This document shows positions 1 through 64,000 of a stretch of DNA of 64,000 bases, piece after piece (positions within the stretch are counted from its first letter, which is position 1; each line of letters starts with the position of its first letter). The stretch spans positions 14,786,601 to 14,850,600 of the forward strand of contig OY987237.1 of assembly GCA_963920705.1 (NCBI GenBank), in the 5' to 3' direction. The stretch comes from Odiellus spinosus (Eukaryota; Arthropoda; Arachnida; Opiliones; Phalangiidae). The notes below the pieces were generated by a model, which was given only the letters and a program-made list of their open reading frames with translations, was not told where the DNA came from and ran no database searches. The position numbers were made by a program, and so were the translations under genes.

Positions 1-251
1 TAAGACTTCTATAAGCTTTTTTTTAAAAAAATCGACCCCTAGAGATAGAACGAACGCGTGCTCGGGTGAGAGCGAGAGCGAGAGTGAGAGAGGATTGAAG
101 CGTATTGGGGTCCGTAGGAATTTGTTATAAATTGAGCAGTTTACTAAATGGCAGAATCTTGGATAGCTGGCGTTCTTGTAATATCCGTCAACCATAGAAC
201 GAATCCGAATACATTTGGAAGGCGCGGGTAGCTAGAATGTATTCCCCCGCA

Positions 252-388
252 TTAAAAGGGAAAGTGAAAAGAAAATTAAAGTGTCTGTTTGCATTTATCA
301 CGACACAGTGTACCACATCATATCTAGGAGGGATTTTATTGATTTAAAGGTATGGTTTATTTTGAATTGCTCATCACACTCCCTTTAA
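252..388. mobile_element. T4: short TTAA-flanked inverted-repeat element
   Basis: The left end reads CGCATTAAAAGGGAAAGTGA and the right end reads TCACACTCCCTTTAATGCG, an imperfect inverted pair of about 18 bp with TTAA at 252-255 and 385-388. The arms enclose about 130 bp of unremarkable AT-rich sequence. The inverted pairing continues three bases outside TTAA (CGC...GCG), which could be chance. No second copy was seen in the window. Confidence 0.35.
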
Positions 389-392
389 TGCG

Positions 393-1601
393 AAGCTCAC
401 CTCTGAAGTTCAGATTCTCTTCGATATGAAGGAAAGCGTTGAAATTACCGACATTTCATTTGGACTGAATTTAGTTACTCAGATGGTTTAATTTCTTCTC
501 AAGGTGGCTGCGCGTGTAAAGCTATATTCTAAACATTATATCCTTGATTTATTGACTTAAAGAGAGCTAGTCTACACGCACTCGCTGCCAACTCGAACTC
601 TACCACTTTCACGAAATCGCTTACACTTTTAACAGTCAACGTATCTTTATTTTTCACTAATGGCCGACTAAGTTTTATTCGTACAACTTTGTACATTATA
701 ATTCAATCAACGTAAACTTTATATTATCCTAAAAAGCGAGATTAACCCTTGTAAAACTTAAACCTTTTATCAGCTTTGTATCGTGAACAGACTTGTAGTG
801 ATGTATCGACGTTTAGTTTGGATCCCAAAAAAGGCTTCCTTAGACCCAACTATTTATCGATACTGGTTTTAGACGACACTATCCTGGCGTTGAAAGACTC
901 GTAGGCTCGCCCCAAGCGTCATTAGTTTGAATTTACACCGTGTTCGAAGTTGGGGTCACTTATCACTAAGCCTTGGTAATTTCTAAAGATATAAATGGTG
1001 CCGTTTCATTACAGATGTTGAAAAATCAATATGAGTCTAACTGCGGATAGTTTTGTTCAAGAAAGTTTTGCAAAGTAGCTTAATGTTAAAGCGGAATAAT
1101 ACTCTGTTGAACTTTGGAAGGGAGTAGAAGTAGAACAACGCCAGTCACTCTCGAACAGTTGTATAACCCATTCCCAGGATAGATTAATAGCTGGAGTCCT
1201 TAAGATAAGAAAACTGGAGGCAGAAGGAACTTGGGGGTTTTGATGGAGGTTTACTTTTTGGCAAATAGAATGTCGCTTTTTATTTCGTGGCGGTTGCGAC
1301 GTCTAACACGCGATCTCGAAATGAATTGTCGCGTTAACTTTTCTTTTTACTCGTTTGTATATCTCTTGTTCCTATTACAAATGACATTACGGCAAGTACT
1401 CGTGTTGCGCGCGTGTATTGGGAGCTGAGGAAATTTGGAAAAGACAGCTCGCGCGCAATTACGCTTGTAGACACGCAATTTTCGGATTCAACAGATAAGC
1501 GGAATTATTTAATAGATAGTGCTTTGTTATTGTAACATGTAGGATTCGTGTGATGTTTATAGGTTGAAGTTTTGGTTGTGTATTTTGAAGGATCTGATTG
1601 C
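393..1601. other. No gene recognised
   Basis: AT-rich sequence with short, unconvincing open frames on both strands and no splice-site or transposon structure that I can support. The 65-codon frame at 1231-1428 has no recognisable domain and is not annotated. Confidence 0.5.
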
Positions 1602-1608
1602 GTGTGGG

Positions 1609-1932
1609 CAGAAGCCGATGAAACCCTCCTTTGAAGTCTATTACTCCCGGGTCTTGTCTACCCCTCTCTGTATGGGTTATTCTCAAAAGGCGCGATTCAT
1701 ACGCCTCCTAACGGTAGATGTTTTCGGAGCGAGAGCTCGTCGAGCGAATATCTCTAGCAGCCTTGGAGTTCGTCCAAAAAACGTCGTCGTTTGTGGAGAG
1801 AGAGAATTTCCAATTTTCCGTAGACAGGGGGATGAAGTAGGACCCCTTCTAACTCGTAAAATTGGGAATTTTACCCATACAGAGAGGATCATTGGAGTAG
1901 TAGACTTCAAAGGAGGGTTTCATCGGCTTCTG
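1609..1932 (+). mobile_element. MITE family A, copy A1
   Basis: Ends CAGAAGCCGATGAAACCC and, inverted, GGGTTTCATCGGCTTCTG; the near-perfect terminal inverted repeat is about 39 bp. Flanked by the perfect 7-bp duplication GTGTGGG (1602-1608 and 1933-1939). At 324 bp it is shorter than its relatives, having lost about 13 bp near the right end where other copies carry AGCGCTATATGGAAC. The open frame through it is a by-product: it includes both terminal repeats and is not preserved in other copies. Confidence 0.9.
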
Positions 1933-1947
1933 GTGTGGGTTAAGATT

Positions 1948-2028
1948 TCGCGCAAAATGTTTGTCAGTGCGAATTCGCGCAAAATGTTTGTCAATGCAAA
2001 TGCGCGCATAATGTTTGTCAACGCGAAA
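1948..2028 (+). repeat. Three tandem 27-bp units next to copy A1
   Basis: Three consecutive 27-bp units share the core CGCGCAAAATGTTTGTCA (the third has CGCGCATAATG). They start nine bases after the right target duplication of A1, with single-base differences between units. No coding role is apparent. Confidence 0.8.
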
Positions 2029-4330
2029 ACCCCATTGTTCTTTTACAATCAATATAAATTCTTTCAATGAAAGAAAACCTCTATATGAATCTCAACAACA
2101 CTAAACCACTTCATTTTAAATTCTACCGATAAATTTACCAACATTATATTCTATCAAGTTTGCTTAGCGAAGCACTTGGTATATAGATAAACGTATATAG
2201 TGCTCAAATAAAGCAGTCAATCTGATGACGACTTCATAACCCTATCCAATGATTTATATTCCTCTCTCCCTGTCTCAGGAACTTCTCTCCCCCTATAGCT
2301 TGGATTTCATCTAAGACAATCAAACCCCGATGCCAGCGCGGTTGATGCTTCCCTATAACCAAGGCCTAAACCAAATATATCTAGCGTACGTACATAGAAC
2401 CGGTCAACAAAACGCCAACCAAATATATATTATAACCTAGATGTGACAATTAAAATCGCTGAAGCTTCGCGAGCTTCAATTAATCATATCAAAACTGTCG
2501 GCGAGTTGTTCTCCTAGAGGGGAGAGTACATTACTCGATCTCAAAAAAATTCCGCTATACTTTTATTTAAGCGTTGATTGCAAACGAGATAGTTATGGAG
2601 CGGATTGATACAGGATGTTTTATCTCCATTAGATAAAAGTAGTCAATGTAAACATACTTTGAACATGTTTATAATTACATTTTGGAGGCCCTAATATTAT
2701 TTCGAGCGTCCAAATTCGTACGTCACTTTTCCGTAATCGTTAAAAATGTCAATTTCTCTCGGTTTTTGGACCAGCTAGCTCTCATTGCTCTGAACTTCTG
2801 ACCAAATGCAGGCATATAATGACTCGGGTTTAATGAAAGATTTCGTTATATGAGAAAACGTTAAATTGTTTAAATATTTTCTACAAATGACTTATATCCG
2901 TGGATTTTTTGTTTTCATATTGATAAGCGTGAGAAAAATTATAGGTCAATAAGTCGTAGTCAATACAGACTTAGTTGCGAATCAAAATTTCAAATTTCTC
3001 AGGTAGAAGTTTTAAAGGAACAATTAAAACGTAGCTATTAAAACAAAAACTTAAGTTATATCACGAGTAAATTAAATCCTGCTTAACAATGATATATTAC
3101 AAAACTACATTATCAACGAAGCATTATGTTACGTCACACACATGTTCCTATGTTGAGGAAATAGGCTTCAATAGCAAATATAATGTTTCGACATTGTAAA
3201 GCAAGTTCCCTGAGTTAATGCTAAGCTCCATAAAGAGTTCCATCATATATAGCTTATGTAACACATTCTAGTTGACGCATTTTCAAAACAGTTTTATCTC
3301 CGTAAGGTTAATTTAACATGGTCCATTATTGTTCCTTATCTATGTCTATAGTTGGTAATTTTTGTTTCTTTAGTCCATTTAACTTCCACGAGATAGCAGT
3401 AAGAAAACTGTTGAAGGCTGGTTTATCTTTCCTCCTTCTTGACAAGCTGAATCTTCTTTTTCCTTCTTCTCCACTATCTTTTCGATTTTGAACCAACTTA
3501 AAATTTCACCCCTCCCCCTTTCATCCTTACATTCAAGTTTGTTACAAAATGTTAGCCCATAAAAAGATAGGAATTACAGGCTCTATCAAGTGGACAGTTA
3601 AGTCGATAATCTATATTTAGTTAGGATATTTGATAGTTTGCAGTCTGTTCAAAACCAGCTAGGGAATATTGAAGATAAGTTCTTAGAGGTCCAATTTAGT
3701 ACACGTTGCAAACTGAAACTGTTTCTACGTGATCGTCACTTTCGTCCCGCGTCTCTCCTTATGGTCTGACGGTTCCTGTCCATTTGTCTCGGTCAATCAT
3801 ACCTTATAGCTTCGGGTCAACTCGTCCCGTATAGTTGAAGAAGCTAGAAACGCTCGCTCAGATTGTCACGTGAATGCGATGGACCGCGCTATAGCTCATC
3901 GTTCAATGACGTAGTACTTATATCGACCAGTCGTCGAAGCTCTTGTACATTTTTTCACGATCCTCGTATTGTTCGTTTCATATTGAGTTTACATCTGGTA
4001 GAAAATTTTCTTAGTTGCTCTCTCTCTAAATAATTTGGTGGAACCATAACTTCGCGGCTTTTGCGGAGTTGTACACTTAGAGTTGAATTAAATCGAAGAA
4101 GGGCTTTTAGATATTTCGCCAGACCGGCTCTCTTACTATACCAGAAGATTTACAGCTTTTTACAATATCACTTCTTCTTTTCTTACCAACTTTTATTCTT
4201 TCGGTAAAAAAAAAAACCTTAGACTTCCTGGAAAGTTTGAGCTACAGGTTACTATAGAAATTTTTGGAAAGACACGGACCAAGAACTTTTTAGATAAGAA
4301 TGTATTCTTCTTTCCTTTTCGTACTGCGTA
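2029..4330. other. No gene recognised
   Basis: AT-rich DNA with poly-A/T runs and no long open frame, splice-site pair, inverted-repeat element or tandem array that I can support. Confidence 0.5.
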
Positions 4331-4337
4331 TTGACAC

Positions 4338-4676
4338 CAGAAGTCGATGAAACCGTCCTTTGAAGTCTACTACTCTAATGTTCGATATAGCGCTCCTCTC
4401 TGTATGGGTAAAATTCCCAATTTTACGAGATCGGAAGGGTCCTACTTCATACCCCCCTGTCTACGGAAAATTGGAAATTCTCTCTCTCCACAAACGACGA
4501 TGTTTTTTTTGACGAACTCCGAGACTGCTAGAGATATTCGCTCGACGAACTCCCGCTCCGAAAATATCTACCGTTAGGAGGCGTACGAATCGCGCTTTTT
4601 GAAACTAACCCATACAGAGAGGGGTAGACAAGACCAGGGAGTAATAGACTTCAAAGGAGGGTTTCATCGGCTTCTG
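4338..4676 (-). mobile_element. MITE family A, copy A2
   Basis: A 339-bp copy in reverse orientation with CAGAAGTCGATG / CATCGGCTTCTG ends and the perfect 7-bp duplication TTGACAC (4331-4337 and 4677-4683). Point changes in both terminal repeats (TCG for CCG, ACCGTCC for ACCCTCC) suggest an older insertion than A7. Confidence 0.9.
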
Positions 4677-4683
4677 TTGACAC

Positions 4684-5737
4684 GTAGAATGCTATACTAT
4701 TACATTGAAGGGAAATTGACACAGATTATATAATTTCTATAAGAGAACCCTTTCCTAAATATAATCATCGCTAAAAATATTGCTTACATCTGTACCATTT
4801 TTTGTTCAAAATTGTGAGGTTTGGAGTTTCTCAAATAGATTTATTGCGTATTAATCCGCCCACGTATTCATTATATTGTAACGCGAGAAAAACTTAAACA
4901 AAATCCCTTTCTAAGATTGTAAAGTTCTATTAAGGACCAGAGGCGTTTCTTGGCTATAAAAAATAGCGAGAAGGAGGTAACTATCACATTCTTGGGTCAT
5001 TTATTTCGTAGCCGTCAAACGTATATTATTAGGATAAATGATCTTATTCTAATGCTCGCTCGATTCTGCAGCTCTCGTGAACTCAAAATTGATGGCTCTC
5101 TAATCAATTTTTTATAGAGCTATTTTTCATCCAGACTAGGAAAATCGAAATTATTATTTTTCTCTTTTTTTTTAACCATTAAATCGCTGTTTCCTATAAA
5201 TTTAAGTCGAGGCTCTGAGGGTATTTATATTTCCAACGAATTCGAAATTACTATTACCGTATTAAAGTCATATATAAAATAAAAACAGTAGTTTCGTGCG
5301 TCAAAAAGTATTAAAGGGACTATCATCGATTTTTATAGCCCCTTTATAGTCGCCTTCTTTTCTCTTTTAGCAGACGACGTTGACCTTATTTGATTTTCAA
5401 GGGGAAAATTATAGGGTAGATAGGACCTTTAAAGGATTATTTAAACCATAACTTTCAAAATTAATTTTAATCTACAAAATAAAAATACTTAAATTTGCTC
5501 GTTTTAGTATCACTTTATAGAGTATAGGTGAATGTTATTTGTTTTTATTTGAAATGAAAGCTTTAGAGTCACGCGATTTTGAGTCATTCTGAAATTGATG
5601 GATCGATGTCTACCGAAATTTGAAGTAAAGTTAAGTTTCGTAGTGTATGAGGAATAAGTGCTTTGGTTAAAGATATTATAAGTTTTTATATATGTAAAAA
5701 AGTTAAAATTGAACCAATTTTACATCTAAAACGTAAC
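4684..5737. other. No gene recognised
   Basis: AT-rich sequence with no supportable gene. Near 5313-5345 a stretch resembling an AAAGGGACTAT / ATAGCCCCTTT hairpin stands out, but it has no clear element boundaries. Confidence 0.45.
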
Positions 5738-5744
5738 CTATTTC

Positions 5745-6162
5745 CAGAGGTATATAATAACCCCTTCGGGGGGAAGTATGAAAGGTAGGCAAAATCGACG
5801 AACAACGAGTGCCCGGCGTAAATCGCGGCGGATCGACACACCGCTTTACTCCCAAAAAATAGTTACACCATTTTGAACCTCACTAAATTTTCCCTACGCA
5901 CACTTCCGAAACTCGCGAGCTGAAGTCAACCTTCGACTCCATTTTAACAGACAGCCTGACTCCTGAGACAGGAAGTTCTAAACACAAATCGAGCCGTCTT
6001 GTTTATACAAAGACCAATTACTAGAGTAGCGACATTGAGAAGTCCAGCGCGAGCTAGTGGCCTAGATAGTCAGCAGCGCGGGCTCTCGTTGTTCGTGATT
6101 TTTAGCATTGGTAGTATAGGGGCTTTCATACTTCCCCCGAAGGGGGTTATTATATACCTCTG
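5745..6162. mobile_element. MITE family B (418 bp, 7-bp target duplication)
   Basis: Left end CAGAGGTATATAATAACCCC, right end its inverse, in a terminal inverted repeat of about 40 bp. Pairing resumes farther in (CGAACAACGAG near 5799 against CTCGTTGTTCG near 6087). Flanked by the perfect 7-bp duplication CTATTTC (5738-5744 and 6163-6169). The interior is richer in G+C than its surroundings and has no open frame of note. No other copy is in the window. CAGRG-type ends are typical of hAT transposons, but hAT duplications are normally 8 bp, so the superfamily is left open. Confidence 0.88.
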
Positions 6163-6169
6163 CTATTTC

Positions 6170-7564
6170 TAATAAAAATCATGTTTATTTCACTGAATAT
6201 CTCAAAGACAAACGTTTGTTTGCATCAGTAATAAGGTATGTCCGTTTATTTGAAAACTCTTCGGGCCTTATTTCGTAACTTTGATAATTAACCACCAATC
6301 TTCATGAAAACTTTTGATAACACATTTTCGCCTATTTTATCTGTACAAATCGATCAACAATAACTTGTTAAAAGAGTTTAATATCCCATTAAATTTGATC
6401 TTTTAAATTAACTCGAATAATTAATGCCAAAGAAACATCTAATTAAACTAAAAAAAAAAAAAAAAACTAGCTTTTTTCTACACGCGCGTTACTCATTTGC
6501 ATTTTTTAGGGCTTTCAATTTGCATGATTTAAATGGTAATAAGTTTTGTAGGAGACTTAAGCCAGGCTAACTCGACGTCTCGAGAGTTGGGACGTGTTCG
6601 TTTTCCTCTCTTCACCCAATTTTCTCTTTTCAGTCGGGGGTTTTAATTTAGGAGACTTTGAATTTGGTACCTTCCTCGTTAAATAGGTTATAAATGGCTT
6701 CGGGGCACGAGGGATAATTTGATGACATGGTTTTAAGACACGTTTCGGTGCCCTAGAGCTATCTTTCTATCTCGTACCGTACAAGTTGTCAATATTCTGA
6801 AGTTAAGAATATTACAATCCATTAAACTGTCTTTACATAGTCGCAAAATGAAAGGCAAAATAAAATTTAAAGATGAAAATCCTGGGGAGAAATGGTTTAG
6901 GCGAACTGATGCTAGGTGGTTCCTTGTATGAATTAGTTTATCTCTGAACTCTGAACTATGCAAAAAATAGAAAATTAAACCAAATTGATTGGAAGAACTT
7001 TCTTTTATTTAATTCAATATCAAAATAAGAATCTTTTACAATTTTTTTGCACAATTCAGAGAATTGTTAAATAACGAAGACCTGCAACCATTGATTTTCT
7101 TCATCCTTATAAGTGTTCCCTGACCAATCAATTTACCCGATTATGATACTGTTCCTTTAAATTACAGGTCGTTAATTTAGAATGGATAAAAATAGAATTT
7201 CATTCTCTTAATTAAACAGTAGCATGCTCGTTATTGGAATGATATGGTAATTAGCCTACACCTGACGTAATGGTATTGCCTATTCGTTCGTTTAGCGTGT
7301 AGAAAGTGGCAATTACATTTCCGTGGCGCTTAAAGCGGACAGAATCTTGCGCAACCCCACTATTTACAACGCAACATAAACCCAATCAACCTTATCAAAT
7401 TGGGGACCAGCTGCTTTCGACTTATTATATGAACCTTCATTAAACGTCAAATCCATATCAACCTAAATCGGATAATTTCCTCAAAAAAAAAAAAAAAAAA
7501 AAAATAAAACTTAACTTGTAGTCTTACAACAAGAACCAATTTATTAAATCCGAGAATGTACGAA
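6170..7564. other. No gene recognised; poly-A tracts
   Basis: AT-rich sequence with A-runs near 6450 and 7480. The 76-codon minus-strand frame at 6733-6963 has no recognisable domain. Confidence 0.45.
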
Positions 7565-7650
7565 CTATATTTTTCATGGAGATCTCGTCTTAACATCGGG
7601 CCTTTGCTCATTGGTCGATGTCTCTTCAATGCGAAGAAATTCAGTTAGAC
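7565..7650. mobile_element. Fragment of TTAA family T1 (central part)
   Basis: About 80 bp matching the middle of the full T1 copy near 57.26-57.35 kb. Shared blocks include CATGGAGATCTCGTCTT, CTTTGCTCATTGGTCG and CTTCAATGCGAAGAAA. The ends are not present. Confidence 0.6.
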
Positions 7651-9937
7651 CTTGCAAATAACCAAATTATAAAATAATATTCTTAGTTTTTTTTTATTTA
7701 TTATTATTCGATTTGACTATACAAAAGTCACGTGGTAGATTTACCTTTTTAATAATGAATTCGAATAATTGTTTTCAAAAACAGAATACCCAAATGCATA
7801 CCATAGTATTCGAGGTATTTATTTTTTAATTTTTAGTTTGAAAATTGTTCATAATATAATTTCCCACAGCGGATTGCGGCCCCCAAAACTAAAAAGAATA
7901 TCTTTGTGAAAACATAAAATTCACAATTGTATACGTTCTCGTCTTACATAAATGTGATCTTGGTTTTATACAATTTGCTTTTATTCTAGCAATGAAACTA
8001 AGCCTAGGCTTATTAATACACGATACAAAAACTCATAGGAGATGGAAATAGCTATATGTATAAACTGATTGGATAATTTGATAGTATGGAGAGCCTTTTC
8101 TAATGGAAAAGAAAAACCCGATGGCGAATCTTAATTAGCACTTAACCGTTTGGTATACGGCCTCGGGCTCTTTCATCGTAAGAGAAAGCATTGGGATTAT
8201 TAAAAATGACAAACGGCCAATTTATCTAGCCTCCTAAACAAATACCTTCTCTCTGCAGTAAGATTAACGAATCTCATTAGGCATTTAATTGATATTGGCT
8301 TATAAATAACGCCCCCTCCTTTTCGAATTCACGGGATTATAGAAAACAGGGCACCCACTCCGTTGGAACATCCTGAAATGGAAGGAACCCTTATACTCGG
8401 AAATTTGGCCTTAAAATCGTTAAAAGCCCCTCGAAATGGGGGGCCTTAACAAGTTTTCAAAGTCACCTGGTCGCGAGGGGATCATAAACAGATTTTCAAA
8501 TCGATCCGGTTCTCGTTCGTATATACGTTAAGTCCAACCGTTATGGAATTACTTAAGTTAAAACGGGCGTAGATTTCGGCAGGCGCGAAGGGAGGCAATA
8601 CAATCAAGCCTTTAAAGGTGCGTTTTCATGGGTAAATATTATATTAAGTGGGTTAAAACTTCGACATATTTCTTTGGGGTTCAAGGTTAATTCAAATTAA
8701 CTACATAAAGATTAGTTTAAAATCATAATTAAATGAAGAAAAGTTTAAAATTAGTAGTTTTCGGAGAATATAAATTAACTCCACAAAGAGGTTAGTTTAG
8801 GACTGAAATTTCGGAACCAAGAGGGTATAAACGATTCAAATTATGTATACACATGTCATGGAAAAAATACCACAACAGTAAAAACACCTTATTTAATTTC
8901 TAGTAACGTTCTACATAACTGTCATCTGCTTAATTTTCTGCTACAATTTATGATAAACAATACTTGAACCTCTTGTATACTTTTTTCAAGCCATTTTTCC
9001 ATTCGAATCAAGATTTTAAAAGACCCTAATTAACATGAAATCGCGGCTTAAGCAAATTCATATATAATGGTATATCAGTACGATATAACCGCGCCATTTA
9101 TACTTCCCAAGTGTTGAAAACTCAAAAATGGACACTACAGACTTATAATCTAACTACACTGAACTCTATGGCAGGATCTATACTGTATATTCGAGTGGCA
9201 TCGGAACGTCTGATCTAGACAGAAGCTTTGGGAATTATTCAAGTGATATCAAACTACTCTATTCCCCATACAATGTTACCTGTCTCTTTCAGAAGGAGGA
9301 TAGCGTGGTCTTACGGCTTTTGATAATAGTCTAAAGTGATGAAAATTTACGGGAAATCTGATGGAATAGTTGGTTGATGGTTAGATTTAGTGGTTGAAAG
9401 GGGAGGATGGGCTTACCAGTGATCTCATTAGCAGTTTCTGGACTCTAATTAAGCTTCGGAAATAAAGAGAAATGGTTTAAAAGCCGACCTGAATCGCGCA
9501 CCGCGCGTACTTCGCGATTCAAAAGTTAAGCTTATTTTAGAAAATTCTCTTTCTCTTATTGCAATCTACCCCTTTAGTACTAAAATCCAACTGATTTTTA
9601 TTTCCCTGAACCATAATGGGTTAAAGCCTTTGGCTTCAAAGTCTCCCCATAGTCATTATTGCGTGGTTACGGCTTTCGGTTTCAATTTGCCTGAAAGGAT
9701 GGTATTCTGACTTCACTCAGAGTTTCATAGATAATTAAAGGGATACTAGTTGGACTTTGCTTAAAAGTTATTTTTAATTAATTTGGATTTTTTAAAATAT
9801 TTCTAAAAATTATGTCAAAACTCACTAAACATTTCGCGGTATATACTAACAGGATAATAGCTAATTGACGAATTATAAACTGAAACAATTATCGATAAAA
9901 CGTAATAACTGCAGGTAATTCCATTAAGTTTTGCACC
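7651..9937. other. No gene recognised; one diverged direct repeat
   Basis: AT-rich. Around 8695-8722 and 8773-8801 a motif AAATTAACT...TTAGTTTA occurs twice, a diverged direct repeat about 78 bp apart. Nothing else could be supported. Confidence 0.45.
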
Positions 9938-10625
9938 TTTTGGTCGAAGCTGTCCAACCCTTTTGGTCGAAGCTGTCCAGCCCTTTTGGTCGAAGCTGTC
10001 CAGCCCTTTTGGTCGAAGCTGTCCAGCCCTTTTGGTCGAAGCTGTCCAGCCCTTTTGGTCGAAGCTGTCCAGCCCTTTTGGTCGAAGCTGTCCAGCCCTT
10101 TTGGTCGAAGCTGTCCAGCCCTTTTGGTCGAAGCTGTCCAGCCCTTTTGGTCGAAGCTGTCCAGCCCTTTTGGTCGAAGCTGTCCAGCCCTTTTGGTCGA
10201 AGCTGTCCAGCCCTTTTGGTCGAAGCTGTCCAGCCCTTTTGGTCGAAGCTGTCCAGCCCTTTTGGTCGAAGCTGTCCAGCCCTTTTGGTCGAAGCTGTCC
10301 AGCCCTTTTGGTCGAAGCTGTCCAGCCCTTTTGGTCGAAGCGGTCCAGCCCTTTTGGTCGAAGCGGTCCAGCCCTTTTGGTCGAAGCGGTCCAGCCCTTT
10401 TGGTCGAAGCGGTCCAGCCCTTTTGGTCGAAGCGGTCCAGCCCTTTTGGTCGAAGCGGTCCAGCCCTTTTGGTCGAAGCGGTCCAGCCCTTTTGGTCGAA
10501 GCGGTCCAGCCCTTTTGGTCGAAGCGGTCCAGCCCTTTTGGTCGAAGCGGTCCAGCCCTTTTGGTCGAAGCGGTCCAGCCCTTTTGGTCGAAGCGGTCCA
10601 GCCCTTTTGTTAAAGCTGTCCAGTC
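9938..10625 (+). repeat. 23-bp tandem array (29 units plus one degenerate) in two homogenised blocks
   Basis: Each 23-bp unit reads TTTTGGTCGAAG, C, T or G, then GTCCAGCCC. Units 1-17 (9938-10328) all carry T at the variable site; units 18-29 (10329-10604) all carry G. Unit 1 has CCAACCC in place of CCAGCCC, and a decayed 30th unit, again with T, ends the array. Because 23 is not a multiple of 3 and no frame contains a stop, all three plus frames stay open for more than 200 codons. This is a property of the repeat, not evidence for a protein. Confidence 0.95.
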
Positions 10626-11319
10626 TTTTTAAACGTTTTTACTAATATTTCAAACCGTTTTCCACCTCGTTATTTTTTTGAAGTAAATATGACTCCTAAT
10701 AAACTGAACTCTAATATAGGCTCAGTTTCCCAAAACAATGTTTTAAAGTTTATCACTATCCTCTGAGGCTGAAAAATAAGTCTTTCCATTATATTCTAGT
10801 GAAAATTGAATCTCCAATTCGCTAATGAAGTTAGACATAAAAGGACTGGGTATTCAAGTCCATGATGGAAGAGCAAGTTCGAAATATACGCGAAACTTAA
10901 TACAACAGTTTGTAATTTCTCTTGTTAATAGTTCTATAGTTAGAATATCGAATTATAGGGTCCTTTATCTTGTTTGTCAGCCCAATTCAGAAATTAATAA
11001 CTCTGTTTTCCCAATTGTTCGCTCCAAATGCTTAAATTAAAAAAGCAGAAAGAGGATTGTTGAAATGTTTAGTTAAGTTTTGTTTTAAATGATGGGAGAA
11101 ATATTATGAGCCCTAAAGGGTTATTAAATATATAAAATAAAGGTATGATTTCAAGGGACTATGAAATGATTTGGAAGGATATTATCATAAGTTAAACAAC
11201 CTCTAAGTATATAGCCAAGTTTGAATGGGGACTAAACGGCCATGAATGTTCTAATCGGTAGAAATCCGCCCACTACCAATCAAAATACTCTTCTCTTAGT
11301 ATAAACAATCTAGAATTTC
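10626..11319. other. No gene recognised
   Basis: AT-rich. The 71-codon frame at 10825-11040 has no recognisable domain. Confidence 0.45.
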
Positions 11320-11465
11320 GAATCATTATCGTTTAAATAGGCCCAATTCACCAGAATGTTTTGAAACCAATATTAAACTATAAATAAATTTAAAACTTAA
11401 CTACAAAATAGTCTTAGCTGGTTTCATGTAGATACTGCATTTCTTTAAATGACCAGTTTTCAATA
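11320..11465. mobile_element. Left-half fragment of TTAA family T1
   Basis: Matches the left arm of T1: ATTATCGTTTAAATAGGCCC, then CAATATTAAACTA, AAATTTAAAACTTA and GTCTTAGCTGGTTTCATG. The right arm is missing. Confidence 0.65.
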
Positions 11466-11803
11466 AAATTAATTTAGTATCAAAACCAGCTGCTGTTTTA
11501 AAACAAAGCATCAAAGTTCAAATGAAGAACGTAGAAAAACTTCCGTTCTCATCAAGATTTCACGCAGTATTATCTGCATCCTAACTCCAGAGAAACACCG
11601 ATTGTTAACACCTGTTATAAAAATGGTATAGAAAAGGAGTAAAAATGGTGCACATTTTTTATTTCCTTTGATGGTGTAATAGGTTAAAAGATAGAATGAT
11701 TTTTTGTTATTCGTCCGGAAATTATTAAGGGTCGCGAGGGTGAATTAGTTAATTGATTGTACGTTTACATTTCACTTCCCCTTTGAAAAGACTGATTATT
11801 TAG

Positions 11804-11983
11804 CTTTATCCCCTTTGTTCCGTCTTCGGGAGCGCAGTGTCAGCGGAGTCGTTACGGGCTTCGGTCTTTGTGTTTTGGAACATTGGAGAGATTTCGAACG
11901 CGAAGCCCATAAAAGTTCCACCGAGCTCATCCATAGACAATAGATCATTGTTAGGCCTTGGCGCCCTCCGTGCTAAGTTCGTA
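11804..11983 (+). other. G+C-richer patch with a 60-codon open frame, function unknown
   Basis: The frame following ATTATTTAG reads LYPLCSVFGSAVSAES and stays open to a TAG at about 11984, with no ATG. Base composition is clearly richer in G+C than the flanks. A possible acceptor (TTTAG) precedes it but no good donor follows. It could be an isolated exon, a transposon remnant or chance. No domain recognised. Confidence 0.15.
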
Positions 11984-12361
11984 TAGTGATACGTATATTA
12001 CAAATAACGCTTATAGGCTTTGAGGTTACGCGCTCGGAGTAATATCTCTTTCGTATATATTATATATAAATATATCGTCATCATCCTAATACTCTACTAC
12101 AAAACCAGCGTCCATAAATATAACGCTTTTGCAAGTAGCGTGCATCATAATAAAACACAACCCCAGGAATGCGTGGGCGAATATACCATTTAGCTATGGG
12201 GCACTATACTGGCCGTTGTGACAACTTGTCGTTAGTGAGCTTGACTGGAAAGAAAGCCGGATGGGGTAATACAAGGTAAAAATTCACATTCACTAAGAAG
12301 AGGTAGTACTTTTTGCTTCTTGATCGGCATTTCGAACCCAGGCATGGCTGCATTGAAGTAC

Positions 12362-12515
12362 TTAAAGGCCTAGGATTTCTTCTGCCTGTCACCTGCCTGT
12401 TTCACTGGAGTTGGGCTCACCTTCTGAGCTTCCCCTTTGGATAGCAACGCGAGAGAAAGCATGGAGGGCGAGTTTGTTTCCAGGGTGACAGGCGGAAATA
12501 ATCTTAGGCCTTTAA
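12362..12515 (+). mobile_element. TTAA MITE family T2, copy 1
   Basis: A 154-bp inverted-repeat element with left end TTAAAGGCCTAGGAT and TTCTGCCTGTCACC, matched by GGTGACAGGCGGAA and ATCTTAGGCCTTTAA at the right. Each end contains one TTAA (12362-12365, 12512-12515), as expected for elements that duplicate TTAA. A second copy lies 1.2 kb downstream in the opposite orientation. Confidence 0.75.
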
Positions 12516-13728
12516 ATGATGTAGTGTACCTAAAGGAAATTCTTGAAGAATAGTTTTCGTTTACGGCTCGCCATGTTCAAGTTAATTTAATCCAAAAAAA
12601 CTTAAGATACATTTTAATAAGTAAAGCAATGCTAAAACTTAAACATTTTTTTAAACCCACAAAGATAAGGTGAAAATTTGAATCATGTACGTCAACCCCT
12701 CTATCTAAAATACAATGTATACCTTTTTATAAATCGTGAAAGGATTAAATTCGTTGTAGTAGCGTAGATGAAAGCGCGAAGGAAAGCAATTTTTCTAACA
12801 CAGAAAAATAAAACGTTTTTTCTCTCTTTTTTTTGGGATTTGAAATTGGAAAGATAAGACTTTTTGAAAAGAGAAACTGGGCTCTCGCTACTTTTAACAA
12901 TCGTTAAGCCTTTGCTCCCAAGGTTCGCCTTAAGAATAGAAAACTCCTAATGAAAAATGTATCGGTTTGACCCGCTGGCCCCTTTCGAGAGTTTTAAGCC
13001 TCCTGGTCTCGAGAAAACTTTGTTTTTGGATGACTCGACACTTTTCCCCTTGAGAGAAAATTCTAAGAAAAATAACGGGGAAAGTTAAAAGGAGGGTGAA
13101 TATGGAGAGATAATTGGTTTTCGATTAATTTCAGTTAAATTCACTTTTAAACTAAAATTTTGTACGCGGTAATTAGAAAAATATCATTTTTAAAGGAAAA
13201 TTTCTTGGGCAGAAAAAACCTTTTAGGAGAGCTTTCTGACGTTTCTTTACAATCAAATATATTTACCTGTTATTTCAACGCAGCGGTTTATTTTAATTCC
13301 TAGCTCCGTTAAGCCTAACTCTCGAGTTTTTTTCTTCAAATTAAACGTTAGTTTAATGCCTAGCTTTAGTAGAAAAATAAAATTTCTTTCATCTTCCCTT
13401 TAAAATCTTGTCAAAGATATTCTAGTTGACATCCGAGCACGTTCCGAGCGTCGTATTTATTTCCACGGTGAAATAGGACCATAAAGCGAGGTTAAAGGTT
13501 AGATTTAATGGCTATGGTTTTTGAAACAGGCTTGCCTTTGTTGATGGCGTTGCTTTGTCAGAATTTAGAATTTTAAGAATTCTCTATTTATGAGTTTTGA
13601 TGGTGAAAATATCTTCTAGGAATTTTAATTCGACAGCATTTATAAGAGGATGCTACGATTACAAAATAATATTTCCATTTATTTGTTTTTAATAAGGTCA
13701 GAAGTGTATAAAAAGTTCGGGTAAATTC
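12516..13728. other. No gene recognised
   Basis: AT-rich spacer between the two T2 copies, without supportable coding or repeat structure. Confidence 0.45.
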
Positions 13729-13866
13729 TTAAAGGCTTAGGATTACTTCTGCCTATCACCCGGGAAACAAACTCGACCTCCATAGGAAGCTCAGTAGGTA
13801 AGCCCGCTTCAAGTGAAACAAGCAGGTCACAGGCAGAAGAAATCCTGGGCCTACCTATTCCTTTAA
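13729..13866 (-). mobile_element. TTAA MITE family T2, copy 2 (reverse orientation)
   Basis: Left end TTAAAGGCTTAGGATTAC, right end ATTCCTTTAA. Its reverse complement follows copy 1 (TGTTTCACTTGAAG, GAGCTTCC, GAGTTTGTTTCC) but lacks about 28 bp that copy 1 has around 12440-12460, and the right end carries roughly 10 extra bases (AATAGGTAGG in reverse complement) before the shared sequence resumes. Confidence 0.7.
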
Positions 13867-16800
13867 TGTTAAGTAAAAGTACAGTCAGAGTCTTTGTTCA
13901 AGGTAGTTGAGGTCTCAAAGAATTTCTGACTATATTCAGGCTCAAGTGACTGATTTTTTACTTTAACTCGGTTTATTTTCTGCATTCATTTTCTTTCATT
14001 ACTTTCTCATCCAATGAAATCTCTCAAGGGACAGCTTACTAGAAAATATCTGCGCAGAAGTTCAAAAAAAAAAAAAAAAAAATCCAACTTCCAGGATGTA
14101 TAAAATGGTTTAAAAATGAAGGGTTATTTATTACGCGATTGTATAGGACTTTATAAAGGATCATTTTGAAATAAGAGTTTTTTAATGGGACTTCTGGGAA
14201 AAACTGACAAATGATTCATCTGAGCCAGGTATATCTATTTGAACTGTGGTTTTATTTGTTACGCGAGACTAGTTTGAAATTAATTGGAGTGCAAATAAAC
14301 TACATAAAAAAATCGTCAGGTTCTTTATTGAATTGAGGCTGTAAGAGATTTTTAATGAGCTCAAAATGAAATCTGAGAAGCATTTTCGGAAAGATTATTA
14401 AAGGCAGAAGAAAATGATTTTTTTTCCCATCGATTCTACTATTGAAAATACGATTCTTTCTCGATGTACTTGCTTGAATTGTGCAAAAAATCGGAGAAGT
14501 TAAAGATTTTAGCATTCTATTACAAGGACATCAATTTAATCAAAAGATTTCCCCTTTTTTTCATGGAGTTTAATTATACCTTTCAGTAGTAAATGAACAA
14601 AAGAATGCGCAACATTAAAAATTTTTGTATGTCAATGCGCGTTTGCTCGTTTCATTTCTCCATCTTGAGATTTTTAAAGGAGTTTATTTAAATATCTGTT
14701 GGTAAAAATTACCCGTATTTCCCCATCCCCTTAACTCCCCTTTAGAACTCACTCCTATGCGCTTAGGAGGGCACGAAAACTTGCAAAACGTGTTGACGAG
14801 AGAGTCCTAAATATTGTCCGACATATAATAAACAAAAATTCAGTGTTTGGCTAAATATATAGCAACATTGACAATGTTTGAACCTCGCCCGTTTACCTGT
14901 CCCTCCTAATTCCAGTCAGCCTCTTTAATTGGAACAAAAGTTTTATTTGTTGTTGTCTATAGAGTCTGGAAAGCGCTCTTTAGAACTATATCCAGCGCCA
15001 TCCTTTATCCGCCTATCCTTAAATTCGCGCCAAAGCGCGAAAGAGAATTTAATTTTATCACCGGTTGGACAGAAGCGTATAACGGAAGAGTTCGGAGATT
15101 CGTGGATGGTTGACCATCGGATTTTCGGACTCCCGACCACGATATAGCCCGAAGACCGGCAGTGATGTCGGGAACGGAACTTCGCTCGACACGGGGAACG
15201 AAACGTCCCTGGGGCAAATGAGAGGAAATTCGATGAGAGTCGCTGATGCGAATACTAGACCCCCGTCTCTTTTAATACGATTCTAAGCGAACCGCCTCTG
15301 GATTATTCCAAGAGGATTAGAAGGGAGAGAAGATTCGCCACTATCTCTTAGGCCACTAGCACACCAATAGATTTTTATATACGAGTTAATTTCTACTACG
15401 TATTTGAATAGCACCGTTTTATTTAGTTAAAAACTGCATTATTAACATTATCAAGAGGATATCGTAACCTGCCTAAAATATTTTAACGCGGGGAAGGCAT
15501 TGAAACGTCACCTTGGTGCCATAACCCTTTGTTAGGGAGTTACAGTATTCGCCTTTATAAACTCTCTCCTAGTCAAGGGGGGGGGGGCATTAAGTCAGAA
15601 TCTCTTTCTAAACTGACTGTTTGCTGTCTCCATATACTGACCGAATTCTGTAACATATCAACACGGGAAGTGAGGCTGGGAGGGAGAAATACCACCGATA
15701 TTGTAATATTTTATATATCCAACCTCTCTGATGATGGGATTATGATGGTTATATAGGCTTAGTTAAACTAATACCAAGCTCTGACATAGAGCGTAGAATG
15801 CTATGCATTTTACAATTGTAGGGATATACATTTTCATAGCGCGCGACCACTGGTCTTCTTGACTGGAATGTGTCGTCACATAAAATGAAGTTAGACACGC
15901 GCCAAGGCTTAACCTTATACTCACTTATTCTCTATAGAAATGCACAAACTCCATGAAACCGGAAACCGATAAATGCCCCTTAACCGAAAATTGGTGTGCG
16001 ATGGGGCTTTTACTTCGCTTAGATTGTTCACTATCGGATAATTTTTTTTTTCTTCTCATTTGTGGATTTAACTAGGGTGGGTTGTAGTAAAGCGAGCGTG
16101 AATATTTCCTCTTCGTAGAGCGATAATATAAACTGGTGAACCTTTAAATAATGTATAGCCAATTATATATTTAACCAAGGCATGATTTCAAAGCTGGTTA
16201 GAATTCTAGTATGTTTTGTTTATTTAAATTTTGCATCTTCATACGCTCGTAGGTGGGAACGGGTGATAGATATTGACTTGTTTTTGATTAATTATAAATT
16301 GAAAAGTTTTCCTTAACCTTAAAAATCTACAATTACGCGACGCTCATTTCATAATTTTAAAGTCTTATAAAATATTACTTCAAGGACTCCTTATCTGAGT
16401 TCGTATTTATTGTTTTTTTTATCCTCTTCATTTGCTTGTGAATGTTTTTGTTTTACTAAAATGCTAAGACCATTGAATATACTAATAATATTAACTAATA
16501 TTGTGGTATTAATATCAATCGATTTTACTCGCATTTTCGAAGCCAATTTGACTCAACTTTATCTATTCAAGACGATATAAAATTCATCAAACCCCCATTG
16601 TTTACGGAATGAGCTCGTGTTGTCTTGTAAAATGCGTATCTAGATACAATTTTAAAAAGAAAATGAGTCTAGTATTTAAACGTATCAACAAGCGAGTAAT
16701 ACTTTGATTTTTAGTTAAACCATGATTAATTTCCCTTTACCCTTGTTGCTGCGTTTTAAAGGATGAAAATGGTTAAGTCTTAGGATCTTGAGGGAAGCGT

Positions 16801-18173
16801 CTGAACATTTAAGACTAAGTTTTTCGCGTCTTCTTGAGTCCTTCTGATCCTTCGAGTGTTAAAAGAAACCATGAAGAAATCTTAGGAAAGTTCTGCGCGT
16901 CTTCGCACTTTATCTCGATGAGAGATTTTTGAAAGCTATGTCTCTAAATAGTGAAAACTGTGACTGATTCAAGCTTACCACGTTCGTTGAGAAGATGTTA
17001 ATAGAAGAAAAGGCGGGAAAGATACTCAACGAGCAGCCCTTTAGCATAGGCATGTGAAGTTTATTATTAATTGGGATATAAGAACGAACAGTGATATATA
17101 CTGTAATATGGTTTTGTCTCGCCTCACTAAGCCTAGTTCCGTGAAATGAAATGACAAGGGTATTAGTTCCTCACCCTTAACGCTGCCCTCATCCACCCCC
17201 CAATTCGTCCTGGTCGCAAATAAGTCATTTCGAAACCGTTATAGAGTTGAATGAGCAAATAGCTGTTAGCCCTACAGCAATTCTAGTTCATACTTAAAGG
17301 GGAAGTCTTACAGTCTCTTTCTACGAATTTAATTTCTCAAAAAACGCGGGAAAAAACGTAAATTTACATTACCGGAGTCAACTTATGTCATTTGAAGTGT
17401 ATATCTAGGAACGGTTACTTTTCAAAATCCAAATTGGTTTACTTTCATTAACAATTTTTGCCATTTTGATGAAATCGATATAGTTTTAATCCTCACGTGT
17501 GTGAGAATCTGCGTGAAATTGTTCAATGTTTTAAATACGCTAAGACTTCATCTTTAACACGGTACCAAGACTCGGCCGTCGGAGTGACATTTTTATCAAA
17601 GATAAGAAAACCCCTAGGGTTTTTAAAGCCTTATTCAAGTATCTTTAAGATAAGATGGGTAGAAATATACGTGGTTATGGTTTTAAAATGACTCCCATGA
17701 GCTTAAAAGACCGGAAAGAGCTCGACGCGAAGTAAAAGAGAGAAAAAATAATCATCTTTCCCGCTGGCATAGAAAAAATTAGGAGTTTGTATCACATTTA
17801 GAATTCTACGTTCTCAGCGTACCAAAGAACTTTAAAGGGTTGACATATTTTAGGGGATACTTATATAGTAGTTTTTAATGTACTTTCGTGGTGGGATGGA
17901 CTGGATTATCTGTGTAGAATACGCTACGGGCCAAAATTTATTTTTGACGGCTGAAACCGCGTCGCCAAATTTGCGTCATCACATCTAGGATGTGAATCTA
18001 GTTATAGAAGTTTTTTTTTATATTTTGCTTTCCTCTCTTCCGAAAGTAATTAAAGCTATTCAATGTCGCCTGAAGACTTATTACGAACTATCAGAAGTAA
18101 AACTATCGCAAATAAGTGTGTGGCGTTATAATTACTAATTTAAGGGACCATGGAAAAGCAAGAAGCTATGTAT
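13867..18173. other. No gene recognised; one perfect hairpin and two G+C-richer patches
   Basis: A 4.3-kb stretch without supportable genes. At 15024-15041 TTCGCGC CAAA GCGCGAA forms a perfect 7-bp hairpin. The patch around 15.0-15.3 kb is richer in G+C and has overlapping short frames on both strands (65-72 codons), none with a recognisable domain. A G-run occurs near 15580. TTAAAGGGGAAGTC at 17296 resembles a TTAA-type transposon end but no partner end was found. Confidence 0.4.
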
Positions 18174-18310
18174 GCTAGGCTTAGCTAGTTGATTTCAAAA
18201 GCTAGGCCTATAATTTCAAAAGCTAGGCCTAGCTAGTTGATTTCAAAAGCTAGGCCTAGCTAGTTGATTTCAAAAGCTAGGCCTAGCTAGTTGATATCAA
18301 AATTTAGGCT
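18174..18310 (+). repeat. 27-bp tandem repeat, five units
   Basis: Units begin GCTAGGCCTAGCTAGTTGAT and end TTTCAAAA (27 bp). Unit 2 (18201-18221) lacks six bases; unit 5 has GATATC for GATTTC. The CTAGGCCTAG core is palindromic. The array ends in a decayed half unit. Confidence 0.85.
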
Positions 18311-18798
18311 AAACCAAAAATTACTATTGAGTTGGATTTAAATTTGAGTACTTAACTATACCAGTACATTAAATAATAAACAATAATAATTGGAGAAACA
18401 GGTTCTAGCCCAGATAATCAATAACATTTAAAAGCAGTCTATTATTTAATTTTTTTTTGTTATTCTATGGATTCTTTTAGAAAAATAAAACATCAAAAAT
18501 AAAAATTGGTAATCAATGGTTATACGCCTTTGTAGTAGCGCCATATTTTTTCTTTACTTTAGCTCGAAAAACATTTTCTCAAATTATTGATCAGAATTAA
18601 TACGAAAGAAAAACAGTCTTAAAAAATTCGGAATCGAAGAAGGAAAAATATTGTTGAATTTTTTTTTTAGAAACATTCGTTTTCTTTGGATTTTATTACA
18701 CGAAAGCGTTAAGTTTGCGCATCAGATGTTATCGTTAGGTTCTCGATGTAAAGTCAACGTTTTCCCAATTTAATCGATTTGGGTCTGGAAGTTTAAAC

Positions 18799-19145
18799 TT
18801 AAAGTGAACCTGTCACCATTTTTTTTTTCGATGACGTAGTTAATTTCTGGGACGATAATTTTTGTACTCTGGAGTAAGTACTTTTACGAGAAATACCGCG
18901 TGGCAGATCACGTGAGAATCAACTGTAGGCTCTATACAATAGCGAAATCACGCGACCATAGTGATGACATTATCTCGGGGAATTTTTATTTTAAAAATCT
19001 AGAAAATGGTGATTATAAAATATGTATTTTTACTGTTAGGGGATTTTGTTTTATGATATATGAATACATATTTTGAATCGTTTTTTAACGATCTTTCCGA
19101 AAATGCTACTCAAGTTACATTTGGAGTTTCACAGCTTCACTTTAA
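18799..19145. mobile_element. TTAA family T3, copy 1
   Basis: Left end TTAAAGTGAACCTGTCACC and right end CACAGCTTCACTTTAA form an imperfect inverted repeat with TTAA at 18799-18802 and 19142-19145. The interior shares long blocks with copies at 23.8 kb and 61.6 kb: AAGTACTTTTACGA, ATCACGTGA, CAATAGCGAAATCACG, AAAATGGTGATTATAAAA and CGATCTTTCCGAAAAT. Confidence 0.65.
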
Positions 19146-19480
19146 GGAAAGTCTAACCCAATCTAGAAATGGGGGTAATTTATTAGTTTTGACCCAATTT
19201 CTCCTTATCTCAAGTTATTATAAGGGAAACTATATAAACATCGTGTGTAATTTGCAGTCACTATAGTATATTTTCCGTTTGAAGTTTACGGTGCTATCTC
19301 TTTTGCAAACTCTACACTCTTTGTATTTCTTATTGAAGTTGGACTTTAAATATTAGTTCAAAGGTAGTGAGAAATGCAATTAATTTGGGAAGTTTTTAAA
19401 TTTTTCAATTTTGATATTTTTGTATGGCCGCTTTAAGACCATATACTAATCCAGTTTCGATAAGTTTGAACTAAATTTGT

Positions 19481-20223
19481 TTAAATAGAGTATGCGAGTG
19501 ATTTTTTATCGATTCCTTATCGTTTAAATAGGCCTAATCCACCAGGAAAACATTAACACACGCGTATTTAACTAACCCTGAAAATAGGCTTAGCTAGATT
19601 CATGGAAATATTGAATTTCTTCGCATTAAAAGGTCAGCAACCAATGAATTAACGCCCGTCGTTAAGGCAAGATCTCTCTTAGACTTCCAACAACATTAGA
19701 TTGGTCTCTGCAACCTCAATACGAAGAAATTCTTGATCTCCATGAATCCTGCTAAGCCTATTTTCTGAGTAATAGTTTTAGATTTATTTCTAGTTGATAA
19801 TTTGTGGTGGATTAGTCCTATTTAAACGATAAGAGATTGATAATAATATTACTTCTATCAGAAGCCGATGAAACCCTCCTTTGAAGTCTATTACTCCCGG
19901 GTCTTGTCTACCCCTCTCTGTATGGGTTATTCTCAAAAGGCGCGATTCGTACGCCTCCTAACGGTAGATGTTTTCGGAGCGGGAGCTCGTCGAGCGAATA
20001 TCTCTAGCAGCCTCGGAGTTCGTACAAAAAACGTCGTCGTTTTTGGAGAGAGAGAATTTCCAATTTTCCGTAGAGAGGGGGGATGAAGTAGGACCCCTTC
20101 TAACTCGTAAAATTGGGAATTTTACCCTTACAGAGAGGAGCGCTATATGGAACATTGGAGTAGTAGACTTCAAAGGAGGGTTTCATCGGCTTCTGCTTCT
20201 AGTTAGGTTGCATTCCCCTTTAA
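19481..20223. mobile_element. T1 foldback element interrupted by MITE A3
   Basis: Left end TTAAATAGAGTATGCGAGTG (TTAA 19481-19484), right end GGTTGCATTCCCCTTTAA (TTAA 20220-20223). The arms are long inverted repeats (TTCCTTATCGTTTAAATAGG, matched inverted near 19820-19840). MITE A3 sits in the right arm at 19859-20195; without it and its duplication the element is about 400 bp, the size of the uninterrupted copy at 57.1 kb. T1 was therefore present before A3 inserted. Confidence 0.75.
19859..20195 (+). mobile_element. MITE family A, copy A3 (nested in T1)
   Basis: 337 bp with intact CAGAAGCCGATG...CATCGGCTTCTG ends. Flanking sequence CTTCTAT / CTTCTAG matches at 6 of 7 positions, read as a 7-bp duplication with one later change. 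It interrupts the right arm of a T1 element. Confidence 0.88.
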
Positions 20224-22065
20224 AGGAAGAATGAAAAACTAATCATTTTTTATGATTTGAAATATGCCTATCCTTACAAACTACAATTAGTTTTGGCTGC
20301 TTCCTTTAAATTGATGGGACGTGTCTACCTCTTCACGGAAATGAAAGTGAACATTACGAAGATAGGGTTTCAACGTTTACAATTTGATATTGCGTTATCT
20401 ATAACCCTTTGCCCACAGGCAGGGTCTCATTTTATACAAATTACGGTAGTAGAGAAATCGCGGAAAGTCGTGAAGAAAAGAAAAAAATGAGAATTGAAAT
20501 AGGGAAATCCCAGGAAATCGAAAACATTCCACGCGGTCCCCTTAAAATAAAAAAGTGTATTTCGATCGTCCTCGGAGCTGCAACCCCGCGAGTTTATGGG
20601 CAACAGCTCCCGGCAATAAAAAAATAAAGAATTTATATATATCCCCCTTCCCCCTTTTTTTGAGGGGTTTAGGGGGTCAGAGAGAGAACAGCAGACCCAG
20701 ATAAGATTCTTCTACTTATTCTCCTTCTTTTCTATTTTCTTCATACCGTATATATACTCTGGTACAAACTAGAATTGGTTGTGTGACAATTGGGCCCGCG
20801 CTATTCTCTGAATTCCATCGTTTTTATCAAAAGTATATCACTTTAAACAACGCCAGTAGCTTAATACCATCAGCAAAAGTCAAGGTAAATGTACCGGCAG
20901 ATTCTGATTCGAGATTCTAGTCGCCGTGTAAATAGTTAACTGAGAAAGCCCCATTCTTTGAAAAATTCCGGAGTTGGGAGGGAAGAAAATATAGCCAAGC
21001 GCGGCCCGCCTAAATTCCGTTGTATACTTTTATGAAATAAAGTGATAGGCTTTTGGTGATATCGATGTCGATAAAGCCCGCGAATATTTTAAATTTAAAA
21101 GTATATTAAATTTCGACTTCAAACTTTAAAAAAATATTAGTTTGTGGAATTGTTTTGCCTTTATTTACCGGTATTGCTAAGATATTAGCAATACCACATC
21201 GTTATTTTTTAGCCCGGGTCAAAATCGAATAGCCCGAAACACCGCGGCTCGAAAATATCTTGAATAGTGAATGTGAGAACTTCAAAACTTATCCCTTGGT
21301 AAAAGATGTAAAGTATATTTTCCAAGGGTTGGGTAACTTCAAAATTTCGGCCGCTCTTAGAAAAGCCAACTGGATAGTCTGCCCCGCACCTCGACCCGAG
21401 TTGCCTCGGGGAAGAAAGCTCTTATCTACGACTTATATCTAAAAATTCCATACACTGTCCTCTCGATGAAAAGAAACCAATACACGGGCTCTTTTGACAC
21501 TCAAAATGAATTTTAACTCATTTTTAGAATGCAAATCAAGTATAGTTCTAACAAATGGTAGGGAGGCGAGATAAAAGCCGTTCCTAGATAGTAGAACATT
21601 CGTTTTCGCTGTCTTATTTTCCCCAGTTTTGTGGCACCAGGGTTATAGAAAGATGGCCAAGGCTTATTCTACGGGTGAAGGCTGTCCGTTAAGCCTAACA
21701 CAAAAAAATAAAAAAGATATAAAAAGAAAGAAAATCCATCATGAATTTGAATTCATCTCTTTTAAAACCGCTCCTCTTTTTCTCCTATAAAAATTGAAAC
21801 GAGAGTTGTTTTTTGGGGTCGGATTGAGAAGAAATATCCGATATTTAGATCTACTTTCGATTATGAGTGGCTTTTATTTTTCCCTCTTTCTGGAATTTTG
21901 AAAAATAGATTTTTTTTTTCCGTCAAATTCTAGCTATCAAATAACCTCCTTACAATCCCACTAATATTGAAATTTGTATTCATTTTTTTTTTGTCGTAGA
22001 AGGGACCAAAAATAAAACCTAAAATATTTCTAGGAGAGTAATTGGAAAAACTCTATTAGAAATAG
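20224..22065. other. No gene recognised; a perfect 11-bp hairpin at 21170-21195
   Basis: AT-rich. GGTATTGCTAA GATA TTAGCAATACC at 21170-21195 is a perfect 11-bp stem with a GATA loop. The open frames at 20257-20627 overlap each other and have no recognisable domain. Confidence 0.45.
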
Positions 22066-22072
22066 ATTTTAA

Positions 22073-23077
22073 CAAAAGTCTGATAAGACTTCATACAAAA
22101 AGTCCTTAACTGGCGCCCGGTTCTTGCTTTGGCTATAGAAAACATGTAATTTACAGTGCAGACGACGCTAGTCTACAGCACCCAATGAGAACGAGATAGC
22201 TAAATTCAAAACTAGCCAATAGCTAGGCGAGTTATACGGAAGTCCTGAAAATAGTACGAAGGGAGGTTTCTTTATTTATTTATTAGGGGGGACAACGTAC
22301 AAGGGGCCTTGAAGGCCCTTAGTGCATGGGAAGGGCAGGATAGTAAAACATTGACAAGTTTCGGGGAATGGAGGTTTCTTAAATGTAAACAAACGTTTAA
22401 AAAGGATTAATTGCGATTTAAAAGTTTAAATAGTACGAAGTGAGGTTTCTTAAATTTAAACAAACGATTAAAACTCGGGCGTTACGTCTTTAAACGATTT
22501 TTTAAATCAAGATGTTTCTTAAACATTTCTTAGCATCAGGAAAATAATTGATATTTCAAAGTTTTTATTCAAACCCAATTCAATAGTTCAAAAAACTTAT
22601 TACATTTCATTTAAAATTAGTTTAAAAGTAAAATAGGTTTACTTACAAAGTTTTGGGAGTCATAGTGGTGAGAATACCAAAACAATGCAGCAGACGAACA
22701 TAGTGAAACAACCAACAGCGATTCATGTGGTTAAATCAGGCCAATAATGGTTTAATAATTAATATTGCTAATTAATTCTTGACTTAAAAACTTTCTATCG
22801 GAAAAATTGCTTTGAATTTCATTTCTTATTTGTTACCATGACTTTAAAAGTGGTAAAAGATGTCTTATATGTAAAAACCGGGGGAACTACTTTTTGCAAC
22901 GCGTAGCCACTAATTTCATTAGATGTTTGGTGAAGTGGCGCAAAAGTCACGTGATTTTAGGTGCCGCTTTACAGAGATATCTGCCTACGCGTAGTAAGGG
23001 GAAAGCACTGAAAACAACACGTTTCAGGCCCCTGCGCCAGTTAAGGACTTTTTGTATGAAGTCTTATCAGACTTTTG
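22073..23077. mobile_element. Inverted-repeat element family C (1,005 bp, 7-bp target duplication)
   Basis: Perfect 44-bp terminal inverted repeats (22073-22116 and 23034-23077) beginning CAAAAGTCTGATAAGACT. The outer part is itself a hairpin, AAGTCT GATA AGACTT. Flanked by the perfect 7-bp duplication ATTTTAA (22066-22072 and 23078-23084). Inside, GAGGTTTCTTAAAT.TAAACAAACG occurs twice (22371-22395, 22442-22466). No transposase-like frame was found, so it looks non-autonomous. The unmutated 44-bp repeats point to a young insertion or recent conversion. Confidence 0.88.
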
Positions 23078-23269
23078 ATTTTAATAATAATCTTAATACT
23101 TTTCTTCGAAATTACCTAAACAACTTCAAATTGGGATACGTTTATTTTTATAAATCTTGCATTTAATTACTATTTAAAGCTAATATTTAAATTAAGCCAT
23201 TTATAATTTCAAATTGGGTTAGATTCTGATATATACGATTTCCAATTTATTATGTCATTATAATTTTAC

Positions 23270-23586
23270 CAGAAATAGATGAACCGAAATTATCAACGAG
23301 CTATTCCTCTAACGCCACAGGCAAGTTCTCCGTTTCCCCTCTCTTAGACGACAGTTGTAGCCCCCTCCCCCGCGGAATTTCGCCTAGCCGAGAAACGTTG
23401 AATGCGCCACCTGGCTTGGTTTGCAGCCGTCGCTACGTGGGGCGATCAGTTTCCCAAGATCCTCCTCGGTATTTCATTGAGGCCGAGGAAGCCCATTCCC
23501 CCAGTGCTTACCCTCCCCATTCACTCCAAATAAAATGCATTTCCCAATCTAAGCTCTCGTTGATAATTTCGGTTCATCTATTTCTG
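23270..23586. mobile_element. MITE family D (317 bp, 7-bp target duplication)
   Basis: Perfect 31-bp terminal inverted repeats (23270-23300 and 23556-23586) beginning CAGAAATAGATGAACCG. Flanked by the perfect 7-bp duplication ATTTTAC (23263-23269 and 23587-23593). The interior is G+C-rich (CCCCCTCCCCCGCGG near 23365) and contains an 82-codon open frame that overruns the element into flanking DNA, so it is not taken as a gene. It inserted fewer than 200 bp from element C. Confidence 0.9.
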
Positions 23587-23769
23587 ATTTTACAAATGAT
23601 AATCACGCCTTTAAATTTTCATCGCGTCAATCGGGAATTGTTTTAATTAAATCTTGAATTTAATTATGTTTCATATTTAAACTCAATTGGATATTATATA
23701 ATATAAGTTTTATTTATATATGTAAAGTACATATGGTATTTCGCTATTGCGTAGGTTGAGATTTGTTTT

Positions 23770-24050
23770 GAAGTGAACCTATCACCATTTGTTTTCCAAA
23801 GATTATGGTTTAAATTTTAGTTTTATCTTACTATTAAAACGCTATATTCAAAATTTCATACCACTTGGTTGAAGCGTTTGAAAGAAATAAGTATTTTTAC
23901 GAAAAATACCGCGCGAAAGCGCCCTTATCACGTGATATATACGTGCAATAATCAACTCTAAGCTTTACAATAGCGAAATCACGTGACCATAGTGATGGCG
24001 TAGTATTTCGGAATGTATTTTTACTCTTTCGATATTATGAAAAATCCGTG
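23770..24050. mobile_element. TTAA family T3, copy 2 (degraded ends)
   Basis: Starts GAAGTGAACCTATCACCATTTG, like T3 copy 1, then shares AAGTATTTTTACGAAAAA, ACCGCGCGAAAGCGCCCTTA, ATCACGTGA and CAATAGCGAAATCACGTG. The TTAA at the left end is lost and the right end is not clear. Confidence 0.55.
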
Positions 24051-24589
24051 ATAGCCTGCACTTTTAGGTATTATTTGGTAAACCCTTATTTGAACCGACT
24101 GCGGCGAATTTTCGGTCAGCCCAACTTATAGGGGCTATCTAACGCCACTTTGATGACAGAAATAGGACAGAGAGATAGAGAGAATAGGGTAGAGAACGGG
24201 CTTTGGGCAAATATTGACCTCTCCTATAAATTCTCTTCGCTTCGGGTTTATTTGAGCTACGGTATTATCTTTACTTGTAAAAAAAATAAAAAAAAATAAC
24301 CCCTAAACTAAATTTGATAAGTTTTGAAATTAGATTTACTAACAGGAGACTAAGATAAACATAGGTTTCCCTCGAGTAATTATTTTTGAACTTTTTTTTT
24401 CCTCCAAAGGCTGGATGAAAATATACATAATTAATTTTATCCATTCTAATTTCAACCTATCTGTTCCAAAACAATGGTAAACTCTAGGAGCAGACATTAC
24501 TTTCCTAGTTACGTATAGTTTTCCAGAATTTTGTGCTCATAATGAAACATAAATCTTCAATTCACGACAAGAATTGTTATATTTGACTC
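24051..24589. other. No gene recognised
   Basis: AT-rich spacer with an AG-rich microsatellite-like patch near 24168-24200. Confidence 0.4.
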
Positions 24590-24913
24590 ACCCTAAATAG
24601 GCCTAATCCTCCAGTAAAAGTTTTTACAAGCAAATATTAAACTAGAAATAAATTTAAAACGTACCTGGAAAATAGGCTTAGCTATATTAATGGAAATCCT
24701 GAATTTCTTCGCATTGAAGAGACTTTCAATAACTTTCGATTGGTTGCTGACTCTTTAATACGAATAAATTCAAGATCTAAGTGAAAACAACTAATCCTAT
24801 TTTCCAGGTAAGTTTTAAATTCGTTACTAAATTATTTTTTTTTACTAGCGAATTAGGCCTAAATAAACTATAAGGAATCGATAAAGAATCACTTAGGTTG
24901 CTTTCTCCCTTTG
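24590..24913. mobile_element. T1 foldback element, nearly full copy
   Basis: Left arm CTAAATAGGCCTAATCC, AATATTAAACTAGAAATAAA, GGAAAATAGGCTTAGCT, CTGAATTTCTTCGCATTG. The right arm carries the inverses, ending ACTTAGGTTGCTTTCTCCCT. The terminal TTAA is lost at the right (TTTGTC), and the left end is diverged. Confidence 0.65.
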
Positions 24914-25267
24914 TCTTTCAAATTTATCCGTGTTTGATTTGTAACCTGAAAAAAATAAATAAAAAATAAACCTTTATTTTTTGAAGATTCTTTTCTAAGC
25001 TTATCCGGCTTTACAAGAACTAAAAACGGGTTTATTCTCGCTTTATCCTACTAGACTTTAAAAAAATCGATTAAAGATTTAAGAGTCCGAAGTTAGTTGG
25101 TTTTATGAATAGGACGTGAGTCAGTTAGTAATCATTCTGTAAATAAGTTTGCGAGAGTAGTATTTATTCATTTTCGAGTTTTAACATAAAAATTTAAATA
25201 GATCAGCTAAAGGCAATATCAGGATATTTATTTTACGAAAAGTTTCGAGAATATTCCGTGGAACAGA

Positions 25268-25288
25268 TTACTTCGTCCCACGAAGTAA
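25268..25288. other. Perfect 9-bp hairpin
   Basis: TTACTTCGT CCC ACGAAGTAA: nine paired bases and a CCC loop. No element boundaries or terminator-like context; function unknown. Confidence 0.4.
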
Positions 25289-25484
25289 GTTCAATCTCAT
25301 TTAATCAGGTTAATCGATGTAATTTAATATTAAGTGTAAAAACAAGGATTCACTGAAAGTTTAATATCTCGGAGTCTCCAGCCAATTACGCGAAATCGGG
25401 GGCTTTGATATTTTATTCTAATCTGTATCTTCCCAAAATGGAAAACGTTTCCAAGGCGCCTACGAGCGACAATATTGATGACGT

Positions 25485-25822
25485 CAGAAGCCGATGAAAC
25501 CCTCCTTTGAAGTCTACTACTCTAATGTTCCTTATAGCGCTCCTCTCTGTATGGGTAAAATTCACAATTTTACGAGATCGGAGGGGACCTCCTTCATACC
25601 CCCCTTGTCTACGGAAAATTGGAAATTCTCTCTCTCCGCAAACGACGACGTTTTTTAACGAACTCCAAGGCTGCTAGAGATATTCGCTCGACGAACTTCC
25701 GCTCCGAAAATATCTACCGTTAGGAGGCGTACGAATCGCGCTTTTTGAAACTAACCCATACAGAGAGGGGTAGACAAGACCCGGGAGTAATAGACTTCTA
25801 AGGAGGGTTTCATCGGCTTTTG
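25485..25822 (-). mobile_element. MITE family A, copy A4
   Basis: 338 bp in reverse orientation, flanked by the perfect 7-bp duplication ATGACGT (25478-25484 and 25823-25829). The right end is CGGCTTTTG instead of CGGCTTCTG, a mutated terminus. Confidence 0.9.
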
Positions 25823-25829
25823 ATGACGT

Positions 25830-26429
25830 TGAATGTCGTAAATGTTTCTTAAATTACCCAGATTTCTTTAGTGAGATTCCGTTCTTCGTTTTCATTATCC
25901 CTTAACACGCATCCCTTATCTTAAATAACAAAAATGGCCCATATTTCCGCTTACATACATAAATTTCTATTGTTAAAAATCAGCTCAAACTAGCGTGTAA
26001 CCATTGATCGAACCAATTCGTAATCGATAGATAAAATCCTCTAAATCCTCTCAAATGTACTAACACCAAAGTTTTGTACGTTATTTGTATTTGCTTTTCC
26101 CTGTACACTATTTTACTCTTTTGCATCTTCGAAAAAGCGAATATTTACTATAAAAACATTACGTTAAATGCGCTCAAAGACCATTTTTATGTTAGAGAAT
26201 TGGGATTTAGAGTTTTGCCAGTTTTTTTCGCGAGGCGTTAGACAGTTAACGGTGAATCCCGCGAGAGAAATGTTAGAAAACGAGGCTATAGCTCGAGCAC
26301 TCTAGAGCCCTTTGATTGAGTGCGTGAGAAAAACTATAGTTCCTACAGGGATTTTCTTTTCAAAGTAGCGGTGACACCATAAACTCAAATTTGTGTTCCT
26401 TATATTTAATAAAATTAATCATAAAAAAA
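25830..26429. other. No gene recognised
   Basis: AT-rich spacer between A4 and the small satellite cluster. Confidence 0.4.
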
Positions 26430-26850
26430 AAATACACCCCCTGTAAAATAAATAATCAAAATTATTTTTTTTACAAGGGGTACCCCTTGTAAAATTTTTG
26501 ATAATTTATTTTACAGGGGGTATATATATATTTTTTTTTACAGGGGGTGTATTTATTTTTTTTACAAGGGGTACCCCTGTAAAATTTTTGATTATTTATT
26601 TTGCAGGCGGTGTATTTATTTTTTTTACAAAAAAAATAAATACACCCCCTGTAAAAAAAAAAAAAAAAAAATACACCCCCTGTAAAAAAAATAAATACAC
26701 CCCCTGTAAAAAAAATAAATACACCCCCTGTAAAAAAAAATAAATACACCCCCTGTAAAAAAAATAAATGCACCCCCTGTAAAAAAAAATACACCCCCTG
26801 TAAAATAAATAATCAAAAATTATTTTTTTTTACAAGGGGTACCCCTTATT
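26430..26850. repeat. Miniature, isolated cluster of the 17-mer satellite with its own strand switches
   Basis: About 420 bp built from the same core as the 38-56 kb satellite (ACAGGGGGTGTAT / ATACACCCCCTGT). It runs in both orientations, with a switch around 26627-26640 and palindromic fusions at ACAAGGGGTACCCCTTGT near 26473-26490 and ACAAGGGGTACCCCTGT near 26564-26580. A spacer AAAATAAATAATCAAAA recurs. The spacers here (AAATAA, A7-A20) differ from those in the big array. Open frames of up to 107 codons are repeat by-products. Confidence 0.9.
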
Positions 26851-27437
26851 TTTAACTAATCCAATTATGATTTACAACATTCATGCGAATGACAACTGCT
26901 CCTTAATTTATTTTTAAAAATAAATTAAATTTGCAATGTAAAATAGTCCCTGGATGTGTGCCACCGTCACTTTAGAGATGCAAAATCTACACCCCATATC
27001 CATTCTGTATTCGAAATGGTTTGAAAGTGTCGGCTCTACAGTTTGAACGATGTTCTCGAATATCTCGACTCCTTATCCTATAGAATTTTTCTTTATTCCC
27101 ATCTGAACCTCTATTAGGAGTATATTTTTTTTTTTTTTTACTGATAGCGAAAGAATCGTATCTCGTCTACTTTTGTTAGGTTGTACTTATGATATAATGT
27201 TTTAAGTCTTTAGTTTTAAATAGTTTTCGGTAGAATATTTGAAACATAAAAGGTTTATTGATCAAATTCAATGGTTTTAATGTTATTTCTTTTTTCATCC
27301 AATGGTTTTATGTAAATTTAACACAATTTCATTTTATGAATTTAGCAATTTTTATTGCATTTATTTTCTCAAGGGAAAATGAAAGTGGAATAACTTTTTA
27401 ATCGTGTCAAAATTTAATTTTAAAAATTTGGACATGA
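26851..27437. other. No gene recognised
   Basis: AT-rich spacer with a T-run near 27127-27140. Confidence 0.4.
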
Positions 27438-27444
27438 ACTCAAT

Positions 27445-27781
27445 CAGAAGTAGATGAAACCATACTTTGAAGTCTACTACTCTAATGTTCGATATAGCGC
27501 TCCTCTCTGTATGGGTAAAATTCCCAATTTTACGAGATCGGAGGGGTCCTACTTCATCCCCCCTGTCTACGGAAAATTGGAAATTCTCTCTCTCCACAAA
27601 CGACGACGTTTTTTTGACGAACTCCAAGGTTGCTAGAGATATTCTCTCGACGAACTCCCGCTCCGAAAATATCTACCGTTAGGAGGCGTACGAATCGCGC
27701 TTTTTGAAACTAACCCATACAGAGAGGGGTAGACAAGACCAGGGAGTAATAGACTTCAAAGGAGGGTTTCATCGGCTTCTG
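27445..27781 (-). mobile_element. MITE family A, copy A5
   Basis: 337 bp, reverse orientation, perfect 7-bp duplication ACTCAAT (27438-27444 and 27782-27788). The left terminal repeat is mutated (CAGAAGTAGATGAAACCATA). Confidence 0.9.
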
Positions 27782-27788
27782 ACTCAAT

Positions 27789-28619
27789 ATTTAAAGGTTT
27801 ATCTTCGATAAAAATTGTGACTTGATCACTTCAAGAAATTTAAGAAGGCCGGCTTTGTACCTTAAGAAAACTCAGACGTATTATGACAATACCCTTCCCA
27901 ATATCCAACAGCTTTTTTTCACGTAGTTTTGTTCTATTTCCCAGAATGGCATCGCAAATAACGAGAATTTATAGCCATCTCGTATATAACCGTATATTTA
28001 TATTCGAGAATACTTTACAATTAAAGAAAAACCGCGGCGTATTGATACGTAATGTTAAACCAGATATGGAATAAAAATAGTCTTTACAAATATCTCTTGA
28101 ACAGCAAAGTGTAGCCAAGTTTTCCTCCCCTTTAGCTATTTTGGAAAAATATGAAACACGGGCGAACGATCCCTACTCGCTTATTGGACTGGGACCTTGG
28201 GGTCTGTCTCCTCGCTATAAGAACTAGCTAGCTACCGCATCTAAACCAATCGGATCTCTACACCTACAATACTATATATCCCCTCTAGCTATTGGTATAG
28301 TTCGTTCACTGAAATAGACGTGATACGGTGAAAGGTAGGGAGAAAGAAACTAGTAATATCTTCAATATCGTCTCTGACAGGATCTTTATCTAATTTCAGT
28401 ATTGTTTATATTTGATTTAACGAACTAATACATTGGTTCGAAAGATCTTTGCCCCGTAAATGAAATTGTCTAGTTATAAAACACTTTGTTAATTAAAAAT
28501 CTAGTCTGTCTTGTTTACCAATTAAAGTAAATTAATTTTTTTTAAAGTTATTATAGAATTATTATCGTAAAAACTGCCGTAATTCTTTAGTTATAAAATT
28601 GTAAACAAATTGTAAACAA
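27789..28619. other. No gene recognised
   Basis: AT-rich. The 63-codon frame at 27883-28074 has no recognisable domain. Confidence 0.4.
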
Positions 28620-28778
28620 TCGATAAGGAATTGATAACAAATAGCTTTGTTGGGTTGCATTCTCCCTTTAAGGATATATTTTCGGGTTACGTTTAAAAAG
28701 ATAGTTTAATATTTGTATTTTTCTCTAGTAATTAAATAATAAACAGAAAAATCATTTGTTGCTGCATTCTCCCTTTAA
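28620..28778. mobile_element. Two T1 right-end remnants in direct orientation
   Basis: CGATAAGGAATTGATAACA...GGGTTGCATTCTCCCTTTAA ends in TTAA at 28668-28671. A second GCTGCATTCTCCCTTTAA ends in TTAA at 28775-28778. Both match the T1 right terminus. No left arms are associated. Confidence 0.55.
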
Positions 28779-29166
28779 ATTAATATTGCCAAAATTTAAA
28801 ATTGTTTCAAAATATTAATAAGAGAAGGTTTTAATAATAATAATACTTATTATAATTTTAAATTAAATTATGAATATTTAATTTCTAATTAAACTTCTTG
28901 AATTTCATTATTCAGAAATTTATGTAAATATTCGTAATATCTTCATTTTTGATTTTGAATTTTAAGGTGTTTAGAGAAAAGCAATACTATAGGCTGAAAC
29001 TCTAACGTTAGTTTCTCATAGAACGCCTGTAGAAATGTTTCTACCGCGGTACAATTGTGTTCAGGGTAAAGATGCTATTCAGGGGAAAATTGAGAAATTT
29101 AGTGGTTAGTATATTTAACAATTTAGGCTTTTTTTATTAACAGATTAAATATATTTTCTTTATCAC

Positions 29167-29502
29167 CAGAAGCCGATGAAACCCTCCTTTGAAGTCTATT
29201 ACTCCCGGGTCTTGTCTACCCCTCTCTGTATGGGTTACTCTCAAAAGGCGCGATTCGTACGCCTCCTAACGGTAGATGTTTTCGGAGGGGGAGTTCGTCG
29301 AGCGAATATCTCTAGCAGTCTTGGAATTCGTCCAAAAACGTCGTCGTTCGTGGAGAGAGAGAATTTCCAATTTTCCGTAGACAGGGGGGATGAAGTAGGA
29401 CCCCTTCTAACTCGTAAAATTGGGAATTTTACCCATGCAGAGAGGAGCGCTATATGGAACATTGAAGTAGTAGACTTCAAAGGAGGGTTTCATCGGCTTC
29501 TG
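29167..29502 (+). mobile_element. MITE family A, copy A6, with an extra 8 bp before its target duplication
   Basis: 336 bp from CAGAAGCCGATG to CATCGGCTTCTG. The 7-bp duplication TTATCAC flanks it at 29160-29166 and 29511-29517, but the right repeat is separated from the element end by eight extra bases, CCAGAAGC (29503-29510), which look like C plus the start of the element. The predicted ATG of the membrane-protein gene lies at 29562. Confidence 0.9.
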
Positions 29503-29561
29503 CCAGAAGCTTATCACGTAGATAATAAATACATTTATTTTAAAGGTTCAAAGGAAGTCCT

Positions 29562-29678
29562 ATGTGCCTCCAAAAAAACGCTACAAGTTCAGCGTTTCAG
29601 TCTTCACATCATGGAAACTTCAGCAAAAATCATTTGGTTTATCCCGATCAATCAACGGACGCAATCGTTTACGTTACT
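29562..29678 (+). CDS. Exon 1 of a predicted small single-pass membrane protein (residues 1-39)
   Basis: Seen: ATG at 29562 opens 39 codons that end exactly at a consensus donor (ACT|GTAAGT, GT at 29679-29680). The peptide starts MCLQKNATSSAF and ends DQSTDAIVYVT. It has two N-glycosylation sequons, N6-A-T and N19-F-S, and few charged residues, as expected for an extracellular N-terminus. An in-frame TAA at 29541-29543 lies 18 nt upstream, so the frame opens at this ATG or at a splice acceptor near 29545 (TTTATTTTAAAG). The ATG context is weak (C at -3). All three plus frames are open across the segment; this one was chosen because it ends in phase 0 and joins a phase-0 hydrophobic exon at 34452. 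A family A MITE ends 52-60 bp upstream, so the 5' UTR or promoter may be transposon-derived. Inferred: first coding exon of a 108-residue type I membrane protein. An additional upstream exon is the main alternative. Confidence 0.45.
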
Positions 29679-31318
29679 GTAAGTCTTTAAAATATCTTCT
29701 AAAGGTCATCATTTTGAACGTTTTATAATGTAAAGAATAAGACTTCGTCTTGACCTCATTCCCTAAGCTAGTTAATCCACGTAATCCAGGGGAAAAACTC
29801 TTTCTCTTTGAAAAAATAAAATACGAAAAGCTAAAATAGGTCCCAAAAGAAGACACTTTATTGGAAGTTATCACGCGAAGTGTTCAAATTGAATATAGAA
29901 TTTAATAATATGAAGAAAAAATGGTCAAAATCTCCTCCCATATTTATATCTAAACGATTTCCACACACGCGAAGTTCGCGTTGATTTTCAGTTGGCCTCG
30001 GACGTGGTTAAATTCCGTGACTTTTCGTCCAAGAACGAGAAACAATAGAATAGAAAGATTGAAAATATAATTAATCTATACGTGACGTCATTACGAGTAT
30101 CCCTTTTACCCTACTCTTTTCATTCGTTACATCTAAATAAATGGACGAAATAAAGGTCCGACCACGCGATGCAATCAATAAACTAGAAAAGACAGTTCAA
30201 GTCAGGGTTAAAATATCATCATAGACTTATCTCGTTCGTTCTTTATGGCGAGAAGTTCGCAAACTTGTCAAACCTGACGCGGACTAACACGTAATGTTAA
30301 ACTTTAAATACGGTTAAAGTAATTTTGTATACAATGGGATAAAAGCTTGGTTTCCCAAGGTGAACCGAAGAACTTAATGAAGTACGTCGATCTAACGTCC
30401 GCACGACATATCTTACGTTTCTTTCCACAAGACTGGGCATTCCTCTATTTCTTTCCCAAATAGTTGAATTTCTGGAATTTTTGGTGTCACGCGTTTTTAT
30501 GGAACGTTGGTGATCGGGCACGATTGGAACTTTAATATAGTTTGGCTTTAGTATAATATACCTTGGAACTATCTGTCTATTTATAAGAGATGAACGTAAT
30601 TTCTTTTGTATTTTTTAGGCTATATATATAAATAGTTGCTTACAGGGAGGGTGAAGAAGAAAATGCGGTAATATTATCTATTCTACTATTAAAAATAATA
30701 CTTGTTAGCTTATTAAATTAAAATGAGAACCTCCGACTAATCAAAAGACTCTCCACATTTAGCTTCATATAATATCCTAGTTCAATTTGCAATTCGGCAG
30801 GTTATAGATAAATGATTTCAATAAGACTTTTAGTAAAGATGTTTTCCATGCCTTTAAAGATACGGAGTTTTAGCTCTAATTTTCCATATCTCGTTGTCGT
30901 CTGCGTTTGACAGGGTACGCCTGGTCGTTTCATAAAAAAAAAACTGATGGATACAAACTATGTGAAGTACTTTTCAAAGGCCCCGGAGTGCAATAGCTAA
31001 GGGTGAAAAGTTTTCCCGTATTCTCCGAGTACTTCGAGCTTTAGCTTGTCAAACAATCAAGCCACGTTTGTGCTCGAGAGACGGCTCACAAACGAGAATG
31101 ACAACCGGTGGAGAGATATGATGTAGACCTATATACCAAAAACGTCCTAGGGAAAATACATATATATATCTTGTATTGTTTTACAAAATTTAAAAAAATC
31201 AGCTTATTTTTGTTAATTATCATGAAAATTTAGGCCAGGATAATTTCGTGACATACCACAAACCTGAAGAAATAGTAATAGTTATTGAACCCCTTCTAGG
31301 GGAACTAATTTATATTAT

Positions 31319-31654
31319 CAGAAGCCGATGAAACCCTCCTTTGAAGTCTATTACTCCCGGGTCTTGTCTACCCCTCTCTGTATGGGTTATTCTCAAAAGG
31401 CGCGATCCGTACGCCTCCTAACGGTAGATGTTTTCGGAGCGGGAGCTCGTCGAGCGAATATCTCTAGCAGCCTCGGAGTTCGTCCAAAAAACGTCGTCGT
31501 TTGTGGAGAGAGAGAATTTCCAATTTTCCGTAGACAGGGGGATGAAGTAGGACCCCTTCTAACTCGTAAAATTGTGAATTTTACCCATACAGAGAGGAGC
31601 GCTATATGGAACATTGGAGTAGTAGACTTCAAAGGAGGGTTTCATCGGCTTCTG
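31319..31654 (+). mobile_element. MITE family A, copy A7 (intronic)
   Basis: 336 bp, same orientation as the gene model, with the perfect 7-bp duplication ATATTAT (31312-31318 and 31655-31661). Both terminal repeats are intact, making it one of the best-preserved copies. Confidence 0.92.
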
Positions 31655-31683
31655 ATATTATTAGCCGTTTTTTATATCGGCGA

Positions 31684-31830
31684 TTAGGCCTATTTACAAA
31701 TTAATATTAAACTAGAAATAAATTTAAAACTTACTCCGAAAATAGGTTTAGCTGGATTCGTGCATGGAGATCAGCTGAATTTCCCATTAATTTGTCAGCG
31801 AACAAATCTAGTCTCTCGGAGATCTAGATA
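31684..31830. mobile_element. T1 fragment (left arm) beside A7
   Basis: ATTAGGCCTATTTACAAA, TTAATATTAAACTAGAAATA, AATTTAAAACTTACTCCG and AATAGGTTTAGCTGGATTCG match the T1 left arm; the right arm is missing. Confidence 0.6.
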
Positions 31831-32662
31831 AATAATTTATAATTATTCTATTCCTTTACTAAAAATCTGAATTTTGTATTAACTTCCCAACTCGTATGGA
31901 AATCCCGGGAAATTTTGTAGCTGTATGGAAATTTACATATTATATCTGACAATAGTAAATTTCATGGCCCGAGGCTCAAATTTTATATTACGAAGGTAAT
32001 GCCTTTGAAGGTTATTTTAAAATTTCGAAATTCGGGGATTTTTTGGGGAAGCAGCTGCTTTCCCGTATCTGTCGCAAACTAAATTCGTTTAAAGATTTTT
32101 TTTTCTTCATATATGAGGAAAAGCTCTCGGCCATTATTAGACTCCTAGTAAGTGAGGCACGATTTTCCCGTAAAATAAAAACTGTTGGGTGCTAGATTTT
32201 GAGTGACTCTTCTCGAGAGTAGTCAAACGATTGAGAGAAAGATAGCTTTGGCCATTTTTACGATCCAATCTCGAGGGTTTGCGTTCACTGCGCAACTTTT
32301 TTCGAGAGTCGACCCTTTTTACGGTACAAAGTGTTTTTTGATTGCAATTTCTTTACGAAGTGAGGCGAAGCGAAATGTAGGCTTAAGAAATCTTATCTCT
32401 GAATCATAGTTTTTAGGTTTTTTAACGTAGAATTTGGTCTTAAAATACGTGGAATATGTAGCTGAGTTATATTATTTATGGAAGGGGTTGCCAGACAATT
32501 CAATCTCCTCGTTATTGATTTTAAATTTCAATTTTTCTTGATATTGAGGTACAAAAAATTGTGTATTTTATATCTAATAGAAAGAAGTTAGTCTCTGAAG
32601 TTGCTAAAATATAATAATAATTGCGAAGATAACAAGTGATTAAAAATAAAAACCGGTTTTAT

Positions 32663-32994
32663 CAGAAGCCGATGAAACCCTAATTTGAAGTCTACTACTC
32701 CAATGTTCCATATAGCGCTCCTCTCTGTATGGGTAAAATTCCCAATTTTACGAGTTAGAAGGGGTCCTACTTCATCCCCCCTGTCTACGCAAAATTGGAA
32801 ATTCTCTCCACAAACGACGACGTTTTTTGGACGAACTCCAAGGCTGCTAGAGATATTCGCTCGACGAGCTCCCGCTCCGAAAACATCTACCGTTAGGAGG
32901 CGTACGAATCGCGCCTTTTGAGAATAACCCATACAGAGAGGGGTAGACAAGACCCGGGAGTAATAGACTTCAAAGGAGGGTTCATCGGCTTCTG
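32663..32994 (-). mobile_element. MITE family A, copy A8 (intronic, reverse)
   Basis: 332 bp, reverse orientation, perfect 7-bp duplication GTTTTAT (32656-32662 and 32995-33001). One base is lost in the right repeat (GGGTTCATCGG for GGGTTTCATCGG) and the left has CCCTAATTTG for CCCTCCTTTG. Confidence 0.9.
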
Positions 32995-33721
32995 GTTTTA
33001 TTTATAAAAAATGACGCGAGAGAGTTTCGTACCGTGGTTCGTTATTAAGAAAATATTTTATGGATATTGCAATTATTTTTAAAGTTAAATATTTATTGCT
33101 TAGAAATCATTTCAATAAAATTCGTCAAAATGTAGATTATATCAGATTGTCTCGTATCGTTTTATAAATAAATCAGTTTTCATTTTTTATTCACTCGTTA
33201 TCTTCGCAAATTATTATTATATATTAGCACTAACGTTCTTATTCCTAATCATTATTTTTGTACATAAAATCCAATGTCGACCTCTGTTTTATGGCCATTA
33301 ATAGTTAGGTAAATGCTCTGGATTCTTAAAATAGGTTACCTGTCTTATCTGACAAAAATAGATATAAAATTCTGAAAAGCCGATCCTAAAAACACCTTTT
33401 AAAGGTTCTTTTTGCACTGAAAAGAGATCATATTTTTCACCCTAAGGTTGTAGTATTTTCCCATACATTACACCGAGCTAAACTATATCATTTTATTACT
33501 ATTATAAGAATATTATATCCCCTTTCGGCTTTAGTCAAATCTTATGTTGAAAAACATTTTATCCACTGAATTCGAATGTAAAGAATTTTCTTTTTTCTTG
33601 CCAAAGTAGCTGTCTAGATATTCAGAAATTTATATAGAAAAGAGTTAAAAAAAATTGGGTGGGTCTTTAGAAAGAATTTAAGTGCTGTTTTGAAATCACT
33701 CAGATTCAGACAGATATTAGG

Positions 33722-34291
33722 TTCACCACTAGAATATTGGGTAATTGAATGCCTATATTTATTTGTACCAACCTACTTTGAATATTAAAAAGAGGGTGAA
33801 ATTAAAAATTAAGGGGCTCTGAATTAAGAATCAATTTTAAAATATTTCAATTTTTCAATATTTAAATAATTGAAAGACCTCCAACCAATCAATCAGAAGA
33901 CGAGATAACTTTGGCTCTGGTCCAATAAAATTTAACGTGCCGTCTAAGGTGGGGTGACTTCTGATTGGTTCGAATAAAGAGCTTGCCTCACCGTGTGTCG
34001 CGGAATTTCACCACTAGAATATTGGGTAATTGAATGCCTATATTTATTTGTACCAACCTACTTTGAATATTAAAAAGAGGGTGAAATTAAAAATTAAGGG
34101 GCTCTGAATTAAGAATCAATTTTAAAATATTTCAATTTTTCAATATTTAAATAATTGAAAGACCTCCAACCAATCAATCAGAAGACGAGATAACTTTGGC
34201 TCTGGTCCAATAAAATTTAACGTGCCGTCTAAGGTGGGGTGACTTCTGATTGGTTCGAATAAAGAGCTTGCCTCACCGTGTGTCGCGGAAT
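33722..34291 (+). repeat. Perfect 285-bp tandem duplication inside the predicted intron
   Basis: Copies 33722-34006 and 34007-34291 appear identical over all 285 bases by eye. The unit starts TTCACCACTAGAATATTGGG and ends GTGTGTCGCGGAAT. It contains a short inverted pair, CCAATCAATCAGAAG against CTTCTGATTGG, but no MITE ends. The lack of differences implies a recent duplication or an assembly artefact. The second copy ends 160 bp before the exon 2 acceptor. Confidence 0.9.
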
Positions 34292-34451
34292 TTTTTTTAA
34301 TAATAGATTCAAATCTTGACAAAAAAGTTTTTTAAACAAAAAATAACTTTTCAAATATTTCAATTTAAACAAAAATCATTTAGGCTTTGTAGTTGCGAAT
34401 GAATTTTTTTGAGTATGTTTAGTAATTAATGCTTTTTTGTTTGATTGATAG

Positions 34452-34661
34452 GTAATTGTGGTTTTCTACACGGCGATCATATTACTTCTGTTAGGAACAA
34501 ACATCCGACGTTTCCGGCGGAAACGCGATAGTAAACGCAAGAAAAAAAAACGGAAGTGCAAGAAGCGCGATCTGGTGGTTAGGGTGGACTCTTCAACGGG
34601 TATTTGTCAGACAACGTCATCGTATCAAGACTGTGACGTGGACTATACTACTAGTGTCTGA
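34452..34661 (+). CDS. Exon 2 (last exon): membrane helix, basic tail and PDZ-type C-terminus (residues 40-108)
   Basis: Seen: a T-rich tract ends in TTGATTGATAG (AG at 34450-34451). The frame then reads VIVVFYTAIILLLLGTN, followed by a very basic stretch (residues 58-78, including KKKKRK), and runs to a TGA at 34659-34661. The last four residues are TTSV, which fits a class I PDZ-binding motif. The frame has a TAG at the acceptor itself, so the ORF exists only as a spliced exon. Its arginine codons are largely CGC/CGG/CGA and it uses several GTG codons, richer in G+C than the surrounding DNA. AATAAA lies 82 nt after the stop. Joined in phase 0 to exon 1, the hydrophobic run covers about residues 34-54. 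Known: KCNE potassium-channel beta subunits are 100-180 residue type I single-pass proteins with N-terminal sequons and a basic juxtamembrane region. The conserved KCNE post-helix motif (SNDP-like) is not visible, so family membership is only a suggestion. Confidence 0.5.
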   Translation, partial: VIVVFYTAIILLLLGTNIRRFRRKRDSKRKKKKRKCKKRDLVVRVDSSTGICQTTSSYQDCDVDYTTSV

Positions 34662-34742
34662 TTGGTGAGAATTTAACCAATAGTTTATCTAGAAAATACC
34701 CAGTGCTTTAACAAAACGTTATTTGTCTACAAAACAAACGAG

Positions 34743-34748
34743 AATAAA
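34743..34748 (+). terminator. Poly(A) signal AATAAA downstream of the membrane-protein stop codon
   Basis: A canonical AATAAA 82 nt after the TGA at 34659-34661, followed by a run of A. Its position is typical for a short 3' UTR and supports 34452-34661 as a terminal exon. AATAAA is common by chance in DNA this AT-rich. Confidence 0.4.
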
Positions 34749-34770
34749 AAAAAAACTGCAATCCCCTCTT

Positions 34771-35022
34771 TCCCCCCCAAAAAACAATTGAGAATTGAAG
34801 ACGGAAGTCATATTTTAAATAAAATAATTATAAGATAGTTAAATCCAATACAAATTTGAAAACTATTTTTAACCGGGATTAATACGAGACGGGTTTATTG
34901 CTACATGGTGTCATTTTTATCATTAAAATCATTCCCCAATATTCAAAATTGTTTTTAAACTGTCAATATCGTGAGCTCGATTTAATATTGAAGAATAAAA
35001 AGCTTCTTGATTCAAGTAACTA
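34771..35022. other. No gene recognised
   Basis: AT-rich DNA downstream of the poly(A) signal, including a C-run near 34770-34780. Confidence 0.4.
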
Positions 35023-35234
35023 CAGAAAGACTGGGACAGGGCCACCGTGGAGGAACGGCATCCCTTTGCCTATTTGCCGGAGTAAGAACGTAGAAGGTCG
35101 CGCTTTCAAATAGTTCTTGTCTGCGGGCGCGGAGAGAAGTAATTTCTATTCGCTATGCCTATAAGCGAGACCGTGATCTTCGACAACGTGTTTTCTGCAG
35201 AGGCAGGAAAGCCAGTCTTGTCCCGGACTTTCTG
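35023..35234. mobile_element. Possible CAG-ended inverted-repeat element (212 bp)
   Basis: CAGAAAGACTGGGACAGGGC at the left faces GTCCCGGACTTTCTG at the right, an imperfect inverted repeat of about 16 bp around a G+C-rich interior. No target duplication is visible, so either it has decayed or this is not an intact transposon. Confidence 0.3.
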
Positions 35235-35935
35235 TTTTTTACTTTTGGTGTTAAGGTAAATAAAAATCTAAGTTTTGAATTTTAGTTTAGTTAAGATTAG
35301 TTTTTCAGTCCGAAATTAAGGCTGCAATTTTCTTCTTAATGCCTTTCTTAAATTGAAAAAACCGAACGGTGTAAAAATTTCCATATATGACTTTAATACT
35401 ATGAAAAAAAGAAACTAAAAAATGTAAAAAGCCTATTTTTAATTTCAAAATTCGCGAGCTAACCAATTGTTAGGCGCATCGTAATATCATGCCTCTTTTA
35501 GCAAACTGTTCTTTTTTAATCCAAAAAATGTAAATTATAAATTGCAATTTTGGCAAATTCACCAAATCAAACAGTAAATTAATATTCCATTTTAATTCAC
35601 CGAGTAAATTAATTTAGACCGCTAATCGTACGTTAACAAGGTATAGAATACTCGATTCATGATACCTGAAGAAAAATAAATAAAATAAAATAAAGGTGAT
35701 ACTGTGATATAATTTGAACGATACTGGAATATTTCTTCAAGTGAAACAAATTAAGTCACCCAGTTTAAATTCTTATAGAATAGCCTCACATATCATGATC
35801 CCTATGACATTGTCAAAATGTGTTTGTTACATAATTGTGTAACAAATATTGAATTAAATAAAAAAATAATATTAAAACTGACGAGTTTCCTCATTATTTT
35901 AAAGATAAGGATAAGTTTATTTTTGTGTAGTTTTA

Positions 35936-36403
35936 CTTTCCAAGCGCATTTTATTTTCAAAGCGCCTTTTATTATTCCAGCACGATTTATTTTCCAACCG
36001 CGTTTTATTTTCCAACCGCGTTTTATTTTCCAACCGCGTTTTATTTTCCAACCGCGTTTTATTTTCCAACCGCGTTTTATTTTCCAACCGCGTTTTATTT
36101 TCCAACCGCGTTTTATTTTCCAACCGCGTTTTATTTTCCAACCGCGTTCTATTTTCCAACCGCGTTTTATTTTCCAACCGCGTTTTATTTTCCAACTGCG
36201 TTTTATTTTCCAAGCGCATTTATTTTCCAAGCGCGTTTTATTTTCCTAGCGCGTTTTAATTTTATAGCGTATTAAATTTTTATAGCGCGTTTTATTTTTG
36301 TAGCGCGTTTTATTTATATAGCCCGTTTTATTTTTATAGAACGATTTATTTTCCAAGCGCGTTTTATTTTCAAGCGCGTTTTACTTTCGAGCGCGTTTTA
36401 TTT
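35936..36403. repeat. Satellite segment 1: 18-bp units with CCAACCGCG
   Basis: About a dozen nearly perfect 18-bp units, CCAACCGCGTTTTATTTT, occupy 35990-36190, with decayed flanking units (CCAAGCGCG, TATAGCGCG) on both sides. Because 18 is a multiple of 3, the frames encode hexapeptide repeats (for example minus-strand ENKTRL); these 100-143-codon frames are by-products. Confidence 0.92.
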
Positions 36404-36623
36404 TCCAAGGGCGTTTTATTTTCAAAGGGCGTTTTATTTTCAAAGGGCGTTTTATTTTCAAAGGGCGTTTTATTTTCAAAGGGCGTTTTATTTTCAAAGG
36501 GCGTTTTATTTTCAAAGGGCGTTTTATTTTCAAAGGGCGTTTTATTTTCAAAGGGCGTTTTATTTTCAAAGGGCGTTTTATTTTCAAAGGGCGTTTTATT
36601 TTCAAAGGGCGTTTTATTTTCAA
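36404..36623. repeat. Satellite segment 2: 18-bp units with GGGCG
   Basis: About 12 uniform units, GGGCGTTTTATTTTCAAA. They share the GCGTTTTATTTTC scaffold with segment 1 but have AAAGG for CAACC. The minus-strand frames reading ENKTPF repeats are not genes. Confidence 0.92.
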
Positions 36624-38150
36624 AAAAGGGGTGGTTTATTTTCAAAAAAGGGGTGGTTTATTTTCAAAAAAGGGGTGGTTTATTTTCAAAGGGCGTTTTA
36701 TTTTCAAAGGGCGTTTTATTTTCAAAAAAGGGTGGTTTATTTTCAAAAAAGGGTGGTTTATTTTAAAAAGGGCGTATTATTTTCAAAAAAGGGGCGTATT
36801 ATTTTCAAAAAAGGGGCGTTTTATTTTCAAAAAAGGGGGGTTTTATTTTCAAAAAAGGGGGGTTTTATTTTCAAAAAAGGGGGTTTTATTTTCAAAAAAG
36901 GGTCGTTTTATTTTCAAAAAAGGGTCGTTTTATTTTCAAAAAAGGGTCGTTTTATTTTCAAAAAAGGGGCGTTTTATTTTCAAAAAGGGGCGTTTTATTT
37001 TCAAAAAAGGGGCGTTTTATTTTCAAAAAAGGGTCGTTTTATTTTCAAAAAAGGGTCGTTTTATTTTCAAAAAAGGGTCGTTTTATTTTCAAAAAAGGGT
37101 CGTTTTATTTTCAAAAAAGGGGCGTTTTATTTTCAAAAAGGGGCGTTTTATTTTCAAAAAGGGGCGTTTTATTTTCAAAAAGGGGCGTTTTATTTTCAAA
37201 AAGGGGGGTTTTATTTTCAAAAAGGGGGGTTTTATTTTCAAAAAAGGGTCGTTTTATTTTCAAAAAAGGGTCGTTTTATTTTCAAAAAAGGGTCGTTTTA
37301 TTTTCAAAAAAGGGTCGTTTTATTTTCAAAAAAGGGTCGTTTTATTTTCAAAAAAGGGGCGTTTTATTTTCAAAAAAGGGGCGTTTTATTTTCAAAAAAG
37401 GGGCGTTTTATTTTCAAAAAAGGGGCGTTTTATTTTCAAAAAAGGGGCGTTTTATTTTCCAAAAAGGGGGGTTTTATTTTCAAAAAAGGGGGGTTTTATT
37501 TTTAAAAAAGGGTCGTTTTATTTTCAAAAAAGGGGCGTTTTATTTTCAAAAAAGGGGCGTTTTATTTTCAAAAAAGGGGTGTTTTATTTTCATAAAAGGG
37601 GTGTTTTATTTTCAAAAAAGGAGTGTTTTATTTTCAAAAAAGGAGTGTTTTATTTTCAAGAAAGGGGTGTTTTATTATCAAAAAAGGGGTGTTTTATTTT
37701 CAAAAAAGGGGTGTTTTATTTTCAAAAAAGGGGTGTTTATTTTCAAAAAAGGGGAGTTTTATTTTCAAAAAAGGTGGTATTTTATTTTCAAAAAAGGGGT
37801 GTTTTATTTTCAAAAAAGGGGTGTTTTATTTTCAAAAAAGGGGTGTTTTATTTTCATAAAAGGGGTGTTTTATTTTCAAAAAAGGAGTGTTTTATTTTCA
37901 AAAAAGGAGTGTTTTCTTTTCAAGAAAGGGGTGTTTTATTATCAAAAAAGGGGTGTTTTATTTTCAAAAAAGGGGTGTTTTATTTTCAAAAAAGGGGTGT
38001 TTATTTTCAAAAAAGGGGAGTTTTATTTTCAAAAAAGGTGGTATTTTATTTTCAAAAAAGGGGTGTTTTATTTTCAAAAAAGGGGTGTTTTATTTTCAAA
38101 AAAGGGGTGTTTTATTTTCAAAAAAGGGGTGTTATTTTCAAAGGGGGTGT
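36624..38150. repeat. Satellite segment 3: 21-22-bp units TTTTATTTTC-A5-6-G3-5-(T/C)G
   Basis: About 70 units keep TTTTATTTTC followed by five or six A and a G-run ending TCG, GCG, GGG or GTG. The subtype changes along the array from GGGTCG and GGGGCG to GGGGTG. A 264-bp block (12 units) is duplicated in tandem at about 37.60-37.86 and 37.86-38.13 kb, with the same rare variants (TTATCA, AAGAAAGG, GGTGGTA). A 543-codon open frame runs through it, with FIFKKG-type repeats; it is a by-product of unit composition. Confidence 0.92.
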
Positions 38151-41100
38151 TATTTTAGAGGGGGTGTTATTTTCAAAGGGGTGTTATTTTCAAAGGGGGG
38201 GTTATTTTCACAGGGGGTGTATTTTTACAGGGGGTGTATTTTTACAGGGGATGTATTTTTAATTTATTTTTTACAGGTGGTGTATTTTTACAGGGGGTGT
38301 ATTTTTACAGGGGATGTATTTTTAATTTATTTTTTACAGGTGGTGTATTTTTACAGGGGGTGTATTTTTAATTTATTTTTTTACAGGGGGTGTATTTTTA
38401 ATTTATTTTTTTACAGGGGGTGTATTTTTAATTTATTTTTTTACAGGGGGGTGTATTTTTAATTAATTATTTTTACAGGGGGTGTATTTTTACAGGGGGT
38501 GTTTTTTACAGGGGGTGTTTTTTACAGGGGGTGTATTTTTAAAGGGGGTGTATTTTTACAGGGGGTGAATTTTTACAGGGGGTTTATTTTTACAGGGGGT
38601 GTATTTTAACAGGGGGTGTAATTTTAATTTATTTTTTTTACAGGGGGTGTATTTTTACAGGGTGTGTATTTTTAATTAATTTTTTTACAGGGGGTGTATT
38701 TTTACAGGGGGTGTATTTTTACAAGGGGTGTATTTTTACAGGGGGTGTATTTTTACAGGGGGTGTATTTTTAATTTATTTTTTTTTTACAGGGGGTGTAT
38801 TTTTACAGGGGGTGTATTTTTAATTTTTTTTACAGGGGGTGTATTTTTACAGGGGGTGTATTTTTACAGGGGGTGTTTTTTTACAGGGGGTGTTTTTTTA
38901 AAGGGGTGTATTTTTACAGGGGGTGTATTTTTACAGGGGGTGTATTTTTACAGGGTGTGTATTTTTAATTAATTTTTTTTTACAGGGGGTGAATTTTTGC
39001 AAGGGGTGTATTTTTACAGGGGGTGTATTTTTAAAGGGGGCGTATTTTTAATTTATTTTTTTTACAGGGGGTGTATTTTTACAGGGGGTGTATTTTTAAT
39101 TTATTTTTTTTACAGGGGGGTATTTTTACAGGGTGTGTATTTTTACAGGGTGTGTATTTTTAATTAATTTTTTTTACTGGGGGTGTATTTTTACAATGGG
39201 TGTATTTTTACAGGGGGTGTATTTTTACAGGGGGTGTATTTTTACAGGGGGTGTTTTTTTACAGGGGTGTTTTTTTACAGGGGGTGTATTTTTACAGGGG
39301 GTGTATTTTTACAGGGTGTGTATTTTTAATTAATTTTTTTTACAGGGGGTGTATTTTTACAGGGGATGTATTTTTACAAGGGGTGTATTTTTACAGGGGG
39401 TGTATTTTTACAGGGGGTGTATTTTTAATTTATTTTTTTACAGGGGGTGTATTTTTAATTTATTTTTTTACAGGGGTGTATTTTTACAGTTTGTGTATTT
39501 TTACAGGGGGTGTATTTTTACAGGGGGTGTTTTTTACAGGGGGTGTTTTTTTACAGGGGTGTATTTTTACAGGGGGTGTATTTTTCCAAGGGGTGTATTT
39601 TTCCAAGGGGTGTATTTTTACAGGGGGTGTATTTTTACAGGGGGTGTATTTTTAATTTATTTTTTTTTACAGGGGGTGTATTTTTACAGGGGGTGTATTT
39701 TTAATTTATTTTTTTTACAGGGGGTGTTTTTTTAATTTAATTTTTTACAGGGGGTGTATTTTTACAGGGGGTGTATTTTTACAAGGGGTGTATTTTTACA
39801 GGGGGTGTATTTTTACAGGGGGTGTATTTTTACAAGGGGTGTATTTTTACAGGGGGTGTATTTTTACAGGGGGTGTATTTTTAATTTATTTTTTTTTACA
39901 GGGGGTGTATTTTTACAGGGGGTGTATTTTTAATTTATTTTTTTACAGGGGGTGTATTTTTACAGTGGATGTATTTTTACAGGGGGTGTATTTTTACAGG
40001 GGGTGTATTTTTACAAGGGGTGTATTTTTACAGGGGGTGTATTTTTACAGGGGGTGTATTTTTAATTTTTTTTTTACAGGGGGTGTATTTTTACAGGGCG
40101 TGTATTTTTAATTTTTTTTTTTACAGGGGGTGTATTTTTACAGGGGGTGTATTTTTAATTTATTTTTTTACAGGGGGTGTATTTTTACAGGGGTGTATTT
40201 TTACAAGGGGTGTATTTTTACAGGGGGTGTATTTTTACAGGGGGAGTATTTTTAATTTTTTTTTTTACAGGGGGTGTATTTTTACAGGGGGTGTATTTTT
40301 ACAGGGGGTGTATTTTTAATTTATTTTTTTACAGGGGGTGTATTTTTACAGGGGTGTTTTTTTAAAGGCGGTGTTTTTTTACAGGGGTGTATTTTTACAG
40401 GGGGTGTATTTTTACAGGGTGTGTATTTTTAATTAATTTTTTTTACAGGGGTGTATTTTTACAGGGGGTGTATTTTTACAAGGGGTGTATTTTTACAGGG
40501 GGTGTATTTTTACAGGGGGTGCATTTTTAATTTTTTTTTTTAAAGGGGTGTATTTTTACAGGGGGTGTATTTTTAATTTATTTTTTTTACAGGGGGTGTA
40601 TTTTTACAGGGGGTGTATTTTTAATTTATTTTTTTACAGGGGGTGTATTTTTACAGGAGTGTATTTTTACAAGGGGTGTATTTTTACAGGGGGTGTATTT
40701 TTAATTTTTTTTTACAGGGGGTGTATTTTTACAGGGGATGTATTTTTAATTTATTTTTTTTACAGGGGGTGTATTTTTACAGGGGGTGTATTTTTAATTT
40801 ATTTTTTTACAGGGGGTGTATCTTTACAGGTGTGTATTTTTACAAGGGGTGTATTTTTACAGGGGGTGTATTTTTACAGGGGGTGTATTTTTACAAGGGG
40901 TGTATTTTTACAGGGGGTGTATTTTTACAGGGGGTGTATTTTTAATTTATTTTTTTTACAGGGGGTGTATTTTTACAGGGGGTGTATTTTTAATTTATTT
41001 TTTTTACAGGGGGTGTATTTTTACAGGGGGTGTATTTTTACAGGGGGTGTATTTTTAATTTATTTTTTTACAGGGGGTGTATTTTTACAGTGGGTGTATT

Positions 41101-43014
41101 TTTACAGGGGGTGTTTTTTTAAAGGCGGTGTTTTTTTACAGGGGTGTATTTTTACAGGGGGTGTATTTTTACAGGGTGTGTATTTTTAATTAATTTTTTT
41201 TACAGGGGTGTATTTTTACAGGGGATGTATTTTTACAAGGGGTGTAATTTTACAGGGGGTGTATTTTTACAGGGGGTGCATTTTTAATTTATTTTTTTAA
41301 AGGGGTGTATTTTTACAGGGGGTGTATTTTTAATTTATTTTTTTTACAGGGGGTGTATTTTTACAGGGGGTGTATTTTTAATTTATTTTTTTACAGGGGG
41401 TGTATTTTTACAGGGGTGTATTTTTACAAGGGGTGTATTTTTACAGGTGGTGTATTTTTACAGGGGGAGTATTTTTACAAGGGGTGTATTTTTACAGGGG
41501 GTGTATTTTTACAAGGGGTGTATTTTTACAGGGGGTGTATTTTTACAGGGGGTGTATTTTTAATTTATTTTTTTTACAGGGGTGTATTTTTACAGGGGGT
41601 GTATTTTTAATTTATTTTATTTACAGGGGGTGTATTTTTACAGGGGGTGTATTTTTACAGGGGGTGTATTTTTAATTTATTTTTTTACAGGGGGTGTATT
41701 TTTACAGTGGGTGTATTTTTACAGGGGGTGTTTTTTTAAAGGCAGTGTTTTTTTACAGGGGTGTATTTTTACAGGGGGTGTATTTTTACAGGGGGTGTAT
41801 TTTTACAGGATGTGTATTTTTAATTAATTTTTTTTACAGGGGTGTATTTTTACAGGGGGTGTATTTTTACAAGGGGTGTATTTTTACAGGGGGTGTATTT
41901 TTACAGGGGGTGCATTTTTAATTTATTTTTTTTAAAGGGGTGTATTTTTACAGGGGGTGTATTTTTAATTTATTTTTTTTACAGGGGGGTATTTTTACAG
42001 GGTGTGTATTTTTGCAGGGTGTGTATTTTTAATTAATTTTTTTTACAGGGGGTGTATTTTTACAATGGGTGTATTTTTACAGGGGGTGTATTTTTACAGG
42101 GGGTGTATTTTTACAGGGAGTGTATTTTTAATTAATTTTTTTTACAGGGGGTGTATTTTTACAGGGGGTGTATTTTTACAAGGGGTGTATTTTTACAGGG
42201 GGTGTATTTTTAATTTATTTTTTTTACAGGGGGTGTATTTTTACAGGGGGTGTATTTTTAATTTTTTTTTTTTTACAGGGGGTGTATTTTTACAGGGGGT
42301 GTATTTTTAATTTATTTTTTTACAGGGGGTGTATTTTTACAGTGGGTGTATTTTTACACGGGGTGTATTTTTACAGGGGGTATTTTTTACAGGGGGTGTT
42401 TTTTTACAGGGGTGTTTTTTACAGAGGAAGAATTTTTACAGGGGGAGTATTTTTACAGGGGGTGTATTTTTACAGGGTGTGTATTTTTAATTTATTTTTT
42501 TTACAGGGGGTGTTTTTTTACAGGGGTTGTATTTAGACAAGGGGTGTATTTTTACAGGGGGTGTATTTTTAATTTATTTTTTTTACAGAGGGGATATTTT
42601 TACAGGGTGTGTAGTTTTACAGGGTGTGTATTTTTAATTAATTTTTTTACAGGGGGTGTATTGTTACAATGGGTGTATTTTTACAGGGGGTGTATTTTTA
42701 CAGTGGGTGTATTTTTACAGGGGGTGTATTTTTACAGGGGGTGTTTTTTTTACAGGGGTGTATTTTTACAGGGGGTGTATTTTTACAGGGGGTGTATTTT
42801 TACAGGGTGTGTATTTTTAATTAATTTTTTTACAGGGGGTGTATTTTTACAGGGGGTGTATTTTTACAGGGGGTGTATTTTTACAGGGGGTGTATTTTTA
42901 ATTTATTTTTTTTTACAGGGGGTGTATTTTTACAGGGGGTGTATTTTTATTTTTTTTTTTTTACAGGGGTAGTATTTTTACAGGGGGTGTATTTTTAATT
43001 TATTTTTTTACAGG
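38151..43014 (+). repeat. Satellite segment 4, left arm: 17-mer with the G-rich strand on plus
   Basis: Core unit GGGGGTGTATTTTTACA (17 bp). Longer spacers (TGTATTTTTAATTTATTTTTTTACA type, or with TTAATTAA) occur every few units. The first units, 38150-38215, are transitional (GTTATTTTCAAAGGGGGT, then TTTTCACAGG). The 17-bp period rotates through three open frames, giving repeated FTGGVFLQG-like peptides of up to about 230 codons; none is treated as coding. Confidence 0.95.
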
Positions 43015-43039
43015 AGATATTACACCCCCTGTAAAAAAA
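43003..43039. other. Strand-switch point of the satellite palindrome
   Basis: TTTTTTTACAGG (43003-43014) and CCTGTAAAAAAA (43028-43039) are perfect inverses around 13 bases (AGATATTACACCC). To the left all G-runs are on plus, to the right all are on minus. Confidence 0.92.
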
Positions 43040-46000
43040 CACCCCCTGTAAAAATACACCCCCTGTAAAAAAACACCCCCTGTAAAAATACACCCACTGT
43101 AAAAATACACCCCCTGTAAAAAAATAAATTAAAAATACACCCCCCTGTAAAAATTACACTCCAGTAAAAAAAATTAATTAAAAATACACACCCTGTAAAA
43201 ATACACCCCTGTAAAAATACACCCCCTGTAAAAAAAATAAATTAAAAATACACCCCCTGTAAAAATACACACCCTGCAAAAATACACCCCCTGTAAAAAA
43301 ATTAATTAAAAATACCCCCCCTGTAAAAATACACCCCCTGTAAAAATACACCCCCTGTAAAAAAACACCCCCTGTAAAAAAACACCCCCTGTAAAAATAC
43401 ACCCACTGTAAAAATACACCCCCTGTAAAAAAAATAAATTAAAAATACACCCTCTGTAAAAAACACCCCCTGTAAAAATACACCCCCTGTAAAAATACAC
43501 CCCCTGTAAAAAAATTAATTAAAAATACACACCCTGTAAAAATACACCCCTGTAAAAAACACCCCCTGTAAAAATACACCCCCTGTAAAAAATAAATTAA
43601 AAATACACCCCCTGTAAAAATACACTCCCTGTAAAAAAAACACCCCCTGTAAAAAAACACCCCCTGTAAAAAAACACCCCCTGTAAAAAACACCCCCTGT
43701 AAAAATACACCCACTGTAAAAATACACCCCCTGTAAAAAAAATAAATTAAAAACACACCCCTGCAAAAATACACCCCCTGTAAAAAAATTAATTAAAAAT
43801 ACACACCCTGTAAAAATACACCCCCTGTAAAAAAAATAAATTAAAGATACACCCCCTGCAAAAATACACCCTCTGTAAAAATACACCCCCTGTAAAAATA
43901 CACCCCCTGTAAAAATACACCCCCTGTAAAAATACACCCCCTGTAAAAATACACCCCCTGTAAAAATAAACCCCCTGTAAAAATACACCCCCTGTAAAAA
44001 TACACCCCCTGTAAAAAAACACCCCCTGTAAAAATACACCCCCTGTAAAAATAAACCCCCTGTAAAAATACACCCCCTGTAAAAATACACCCCCTGTAAA
44101 AAAACACCCCCTGTAAAAAAACACCCCTGTAAAAATACACCCCCTGTAAAAATACACCCCCTGTAAAAATACACCCCTGTAAAAATAAACCCCTTGTAAA
44201 AATACACCCCCTGTAAAAATACACCCCCTGTAAAAATACACCCCCTGTAAAAATACACCCCCTGTAAAAATACACCCCTTGTAAAAATACACCCCCTGTA
44301 AAAATACACCCCCTGTAAAAAAATTGATTAAAAATTCACCACTTGTAAAAAAACACCCCCTGTAAAAATACACCCCCTGTAAAAAAATTGATTAAAAATA
44401 CACCCCCTCTAAAAAAACACCCCTGTAAAAATACACCCCCTGTAAAAATACACCCACTGTAAAAATACACCCCCTGTAAAAATACACCCCCTGTAAAAAA
44501 TTTGATTAAAAATACACCCCCTGCAAAAATACATCCTCTGTAAAAATACACCCCCTGTAAAAATACACACCCTGTAAAAATACACCCCCTGTAAAAATAC
44601 ACCCCCTGTAAAAATAAACCCCCTGTAAAAATACACCCCCTGTAAAAAAAACACCCCCTGTAAAAAAACACCCCTGTAAAAATACACCCCCTCTAAAAAT
44701 ACACCCACTGCAAAAATACACCCCCTGTAAAAAAATAAATTAAAAATACACCCCCTGTAAAAATACACCCCCTGTAAAAATACACCCCTTGTAAAAATAC
44801 ACCCCCTGTAAAAATACACCCCCTGTAAAAAAATTGATTAAAAATTCACCCCCTGTAAAAAACACCCCCTGTAAAAATACACCCCCTGTAAAAAAATTGA
44901 TTAAAAATACACCCCCTCTAAAAAAACACCCCTGTAAAAATACACCCCCTGTAAAAATACACCCACTGTAAAAATACACCCCCTGTAAAAAAATAAATTA
45001 AAAATACACCCCCTGCAAAAATACACCCTCAGTAAAAATACACCCCCTGTAAAAATACACCCCCTGTAAAAAATTGATTAAAAATACACCCCCTGTAAAA
45101 AACACCCCTGTAAAAATACACCCCCTGTAAAAATACACCCACTGTAAAAATATACCCCCTGTAAAAAAAATAAATTAAAAATACACCCCCTGCAAAAATA
45201 CACCCTCTGTAAAAATACACCCCCTGTAAAAATACACCCCCTGTAAAAATACACCCCCGGTAAAAATACACCCCCTGTAAAAATACACCCCCTGTAAAAA
45301 TACACCCACTGTAAAAATACACCCCCTGTAAAAAAATAAATTTAAAATACACCCCCTGTAAAAATACACCCCCTGTAAAAAAATTAATTAAAAATACACC
45401 CCCTGTAAAAAAATTAATTAAAAATACACCCCCTGTAAAAAAACACCCCTGTAAAAATACACCCCCTGTAAAAATACACCCCCTGTAAAAATACACACCC
45501 TCTAAAAATACACCCCCTGTAAAAAAATAAATTAAATACACCCCTGCAAAAATACACCCTCTGTAAAAATACACCCCCTGTAAAAATACACCCCCTGTAA
45601 AAATACACCCCTGTAAAAATACACCCCCTGTAAAAAAATTAATTAAAAATACACCCCCTGTAAAAAAACACCCCTGTAAAAATACACCCCCTGTAAAAAT
45701 ACACCCACTGTAAAAATACACCCCCTGTAAAAAAATAAATTAAAAATACACCCCCTGTAAAAAAAATTAATTAAAAATACACCCCCTGTAAAAAAACACC
45801 ACTGTAAAAATACACCCCTGTAAAAAAATAAATTAAAAATACACCCCCTGTAAAAATACACCCCCTGTAAAAATACACCCCCTGTAAAAATACACCCCCT
45901 GTAAAAATACACACCCTGTAAAAATACACCCCTGTAAAAAACACCCCCTGTAAAAATACACCCCCTGTAAAAAATAAATTAAAAATACACCCCCTGTAAA

Positions 46001-49000
46001 AATACACCCCCTGTAAAAAAACACCCCCTGTAAAAAAACACCCCCTGTAAAAATACACCCACTGTAAAAATACACCCACTGTAAAAATACACCCCCTGTA
46101 AAAAAAATAAATTAAAAACACACCCCTGCAAAAATACACCCCCTGTAAAAAAATTAATTAAAAATACACACCCTGTAAAAATACACCCCCTGTAAAAAAA
46201 ATAAATTAAAGATACACCCCCTGCAAAAATACACCCTCTGTAAAAATACACCCCCTGTAAAAATACACCCCCTGTAAAAATACACCCCCTGTAAAAATAC
46301 ACCCCCTGTAAAAATACACCCCCTGTAAAAATAAACCCCCTGTAAAAATACACCCCCTGTAAAAATACACCCCCTGTAAAAAAACACCCCCTGTAAAAAT
46401 ACACCCCCTGTAAAAATAAACCCCCTGTAAAAATACACCCCCTGTAAAAATACACCCCCTGTAAAAAAACACCCCCTGTAAAAAAACACCCCTGTAAAAA
46501 TACACCCCCTGTAAAAATACACCCCCTGTAAAAATACACCCAATGTAAAAATACACCCAATGTAAAAATACACCCCCTGTAAAAATACACCCCCTGTAAA
46601 AATAAACCCCTTGTAAAAATACACCCCCTGTAAAAATACACCCCCTGTAAAAATACACCCCCTGTAAAAATACACCCCCTGTAAAAATACACCCCTTGTA
46701 AAAATACACCCCCTGTAAAAAAATTGATTAAAAATTCACCCCCTGTAAAAAAACACCCCCTGTAAAAATACACCCCCTGTAAAAATACACCCCCTGTAAA
46801 AAAATTGATTAAAAATACACCCCCTCTAAAAAAACACCCCTGTAAAAATACACCCCCTGTAAAAATACACACCCTGTAAAAATACACCCCTGTAAAAAAC
46901 ACCCCCTGTAAAAATACACCCCCTGTAAAAAATAAATTAAAAATACACCCCCTGTAAAAATACACCCCCTGTAAAAAAACACCCCCTGTAAAAAAACACC
47001 CCCTGTAAAAATACACCCACTGTAAAAATACACCCACTGTAAAAATACACCCCCTGTAAAAAAAATAAATTAAAAACACACCCCTGCAAAAATACACCCC
47101 CTGTAAAAAAATTAATTAAAAATACACACCCTGTAAAAATACACCCCCTGTAAAAAAAATAAATTAAAGATACACCCCCTGCAAAAATACACCCTCTGTA
47201 AAAATACACCCCCTGTAAAAATACACCCCCTGTAAAAATACACCCCCTGTAAAAATACACCCCCTGTAAAAATACACCCCCTGTAAAAATAAACCCCCTG
47301 TAAAAATACACCCCCTGTAAAAATACACCCCCTGTAAAAAAACACCCCCTGTAAAAATACACCCCCTGTAAAAATAAACCCCCTGTAAAAATACACCCCC
47401 TGTAAAAATACACCCCCTGTAAAAAAACACCCCCTGTAAAAAAACACCCCTGTAAAAATACACCCCCTGTAAAAATACACCCCCTGTAAAAATACACCCA
47501 ATGTAAAAATACACCCAATGTAAAAATACACCCCCTGTAAAAATACACCCCCTGTAAAAATAAACCCCTTGTAAAAATTCACCCCCTGTAAAAATACACC
47601 CCCTGTAAAAATACACCCCCTGTAAAAATACACCCCCTGTAAAAATACACCCCTTGTAAAAATACACCCCCTGTAAAAAAATTGATTAAAAATTCACCCC
47701 CTGTAAAAAAACACCCCCTGTAAAAATACACCCCCTGTAAAAATACACCCCCTGTAAAAAAATTTATTAAAAATACACCCCCTCTAAAAAAACACCCCTG
47801 TAAAAATACACCCCCTGTAAAAATACACCCACTGTAAAAATACACCCACTGTAAAAATACACCCCCTGTAAAAATACACCCCCTGTAAAAATACAAACCC
47901 TGTAAAAAAATTGATTAAAAATTCACCCCCTGTAAAAAAACACCCCCTGTAAAAATACACCCCCTGTAAAAAAAATAAATTAAAAATACACCCCCTGCAA
48001 AAATACATCCTCTGTAAAAATACACCCCCTGTAAAAATACACCCCCTGTAAAAATACACCCCCTGTAAAAATACACCCCCTGTAAAAATACACCCCCTGT
48101 AAAAATAAACCCCCTGTAAAAATACACCCCCTGTAAAAAAAACACCCCCTGTAAAAAAACACCCCTGTAAAAATACACCCCCTGTAAAAATACACCCCCT
48201 GTAAAAATAAACCCCCTGTAAAAATACACCCCCTGTAAAAATAAACCCCCTGTAAAAATACACCCCCTGTAAAAAAACACCCCCTGTAAAAAAACACCCC
48301 TGTAAAAATACACCCCCTCTAAAAATACACCCACTGTAAAAATACACCCCCTGTAAAAAAATAAATTAAAAATACACCCCCTGTAAAAATACACCCCCTG
48401 TAAAAATACACCCCTTGTAAAAATACACCCCCTGTAAAAATACACCCCCTGTAAAAAAATTGATTAAAAATTCACCCCCTGTAAAAAACACCCCCTGTAA
48501 AAATACACCCCCTGTAAAAAAATTGATTAAAAATACACCCCCTCTAAAAAAACACCCCTGTAAAAATACACCCCCTGTAAAAATACACCCACTGTAAAAA
48601 TACACCCCCTGTAAAAAAATAAATTAAAAATACACCCCCTGCAAAAATACACCCTCAGTAAAAATACACCCCCTGTAAAAATACACCCCCTGTAAAAAAT
48701 TGATTAAAAATACACCCCCTGTAAAAAACACCCCTGTAAAAATACACCCCCTGTAAAAATACACCCACTGTAAAAATATACCCCCTGTAAAAAAAATAAA
48801 TTAAAAATACACCCCCTGCAAAAATACACCCTCTGTAAAAATACACCCCCTGTAAAAATACACCCCCTGTAAAAATACACCCCCGGTAAAAATACACCCC
48901 CTGTAAAAATACACCCCCTGTAAAAATACACCCACTGTAAAAATACACCCCCTGTAAAAAAATAAATTTAAAATACACCCCCTGTAAAAATACACCCCCT

Positions 49001-52000
49001 GTAAAAAAATTAATTAAAAATACACCCCCTGTAAAAAAATTAATTAAAAATACACCCCCTGTAAAAAAACACCCCTGTAAAAATACACCCCCTGTAAAAA
49101 TACACCCCCTGTAAAAATACACACCCTCTAAAAATACACCCCCTGTAAAAAAATAAATTAAATACACCCCTGCAAAAATACACCCTCTGTAAAAATACAC
49201 CCCCTGTAAAAATACACCCCCTGTAAAAATACACCCCTGTAAAAATACACCCCCTGTAAAAAAATTAATTAAAAATACACCCCCTGTAAAAAAACACCCC
49301 TGTAAAAATACACCCCCTGTAAAAATACACCCACTGTAAAAATACACCCCCTGTAAAAAAATAAATTAAAAATACACCCCCTGTAAAAAAAATTAATTAA
49401 AAATACACCCCCTGTAAAAAAACACCACTGTAAAAATACACCCCCTGTAAAAATACACCCACTGTAAAAATATACCCCCTGTAAAAAAAATAAATTAAAA
49501 ATACACCCCCTGCAAAAATACACCCTCTGTAAAAATACACCCCCTGTAAAAATACACCCCCTGTAAAAATACACCCCCGGTAAAAATACACCCCCTGTAA
49601 AAATACACCCCCTGTAAAAATACACCCACTGTAAAAATACACCCCCTGTAAAAAAATAAATTTAAAATACACCCCCTGTAAAAATACACCCCCTGTAAAA
49701 AAATTAATTAAAAATACACCCCCTGTAAAAAAATTAATTAAAAATACACCCCCTGTAAAAAAACACCCCTGTAAAAATACACCCCCTGTAAAAATACACC
49801 CCCTGTAAAAATACACACCGTCTAAAAATACACCCCCTGTAAAAAAATAAATTAAATACACCCCTGCAAAAATACACCCTCTGTAAAAATACACCCCCTG
49901 TAAAAATACACCCCCTGTAAAAATACACCCCCTGTAAAAAAATTAATTAAAATACACCCCCTGTAAAAAAACACCCCTGTAAAAATACACCCCCTGTAAA
50001 AATACACCCACTGTAAAAATACACCCCCTGTAAAAAAATAAATTAAAAATACACCCCCTGTAAAAAAAATTAATTAAAAATACACCCCCTGTAAAAAAAC
50101 ACCACTGTAAAAATACACCCCTGTAAAAAAATAAATTAAAAATACACCCCCTGTAAAAATACACCCCCTGTAAAAATACACCCCCTGTAAAAATACACCC
50201 CCTGTAAAAATACACCCCCTGTAAAAATACACACCCTGTAAAAATACACCCCTGTAAAAAACACCCCCTGTAAAAATACACCCCCTGTAAAAAATAAATT
50301 AAAAATACACCCCCTGTAAAAATAAACCCCCTGTAAAAAAACACCCCCTGTAAAAAAACACCCCCTGTAAAAATACACCCACTGTAAAAATACACCCACT
50401 GTAAAAATACACCCCCTGTAAAAAAAGTAAATTAAAAACACACCCCTGCAAAAATACACCCCCTGTAAAAAAATTAATTAAAAATACACACCCTGTAAAA
50501 ATACACCCCCTGTAAAAAAAATAAATTAAAGATACACCCCCTGCAAAAATACACCCTCTGTAAAAATACACCCCCTGTAAAAATACACCCCCTGTAAAAA
50601 TACACCCCCTGTAAAAATACACCCCCTGTAAAAATACACCCCCTGTAAAAATAAACCCCCTGTAAAAATACACCCCCTGTAAAAATACACCCCCTGTAAA
50701 AAAATAAATTAAAAATACACCCCCTGTAAAAATACACCCCCTGTAAAAATACACCCCTTGTAAAAATACACCCCCTGTAAAAATACACCCCCTGTAAAAA
50801 AATTGATTAAAAATTCACCCCCTGTAAAAAACACCCCCTGTAAAAATACACCCCCTGTAAAAAAATTGATTAAAAATACACCCCCTCTAAAAAAACACCC
50901 CTGTAAAAATACACCCCCTGTAAAAATACACCCACTGTAAAAATACACCCCCTGTAAAAAAATAAATTAAAAATACACCCCCTGCAAAAATACACCCTCA
51001 GTAAAAATACACCCCCTGTAAAAATACACCCCCTGTAAAAAATTGATTAAAAATACACCCCCTGTAAAAAACACCCCTGTAAAAATACACCCCCTGTAAA
51101 AATACACCCACTGTAAAAATATACCCCCTGTAAAAAAAAAAAATTAAAAATACACCCCCTGCAAAAATACACCCTCTGTAAAAATACACCCCCTGTAAAA
51201 ATACACCCCCTGTAAAAATACACCCCCGGTAAAAATACACCCCCTGTAAAAATACACCCCCTGTAAAAATACACCCACTGTAAAAATACACCCCCTGTAA
51301 AAAAATAAATTTAAAATACACCCCCTGTAAAAATACACCCCCTGTAAAAAAATTAATTAAAAATACACCCCCTGTAAAAAAATTAATTAAAAATACACCC
51401 CCTGTAAAAAAATTAATTAAAAATACACCCCCTGTAAAAAAACACCCCTGTAAAAATACACCCCCTGTAAAAATACACCCCCTGTAAAAATACACACCCT
51501 CTAAAAATACACCCCCTGTAAAAAAATAAATTAAATACACCCCTGCAAAAATACACCCTCTGTAAAAATACACCCCCTGTAAAAATACACCCCCTGTAAA
51601 AATACACCCCTGTAAAAATACACCCCCTGTAAAAAAATTAATTAAAAATACACCCCCTGTAAAAAAACACACCCTGTAAAAATACACCCCTGTAAAAAAC
51701 ACCCCCTGTAAAAATACACCCCCTGTAAAAAATAAATTAAAAATACACCCCCTGTAAAAATACACCCCCTGTAAAAAAACACCCCCTGTAAAAAAACACC
51801 CCCTGTAAAAATACACCCCCTGTAAAAATACACCCACTGTAAAAATACACCCCCTGTAAAAAAATAAATTAAAAATACACCCCCTGTAAAAAAAATAAAT
51901 TAAAAATACACCCCCTGTAAAAAAACACCACTGTAAAAATACACCCCTGTAAAAAAATAAATTAAAAATACACCCCCTGTAAAAATACACCCCCTGTAAA

Positions 52001-55000
52001 AATACACCCCCTGTAAAAATACACCCCCTGTAAAAATACACACCCTGTAAAAATACACCCCTGTAAAAAACACCCCCTGTAAAAATACACCCCCTGTAAA
52101 AAATAAATTAAAAATACACCCCCTGTAAAAATACACCCCCTGTAAAAAAACACCCCCTGTAAAAAAACACCCCCTGTAAAAATACACCCCCTGTAAAAAA
52201 ACACCCCCTGTAAAAAAACAACCCCTGTAAAAATACACCCACTGTAAAAATACACCCACTGTAAAAATACACCCCCTGTAAAAAAAATAAATTAAAAACA
52301 CACCCCTGCAAAAATACACCCCCTGTAAAAAAATTAATTAAAAATACACACCCTGTAAAAATACACCCCCTGTAAAAAAAATAAATTAAAGATACACCCC
52401 CTGCAAAAATACACCCTCTGTAAAAATACACCCCCTGTAAAAATACACCCCCTGTAAAAATACACCCCCTGTAAAAATACACCCCCTGTAAAAATACACC
52501 CCCTGTAAAAATAAACCCCCTGTAAAAATACACCCCCTGTAAAAATACACCCCCTGTAAAAAAACACCCCCTGTAAAAATACACCCCCTGTAAAAATAAA
52601 CCCCCTGTAAAAATACACCCCCTGTAAAAATACACCCCCTGTAAAAAAACACCCCCTGTAAAAAAACACCCCTGTAAAAATACACCCCCTGTAAAAATAC
52701 ACCCCCTGTAAAAATACACCCAATGTAAAAATACACCCAATGTAAAAATACACCCCCTGTAAAAATACACCCCCTGTAAAAATAAACCCCTTGTAAAAAT
52801 ACACCCCCTGTAAAAATACACCCCCTGTAAAAATACACCCCCTGTAAAAATACACCCCCTGTAAAAATACACCCCTTGTAAAAATACACCCCCTGTAAAA
52901 AAATTGATTAAAAATTCACCCCCTGTAAAAAAACACCCCCTGTAAAAATACACCCCCTGTAAAAATACACCCCCTGTAAAAAAATTGATTAAAAATACAC
53001 CCCCTCTAAAAAAACACCCCTGTAAAAATACACCCCCTGTAAAAATACACCCACTGTAAAAATACACCCACTGTAAAAATACACCCCCTGTAAAAATACA
53101 AACCCTGTAAAAAAATTGATTAAAAATTCACCCCCTGTAAAAAAACACCCCCTGTAAAAATACACCCCCTGTAAAAAAAATAAATTAAAAATACACCCCC
53201 TGCAAAAATACATCCTCTGTAAAAATACACCCCCTGTAAAAATACACCCCCTGTAAAAATACACCCCCTGTAAAAATACACCCCCTGTAAAAATAAACCC
53301 CCTGTAAAAATACACCCCCTGTAAAAAAAACACCCCCTGTAAAAAAACACCCCTGTAAAAATACACCCCCTCTAAAAATACACCCACTGTAAAAATACAC
53401 CCCCTGTAAAAAAATAAATTAAAAATACACCCCCTGTAAAAATACACCCCCTGTAAAAATACACCCCCTGTAAAAATACACCCCTTGTAAAAATACACCC
53501 CCTGTAAAAATACACCCCCTGTAAAAAAATTGATTAAAAATTCACCCCCTGTAAAAAAACACCCCCTGTAAAAATACACCCCCTGTAAAAATACACCCCC
53601 TGTAAAAATACACCCCCTGTAAAAAAAATAAATTAAAAATACACCCCCTGTAAAAATACACCCCCTGTAAAAAAAATAAATTAAAAATACACCCCCTGTA
53701 AAAATACACCTCCTGTAAAAAAATTAATTAAAAATACACCCCCTGTAAAAAACACCCCTGTAAAAATACACCCCCTGTAAAAATACACCCCCTGTAAAAA
53801 TACACCCCCTGTAAAAAAACACCCCCTGTAAAAAAACATCCCCTGTAAAAATACACCCCCTGTAAAAATACACCCCCTGTAAAAATACACCCACTGTAAA
53901 AATACTTCCCCTGTAAAAAAAATAAATTAAAAATACACCCCCTGTAAAAATACACCCCCTGTAAAAAAATTAATTAAAAATACACCCCCTGTAAAAAAAC
54001 ACCCCTGTAAAAATACACCCCCTGTAAAAAAATAAATTAAAAATACACCCCCTGTAAAAATACACCCCCTGTAAAAATACACCCCCTGTAAAAATACACC
54101 CCCTGTAAAAATACACCCCCTGTAAAAATACACCCCCTGTAAAAATACACCCCCAGTAAAAATACACCCCCTGTAAAAATACACCCCCTGTAAAAATACA
54201 CCCCCTGTAAAAATACACCCCCTGTAAAAATACACCCCCTGTAAAAATACACCACTTGTAAAAATACACCCCCTGTAAAAAAAACACCCCCTGTAAAAAA
54301 ACACCCCCTGTAAAAAAACACCCCTTGTAAAAATACACCCCCTGTAAAAATACACCCCCTGTAAAAATACACCCCCTGTAAAAATACACCCCCTGTAAAA
54401 ATACACCCCCTGTAAAAATACACCCCCTGTAAAAATACACCCCCTGTAAAAATACACCCCCTGTAAAAATACACCCCCTGTAAAAATACACCCCCTGTAA
54501 AAATACACCACTTGTAAAAATACACCCCCTGTAAAAATACACCCCCTTTAAAAATACACCCCCTGTAAAAATACACCCCCTGTAAAAAAAAAAAAATTAA
54601 AATTACACCCCCTGTAAAAATACACCCCCTGTAAAAAAATAATTAAAAACACACCCCCTGTAAAAATACACCCCCTGTAAAAAAATAAATTAAAAATACA
54701 CCCCCTGTAAAAATACACCCCATGTAAAAATACACCCCCTGTAAAAATACACCCCCTGTAAAAATACACCCCCTGTAAAAATACACCCCCTGTAAAAATA
54801 AACCCCCTGTAAAAATACACCCCCTGTAAAAATACACCCCCTGTAAAAAAATAAATTAAAAATACACCCCCTGTAAAAATACACCCCCTGTAAAAATACA
54901 CCCACTGTAAAAATACACCCCCTGTAAAAATACACCCCCTGTAAAAATACACCCCCCCGTAAAAATAAACCCCCTGTAAAAATACACCCCCTGTAAAAAA

Positions 55001-56170
55001 CACCCCCTGTAAAAAAACACCCCTGTAAAAATACACCCACTGTAAAAATACACCCCCTGTAAAAAAATAAATTAAAAATACACCCCCTGTAAAAAAAATT
55101 AATTAAAAATACACCCCCTGTAAAAAAACACCCCTGTAAAAATACACCCCCTGTAAAAATACACCCACTGTAAAAATACACCCACTGTAAAAATACACCC
55201 CCTGAAAAAAAAAAATTAAAAATGCACCCCCTGTAAAAATACACCCCCTGTAAAAATACACCCCCTGTAAAAATACACCCCCTGTAAAAATACACCCCTT
55301 GTAAAAATACACCCCCTGTAAAAATACACCCCCGGTAAAAAAATAAATTAAAAATACACCCCCTGTAAAAATACACCTCCTGTAAAAAAATTAATTAAAA
55401 ATACACCCCCTGTAAAAAAACACCCCTGTAAAAATACACCCCCCGTAAAAATACACCCACTGTAAAAATACACCCCCTGTAAAAAAATAAATTAAAAATA
55501 CACACCCTCTAAAAATACACCCCCTGTAAAAAAATAAATTAAAAATACACCCCCCTCTAAAAATACACACCCTCTAAAAATACACCCCCTGTAAAAAAAA
55601 TAAATTTAAAATACACCCCCTGTAAAAATACACCCTCTGTAAAAATACACCCCCTGGAAAAATACACCCCCTGTAAAAATAACCCCTTGTAAAAATACAC
55701 CCCCTGTAAAAAAAACAACCCCTGTAAAAAAACACCCCTGTAAAAATACACCCCCTGTAAAAATACACCCACTGTAAAAATACACCCCTGTAAAAATACA
55801 CCCACTGTAAAAATACACCCCCTGTAAAAAAATTAATTAAAAACACCCCTGTAAAAATACACCCCCTGTAAAAATACACACACTGTAAAAATACACCCCC
55901 TGTAAAAAAATAAATTAAAAATACACCCCCTGTAAAATACACACCCTGTAAAAATACACCCCCTGTAAAAAAGTTAATTAAAAATACACCCCCTGTAAAA
56001 ATACACCCCCTGTAAAAAAAATAAATTAAAAATACACCCCCTGCAAAAATACACCCCCTGTAAAAAATAAATTAAAAATACATCCCCAGTAAAAATACAC
56101 CCCCTGCAAAAATACACCCCCTGTAAAAAATAAATTAAAAATACATCCCCAGTAAAAATACACCCCCTGT
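43028..56170 (-). repeat. Satellite segment 4, right arm: 17-mer in reverse complement, with higher-order repeats
   Basis: About 13.1 kb of ATACACCCCCTGTAAAA-type units. Blocks recur as higher-order copies: roughly 44.74-45.80 kb equals 48.37-49.43 kb (offset 3,626 bp); a block at 46.15-46.68 kb recurs at 47.11-47.63 (offset 958) and at 52.33-52.86; a block at 48.80-49.23 kb recurs 694 bp later. Diagnostic rare units (ACACCCCCGGTAAAA, ACACCCAATGTAAAA, TTGATTAAAAATTCACC) tag the copies. Minus-strand frames of up to 372 codons are by-products. Confidence 0.95.
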
Positions 56171-56214
56171 AAAAATAACACCCCCTTTGAAAATAACACC
56201 CCCTTTGAAAATAA
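56171..56214 (-). repeat. Transitional units ending the right arm
   Basis: Two units reading AACACCCCCTTTGAAAAT, the reverse complement of the transitional units at 38150-38190 that begin the left arm. They make the two arms symmetric at their outer ends. Confidence 0.8.
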
Positions 56215-56980
56215 TTGAGATTGAGAAAAATTGAGATTGAGAAAAATTGAGATTGAGAAAAATTGAGATTGAGAAAAATTGAGATTGAGAAAAATTGAGA
56301 TTGAGAAAAATTGAGATTGAGAAAAATTGAGATTGAGAAAAATTGAGATTGAGAAAAATTGAGATTGAGAAAAATTGAGATTGAGAAAAATTGAGATTGA
56401 GAAAAATTGAGATTGAGAAAAATTGAGATTGAGAAAAATTGAGATTGAGAAAAATTGAGATTGAGAAAAATTGAGATTGAGAAAAATTGAGATTGAGAAA
56501 AATTGAGATTGAGAAAAATTGAGATTGAGAAAAATTGAGATTGAGAAAAATTGAGATTGAGAAAAATTGAGATTGAGAAAAATTGAGATTGAGAAAAATT
56601 GAGATTGAGAAAAATTGAGATTGAGAAAAATTGAGATTGAGAAAAATTGAGATTGAGAAAAATTGAGATTGAGAAAAATTGAGATTGAGAAAAATTGAGA
56701 TTGAGAAAAATTGAGATTGAGAAAAATTGAGATTGAGAAAAATTGAGATTGAGAAAAATTGAGATTGAGAAAAATTGAGATTGAGAAAAATTGAGATTGA
56801 GAAAAATTGAGATTGAGAAAAATTGAGATTGAGAAAAATTGAGATTGAGAAAAATTGAGATTGAGAAAAATTGAGAAAAATTGAGATTGAGAAAAATTGA
56901 GATTGAGAAAAATTGAGATTGAGAAAAATTGAGATTGAGAAAAATTGAGAAAAATTGAGATTGAGAAAAATTGAGAAAAG
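56215..56980 (+). repeat. 16-bp purine-rich tandem array TTGAGATTGAGAAAAA
   Basis: 41 consecutive 16-bp units (56215-56870) with no difference seen, then a 10-bp short unit TTGAGAAAAA, four full units, another short unit, one full unit and a final short unit. Short units lack GATTGA. Uniformity indicates recent expansion. It directly abuts the right arm of the palindrome. Confidence 0.95.
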
Positions 56981-57084
56981 CTTAAGTATCTTAACTACTT
57001 TCTTTGGAATGAGATTAGATAGATTTCAGATTATTTAATCAAACCAAATTTTAATTTAGAGTTATAAATTATTAAATTATATTT

Positions 57085-57492
57085 TTAAAAGGAGAGAACA
57101 ACTTAACAAGTGATTTTTGTATTGCTTCCTTATAGTTTAAAGAAAACTTTACAAACAAATATTAAACTGAAAATCAATTTAAAACTTATCCGGAAATAAA
57201 ATTAGGTGTATTCATGGAGATCCTGAATTGTCATTGAATGGTCATCGAGCAATCGAAGGTTATTGGAAATCTCATGGGGATCTCGCCTTGATGACGGGGC
57301 TTTGCTCATTGGTCGTTCATCCTTCAATGCGAAGAAAATCAGGATCTCCATGAATCCAGCTAAGCCTATAATCCGGGTAAGTTTTAAATTTATTTCTAGT
57401 TACATTGGTTTGCATTTTTTTAACTGGTGGATTAGATCTTTTAAACGTTAAATGATTAAAAATAACTTGTTATTAGGTTGCATTCTCTTTAA
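57085..57492. mobile_element. T1 foldback element, complete copy (408 bp)
   Basis: TTAA at 57085-57088 and 57489-57492. Left end AAAAGGAGAGAACAACTTAA and right end GTTGCATTCTCTTTAA are inverted. The arms extend most of the way to the centre: AATAAAATTAGGTGTATTCA...GAGATCCTGAATT faces AAATCAGGATCTCC...CCAGCTAAGCCTAT, so one strand can fold into a hairpin of about 170 bp per arm. The 62-codon open frame inside it is not considered a gene. Confidence 0.8.
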
Positions 57493-58227
57493 TAAATATT
57501 TTAAGACCAACCGGGGCGTCCGAAAGCTCTCTAGAATCTTGTTTTTCTCAACCATGAAGTAAACCTTTATTGAACTCGCAGTCTCCAATCCAATAATATT
57601 ATAAATTAATCAACATGGTCAATAAATTTTGCGCAGAGGAATATATTATAAAATTAATTGTAATTACACGCGACTATTTGAAAATGAACACGAAGTAGAC
57701 GTAATCTAGTATATAGTATACATTTTACCTGAGCTAGTAGTATTACCCTTCTACGTAATCGATATCTCAGGCAACGATACATTTAGGGTCAACGTAATAT
57801 CTCAGTCGGAAGCGTGCGCGTACGGGCTGTGGTTCGCGATCTATTGCACCTGTAGCATTTTCTTCATTAAGCGCAGTTCCTTTCGAGATGTATATGTAAT
57901 ATCCCGAGGGCCACTGGGCGGTCGTAAGCCAATAACGAAAAGGTGGATTTAGGGGGCAGCAATCCCATGGGCCAAACTTTACCCGGATCTACTACACTCG
58001 ATCCTCTCTTGATGGAAACTAACGAAATTAGACACCAGAGTTTCTCTTGTCCTATACTAGTTCGTTCGTCAAAATAGAAACAATAATGTTCAAATAACTT
58101 TAACTCGATTGCCTCACTATATACCGCTGCTTGGAAATTGAAAAAACCTGCCTCACGGTCCCTCACCTTAAATCAAAAAATTACTAGCATTTTTTTTTAC
58201 CTACAATTCAAGTAAAGTTATTTATGA
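57493..58227. other. No gene supported; 99-codon minus-strand frame of unknown status
   Basis: Moderately G+C-rich around 57.8-58.1 kb. The minus-strand frame 58166-57867 starts MRDREAGFFNFQ and has no domain I recognise; it lacks supporting splice or poly(A) context. Possibly a transposon remnant. Confidence 0.3.
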
Positions 58228-58318
58228 ACAATAATCATTTATCATAGACTTCCCTCGTGGATAATTTCCAAATTTCGAATAATGATAAAACAAACATCTT
58301 GTCCAAACGACTACCTGT
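58228..58318. mobile_element. Degraded copy of the 143-bp MITE E
   Basis: Shares TTTATCATAGACTTCCC, GTGGATA, AATAATGATAAA and CTTGTCCAAACG with the intact element at 62886-63028; the terminal repeats are decayed (GACTACCTGTA for GCCGACCTCTA). Confidence 0.55.
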
Positions 58319-61059
58319 ACAATCAAGTCCAAGCTTTAACAGCCAAAAATATTAATATTTGATTATTAATTAATATAATTCTAGAAAATCAACGTTGCTC
58401 AAAAATACTTTACTTTTAATAGTTCCTAACTGTGAGCTAGACAATATCATTTGCAAAGGGCTTCTAGGTTAATTTCACAAAATTATAAAAGATTTAAACA
58501 ATATGGTTAAGTTCATGAGAGAAGCCACACCCCGAGAGAATGTAATTTTTTGAATATTAAATTGTGATATTAGATTTTTTGTTCTTTTTTCACATACTAC
58601 TACATCGTCGGACAATATAAGATACACTCCCGTGTAGGGGGAAGTTTGCCTAAAAAGTAAAAACAGAGCGATGGATCATGGGACAATTTGCAATTTGGAA
58701 AAAAAAAAAAAAAAATATCGCAGAGAAGTTTAGGTATTTTTATTAAATTCGGGGCTGTGTTTTGAGAGTCTTTTATATGATTTCAAAGAGGACCAGAAAA
58801 ATTGACTATAAATAAAATTACTTATATTTCTGTATTGTTTCTGTAAATCTAGAACTCCCAAGGGTCTTCATTGGTTCAACAATCACGGATAAATACACTC
58901 TACTACTTCAGTTATGATATATCAGGAAAAAAAAACCTTGATACACAGTTCCTTCGCGATTGTACCTTCCGGCTGATTAATTTATGAGATATAATTAGAT
59001 TATGATGAGACTTTCCTACTAAAAAACCAAAGGAAAACCCGTACCTAACGCGAAGAGATCTAAGATAAAGCTAAACATCTATATCAGACAGAAAAAATAA
59101 CATCAAAGTGTTTTTTCTTAGATACCTGTACCATGTCGGTTTCCTAAGCTTAGTTGGTAATATACTTATTACGCTAAAAGTCTCTGGTATACAAGATAGT
59201 AAACGGGTTAGACATATACTTGGCCGATATATATAAGAATCTGTGACGTTTCTATTTCTTTAAAGGGAAAGGCAACCCAACTTTAAAAGTACTTCCATTG
59301 GAAAGAGCATGCTTAAAAACCTACAAATCAAAACACATTATAGTGATTTAAGTCTTGGTTAATTTATAAATATCATTTTAAAACCGAAATTTACGTTCCT
59401 AGAAGAACGCCATATTTGCTTCCCGGCATTTCGAGTTTTAAAAATAAGGATCCGCTTCTATGATTGGCCTTTAAGTCACCCAATAAAGATTCGCTAAACG
59501 AAGGCCATTCGAGTCGGCTCCAGTCGGATCGTCTGTTCGTAACTTCGTAAGAAGACCCGTAATTTTGTGATTGTGATTTCTAACTTTCTACGAAAACATG
59601 CCTAATTGCGTAATTAATGAATGCAGTTTAGTTCTTACCTTCTAATTCTTCAAATCAACTTAAGACTCGGTTAATACCTAGTACTGACTACTACTAGCTC
59701 AGCTGGCCGACCGACCTTCGGGTTAGTGTTCGCGCGCGGGATCCTTCGGAAGTAGCCTATGTTTCGGCCCGGCATATCTTATTTGACTCTAAAGAAATTG
59801 AGCGCGCTTATACCCGCATCTATTTTCAGCTAGAGTCAAGTGACTTTAGGTGAGAAATAAACCAATCGGCGAAGCCGATCCTCAGCAGGCATCGAAAGGG
59901 TATGAAAAAACTAAAATGGCGTTCACTAGAGATCACTTTTTGCTTATAATAAACGCAAATATCTTAATATCTACTAACTATTAAATTTTTTGCGATATGA
60001 TATTAGTCGTTTTAATATACGCTCTATAATTTAAGACACACTTTTTTTTATCCCGGTCTGTACCTTTAAGTGTTTTAATTGGTTATTTGAAATTAATAAT
60101 GGGAGCTATAATATTATTTTCTGTATGAATAATTTTTCAAAACTATAATAATATAATGCTTACGTATTTAAACTAGGTTTAAACAAACCGCGAATGACAT
60201 ATTAATGTAAATTAAGTTTATTCATATTTAATCATTTATTTTAATCTAAAAAGATCATTTTATATTGCCTGAGAAAATTGCTTTTTTGATTTACTCAAGG
60301 AAATTAACTTACCCATTACGGTACACAAATGAATAGTGACGTCCATTAATGCCCTGAAGATGTTTTCGCGAAACAAAATACTCTCTATTCATAAGAAATT
60401 GAAATTTAATTATTATCGAGACGCTAATTAATGGAAGAGAAAGTGGAACGTCTGTCCGGCAGCATTTCGCCACACAAAATGAAAAATTAATGTCAAAAAT
60501 TGTAAATCTTGATAAAAATAATTTTTATTAGAATTTTTTTAAACCCAATTCAAACTCATATAAAAATAATAATACGAACCCATTAAAAATATTGATTGAA
60601 AAATTTCTGCTTTAATTTTTTATTGATTCATGTGTGAAATTTAAAATTTTACAGCTAAGTAGTTTTGTAAATAAAAATTAATTTTAAAGTGAGGTTGTCA
60701 TAATTGTTTTTTTTTTTTTTTTTTTTGTAAACTTAATATCTGAATATTTTCCAAATTATTACTTGTCAAAATGTCAGTTTATAATCTTATTTTTGAGGCT
60801 TTCAACTGCCTCTAAATCAAAAAATAGTTTATGGCAAAGCTCATAAAAAACGAAGTAATAATATTTTTTTTCTTCCTCTTATAGAAAAGTTTTTGAAATA
60901 AAAAAAAAAAAAGAAAATTTCCGATTTTCTATATTAATTTCATAATAGAAGTGTTGGAGTTGGAAGAGGTTACGCATATTTTCAATATATGTTCACTGTC
61001 AAACAATTAATACGGTGTAAAGCGTATTTTGGTTGGTTTTTTAAGGAGAAAGTTAATGG
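58319..61059. other. No gene recognised; scattered suggestive sites only
   Basis: Mostly AT-rich, with A/T runs near 58695, 60705 and 60900. TTTAAAGGGAAAGGCAACCC at 59262 resembles a T1 end without a partner. The 59.45-59.86 kb patch is richer in G+C and contains ATTGGCC (inverted CCAAT) and an ATG at 59598 reading MPNCVINECS before a nearby stop. Neither is enough to call a gene. Confidence 0.35.
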
Positions 61060-61245
61060 TTGCTTTATCACCTACAGCAGTTTATACCTCAGTCACAGGA
61101 TTTCATAGAACAAGGTTTACAAAAAGGGTTGGAGCTTGAGCTTTTTCCGACGGCTCTCTCTTTTCCATCTGGCCATGGAGGAGATATACTAAGACACACT
61201 GGATCAGATTTGATAGGCTTCAGATTGTCACTCTTATCTTACTAA
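61060..61245. CDS. Exon-like patch, strand uncertain
   Basis: A roughly 190-bp island of balanced base composition in very AT-rich DNA. On plus, after a possible acceptor CACCTACAG (ending 61076), a frame with QFIPQSQDFIEQGLQKGL runs to TAA at 61243-61245, with AATAAA at 61343. On minus, one frame reads LKPIKSDPVCLSISPPWPDG and ends at a TAA, and another ends in LFCKPCSMKSCD; both look protein-like, but there is no nearby poly(A) signal on that side and the acceptor is poor. No family recognised. It may be one exon of a gene extending elsewhere, or a transposon remnant. Confidence 0.2.
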
Positions 61246-61609
61246 AATTAAACTGAAGTTCAACCATGCATACGTTTCAATTTTTTTTATTTTAATTTTT
61301 TAAAACTATAATCATGTAGCTTTTGAGCTATGCCTCTTCATTAATAAATACAGATAAAAGAATTTATAACTCTTAGATCAACTTGTCAAATCTTTACGCA
61401 CCTGCGTATTTTACAGTGTCAGTCCAAGTTGACCTTCCTTAAGGTTAAAGTTCCCAATATTTTTTTATAAACGCACTTTCACCATATCAAAACTTTATTC
61501 CTCTGAGTTGACGCTTTCCTAAAAAAAAATTGCAAAATAAAAATAAAAAAATATATGTAATTAGTTGTTTTTGGAACATAATTAACGATAATTTCCATAC
61601 GAATGGTTG

Positions 61610-61870
61610 TCGACTTTCTATATAAAGTACTTTTACGAAAAAGAGCGCGCGAAAGCGACCTTATCACGTGATAGAGCACGCGAGATTCAACTGCAGACTA
61701 TATATACAATAGCAAAATCAAGCGACCATAATTTATTTTAAAAATTTCGAAAATGGTGATTATAAAAGATGTATTTTTACTGTCGCTGTAATTTTGTTTC
61801 TATGACATATGTATATATATTTTGAATCGTTTTTCAACGATCTTTCCGAAAATTATACTCAATTTTAATT
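61610..61870. mobile_element. TTAA family T3, copy 3 (ends degraded)
   Basis: Shares AAGTACTTTTACGAAAAA, GCGCGCGAAAGCG, ATCACGTGATA, AAATGGTGATTATAAAA and CGATCTTTCCGAAAAT with copy 1. The left inverted end is missing and the right end is diverged. Confidence 0.6.
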
Positions 61871-62885
61871 TAAAGTTCATTAAAAATCCTTAACAGCCTC
61901 ATATCACAATTTCGTCCGTACATATGTTAGTATTCCGCGAATATCCACAAGTAAAAGAGCTCCAGGGTTAGATTTGTGTCATTGCTCTACGGTATCTCGA
62001 GATGGTGCATTAAAGAGGGTCCTCATAGAAACGGCGCGGTTATTAAATTCCTCCGTTCGCGAGGTCCTATCGTCTTGGCCGAATCTTTTCTTCTCTTTAT
62101 ACCAAAGTAGTCTAGAAACCCCCTACCCCTGATCTCTTATAGACTCCGAAACTCTTTAAAGCTAGATCGAGCCTCGGGGTATCAGAGGACCTATTAAGCG
62201 ACGCCCTGGTAAAGTTTTCCTCTCATATGTTGGGTTATAGGGGCCGAGGATTCTACATAAATTCGAAATAGTCTTTGGAACTTCGCTTCTTATAAACTGA
62301 TGAGTTGTTATAGAATTTTTTAGGATCTGTTCGCATATTTTATTTTTATAATAATAACAGTTAAAGAGGAAGTCTCGTTCAAATAAAATTCATATTTTGT
62401 AAAGATCTTTAATATTTTAAAGTCGACACTCAATCTGACTTGATTCGGGCCTCGTCAATTAATTTGGCGTTTTCGGACTAAAATATAATGGATTGAACAT
62501 CTTTACTAGTAGGCCTAGGTAAAAAAGAGCCATAAACTGTTTATTTGACAGATTCGGGCAAATTGCCAAGTTGATCATCCTTGGCGAATTTAATCACGCG
62601 AAATTGAAGCTCTGTTTACATACGCGTGACGTCTGTTTTACTTTTTGTTTCAATATGTACCCATATAATAAACGAAAGAAATTAGCCCAGCCAATGAAGA
62701 AAAATTTAATTTGGTCAAAAATGATCAAAATTGGAACAGAATTCGATCAAAAAGACCTAATGAAATAACCTGAATTTAACTAAATGACGTCACTGCAAGG
62801 TATTTTAATGTCAACTTTAATTTAATTTAATTGGAATATGAGAGTGCTTAAAACCAGCTGATTTGAATAATCCGTCAATTTTATG
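61871..62885. other. No gene recognised
   Basis: A mildly G+C-richer stretch at 61.95-62.26 kb without a supportable frame, then AT-rich DNA. TTAAAGAGGAAGTC at 62361 resembles an unpaired TTAA-type end. Confidence 0.4.
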
Positions 62886-63028
62886 TAGAGGTCGGGGTTC
62901 GGACAAGATAATCCATAAATATTTGGTTAATAATCATATTGCATTTATCATAGACTTCCCGTGGATAGTTTAAAATTATGAATAAAGATAAACAAACGGA
63001 TATTTTCTTGTCCAAACGCCGACCTCTA
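62886..63028. mobile_element. MITE E (143 bp, TA at both ends)
   Basis: Left TAGAGGTCGGGGTTCGGACA, right TTGTCCAAACGCCGACCTCTA; imperfect inverted repeats of about 25 bp. The terminal TA at each side could be a TA target duplication of the mariner/Tc1 type, or part of the repeat. A decayed relative lies at 58228-58318. Confidence 0.75.
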
Positions 63029-63187
63029 TTTTTATTAGTCGTTGATTTCGACAAGGTTCCGCTGAGATCTAACCCGCACCTTCGGCGCTCGCTTCTTTCC
63101 AATTAATTTTGCCAAAGTCAGGGTGCTAAAGATTCCTAATCCTTGCTTGAAAGAAGCGTTGGATGTACTTGGTATTTCGCTCTTTGG

Positions 63188-63221
63188 CGCTAGGTTGGGG
63201 ATAAACCCAAACCACCTAGCG
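63188..63221. other. Imperfect hairpin
   Basis: CGCTAGGT...ACCTAGCG pairs over 8 bp, continued inside by TGGG...CCCA after a short bulge; the loop is GATAAA. No role can be assigned. Confidence 0.35.
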
Positions 63222-64000
63222 TTAATTTAAAGTACTGTACGTGCGAGACACGTATACAAACTAACGCGAGCTTAATTTTATGACTCGAGAGGGATAGCTC
63301 GTTTATCACTAACGTCGTTAAGAGATGTTCTTCAAGACAAAAAAAAAAAAATTATAATTGGATATATTTTTATATCAATTTAATTAAAATATATAGTGTC
63401 GCTCACCCTAGGGATATTTTATTTACTAGAATATAATAATGTTATTTTTAATTACTTTCGCATTAATTGAAGAGTTGTTGTAGAATAATTTTAATGAAAT
63501 AACCTCGAATTTATTAATAATCATATACTAAAGGACCGCTGTTTCCAACTTCTCACTAGATATTGAAAACAGTGATTTTGGGCTCAAAAATAAGAATAAA
63601 GAGAGAGAGGGGGCATTTGCCCCACTGCCACCGTGGTTGGCACGCCCTACATAAGTTCAAGGAAACGTGTAAATACAAGTCGAAGCCGAAAATAACTTCT
63701 TTTCTTACGTCATATGACTTGGCGGATTTCTCTTAACCTGTGCCCTACCATTGCATGAAAATATATGGGATTGTTTATCCATAAATAAATATTTTTAAGT
63801 GTTTGAAAGAATAAATCATGTAATTCAAATACGAATCATTAAATTAAATTACCAAAATTAAGGTAATTTTAAAACTTATTAATTATTCTTTTACATAGAA
63901 AGGCACCTTTACGTCTTTGCTTCCAAATATACGAACGTGATTTAACCCTTGATCGGGAACGATTTCGCATCAATACGTTTTTGAAGGAAGATGACCGAGA
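63222..64000. other. No gene recognised
   Basis: AT-rich to the end of the window, with a brief G+C-rich patch at 63608-63650 and no supportable frame. Confidence 0.4.

Follow-up and report, generated by a model that had tools for sequence, protein, structure and literature searches.

The macro-dyad satellite arrays TmSat1 and TmSat2 of Tribolium madens are the closest known system to the array described here; in the sections of the source available (PMC13081366), their units measure 225 and 704 bp and they extend over multi-megabase regions. A total of 5764 TmSat2 arrays were analysed there, and the subunits at inversion sites were found to be 98–99% alike. A 2026 paper, in the part of it that was available, describes macro-dyad symmetries of satellite arrays as documented only in Tribolium; in PMC13427858 the term macro-dyad appears solely in the reference list. 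The locus studied here is an array of 18 kb in one 64,000-nt stretch of assembled sequence (the window), on which all analyses of its arms rest. It resembles the Tribolium arrays, as described in the available sections (PMC13081366), in its two subarrays of opposing orientation (which there range from a few kb up to tens of kb), the degenerate unit where they meet, the distinct transition zones at its boundaries, and the short inverted repeats within its subunits. It differs from them in its G-rich units of 17 bp, and in being one array with one switch that ends inside the window on both sides, with no other long array there for comparison. Two features of a macro-dyad in the Tribolium sense, opposite kilobase-scale subarrays of one satellite and a degenerate inversion-site unit, were found at this locus. 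A multi-megabase (peri)centromeric block was not: the tandem DNA stops at 35.93 and 56.98 kb, and since both ends lie within the window the array is not filed as a member of that class.

Alpha satellite monomers are 171 bp long. In layered alpha satellite the older units lie at the array edges, and the layers extend far out from the centromere in either direction. At the present locus, too, unit types that look older and younger follow one another along the chromosome, but on one side only, over ∼2.2 kb, with unit lengths running 18-22-18-17. Strand switches within tandem arrays are also known from the active arrays of primate alpha satellite; these, however, are megabase centromeric arrays, and the partially available sources report no graded unit series like this one for them.

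The array belongs to a known class of repetitive DNA, of which it is an exceptionally clear case. New here are the graded series of units, the kilobase duplications in the right arm, and an island at 26.43–26.85 kb that flips strand. The locus bears on how satellite arrays gain strand switches and on whether such symmetry is functional. Being compact, with comparable edges, a unit series and one switch, it would allow one sequence to suggest in what order the unit changed, the inverted duplication took place and the arms expanded.

An array of 17-bp units with a single strand switch

A 17-bp tandem repeat, TACAGGGGGTGTATTTT, was found to occupy positions 38126–56214 of the window, with one change of strand at ∼43.02 kb (Table 1). 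Tandem Repeats Finder returned a period-17 array of ∼300 copies at 38126–42997, and its reverse complement, with ∼807 copies, at 43021–56213. Our own parse gave 234 units for the left arm and 677 for the right, with two main lengths of ∼17 and ∼30 bases. With so many short units repeated head to tail, the array is a G-rich minisatellite or satellite, most likely of a eukaryotic genome. The first-pass annotation had described a single strand switch at 43.02 kb with G-runs confined to one strand in each arm, and every run of at least three G or C agreed with this: 230 G-runs and no C-runs in the left arm (230/230), and no G-runs and 675 C-runs in the right (675/675). The GC skew flips from ∼+0.69 to ∼−0.69 at 43 kb. 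That annotation also placed the start of the array at 38.15 kb; the 17-mer array itself was recovered, but related tandem DNA was found to begin at 35.93 kb.

Table 1. Coordinates of the repeat features identified in the window
Feature	Position	Strand	Remarks
Island of 0.4 kb with the same core motif	26428..26850		∼24-bp spacing; GGGGTACCCC palindromes; several strand switches
18-bp array	35930..36621	+	GTTTTATTTTCCAACCGC grading via ..AAGCGC into ..CAAAGGGC; the end of the graded series that looks oldest
22-bp array	36409..38142	+	GTTTTATTTTCAAAAAAGGGGT, variants GGGGC/GGGTC; start overlaps the last 18-mers
Left arm, 17-bp array	38126..43014	+	4.9 kb; G-runs on plus
Five transitional 17/18-bp units	38130..38217	+	GTTATTTTCAAAGGGGGT, then ..CACAGGGGG; bridge 22-mer to 17-mer
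Left-edge pair	38237..38362	+	Identical 63-bp higher-order units; GGGGATG marker
Strand switch	43003..43039		12-bp stem, 13-base spacer; degenerate last left unit TACAGGAGATAT
Right arm, 17-bp array	43021..56213	−	13.2 kb; G-runs on minus
Main exact-duplication zone, right arm	44712..53371	−	Copies of 1107, 829, 742, 579 bp and shorter
Right edge, inverted counterpart of left edge	56035..56214	−	Two 63-bp units (GGGGATG marker), two transitional units
16-bp array	56205..56976		TTGAGAAAAATTGAGA; abuts right edge

The stem previously noted at the switch was present, its halves being TTTTTTTACAGG (43003–43014) and CCTGTAAAAAAA (43028–43039). Since a head-to-head joint of one repeat gives such a stem anyway, it does not count as separate evidence. 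The segment 42900–43130 has a strong predicted fold (−85.9 kcal/mol, z −15.0), on which basis cruciform formation or fork stalling at the switch would be physically plausible. The unit at the joint is degenerate, reading TACAGGAGATAT where TACAGGGGGTGTAT would be expected. Only one such joint is at hand, and the arms contain variant units as well; as evidence the degenerate unit is weak.

The outer edges of the two arms are homologous and inverted

Both arms had been said to end in the same transitional unit. This was seen at both edges, and the likeness extends further inwards: at each edge a 63-bp unit, present twice, comes next after the transitional units, and its orientation is inverted between the arms. 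The 63-mers are identical inside each edge and differ at three of 63 bases between edges. A 30-mer of the edge, picked after the alignment had been viewed, occurs four times in the window, twice per edge in opposite orientation, and only at the edges. When the left 300-base edge chunk was compared with the 86 chunks of the right arm, its best match was the right edge. The left 63-mers, taken without the transitional units, scored 143 against the right edge (648 right-arm positions: mean 102.9, sd 7.7), with 134 for the next distinct place in the right arm. In the reverse comparison, the right edge scored 113 against the left edge (469 positions: mean 78.6, sd 10.2) and 98 at best against the remaining right arm.

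Mirror tests and duplications in the interior of the arms

Past the edges, no clear collinear homology between the arms was found by chunk ranking, exact matches or shuffle-tested alignments. For alignments anchored at the centre, shuffled unit orders did as well in 58 of 60 cases over 300 bases and in 49 of 60 over 600 bases. This bears out two earlier remarks: that unit order near the centre is not mirrored, and that the structure is not a simple fold-back read, of which mirroring from the centre would be expected. When the arms were anchored at their outer ends and the 63-mers left out, the proportion of shuffles doing as well was 37/60 and 22/60 at 0.5–1 kb, 8/60 at 2 kb, and 3/60 at 3 kb. 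An outer-anchored alignment of 4.5 kb was equalled by none of 60 shuffles, a result that the loss of neighbour order on shuffling may explain. The chunk at the outer-mirror position ranked top for only two of the 16 left-arm chunks, and the longest exact match between arms was 142 bp, against a shuffle maximum of 177. Differences in unit spectrum reached 0.30 within an arm, near the 0.35–0.43 recorded between arms.

Among the longest matches between the arms, three are similarly far from the two outer edges (2136/2120, 2790/2504 and 2875/2738). They were dropped as evidence of mirroring because 142 bp is inside the shuffle range and other matches of comparable length show no such correspondence.

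The two arms have different duplication histories. Exact duplicates of at least 150 bp cover 67.5% of the right arm and 0% of the left. The longest exact repeat, in the right arm, measures 1107 bp, while the maximum over 200 unit shuffles was 199; the longest exact internal repeat of the left arm (126 bp) is inside the shuffle range. The kilobase duplications of the right arm are recent-looking. Some shorter exact duplicates of this arm were also seen at 43.7–44.2 and 54.3–54.9 kb.

A graded series of units precedes the left arm

From 35.93 kb onwards, the units form an ordered series of 18-mer, 22-mer, transitional 18-mer and, last, the 17-mer array. Along it, edit distance correlates with distance along the array (rho 0.48; 0 of 999 permutations as high). 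Closeness to the 17-mer is not significant taken alone, since 0.19 of letter shuffles were as close for the first 18-mer and 0.067 for the 22-mer; the series depends on the transitional units.

The two edges share transition units, but a related 22-mer array adjoins the left one only, with an unrelated 16-mer array on the right. No 22-mer array was found beyond the right edge, nor any mirrored homology in the flanks adjoining the edges. A larger inverted duplication taking in the flanks was rejected: the left partners of flank-to-flank matches lie at 7.5–31.8 kb, with no edge-adjacent mirror. The idea that the 16-mer array derives from the 17-mer or from units ancestral to it found no support, cyclic edit distances being no better than those for shuffled letters.

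Origin of the array

On balance, we favour an origin by stepwise unit change and one inverted duplication, followed by separate evolution of the arms. An old inverted duplication had already been proposed; the homologous inverted edges and the differing duplication histories agree with that proposal, while a mirrored interior order was not found. The 17-bp unit would have emerged in steps from one end of an array that was older and had units of first 18 and then 22 bp. A single inverted duplication would have copied the left boundary, made up of the transitional units and the 63-bp unit next to them, in the opposite orientation, giving a head-to-head array, and unequal exchange or replication slippage would then have altered each arm. 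The edge pairs may have been homogenised, or the 63-mer doubled, independently on the two sides; later, kilobase-scale duplication may have enlarged the right arm. The likeliest trigger would be template switching at a stalled fork, because the consensus units all contain a TACA/TGTA dyad surrounding G5, and because the motif flips repeatedly in the 26.4-kb island. A selected function is unnecessary to explain the array, which may well have none.

A bolder and rather improbable extension of this origin is that the 17-mer family is inversion-prone. The TACA-G5-TGTA dyad and the G-runs would cause forks to change strand, arrays such as the 18-kb one and the 26.4-kb island would repeatedly become head-to-head palindromes, and the locus would keep the whole series of unit types from progenitor to palindrome in order.

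The unclear mirroring of the interior, the presence of the motif at 26.4 kb as well, and the different satellite in the right flank would also suit a chromosomal inversion with one breakpoint in this array and one in another array of this family with an edge of this type, the two now facing one another. We regard such an inversion as unlikely: it requires that another array be bounded by this 63-bp pair, whose marker occurs in the window only at these two edges, and turnover within the arms would account for the unmirrored interior too.

An inverted duplication is also to be preferred to an assembly artefact in which arrays from different places or alleles were misjoined in the wrong orientation within an unspannable repeat. 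Although a 13-kb run of 17-bp units, in which exact copies reach 1107 bp, is difficult to assemble, the joint has a degenerate unit and lacks fold-back-type mirroring, and homologous inverted edges are not expected of a random misjoin unless both arrays had that edge; an artefact appears slightly less probable still than an inversion.

That selection maintains the locus as a structural site, be it a centromere, a heterochromatin seed or a fork barrier, on account of its macro-dyad symmetry and its potential to form G-quadruplexes is very improbable: head-to-head Tribolium arrays with degenerate inversion-site units do lie in putative pericentromeres (PMC13081366, available sections), G-quadruplexes are reported, in the part available of PMC9070824, to be common at D. 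melanogaster centromeres, and G-run clusters with loops of up to 12 bases number 12 in the left arm and 90 in the right (raw counts without chance control), but this is a lone 18-kb array with both ends inside the window and unequal arms (4.9 and 13.2 kb), and its stem and G-runs result from sequence and strand switch alone. The centromeric or heterochromatic site guessed at in the first-pass annotation found no support: the tandem DNA amounts to 18–21 kb, the sequence on either side of it within the window is free of long tandem arrays, and no sign of a centromere was found in the window.

Other sequences in the window

Exact satellite patterns had no match in viral or prokaryotic contig collections, nor had the exact pattern of a MITE-like element in the viral one, which says little given those collections. 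Literature searches by sequence returned only an alfalfa protein study for the satellite strings, taken as a chance match, and nothing for strings of the other repeats. Rfam gave no matches at gathering scores, and no tRNAs were detected with the bacterial setting.

With the tandem arrays and the 26.4-kb island excluded, 10 stop-to-stop ORFs of at least 100 amino acids were collected. Six of them were scanned against Pfam, and with no family above the cut-off a coding function was set aside for these 6 of 10. The ORFs internal to the array are repeat read-through. One sub-threshold FYVE match (E 0.013) was seen among the six scanned ORFs. Copies of the MITE-like element overlap the four ORFs left out of the Pfam scan and one of the six scanned.

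Strand switch in the 17-bp array

A single strand switch near 43.02 kb, already indicated by the first-pass annotation, divided the 17-bp array into two oppositely oriented arms, each detected by Tandem Repeats Finder (see Table). Runs of at least three G or C were exclusively G in the left arm (230/230) and exclusively C in the right arm (675/675), and the GC skew flipped from about +0.69 to about −0.69 at 43 kb. Our own parse yielded 234 units in the left arm and 677 in the right, mostly of ~17 or ~30 bases, the latter being those with a AATTTATTTTTT-like extension. The last unit of the left arm was degenerate (TACAGGAGATAT). The 12-bp stem claimed at the switch was present (43003–43014 and 43028–43039, with a 13-base spacer); such a stem arises anyway from any head-to-head joint of the 17-bp repeat. 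A strong single-strand fold was predicted for 42900–43130 (−85.9 kcal/mol, z −15.0), as expected for inverted repeats.

Table. Coordinates of repeat features in the window
Feature	Position	Details
17-bp array, left arm	38126–42997	~300 copies, period 17 (Tandem Repeats Finder)
17-bp array reverse complement, right arm	43021–56213	~807 copies, period 17 (Tandem Repeats Finder)
Exact direct duplications, right arm		1107 bp (offset 3626); 829 (6180); 742 (958); 579 (5222)
16-bp array TTGAGAAAAATTGAGA	56205–56976	directly adjoins right edge
Island of 17-mer core TACAGGGGGTGTA	26428–26850	spacing ~24 bp
23-bp tandem array CCTTTTGGTCGAAGCTGTCCAGC	9936–10630	30 copies, 98% matches
285-bp unit, tandem duplication	33722–34293	100% matches
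MITE-like element copies	near 1609, 4336, 19859, 25483, 27443, 29167, 31319, 32661	both orientations

The 17-mer island at 26.4 kb showed at least four strand switches, a pattern count that missed the reverse halves of GGGGTACCCC palindromes, and its predicted fold was again strong (−117.8 kcal/mol, z −15.3). Strand switching looks like a habit of the 17-mer motif, though only two sites are involved.

Inverted edges shared by the two arms

The same unit had been proposed to lie, inverted, at both outer ends of the array, and this held: the best match of the outermost 300-base chunk of the left arm was the outermost right-arm chunk, first of 86 (score 185; mean 143.4, sd 12.5). Without the transitional units (17/18-bp units between the 22-mer and the 17-mer), the left pair of 63-bp higher-order units scored 143 against the right edge, the mean over 648 overlapping right-arm positions being 102.9 (sd 7.7) and the next distinct place 134. 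Reciprocally, the right edge fitted best at the left edge (113; mean 78.6, sd 10.2, 469 positions) and reached 98 at best against the rest of its own arm (1273 positions). A 30-mer from the 63-bp unit, picked as an edge marker after the alignment had been seen, occurred at exactly four sites in the window, two per edge (plus strand, 38247 and 38310; minus strand, 56058 and 56121). The two 63-bp copies were identical inside each arm, with 3 of 63 bases differing between arms. No mirrored flank was found next to the edges. The edges read as a common inverted boundary whose 63-mers would have been homogenised, or doubled, independently in each arm.

Related tandem DNA started at 35.93 kb, its units passing from GTTTTATTTTCCAACCGC through ..AAGCGC, ..CAAAGGGC, GTTTTATTTTCAAAAAAGGGGC/T and GTTATTTTCAAAGGGGGT to GTATTTTTACAGGGGGT. 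Among 106 parsed units, edit distance correlated with distance along the DNA (rho 0.48, above every one of 999 permutations, which reached 0.12 at most), the parse having merged or split some irregular units (36128–36395, 37647, 37889). Three edits separated the transitional unit from the 17-mer, a closeness that none of 2000 letter shuffles reached; five separated it from the 22-mer. The fraction of shuffles as close to the 17-mer was 0.015 for ..CAAAGGGC and 0.048 for the 22-mer C form; taken alone, the 22-mer T form (0.067) and the first 18-mer (0.19) were not significantly close, so the link of the series to the 17-mer depends on the transitional units. We infer that the series runs from older units to the younger 17-mer. 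The 16-mer array showed no detectable relation to the 17-mer.

Interior order and histories of the arms

Chunk ranking, exact matches and shuffle-tested alignments found no clearly mirrored interior of the two arms. Of 16 left chunks, two had their outer-mirror counterpart as the top-ranked match, and the longest exact match between arms (142 bp) lay inside the shuffle range (maximum 177, 200 shuffles). As the first-pass annotation had noted, unit order near the centre was unmirrored: when the arms were aligned from the centre over 300 and 600 bases, 58 and 49 of 60 unit-order shuffles did as well, which argues, as had been supposed, against a simple fold-back read. Longer centre-anchored alignments (1, 2 and 4 kb) were equalled by 1, 0 and 0 of 60 shuffles. 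This signal reflects general neighbour order: when right-arm blocks were aligned locally with the left arm, nine of ten outscored all 20 shuffles irrespective of their position, and the entire arms scored 2813 against each other (maximum of 40 shuffles, 2771). Outer-anchored alignments including the 63-mers were equalled by 0 to 2 of 60 shuffles at all seven lengths; without them, by 37, 22, 8, 3 and 0 of 60 at 0.5, 1, 2, 3 and 4.5 kb.

Perfect copies of 150 bp or longer made up 67.5% of the right arm and 0% of the left, the longest (1107 bp) being far above the unit-shuffle maximum of 199 (200 shuffles). They lay mainly at ~44.8–53.2 kb, with shorter ones at 43.7–44.2 and 54.3–54.9 kb; none lay in the 0.6 kb nearest the strand switch or in the 1.2 kb nearest the outer edge. 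Some variants were arm-specific, such as AATCAATTTTT (right 19, left 0), although the right arm is also 2.7 times longer and amplified. Jensen-Shannon values for unit spectra were 0.17 when two blocks of the right arm were compared with each other, and 0.36 and 0.41 when these were compared with the left arm. At half-arm scale they were 0.35–0.43 between arms and 0.13–0.30 within arms, so this measure favours separate histories only mildly. The earlier proposal of an old inverted duplication with arms evolving apart thus stands in part: the inverted shared edges and differing duplication histories speak for it, but the interior shows no clear mirror.

Origin of the arrangement

In the favoured explanation, the left boundary was duplicated and inverted. 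A fork would stall inside the G-rich repeat and template switching would copy the boundary in inverted orientation, the TACA/TGTA dyad of each consensus unit perhaps providing the short complementarity; afterwards, each arm would turn over independently. Possible alternatives are that an inversion joined two arrays, or that the assembly is misjoined. A functional role for the array is unneeded and unsupported.

The closest described case is that of the macro-dyad arrays of Tribolium madens (PMC13081366), with two opposite subarrays, degenerate subunits at the inversion site and conserved transition zones; the authors state that macro-dyad symmetry from satellite arrays is documented only in Tribolium. 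PMC13041921 mentions internal inversions in primate alpha-satellite arrays. The 17-bp array appears similar to the Tribolium macro-dyads in architecture; it is not classed as a member because their multi-megabase setting is not seen within the 64-kb window, and the comparison covers a single inversion site of this array.

Composition of the window

The 64-kb window was AT-rich (GC 0.30–0.40 in most 1-kb bins). No tRNAs were found in it (scan with a bacterial setting), no Rfam match reached the gathering score, and long ORFs were absent outside repeats. A MITE-like element of ~340 bp, present in at least eight copies, had complementary ends in most of them (CAGAAGCCGATGAAACC...GGTTTCATCGGCTTCTG) and overlapped five of the ten ORFs of at least 100 aa outside tandem arrays. 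The satellites, these MITE-like copies and the shortage of long ORFs suggest a eukaryotic source. The 23-bp array had several open frames on both strands. Dispersed repeats at ~57.1–57.5 and 61.6–61.9 kb shared ~70–84% with places at 7.5–31.8 kb.
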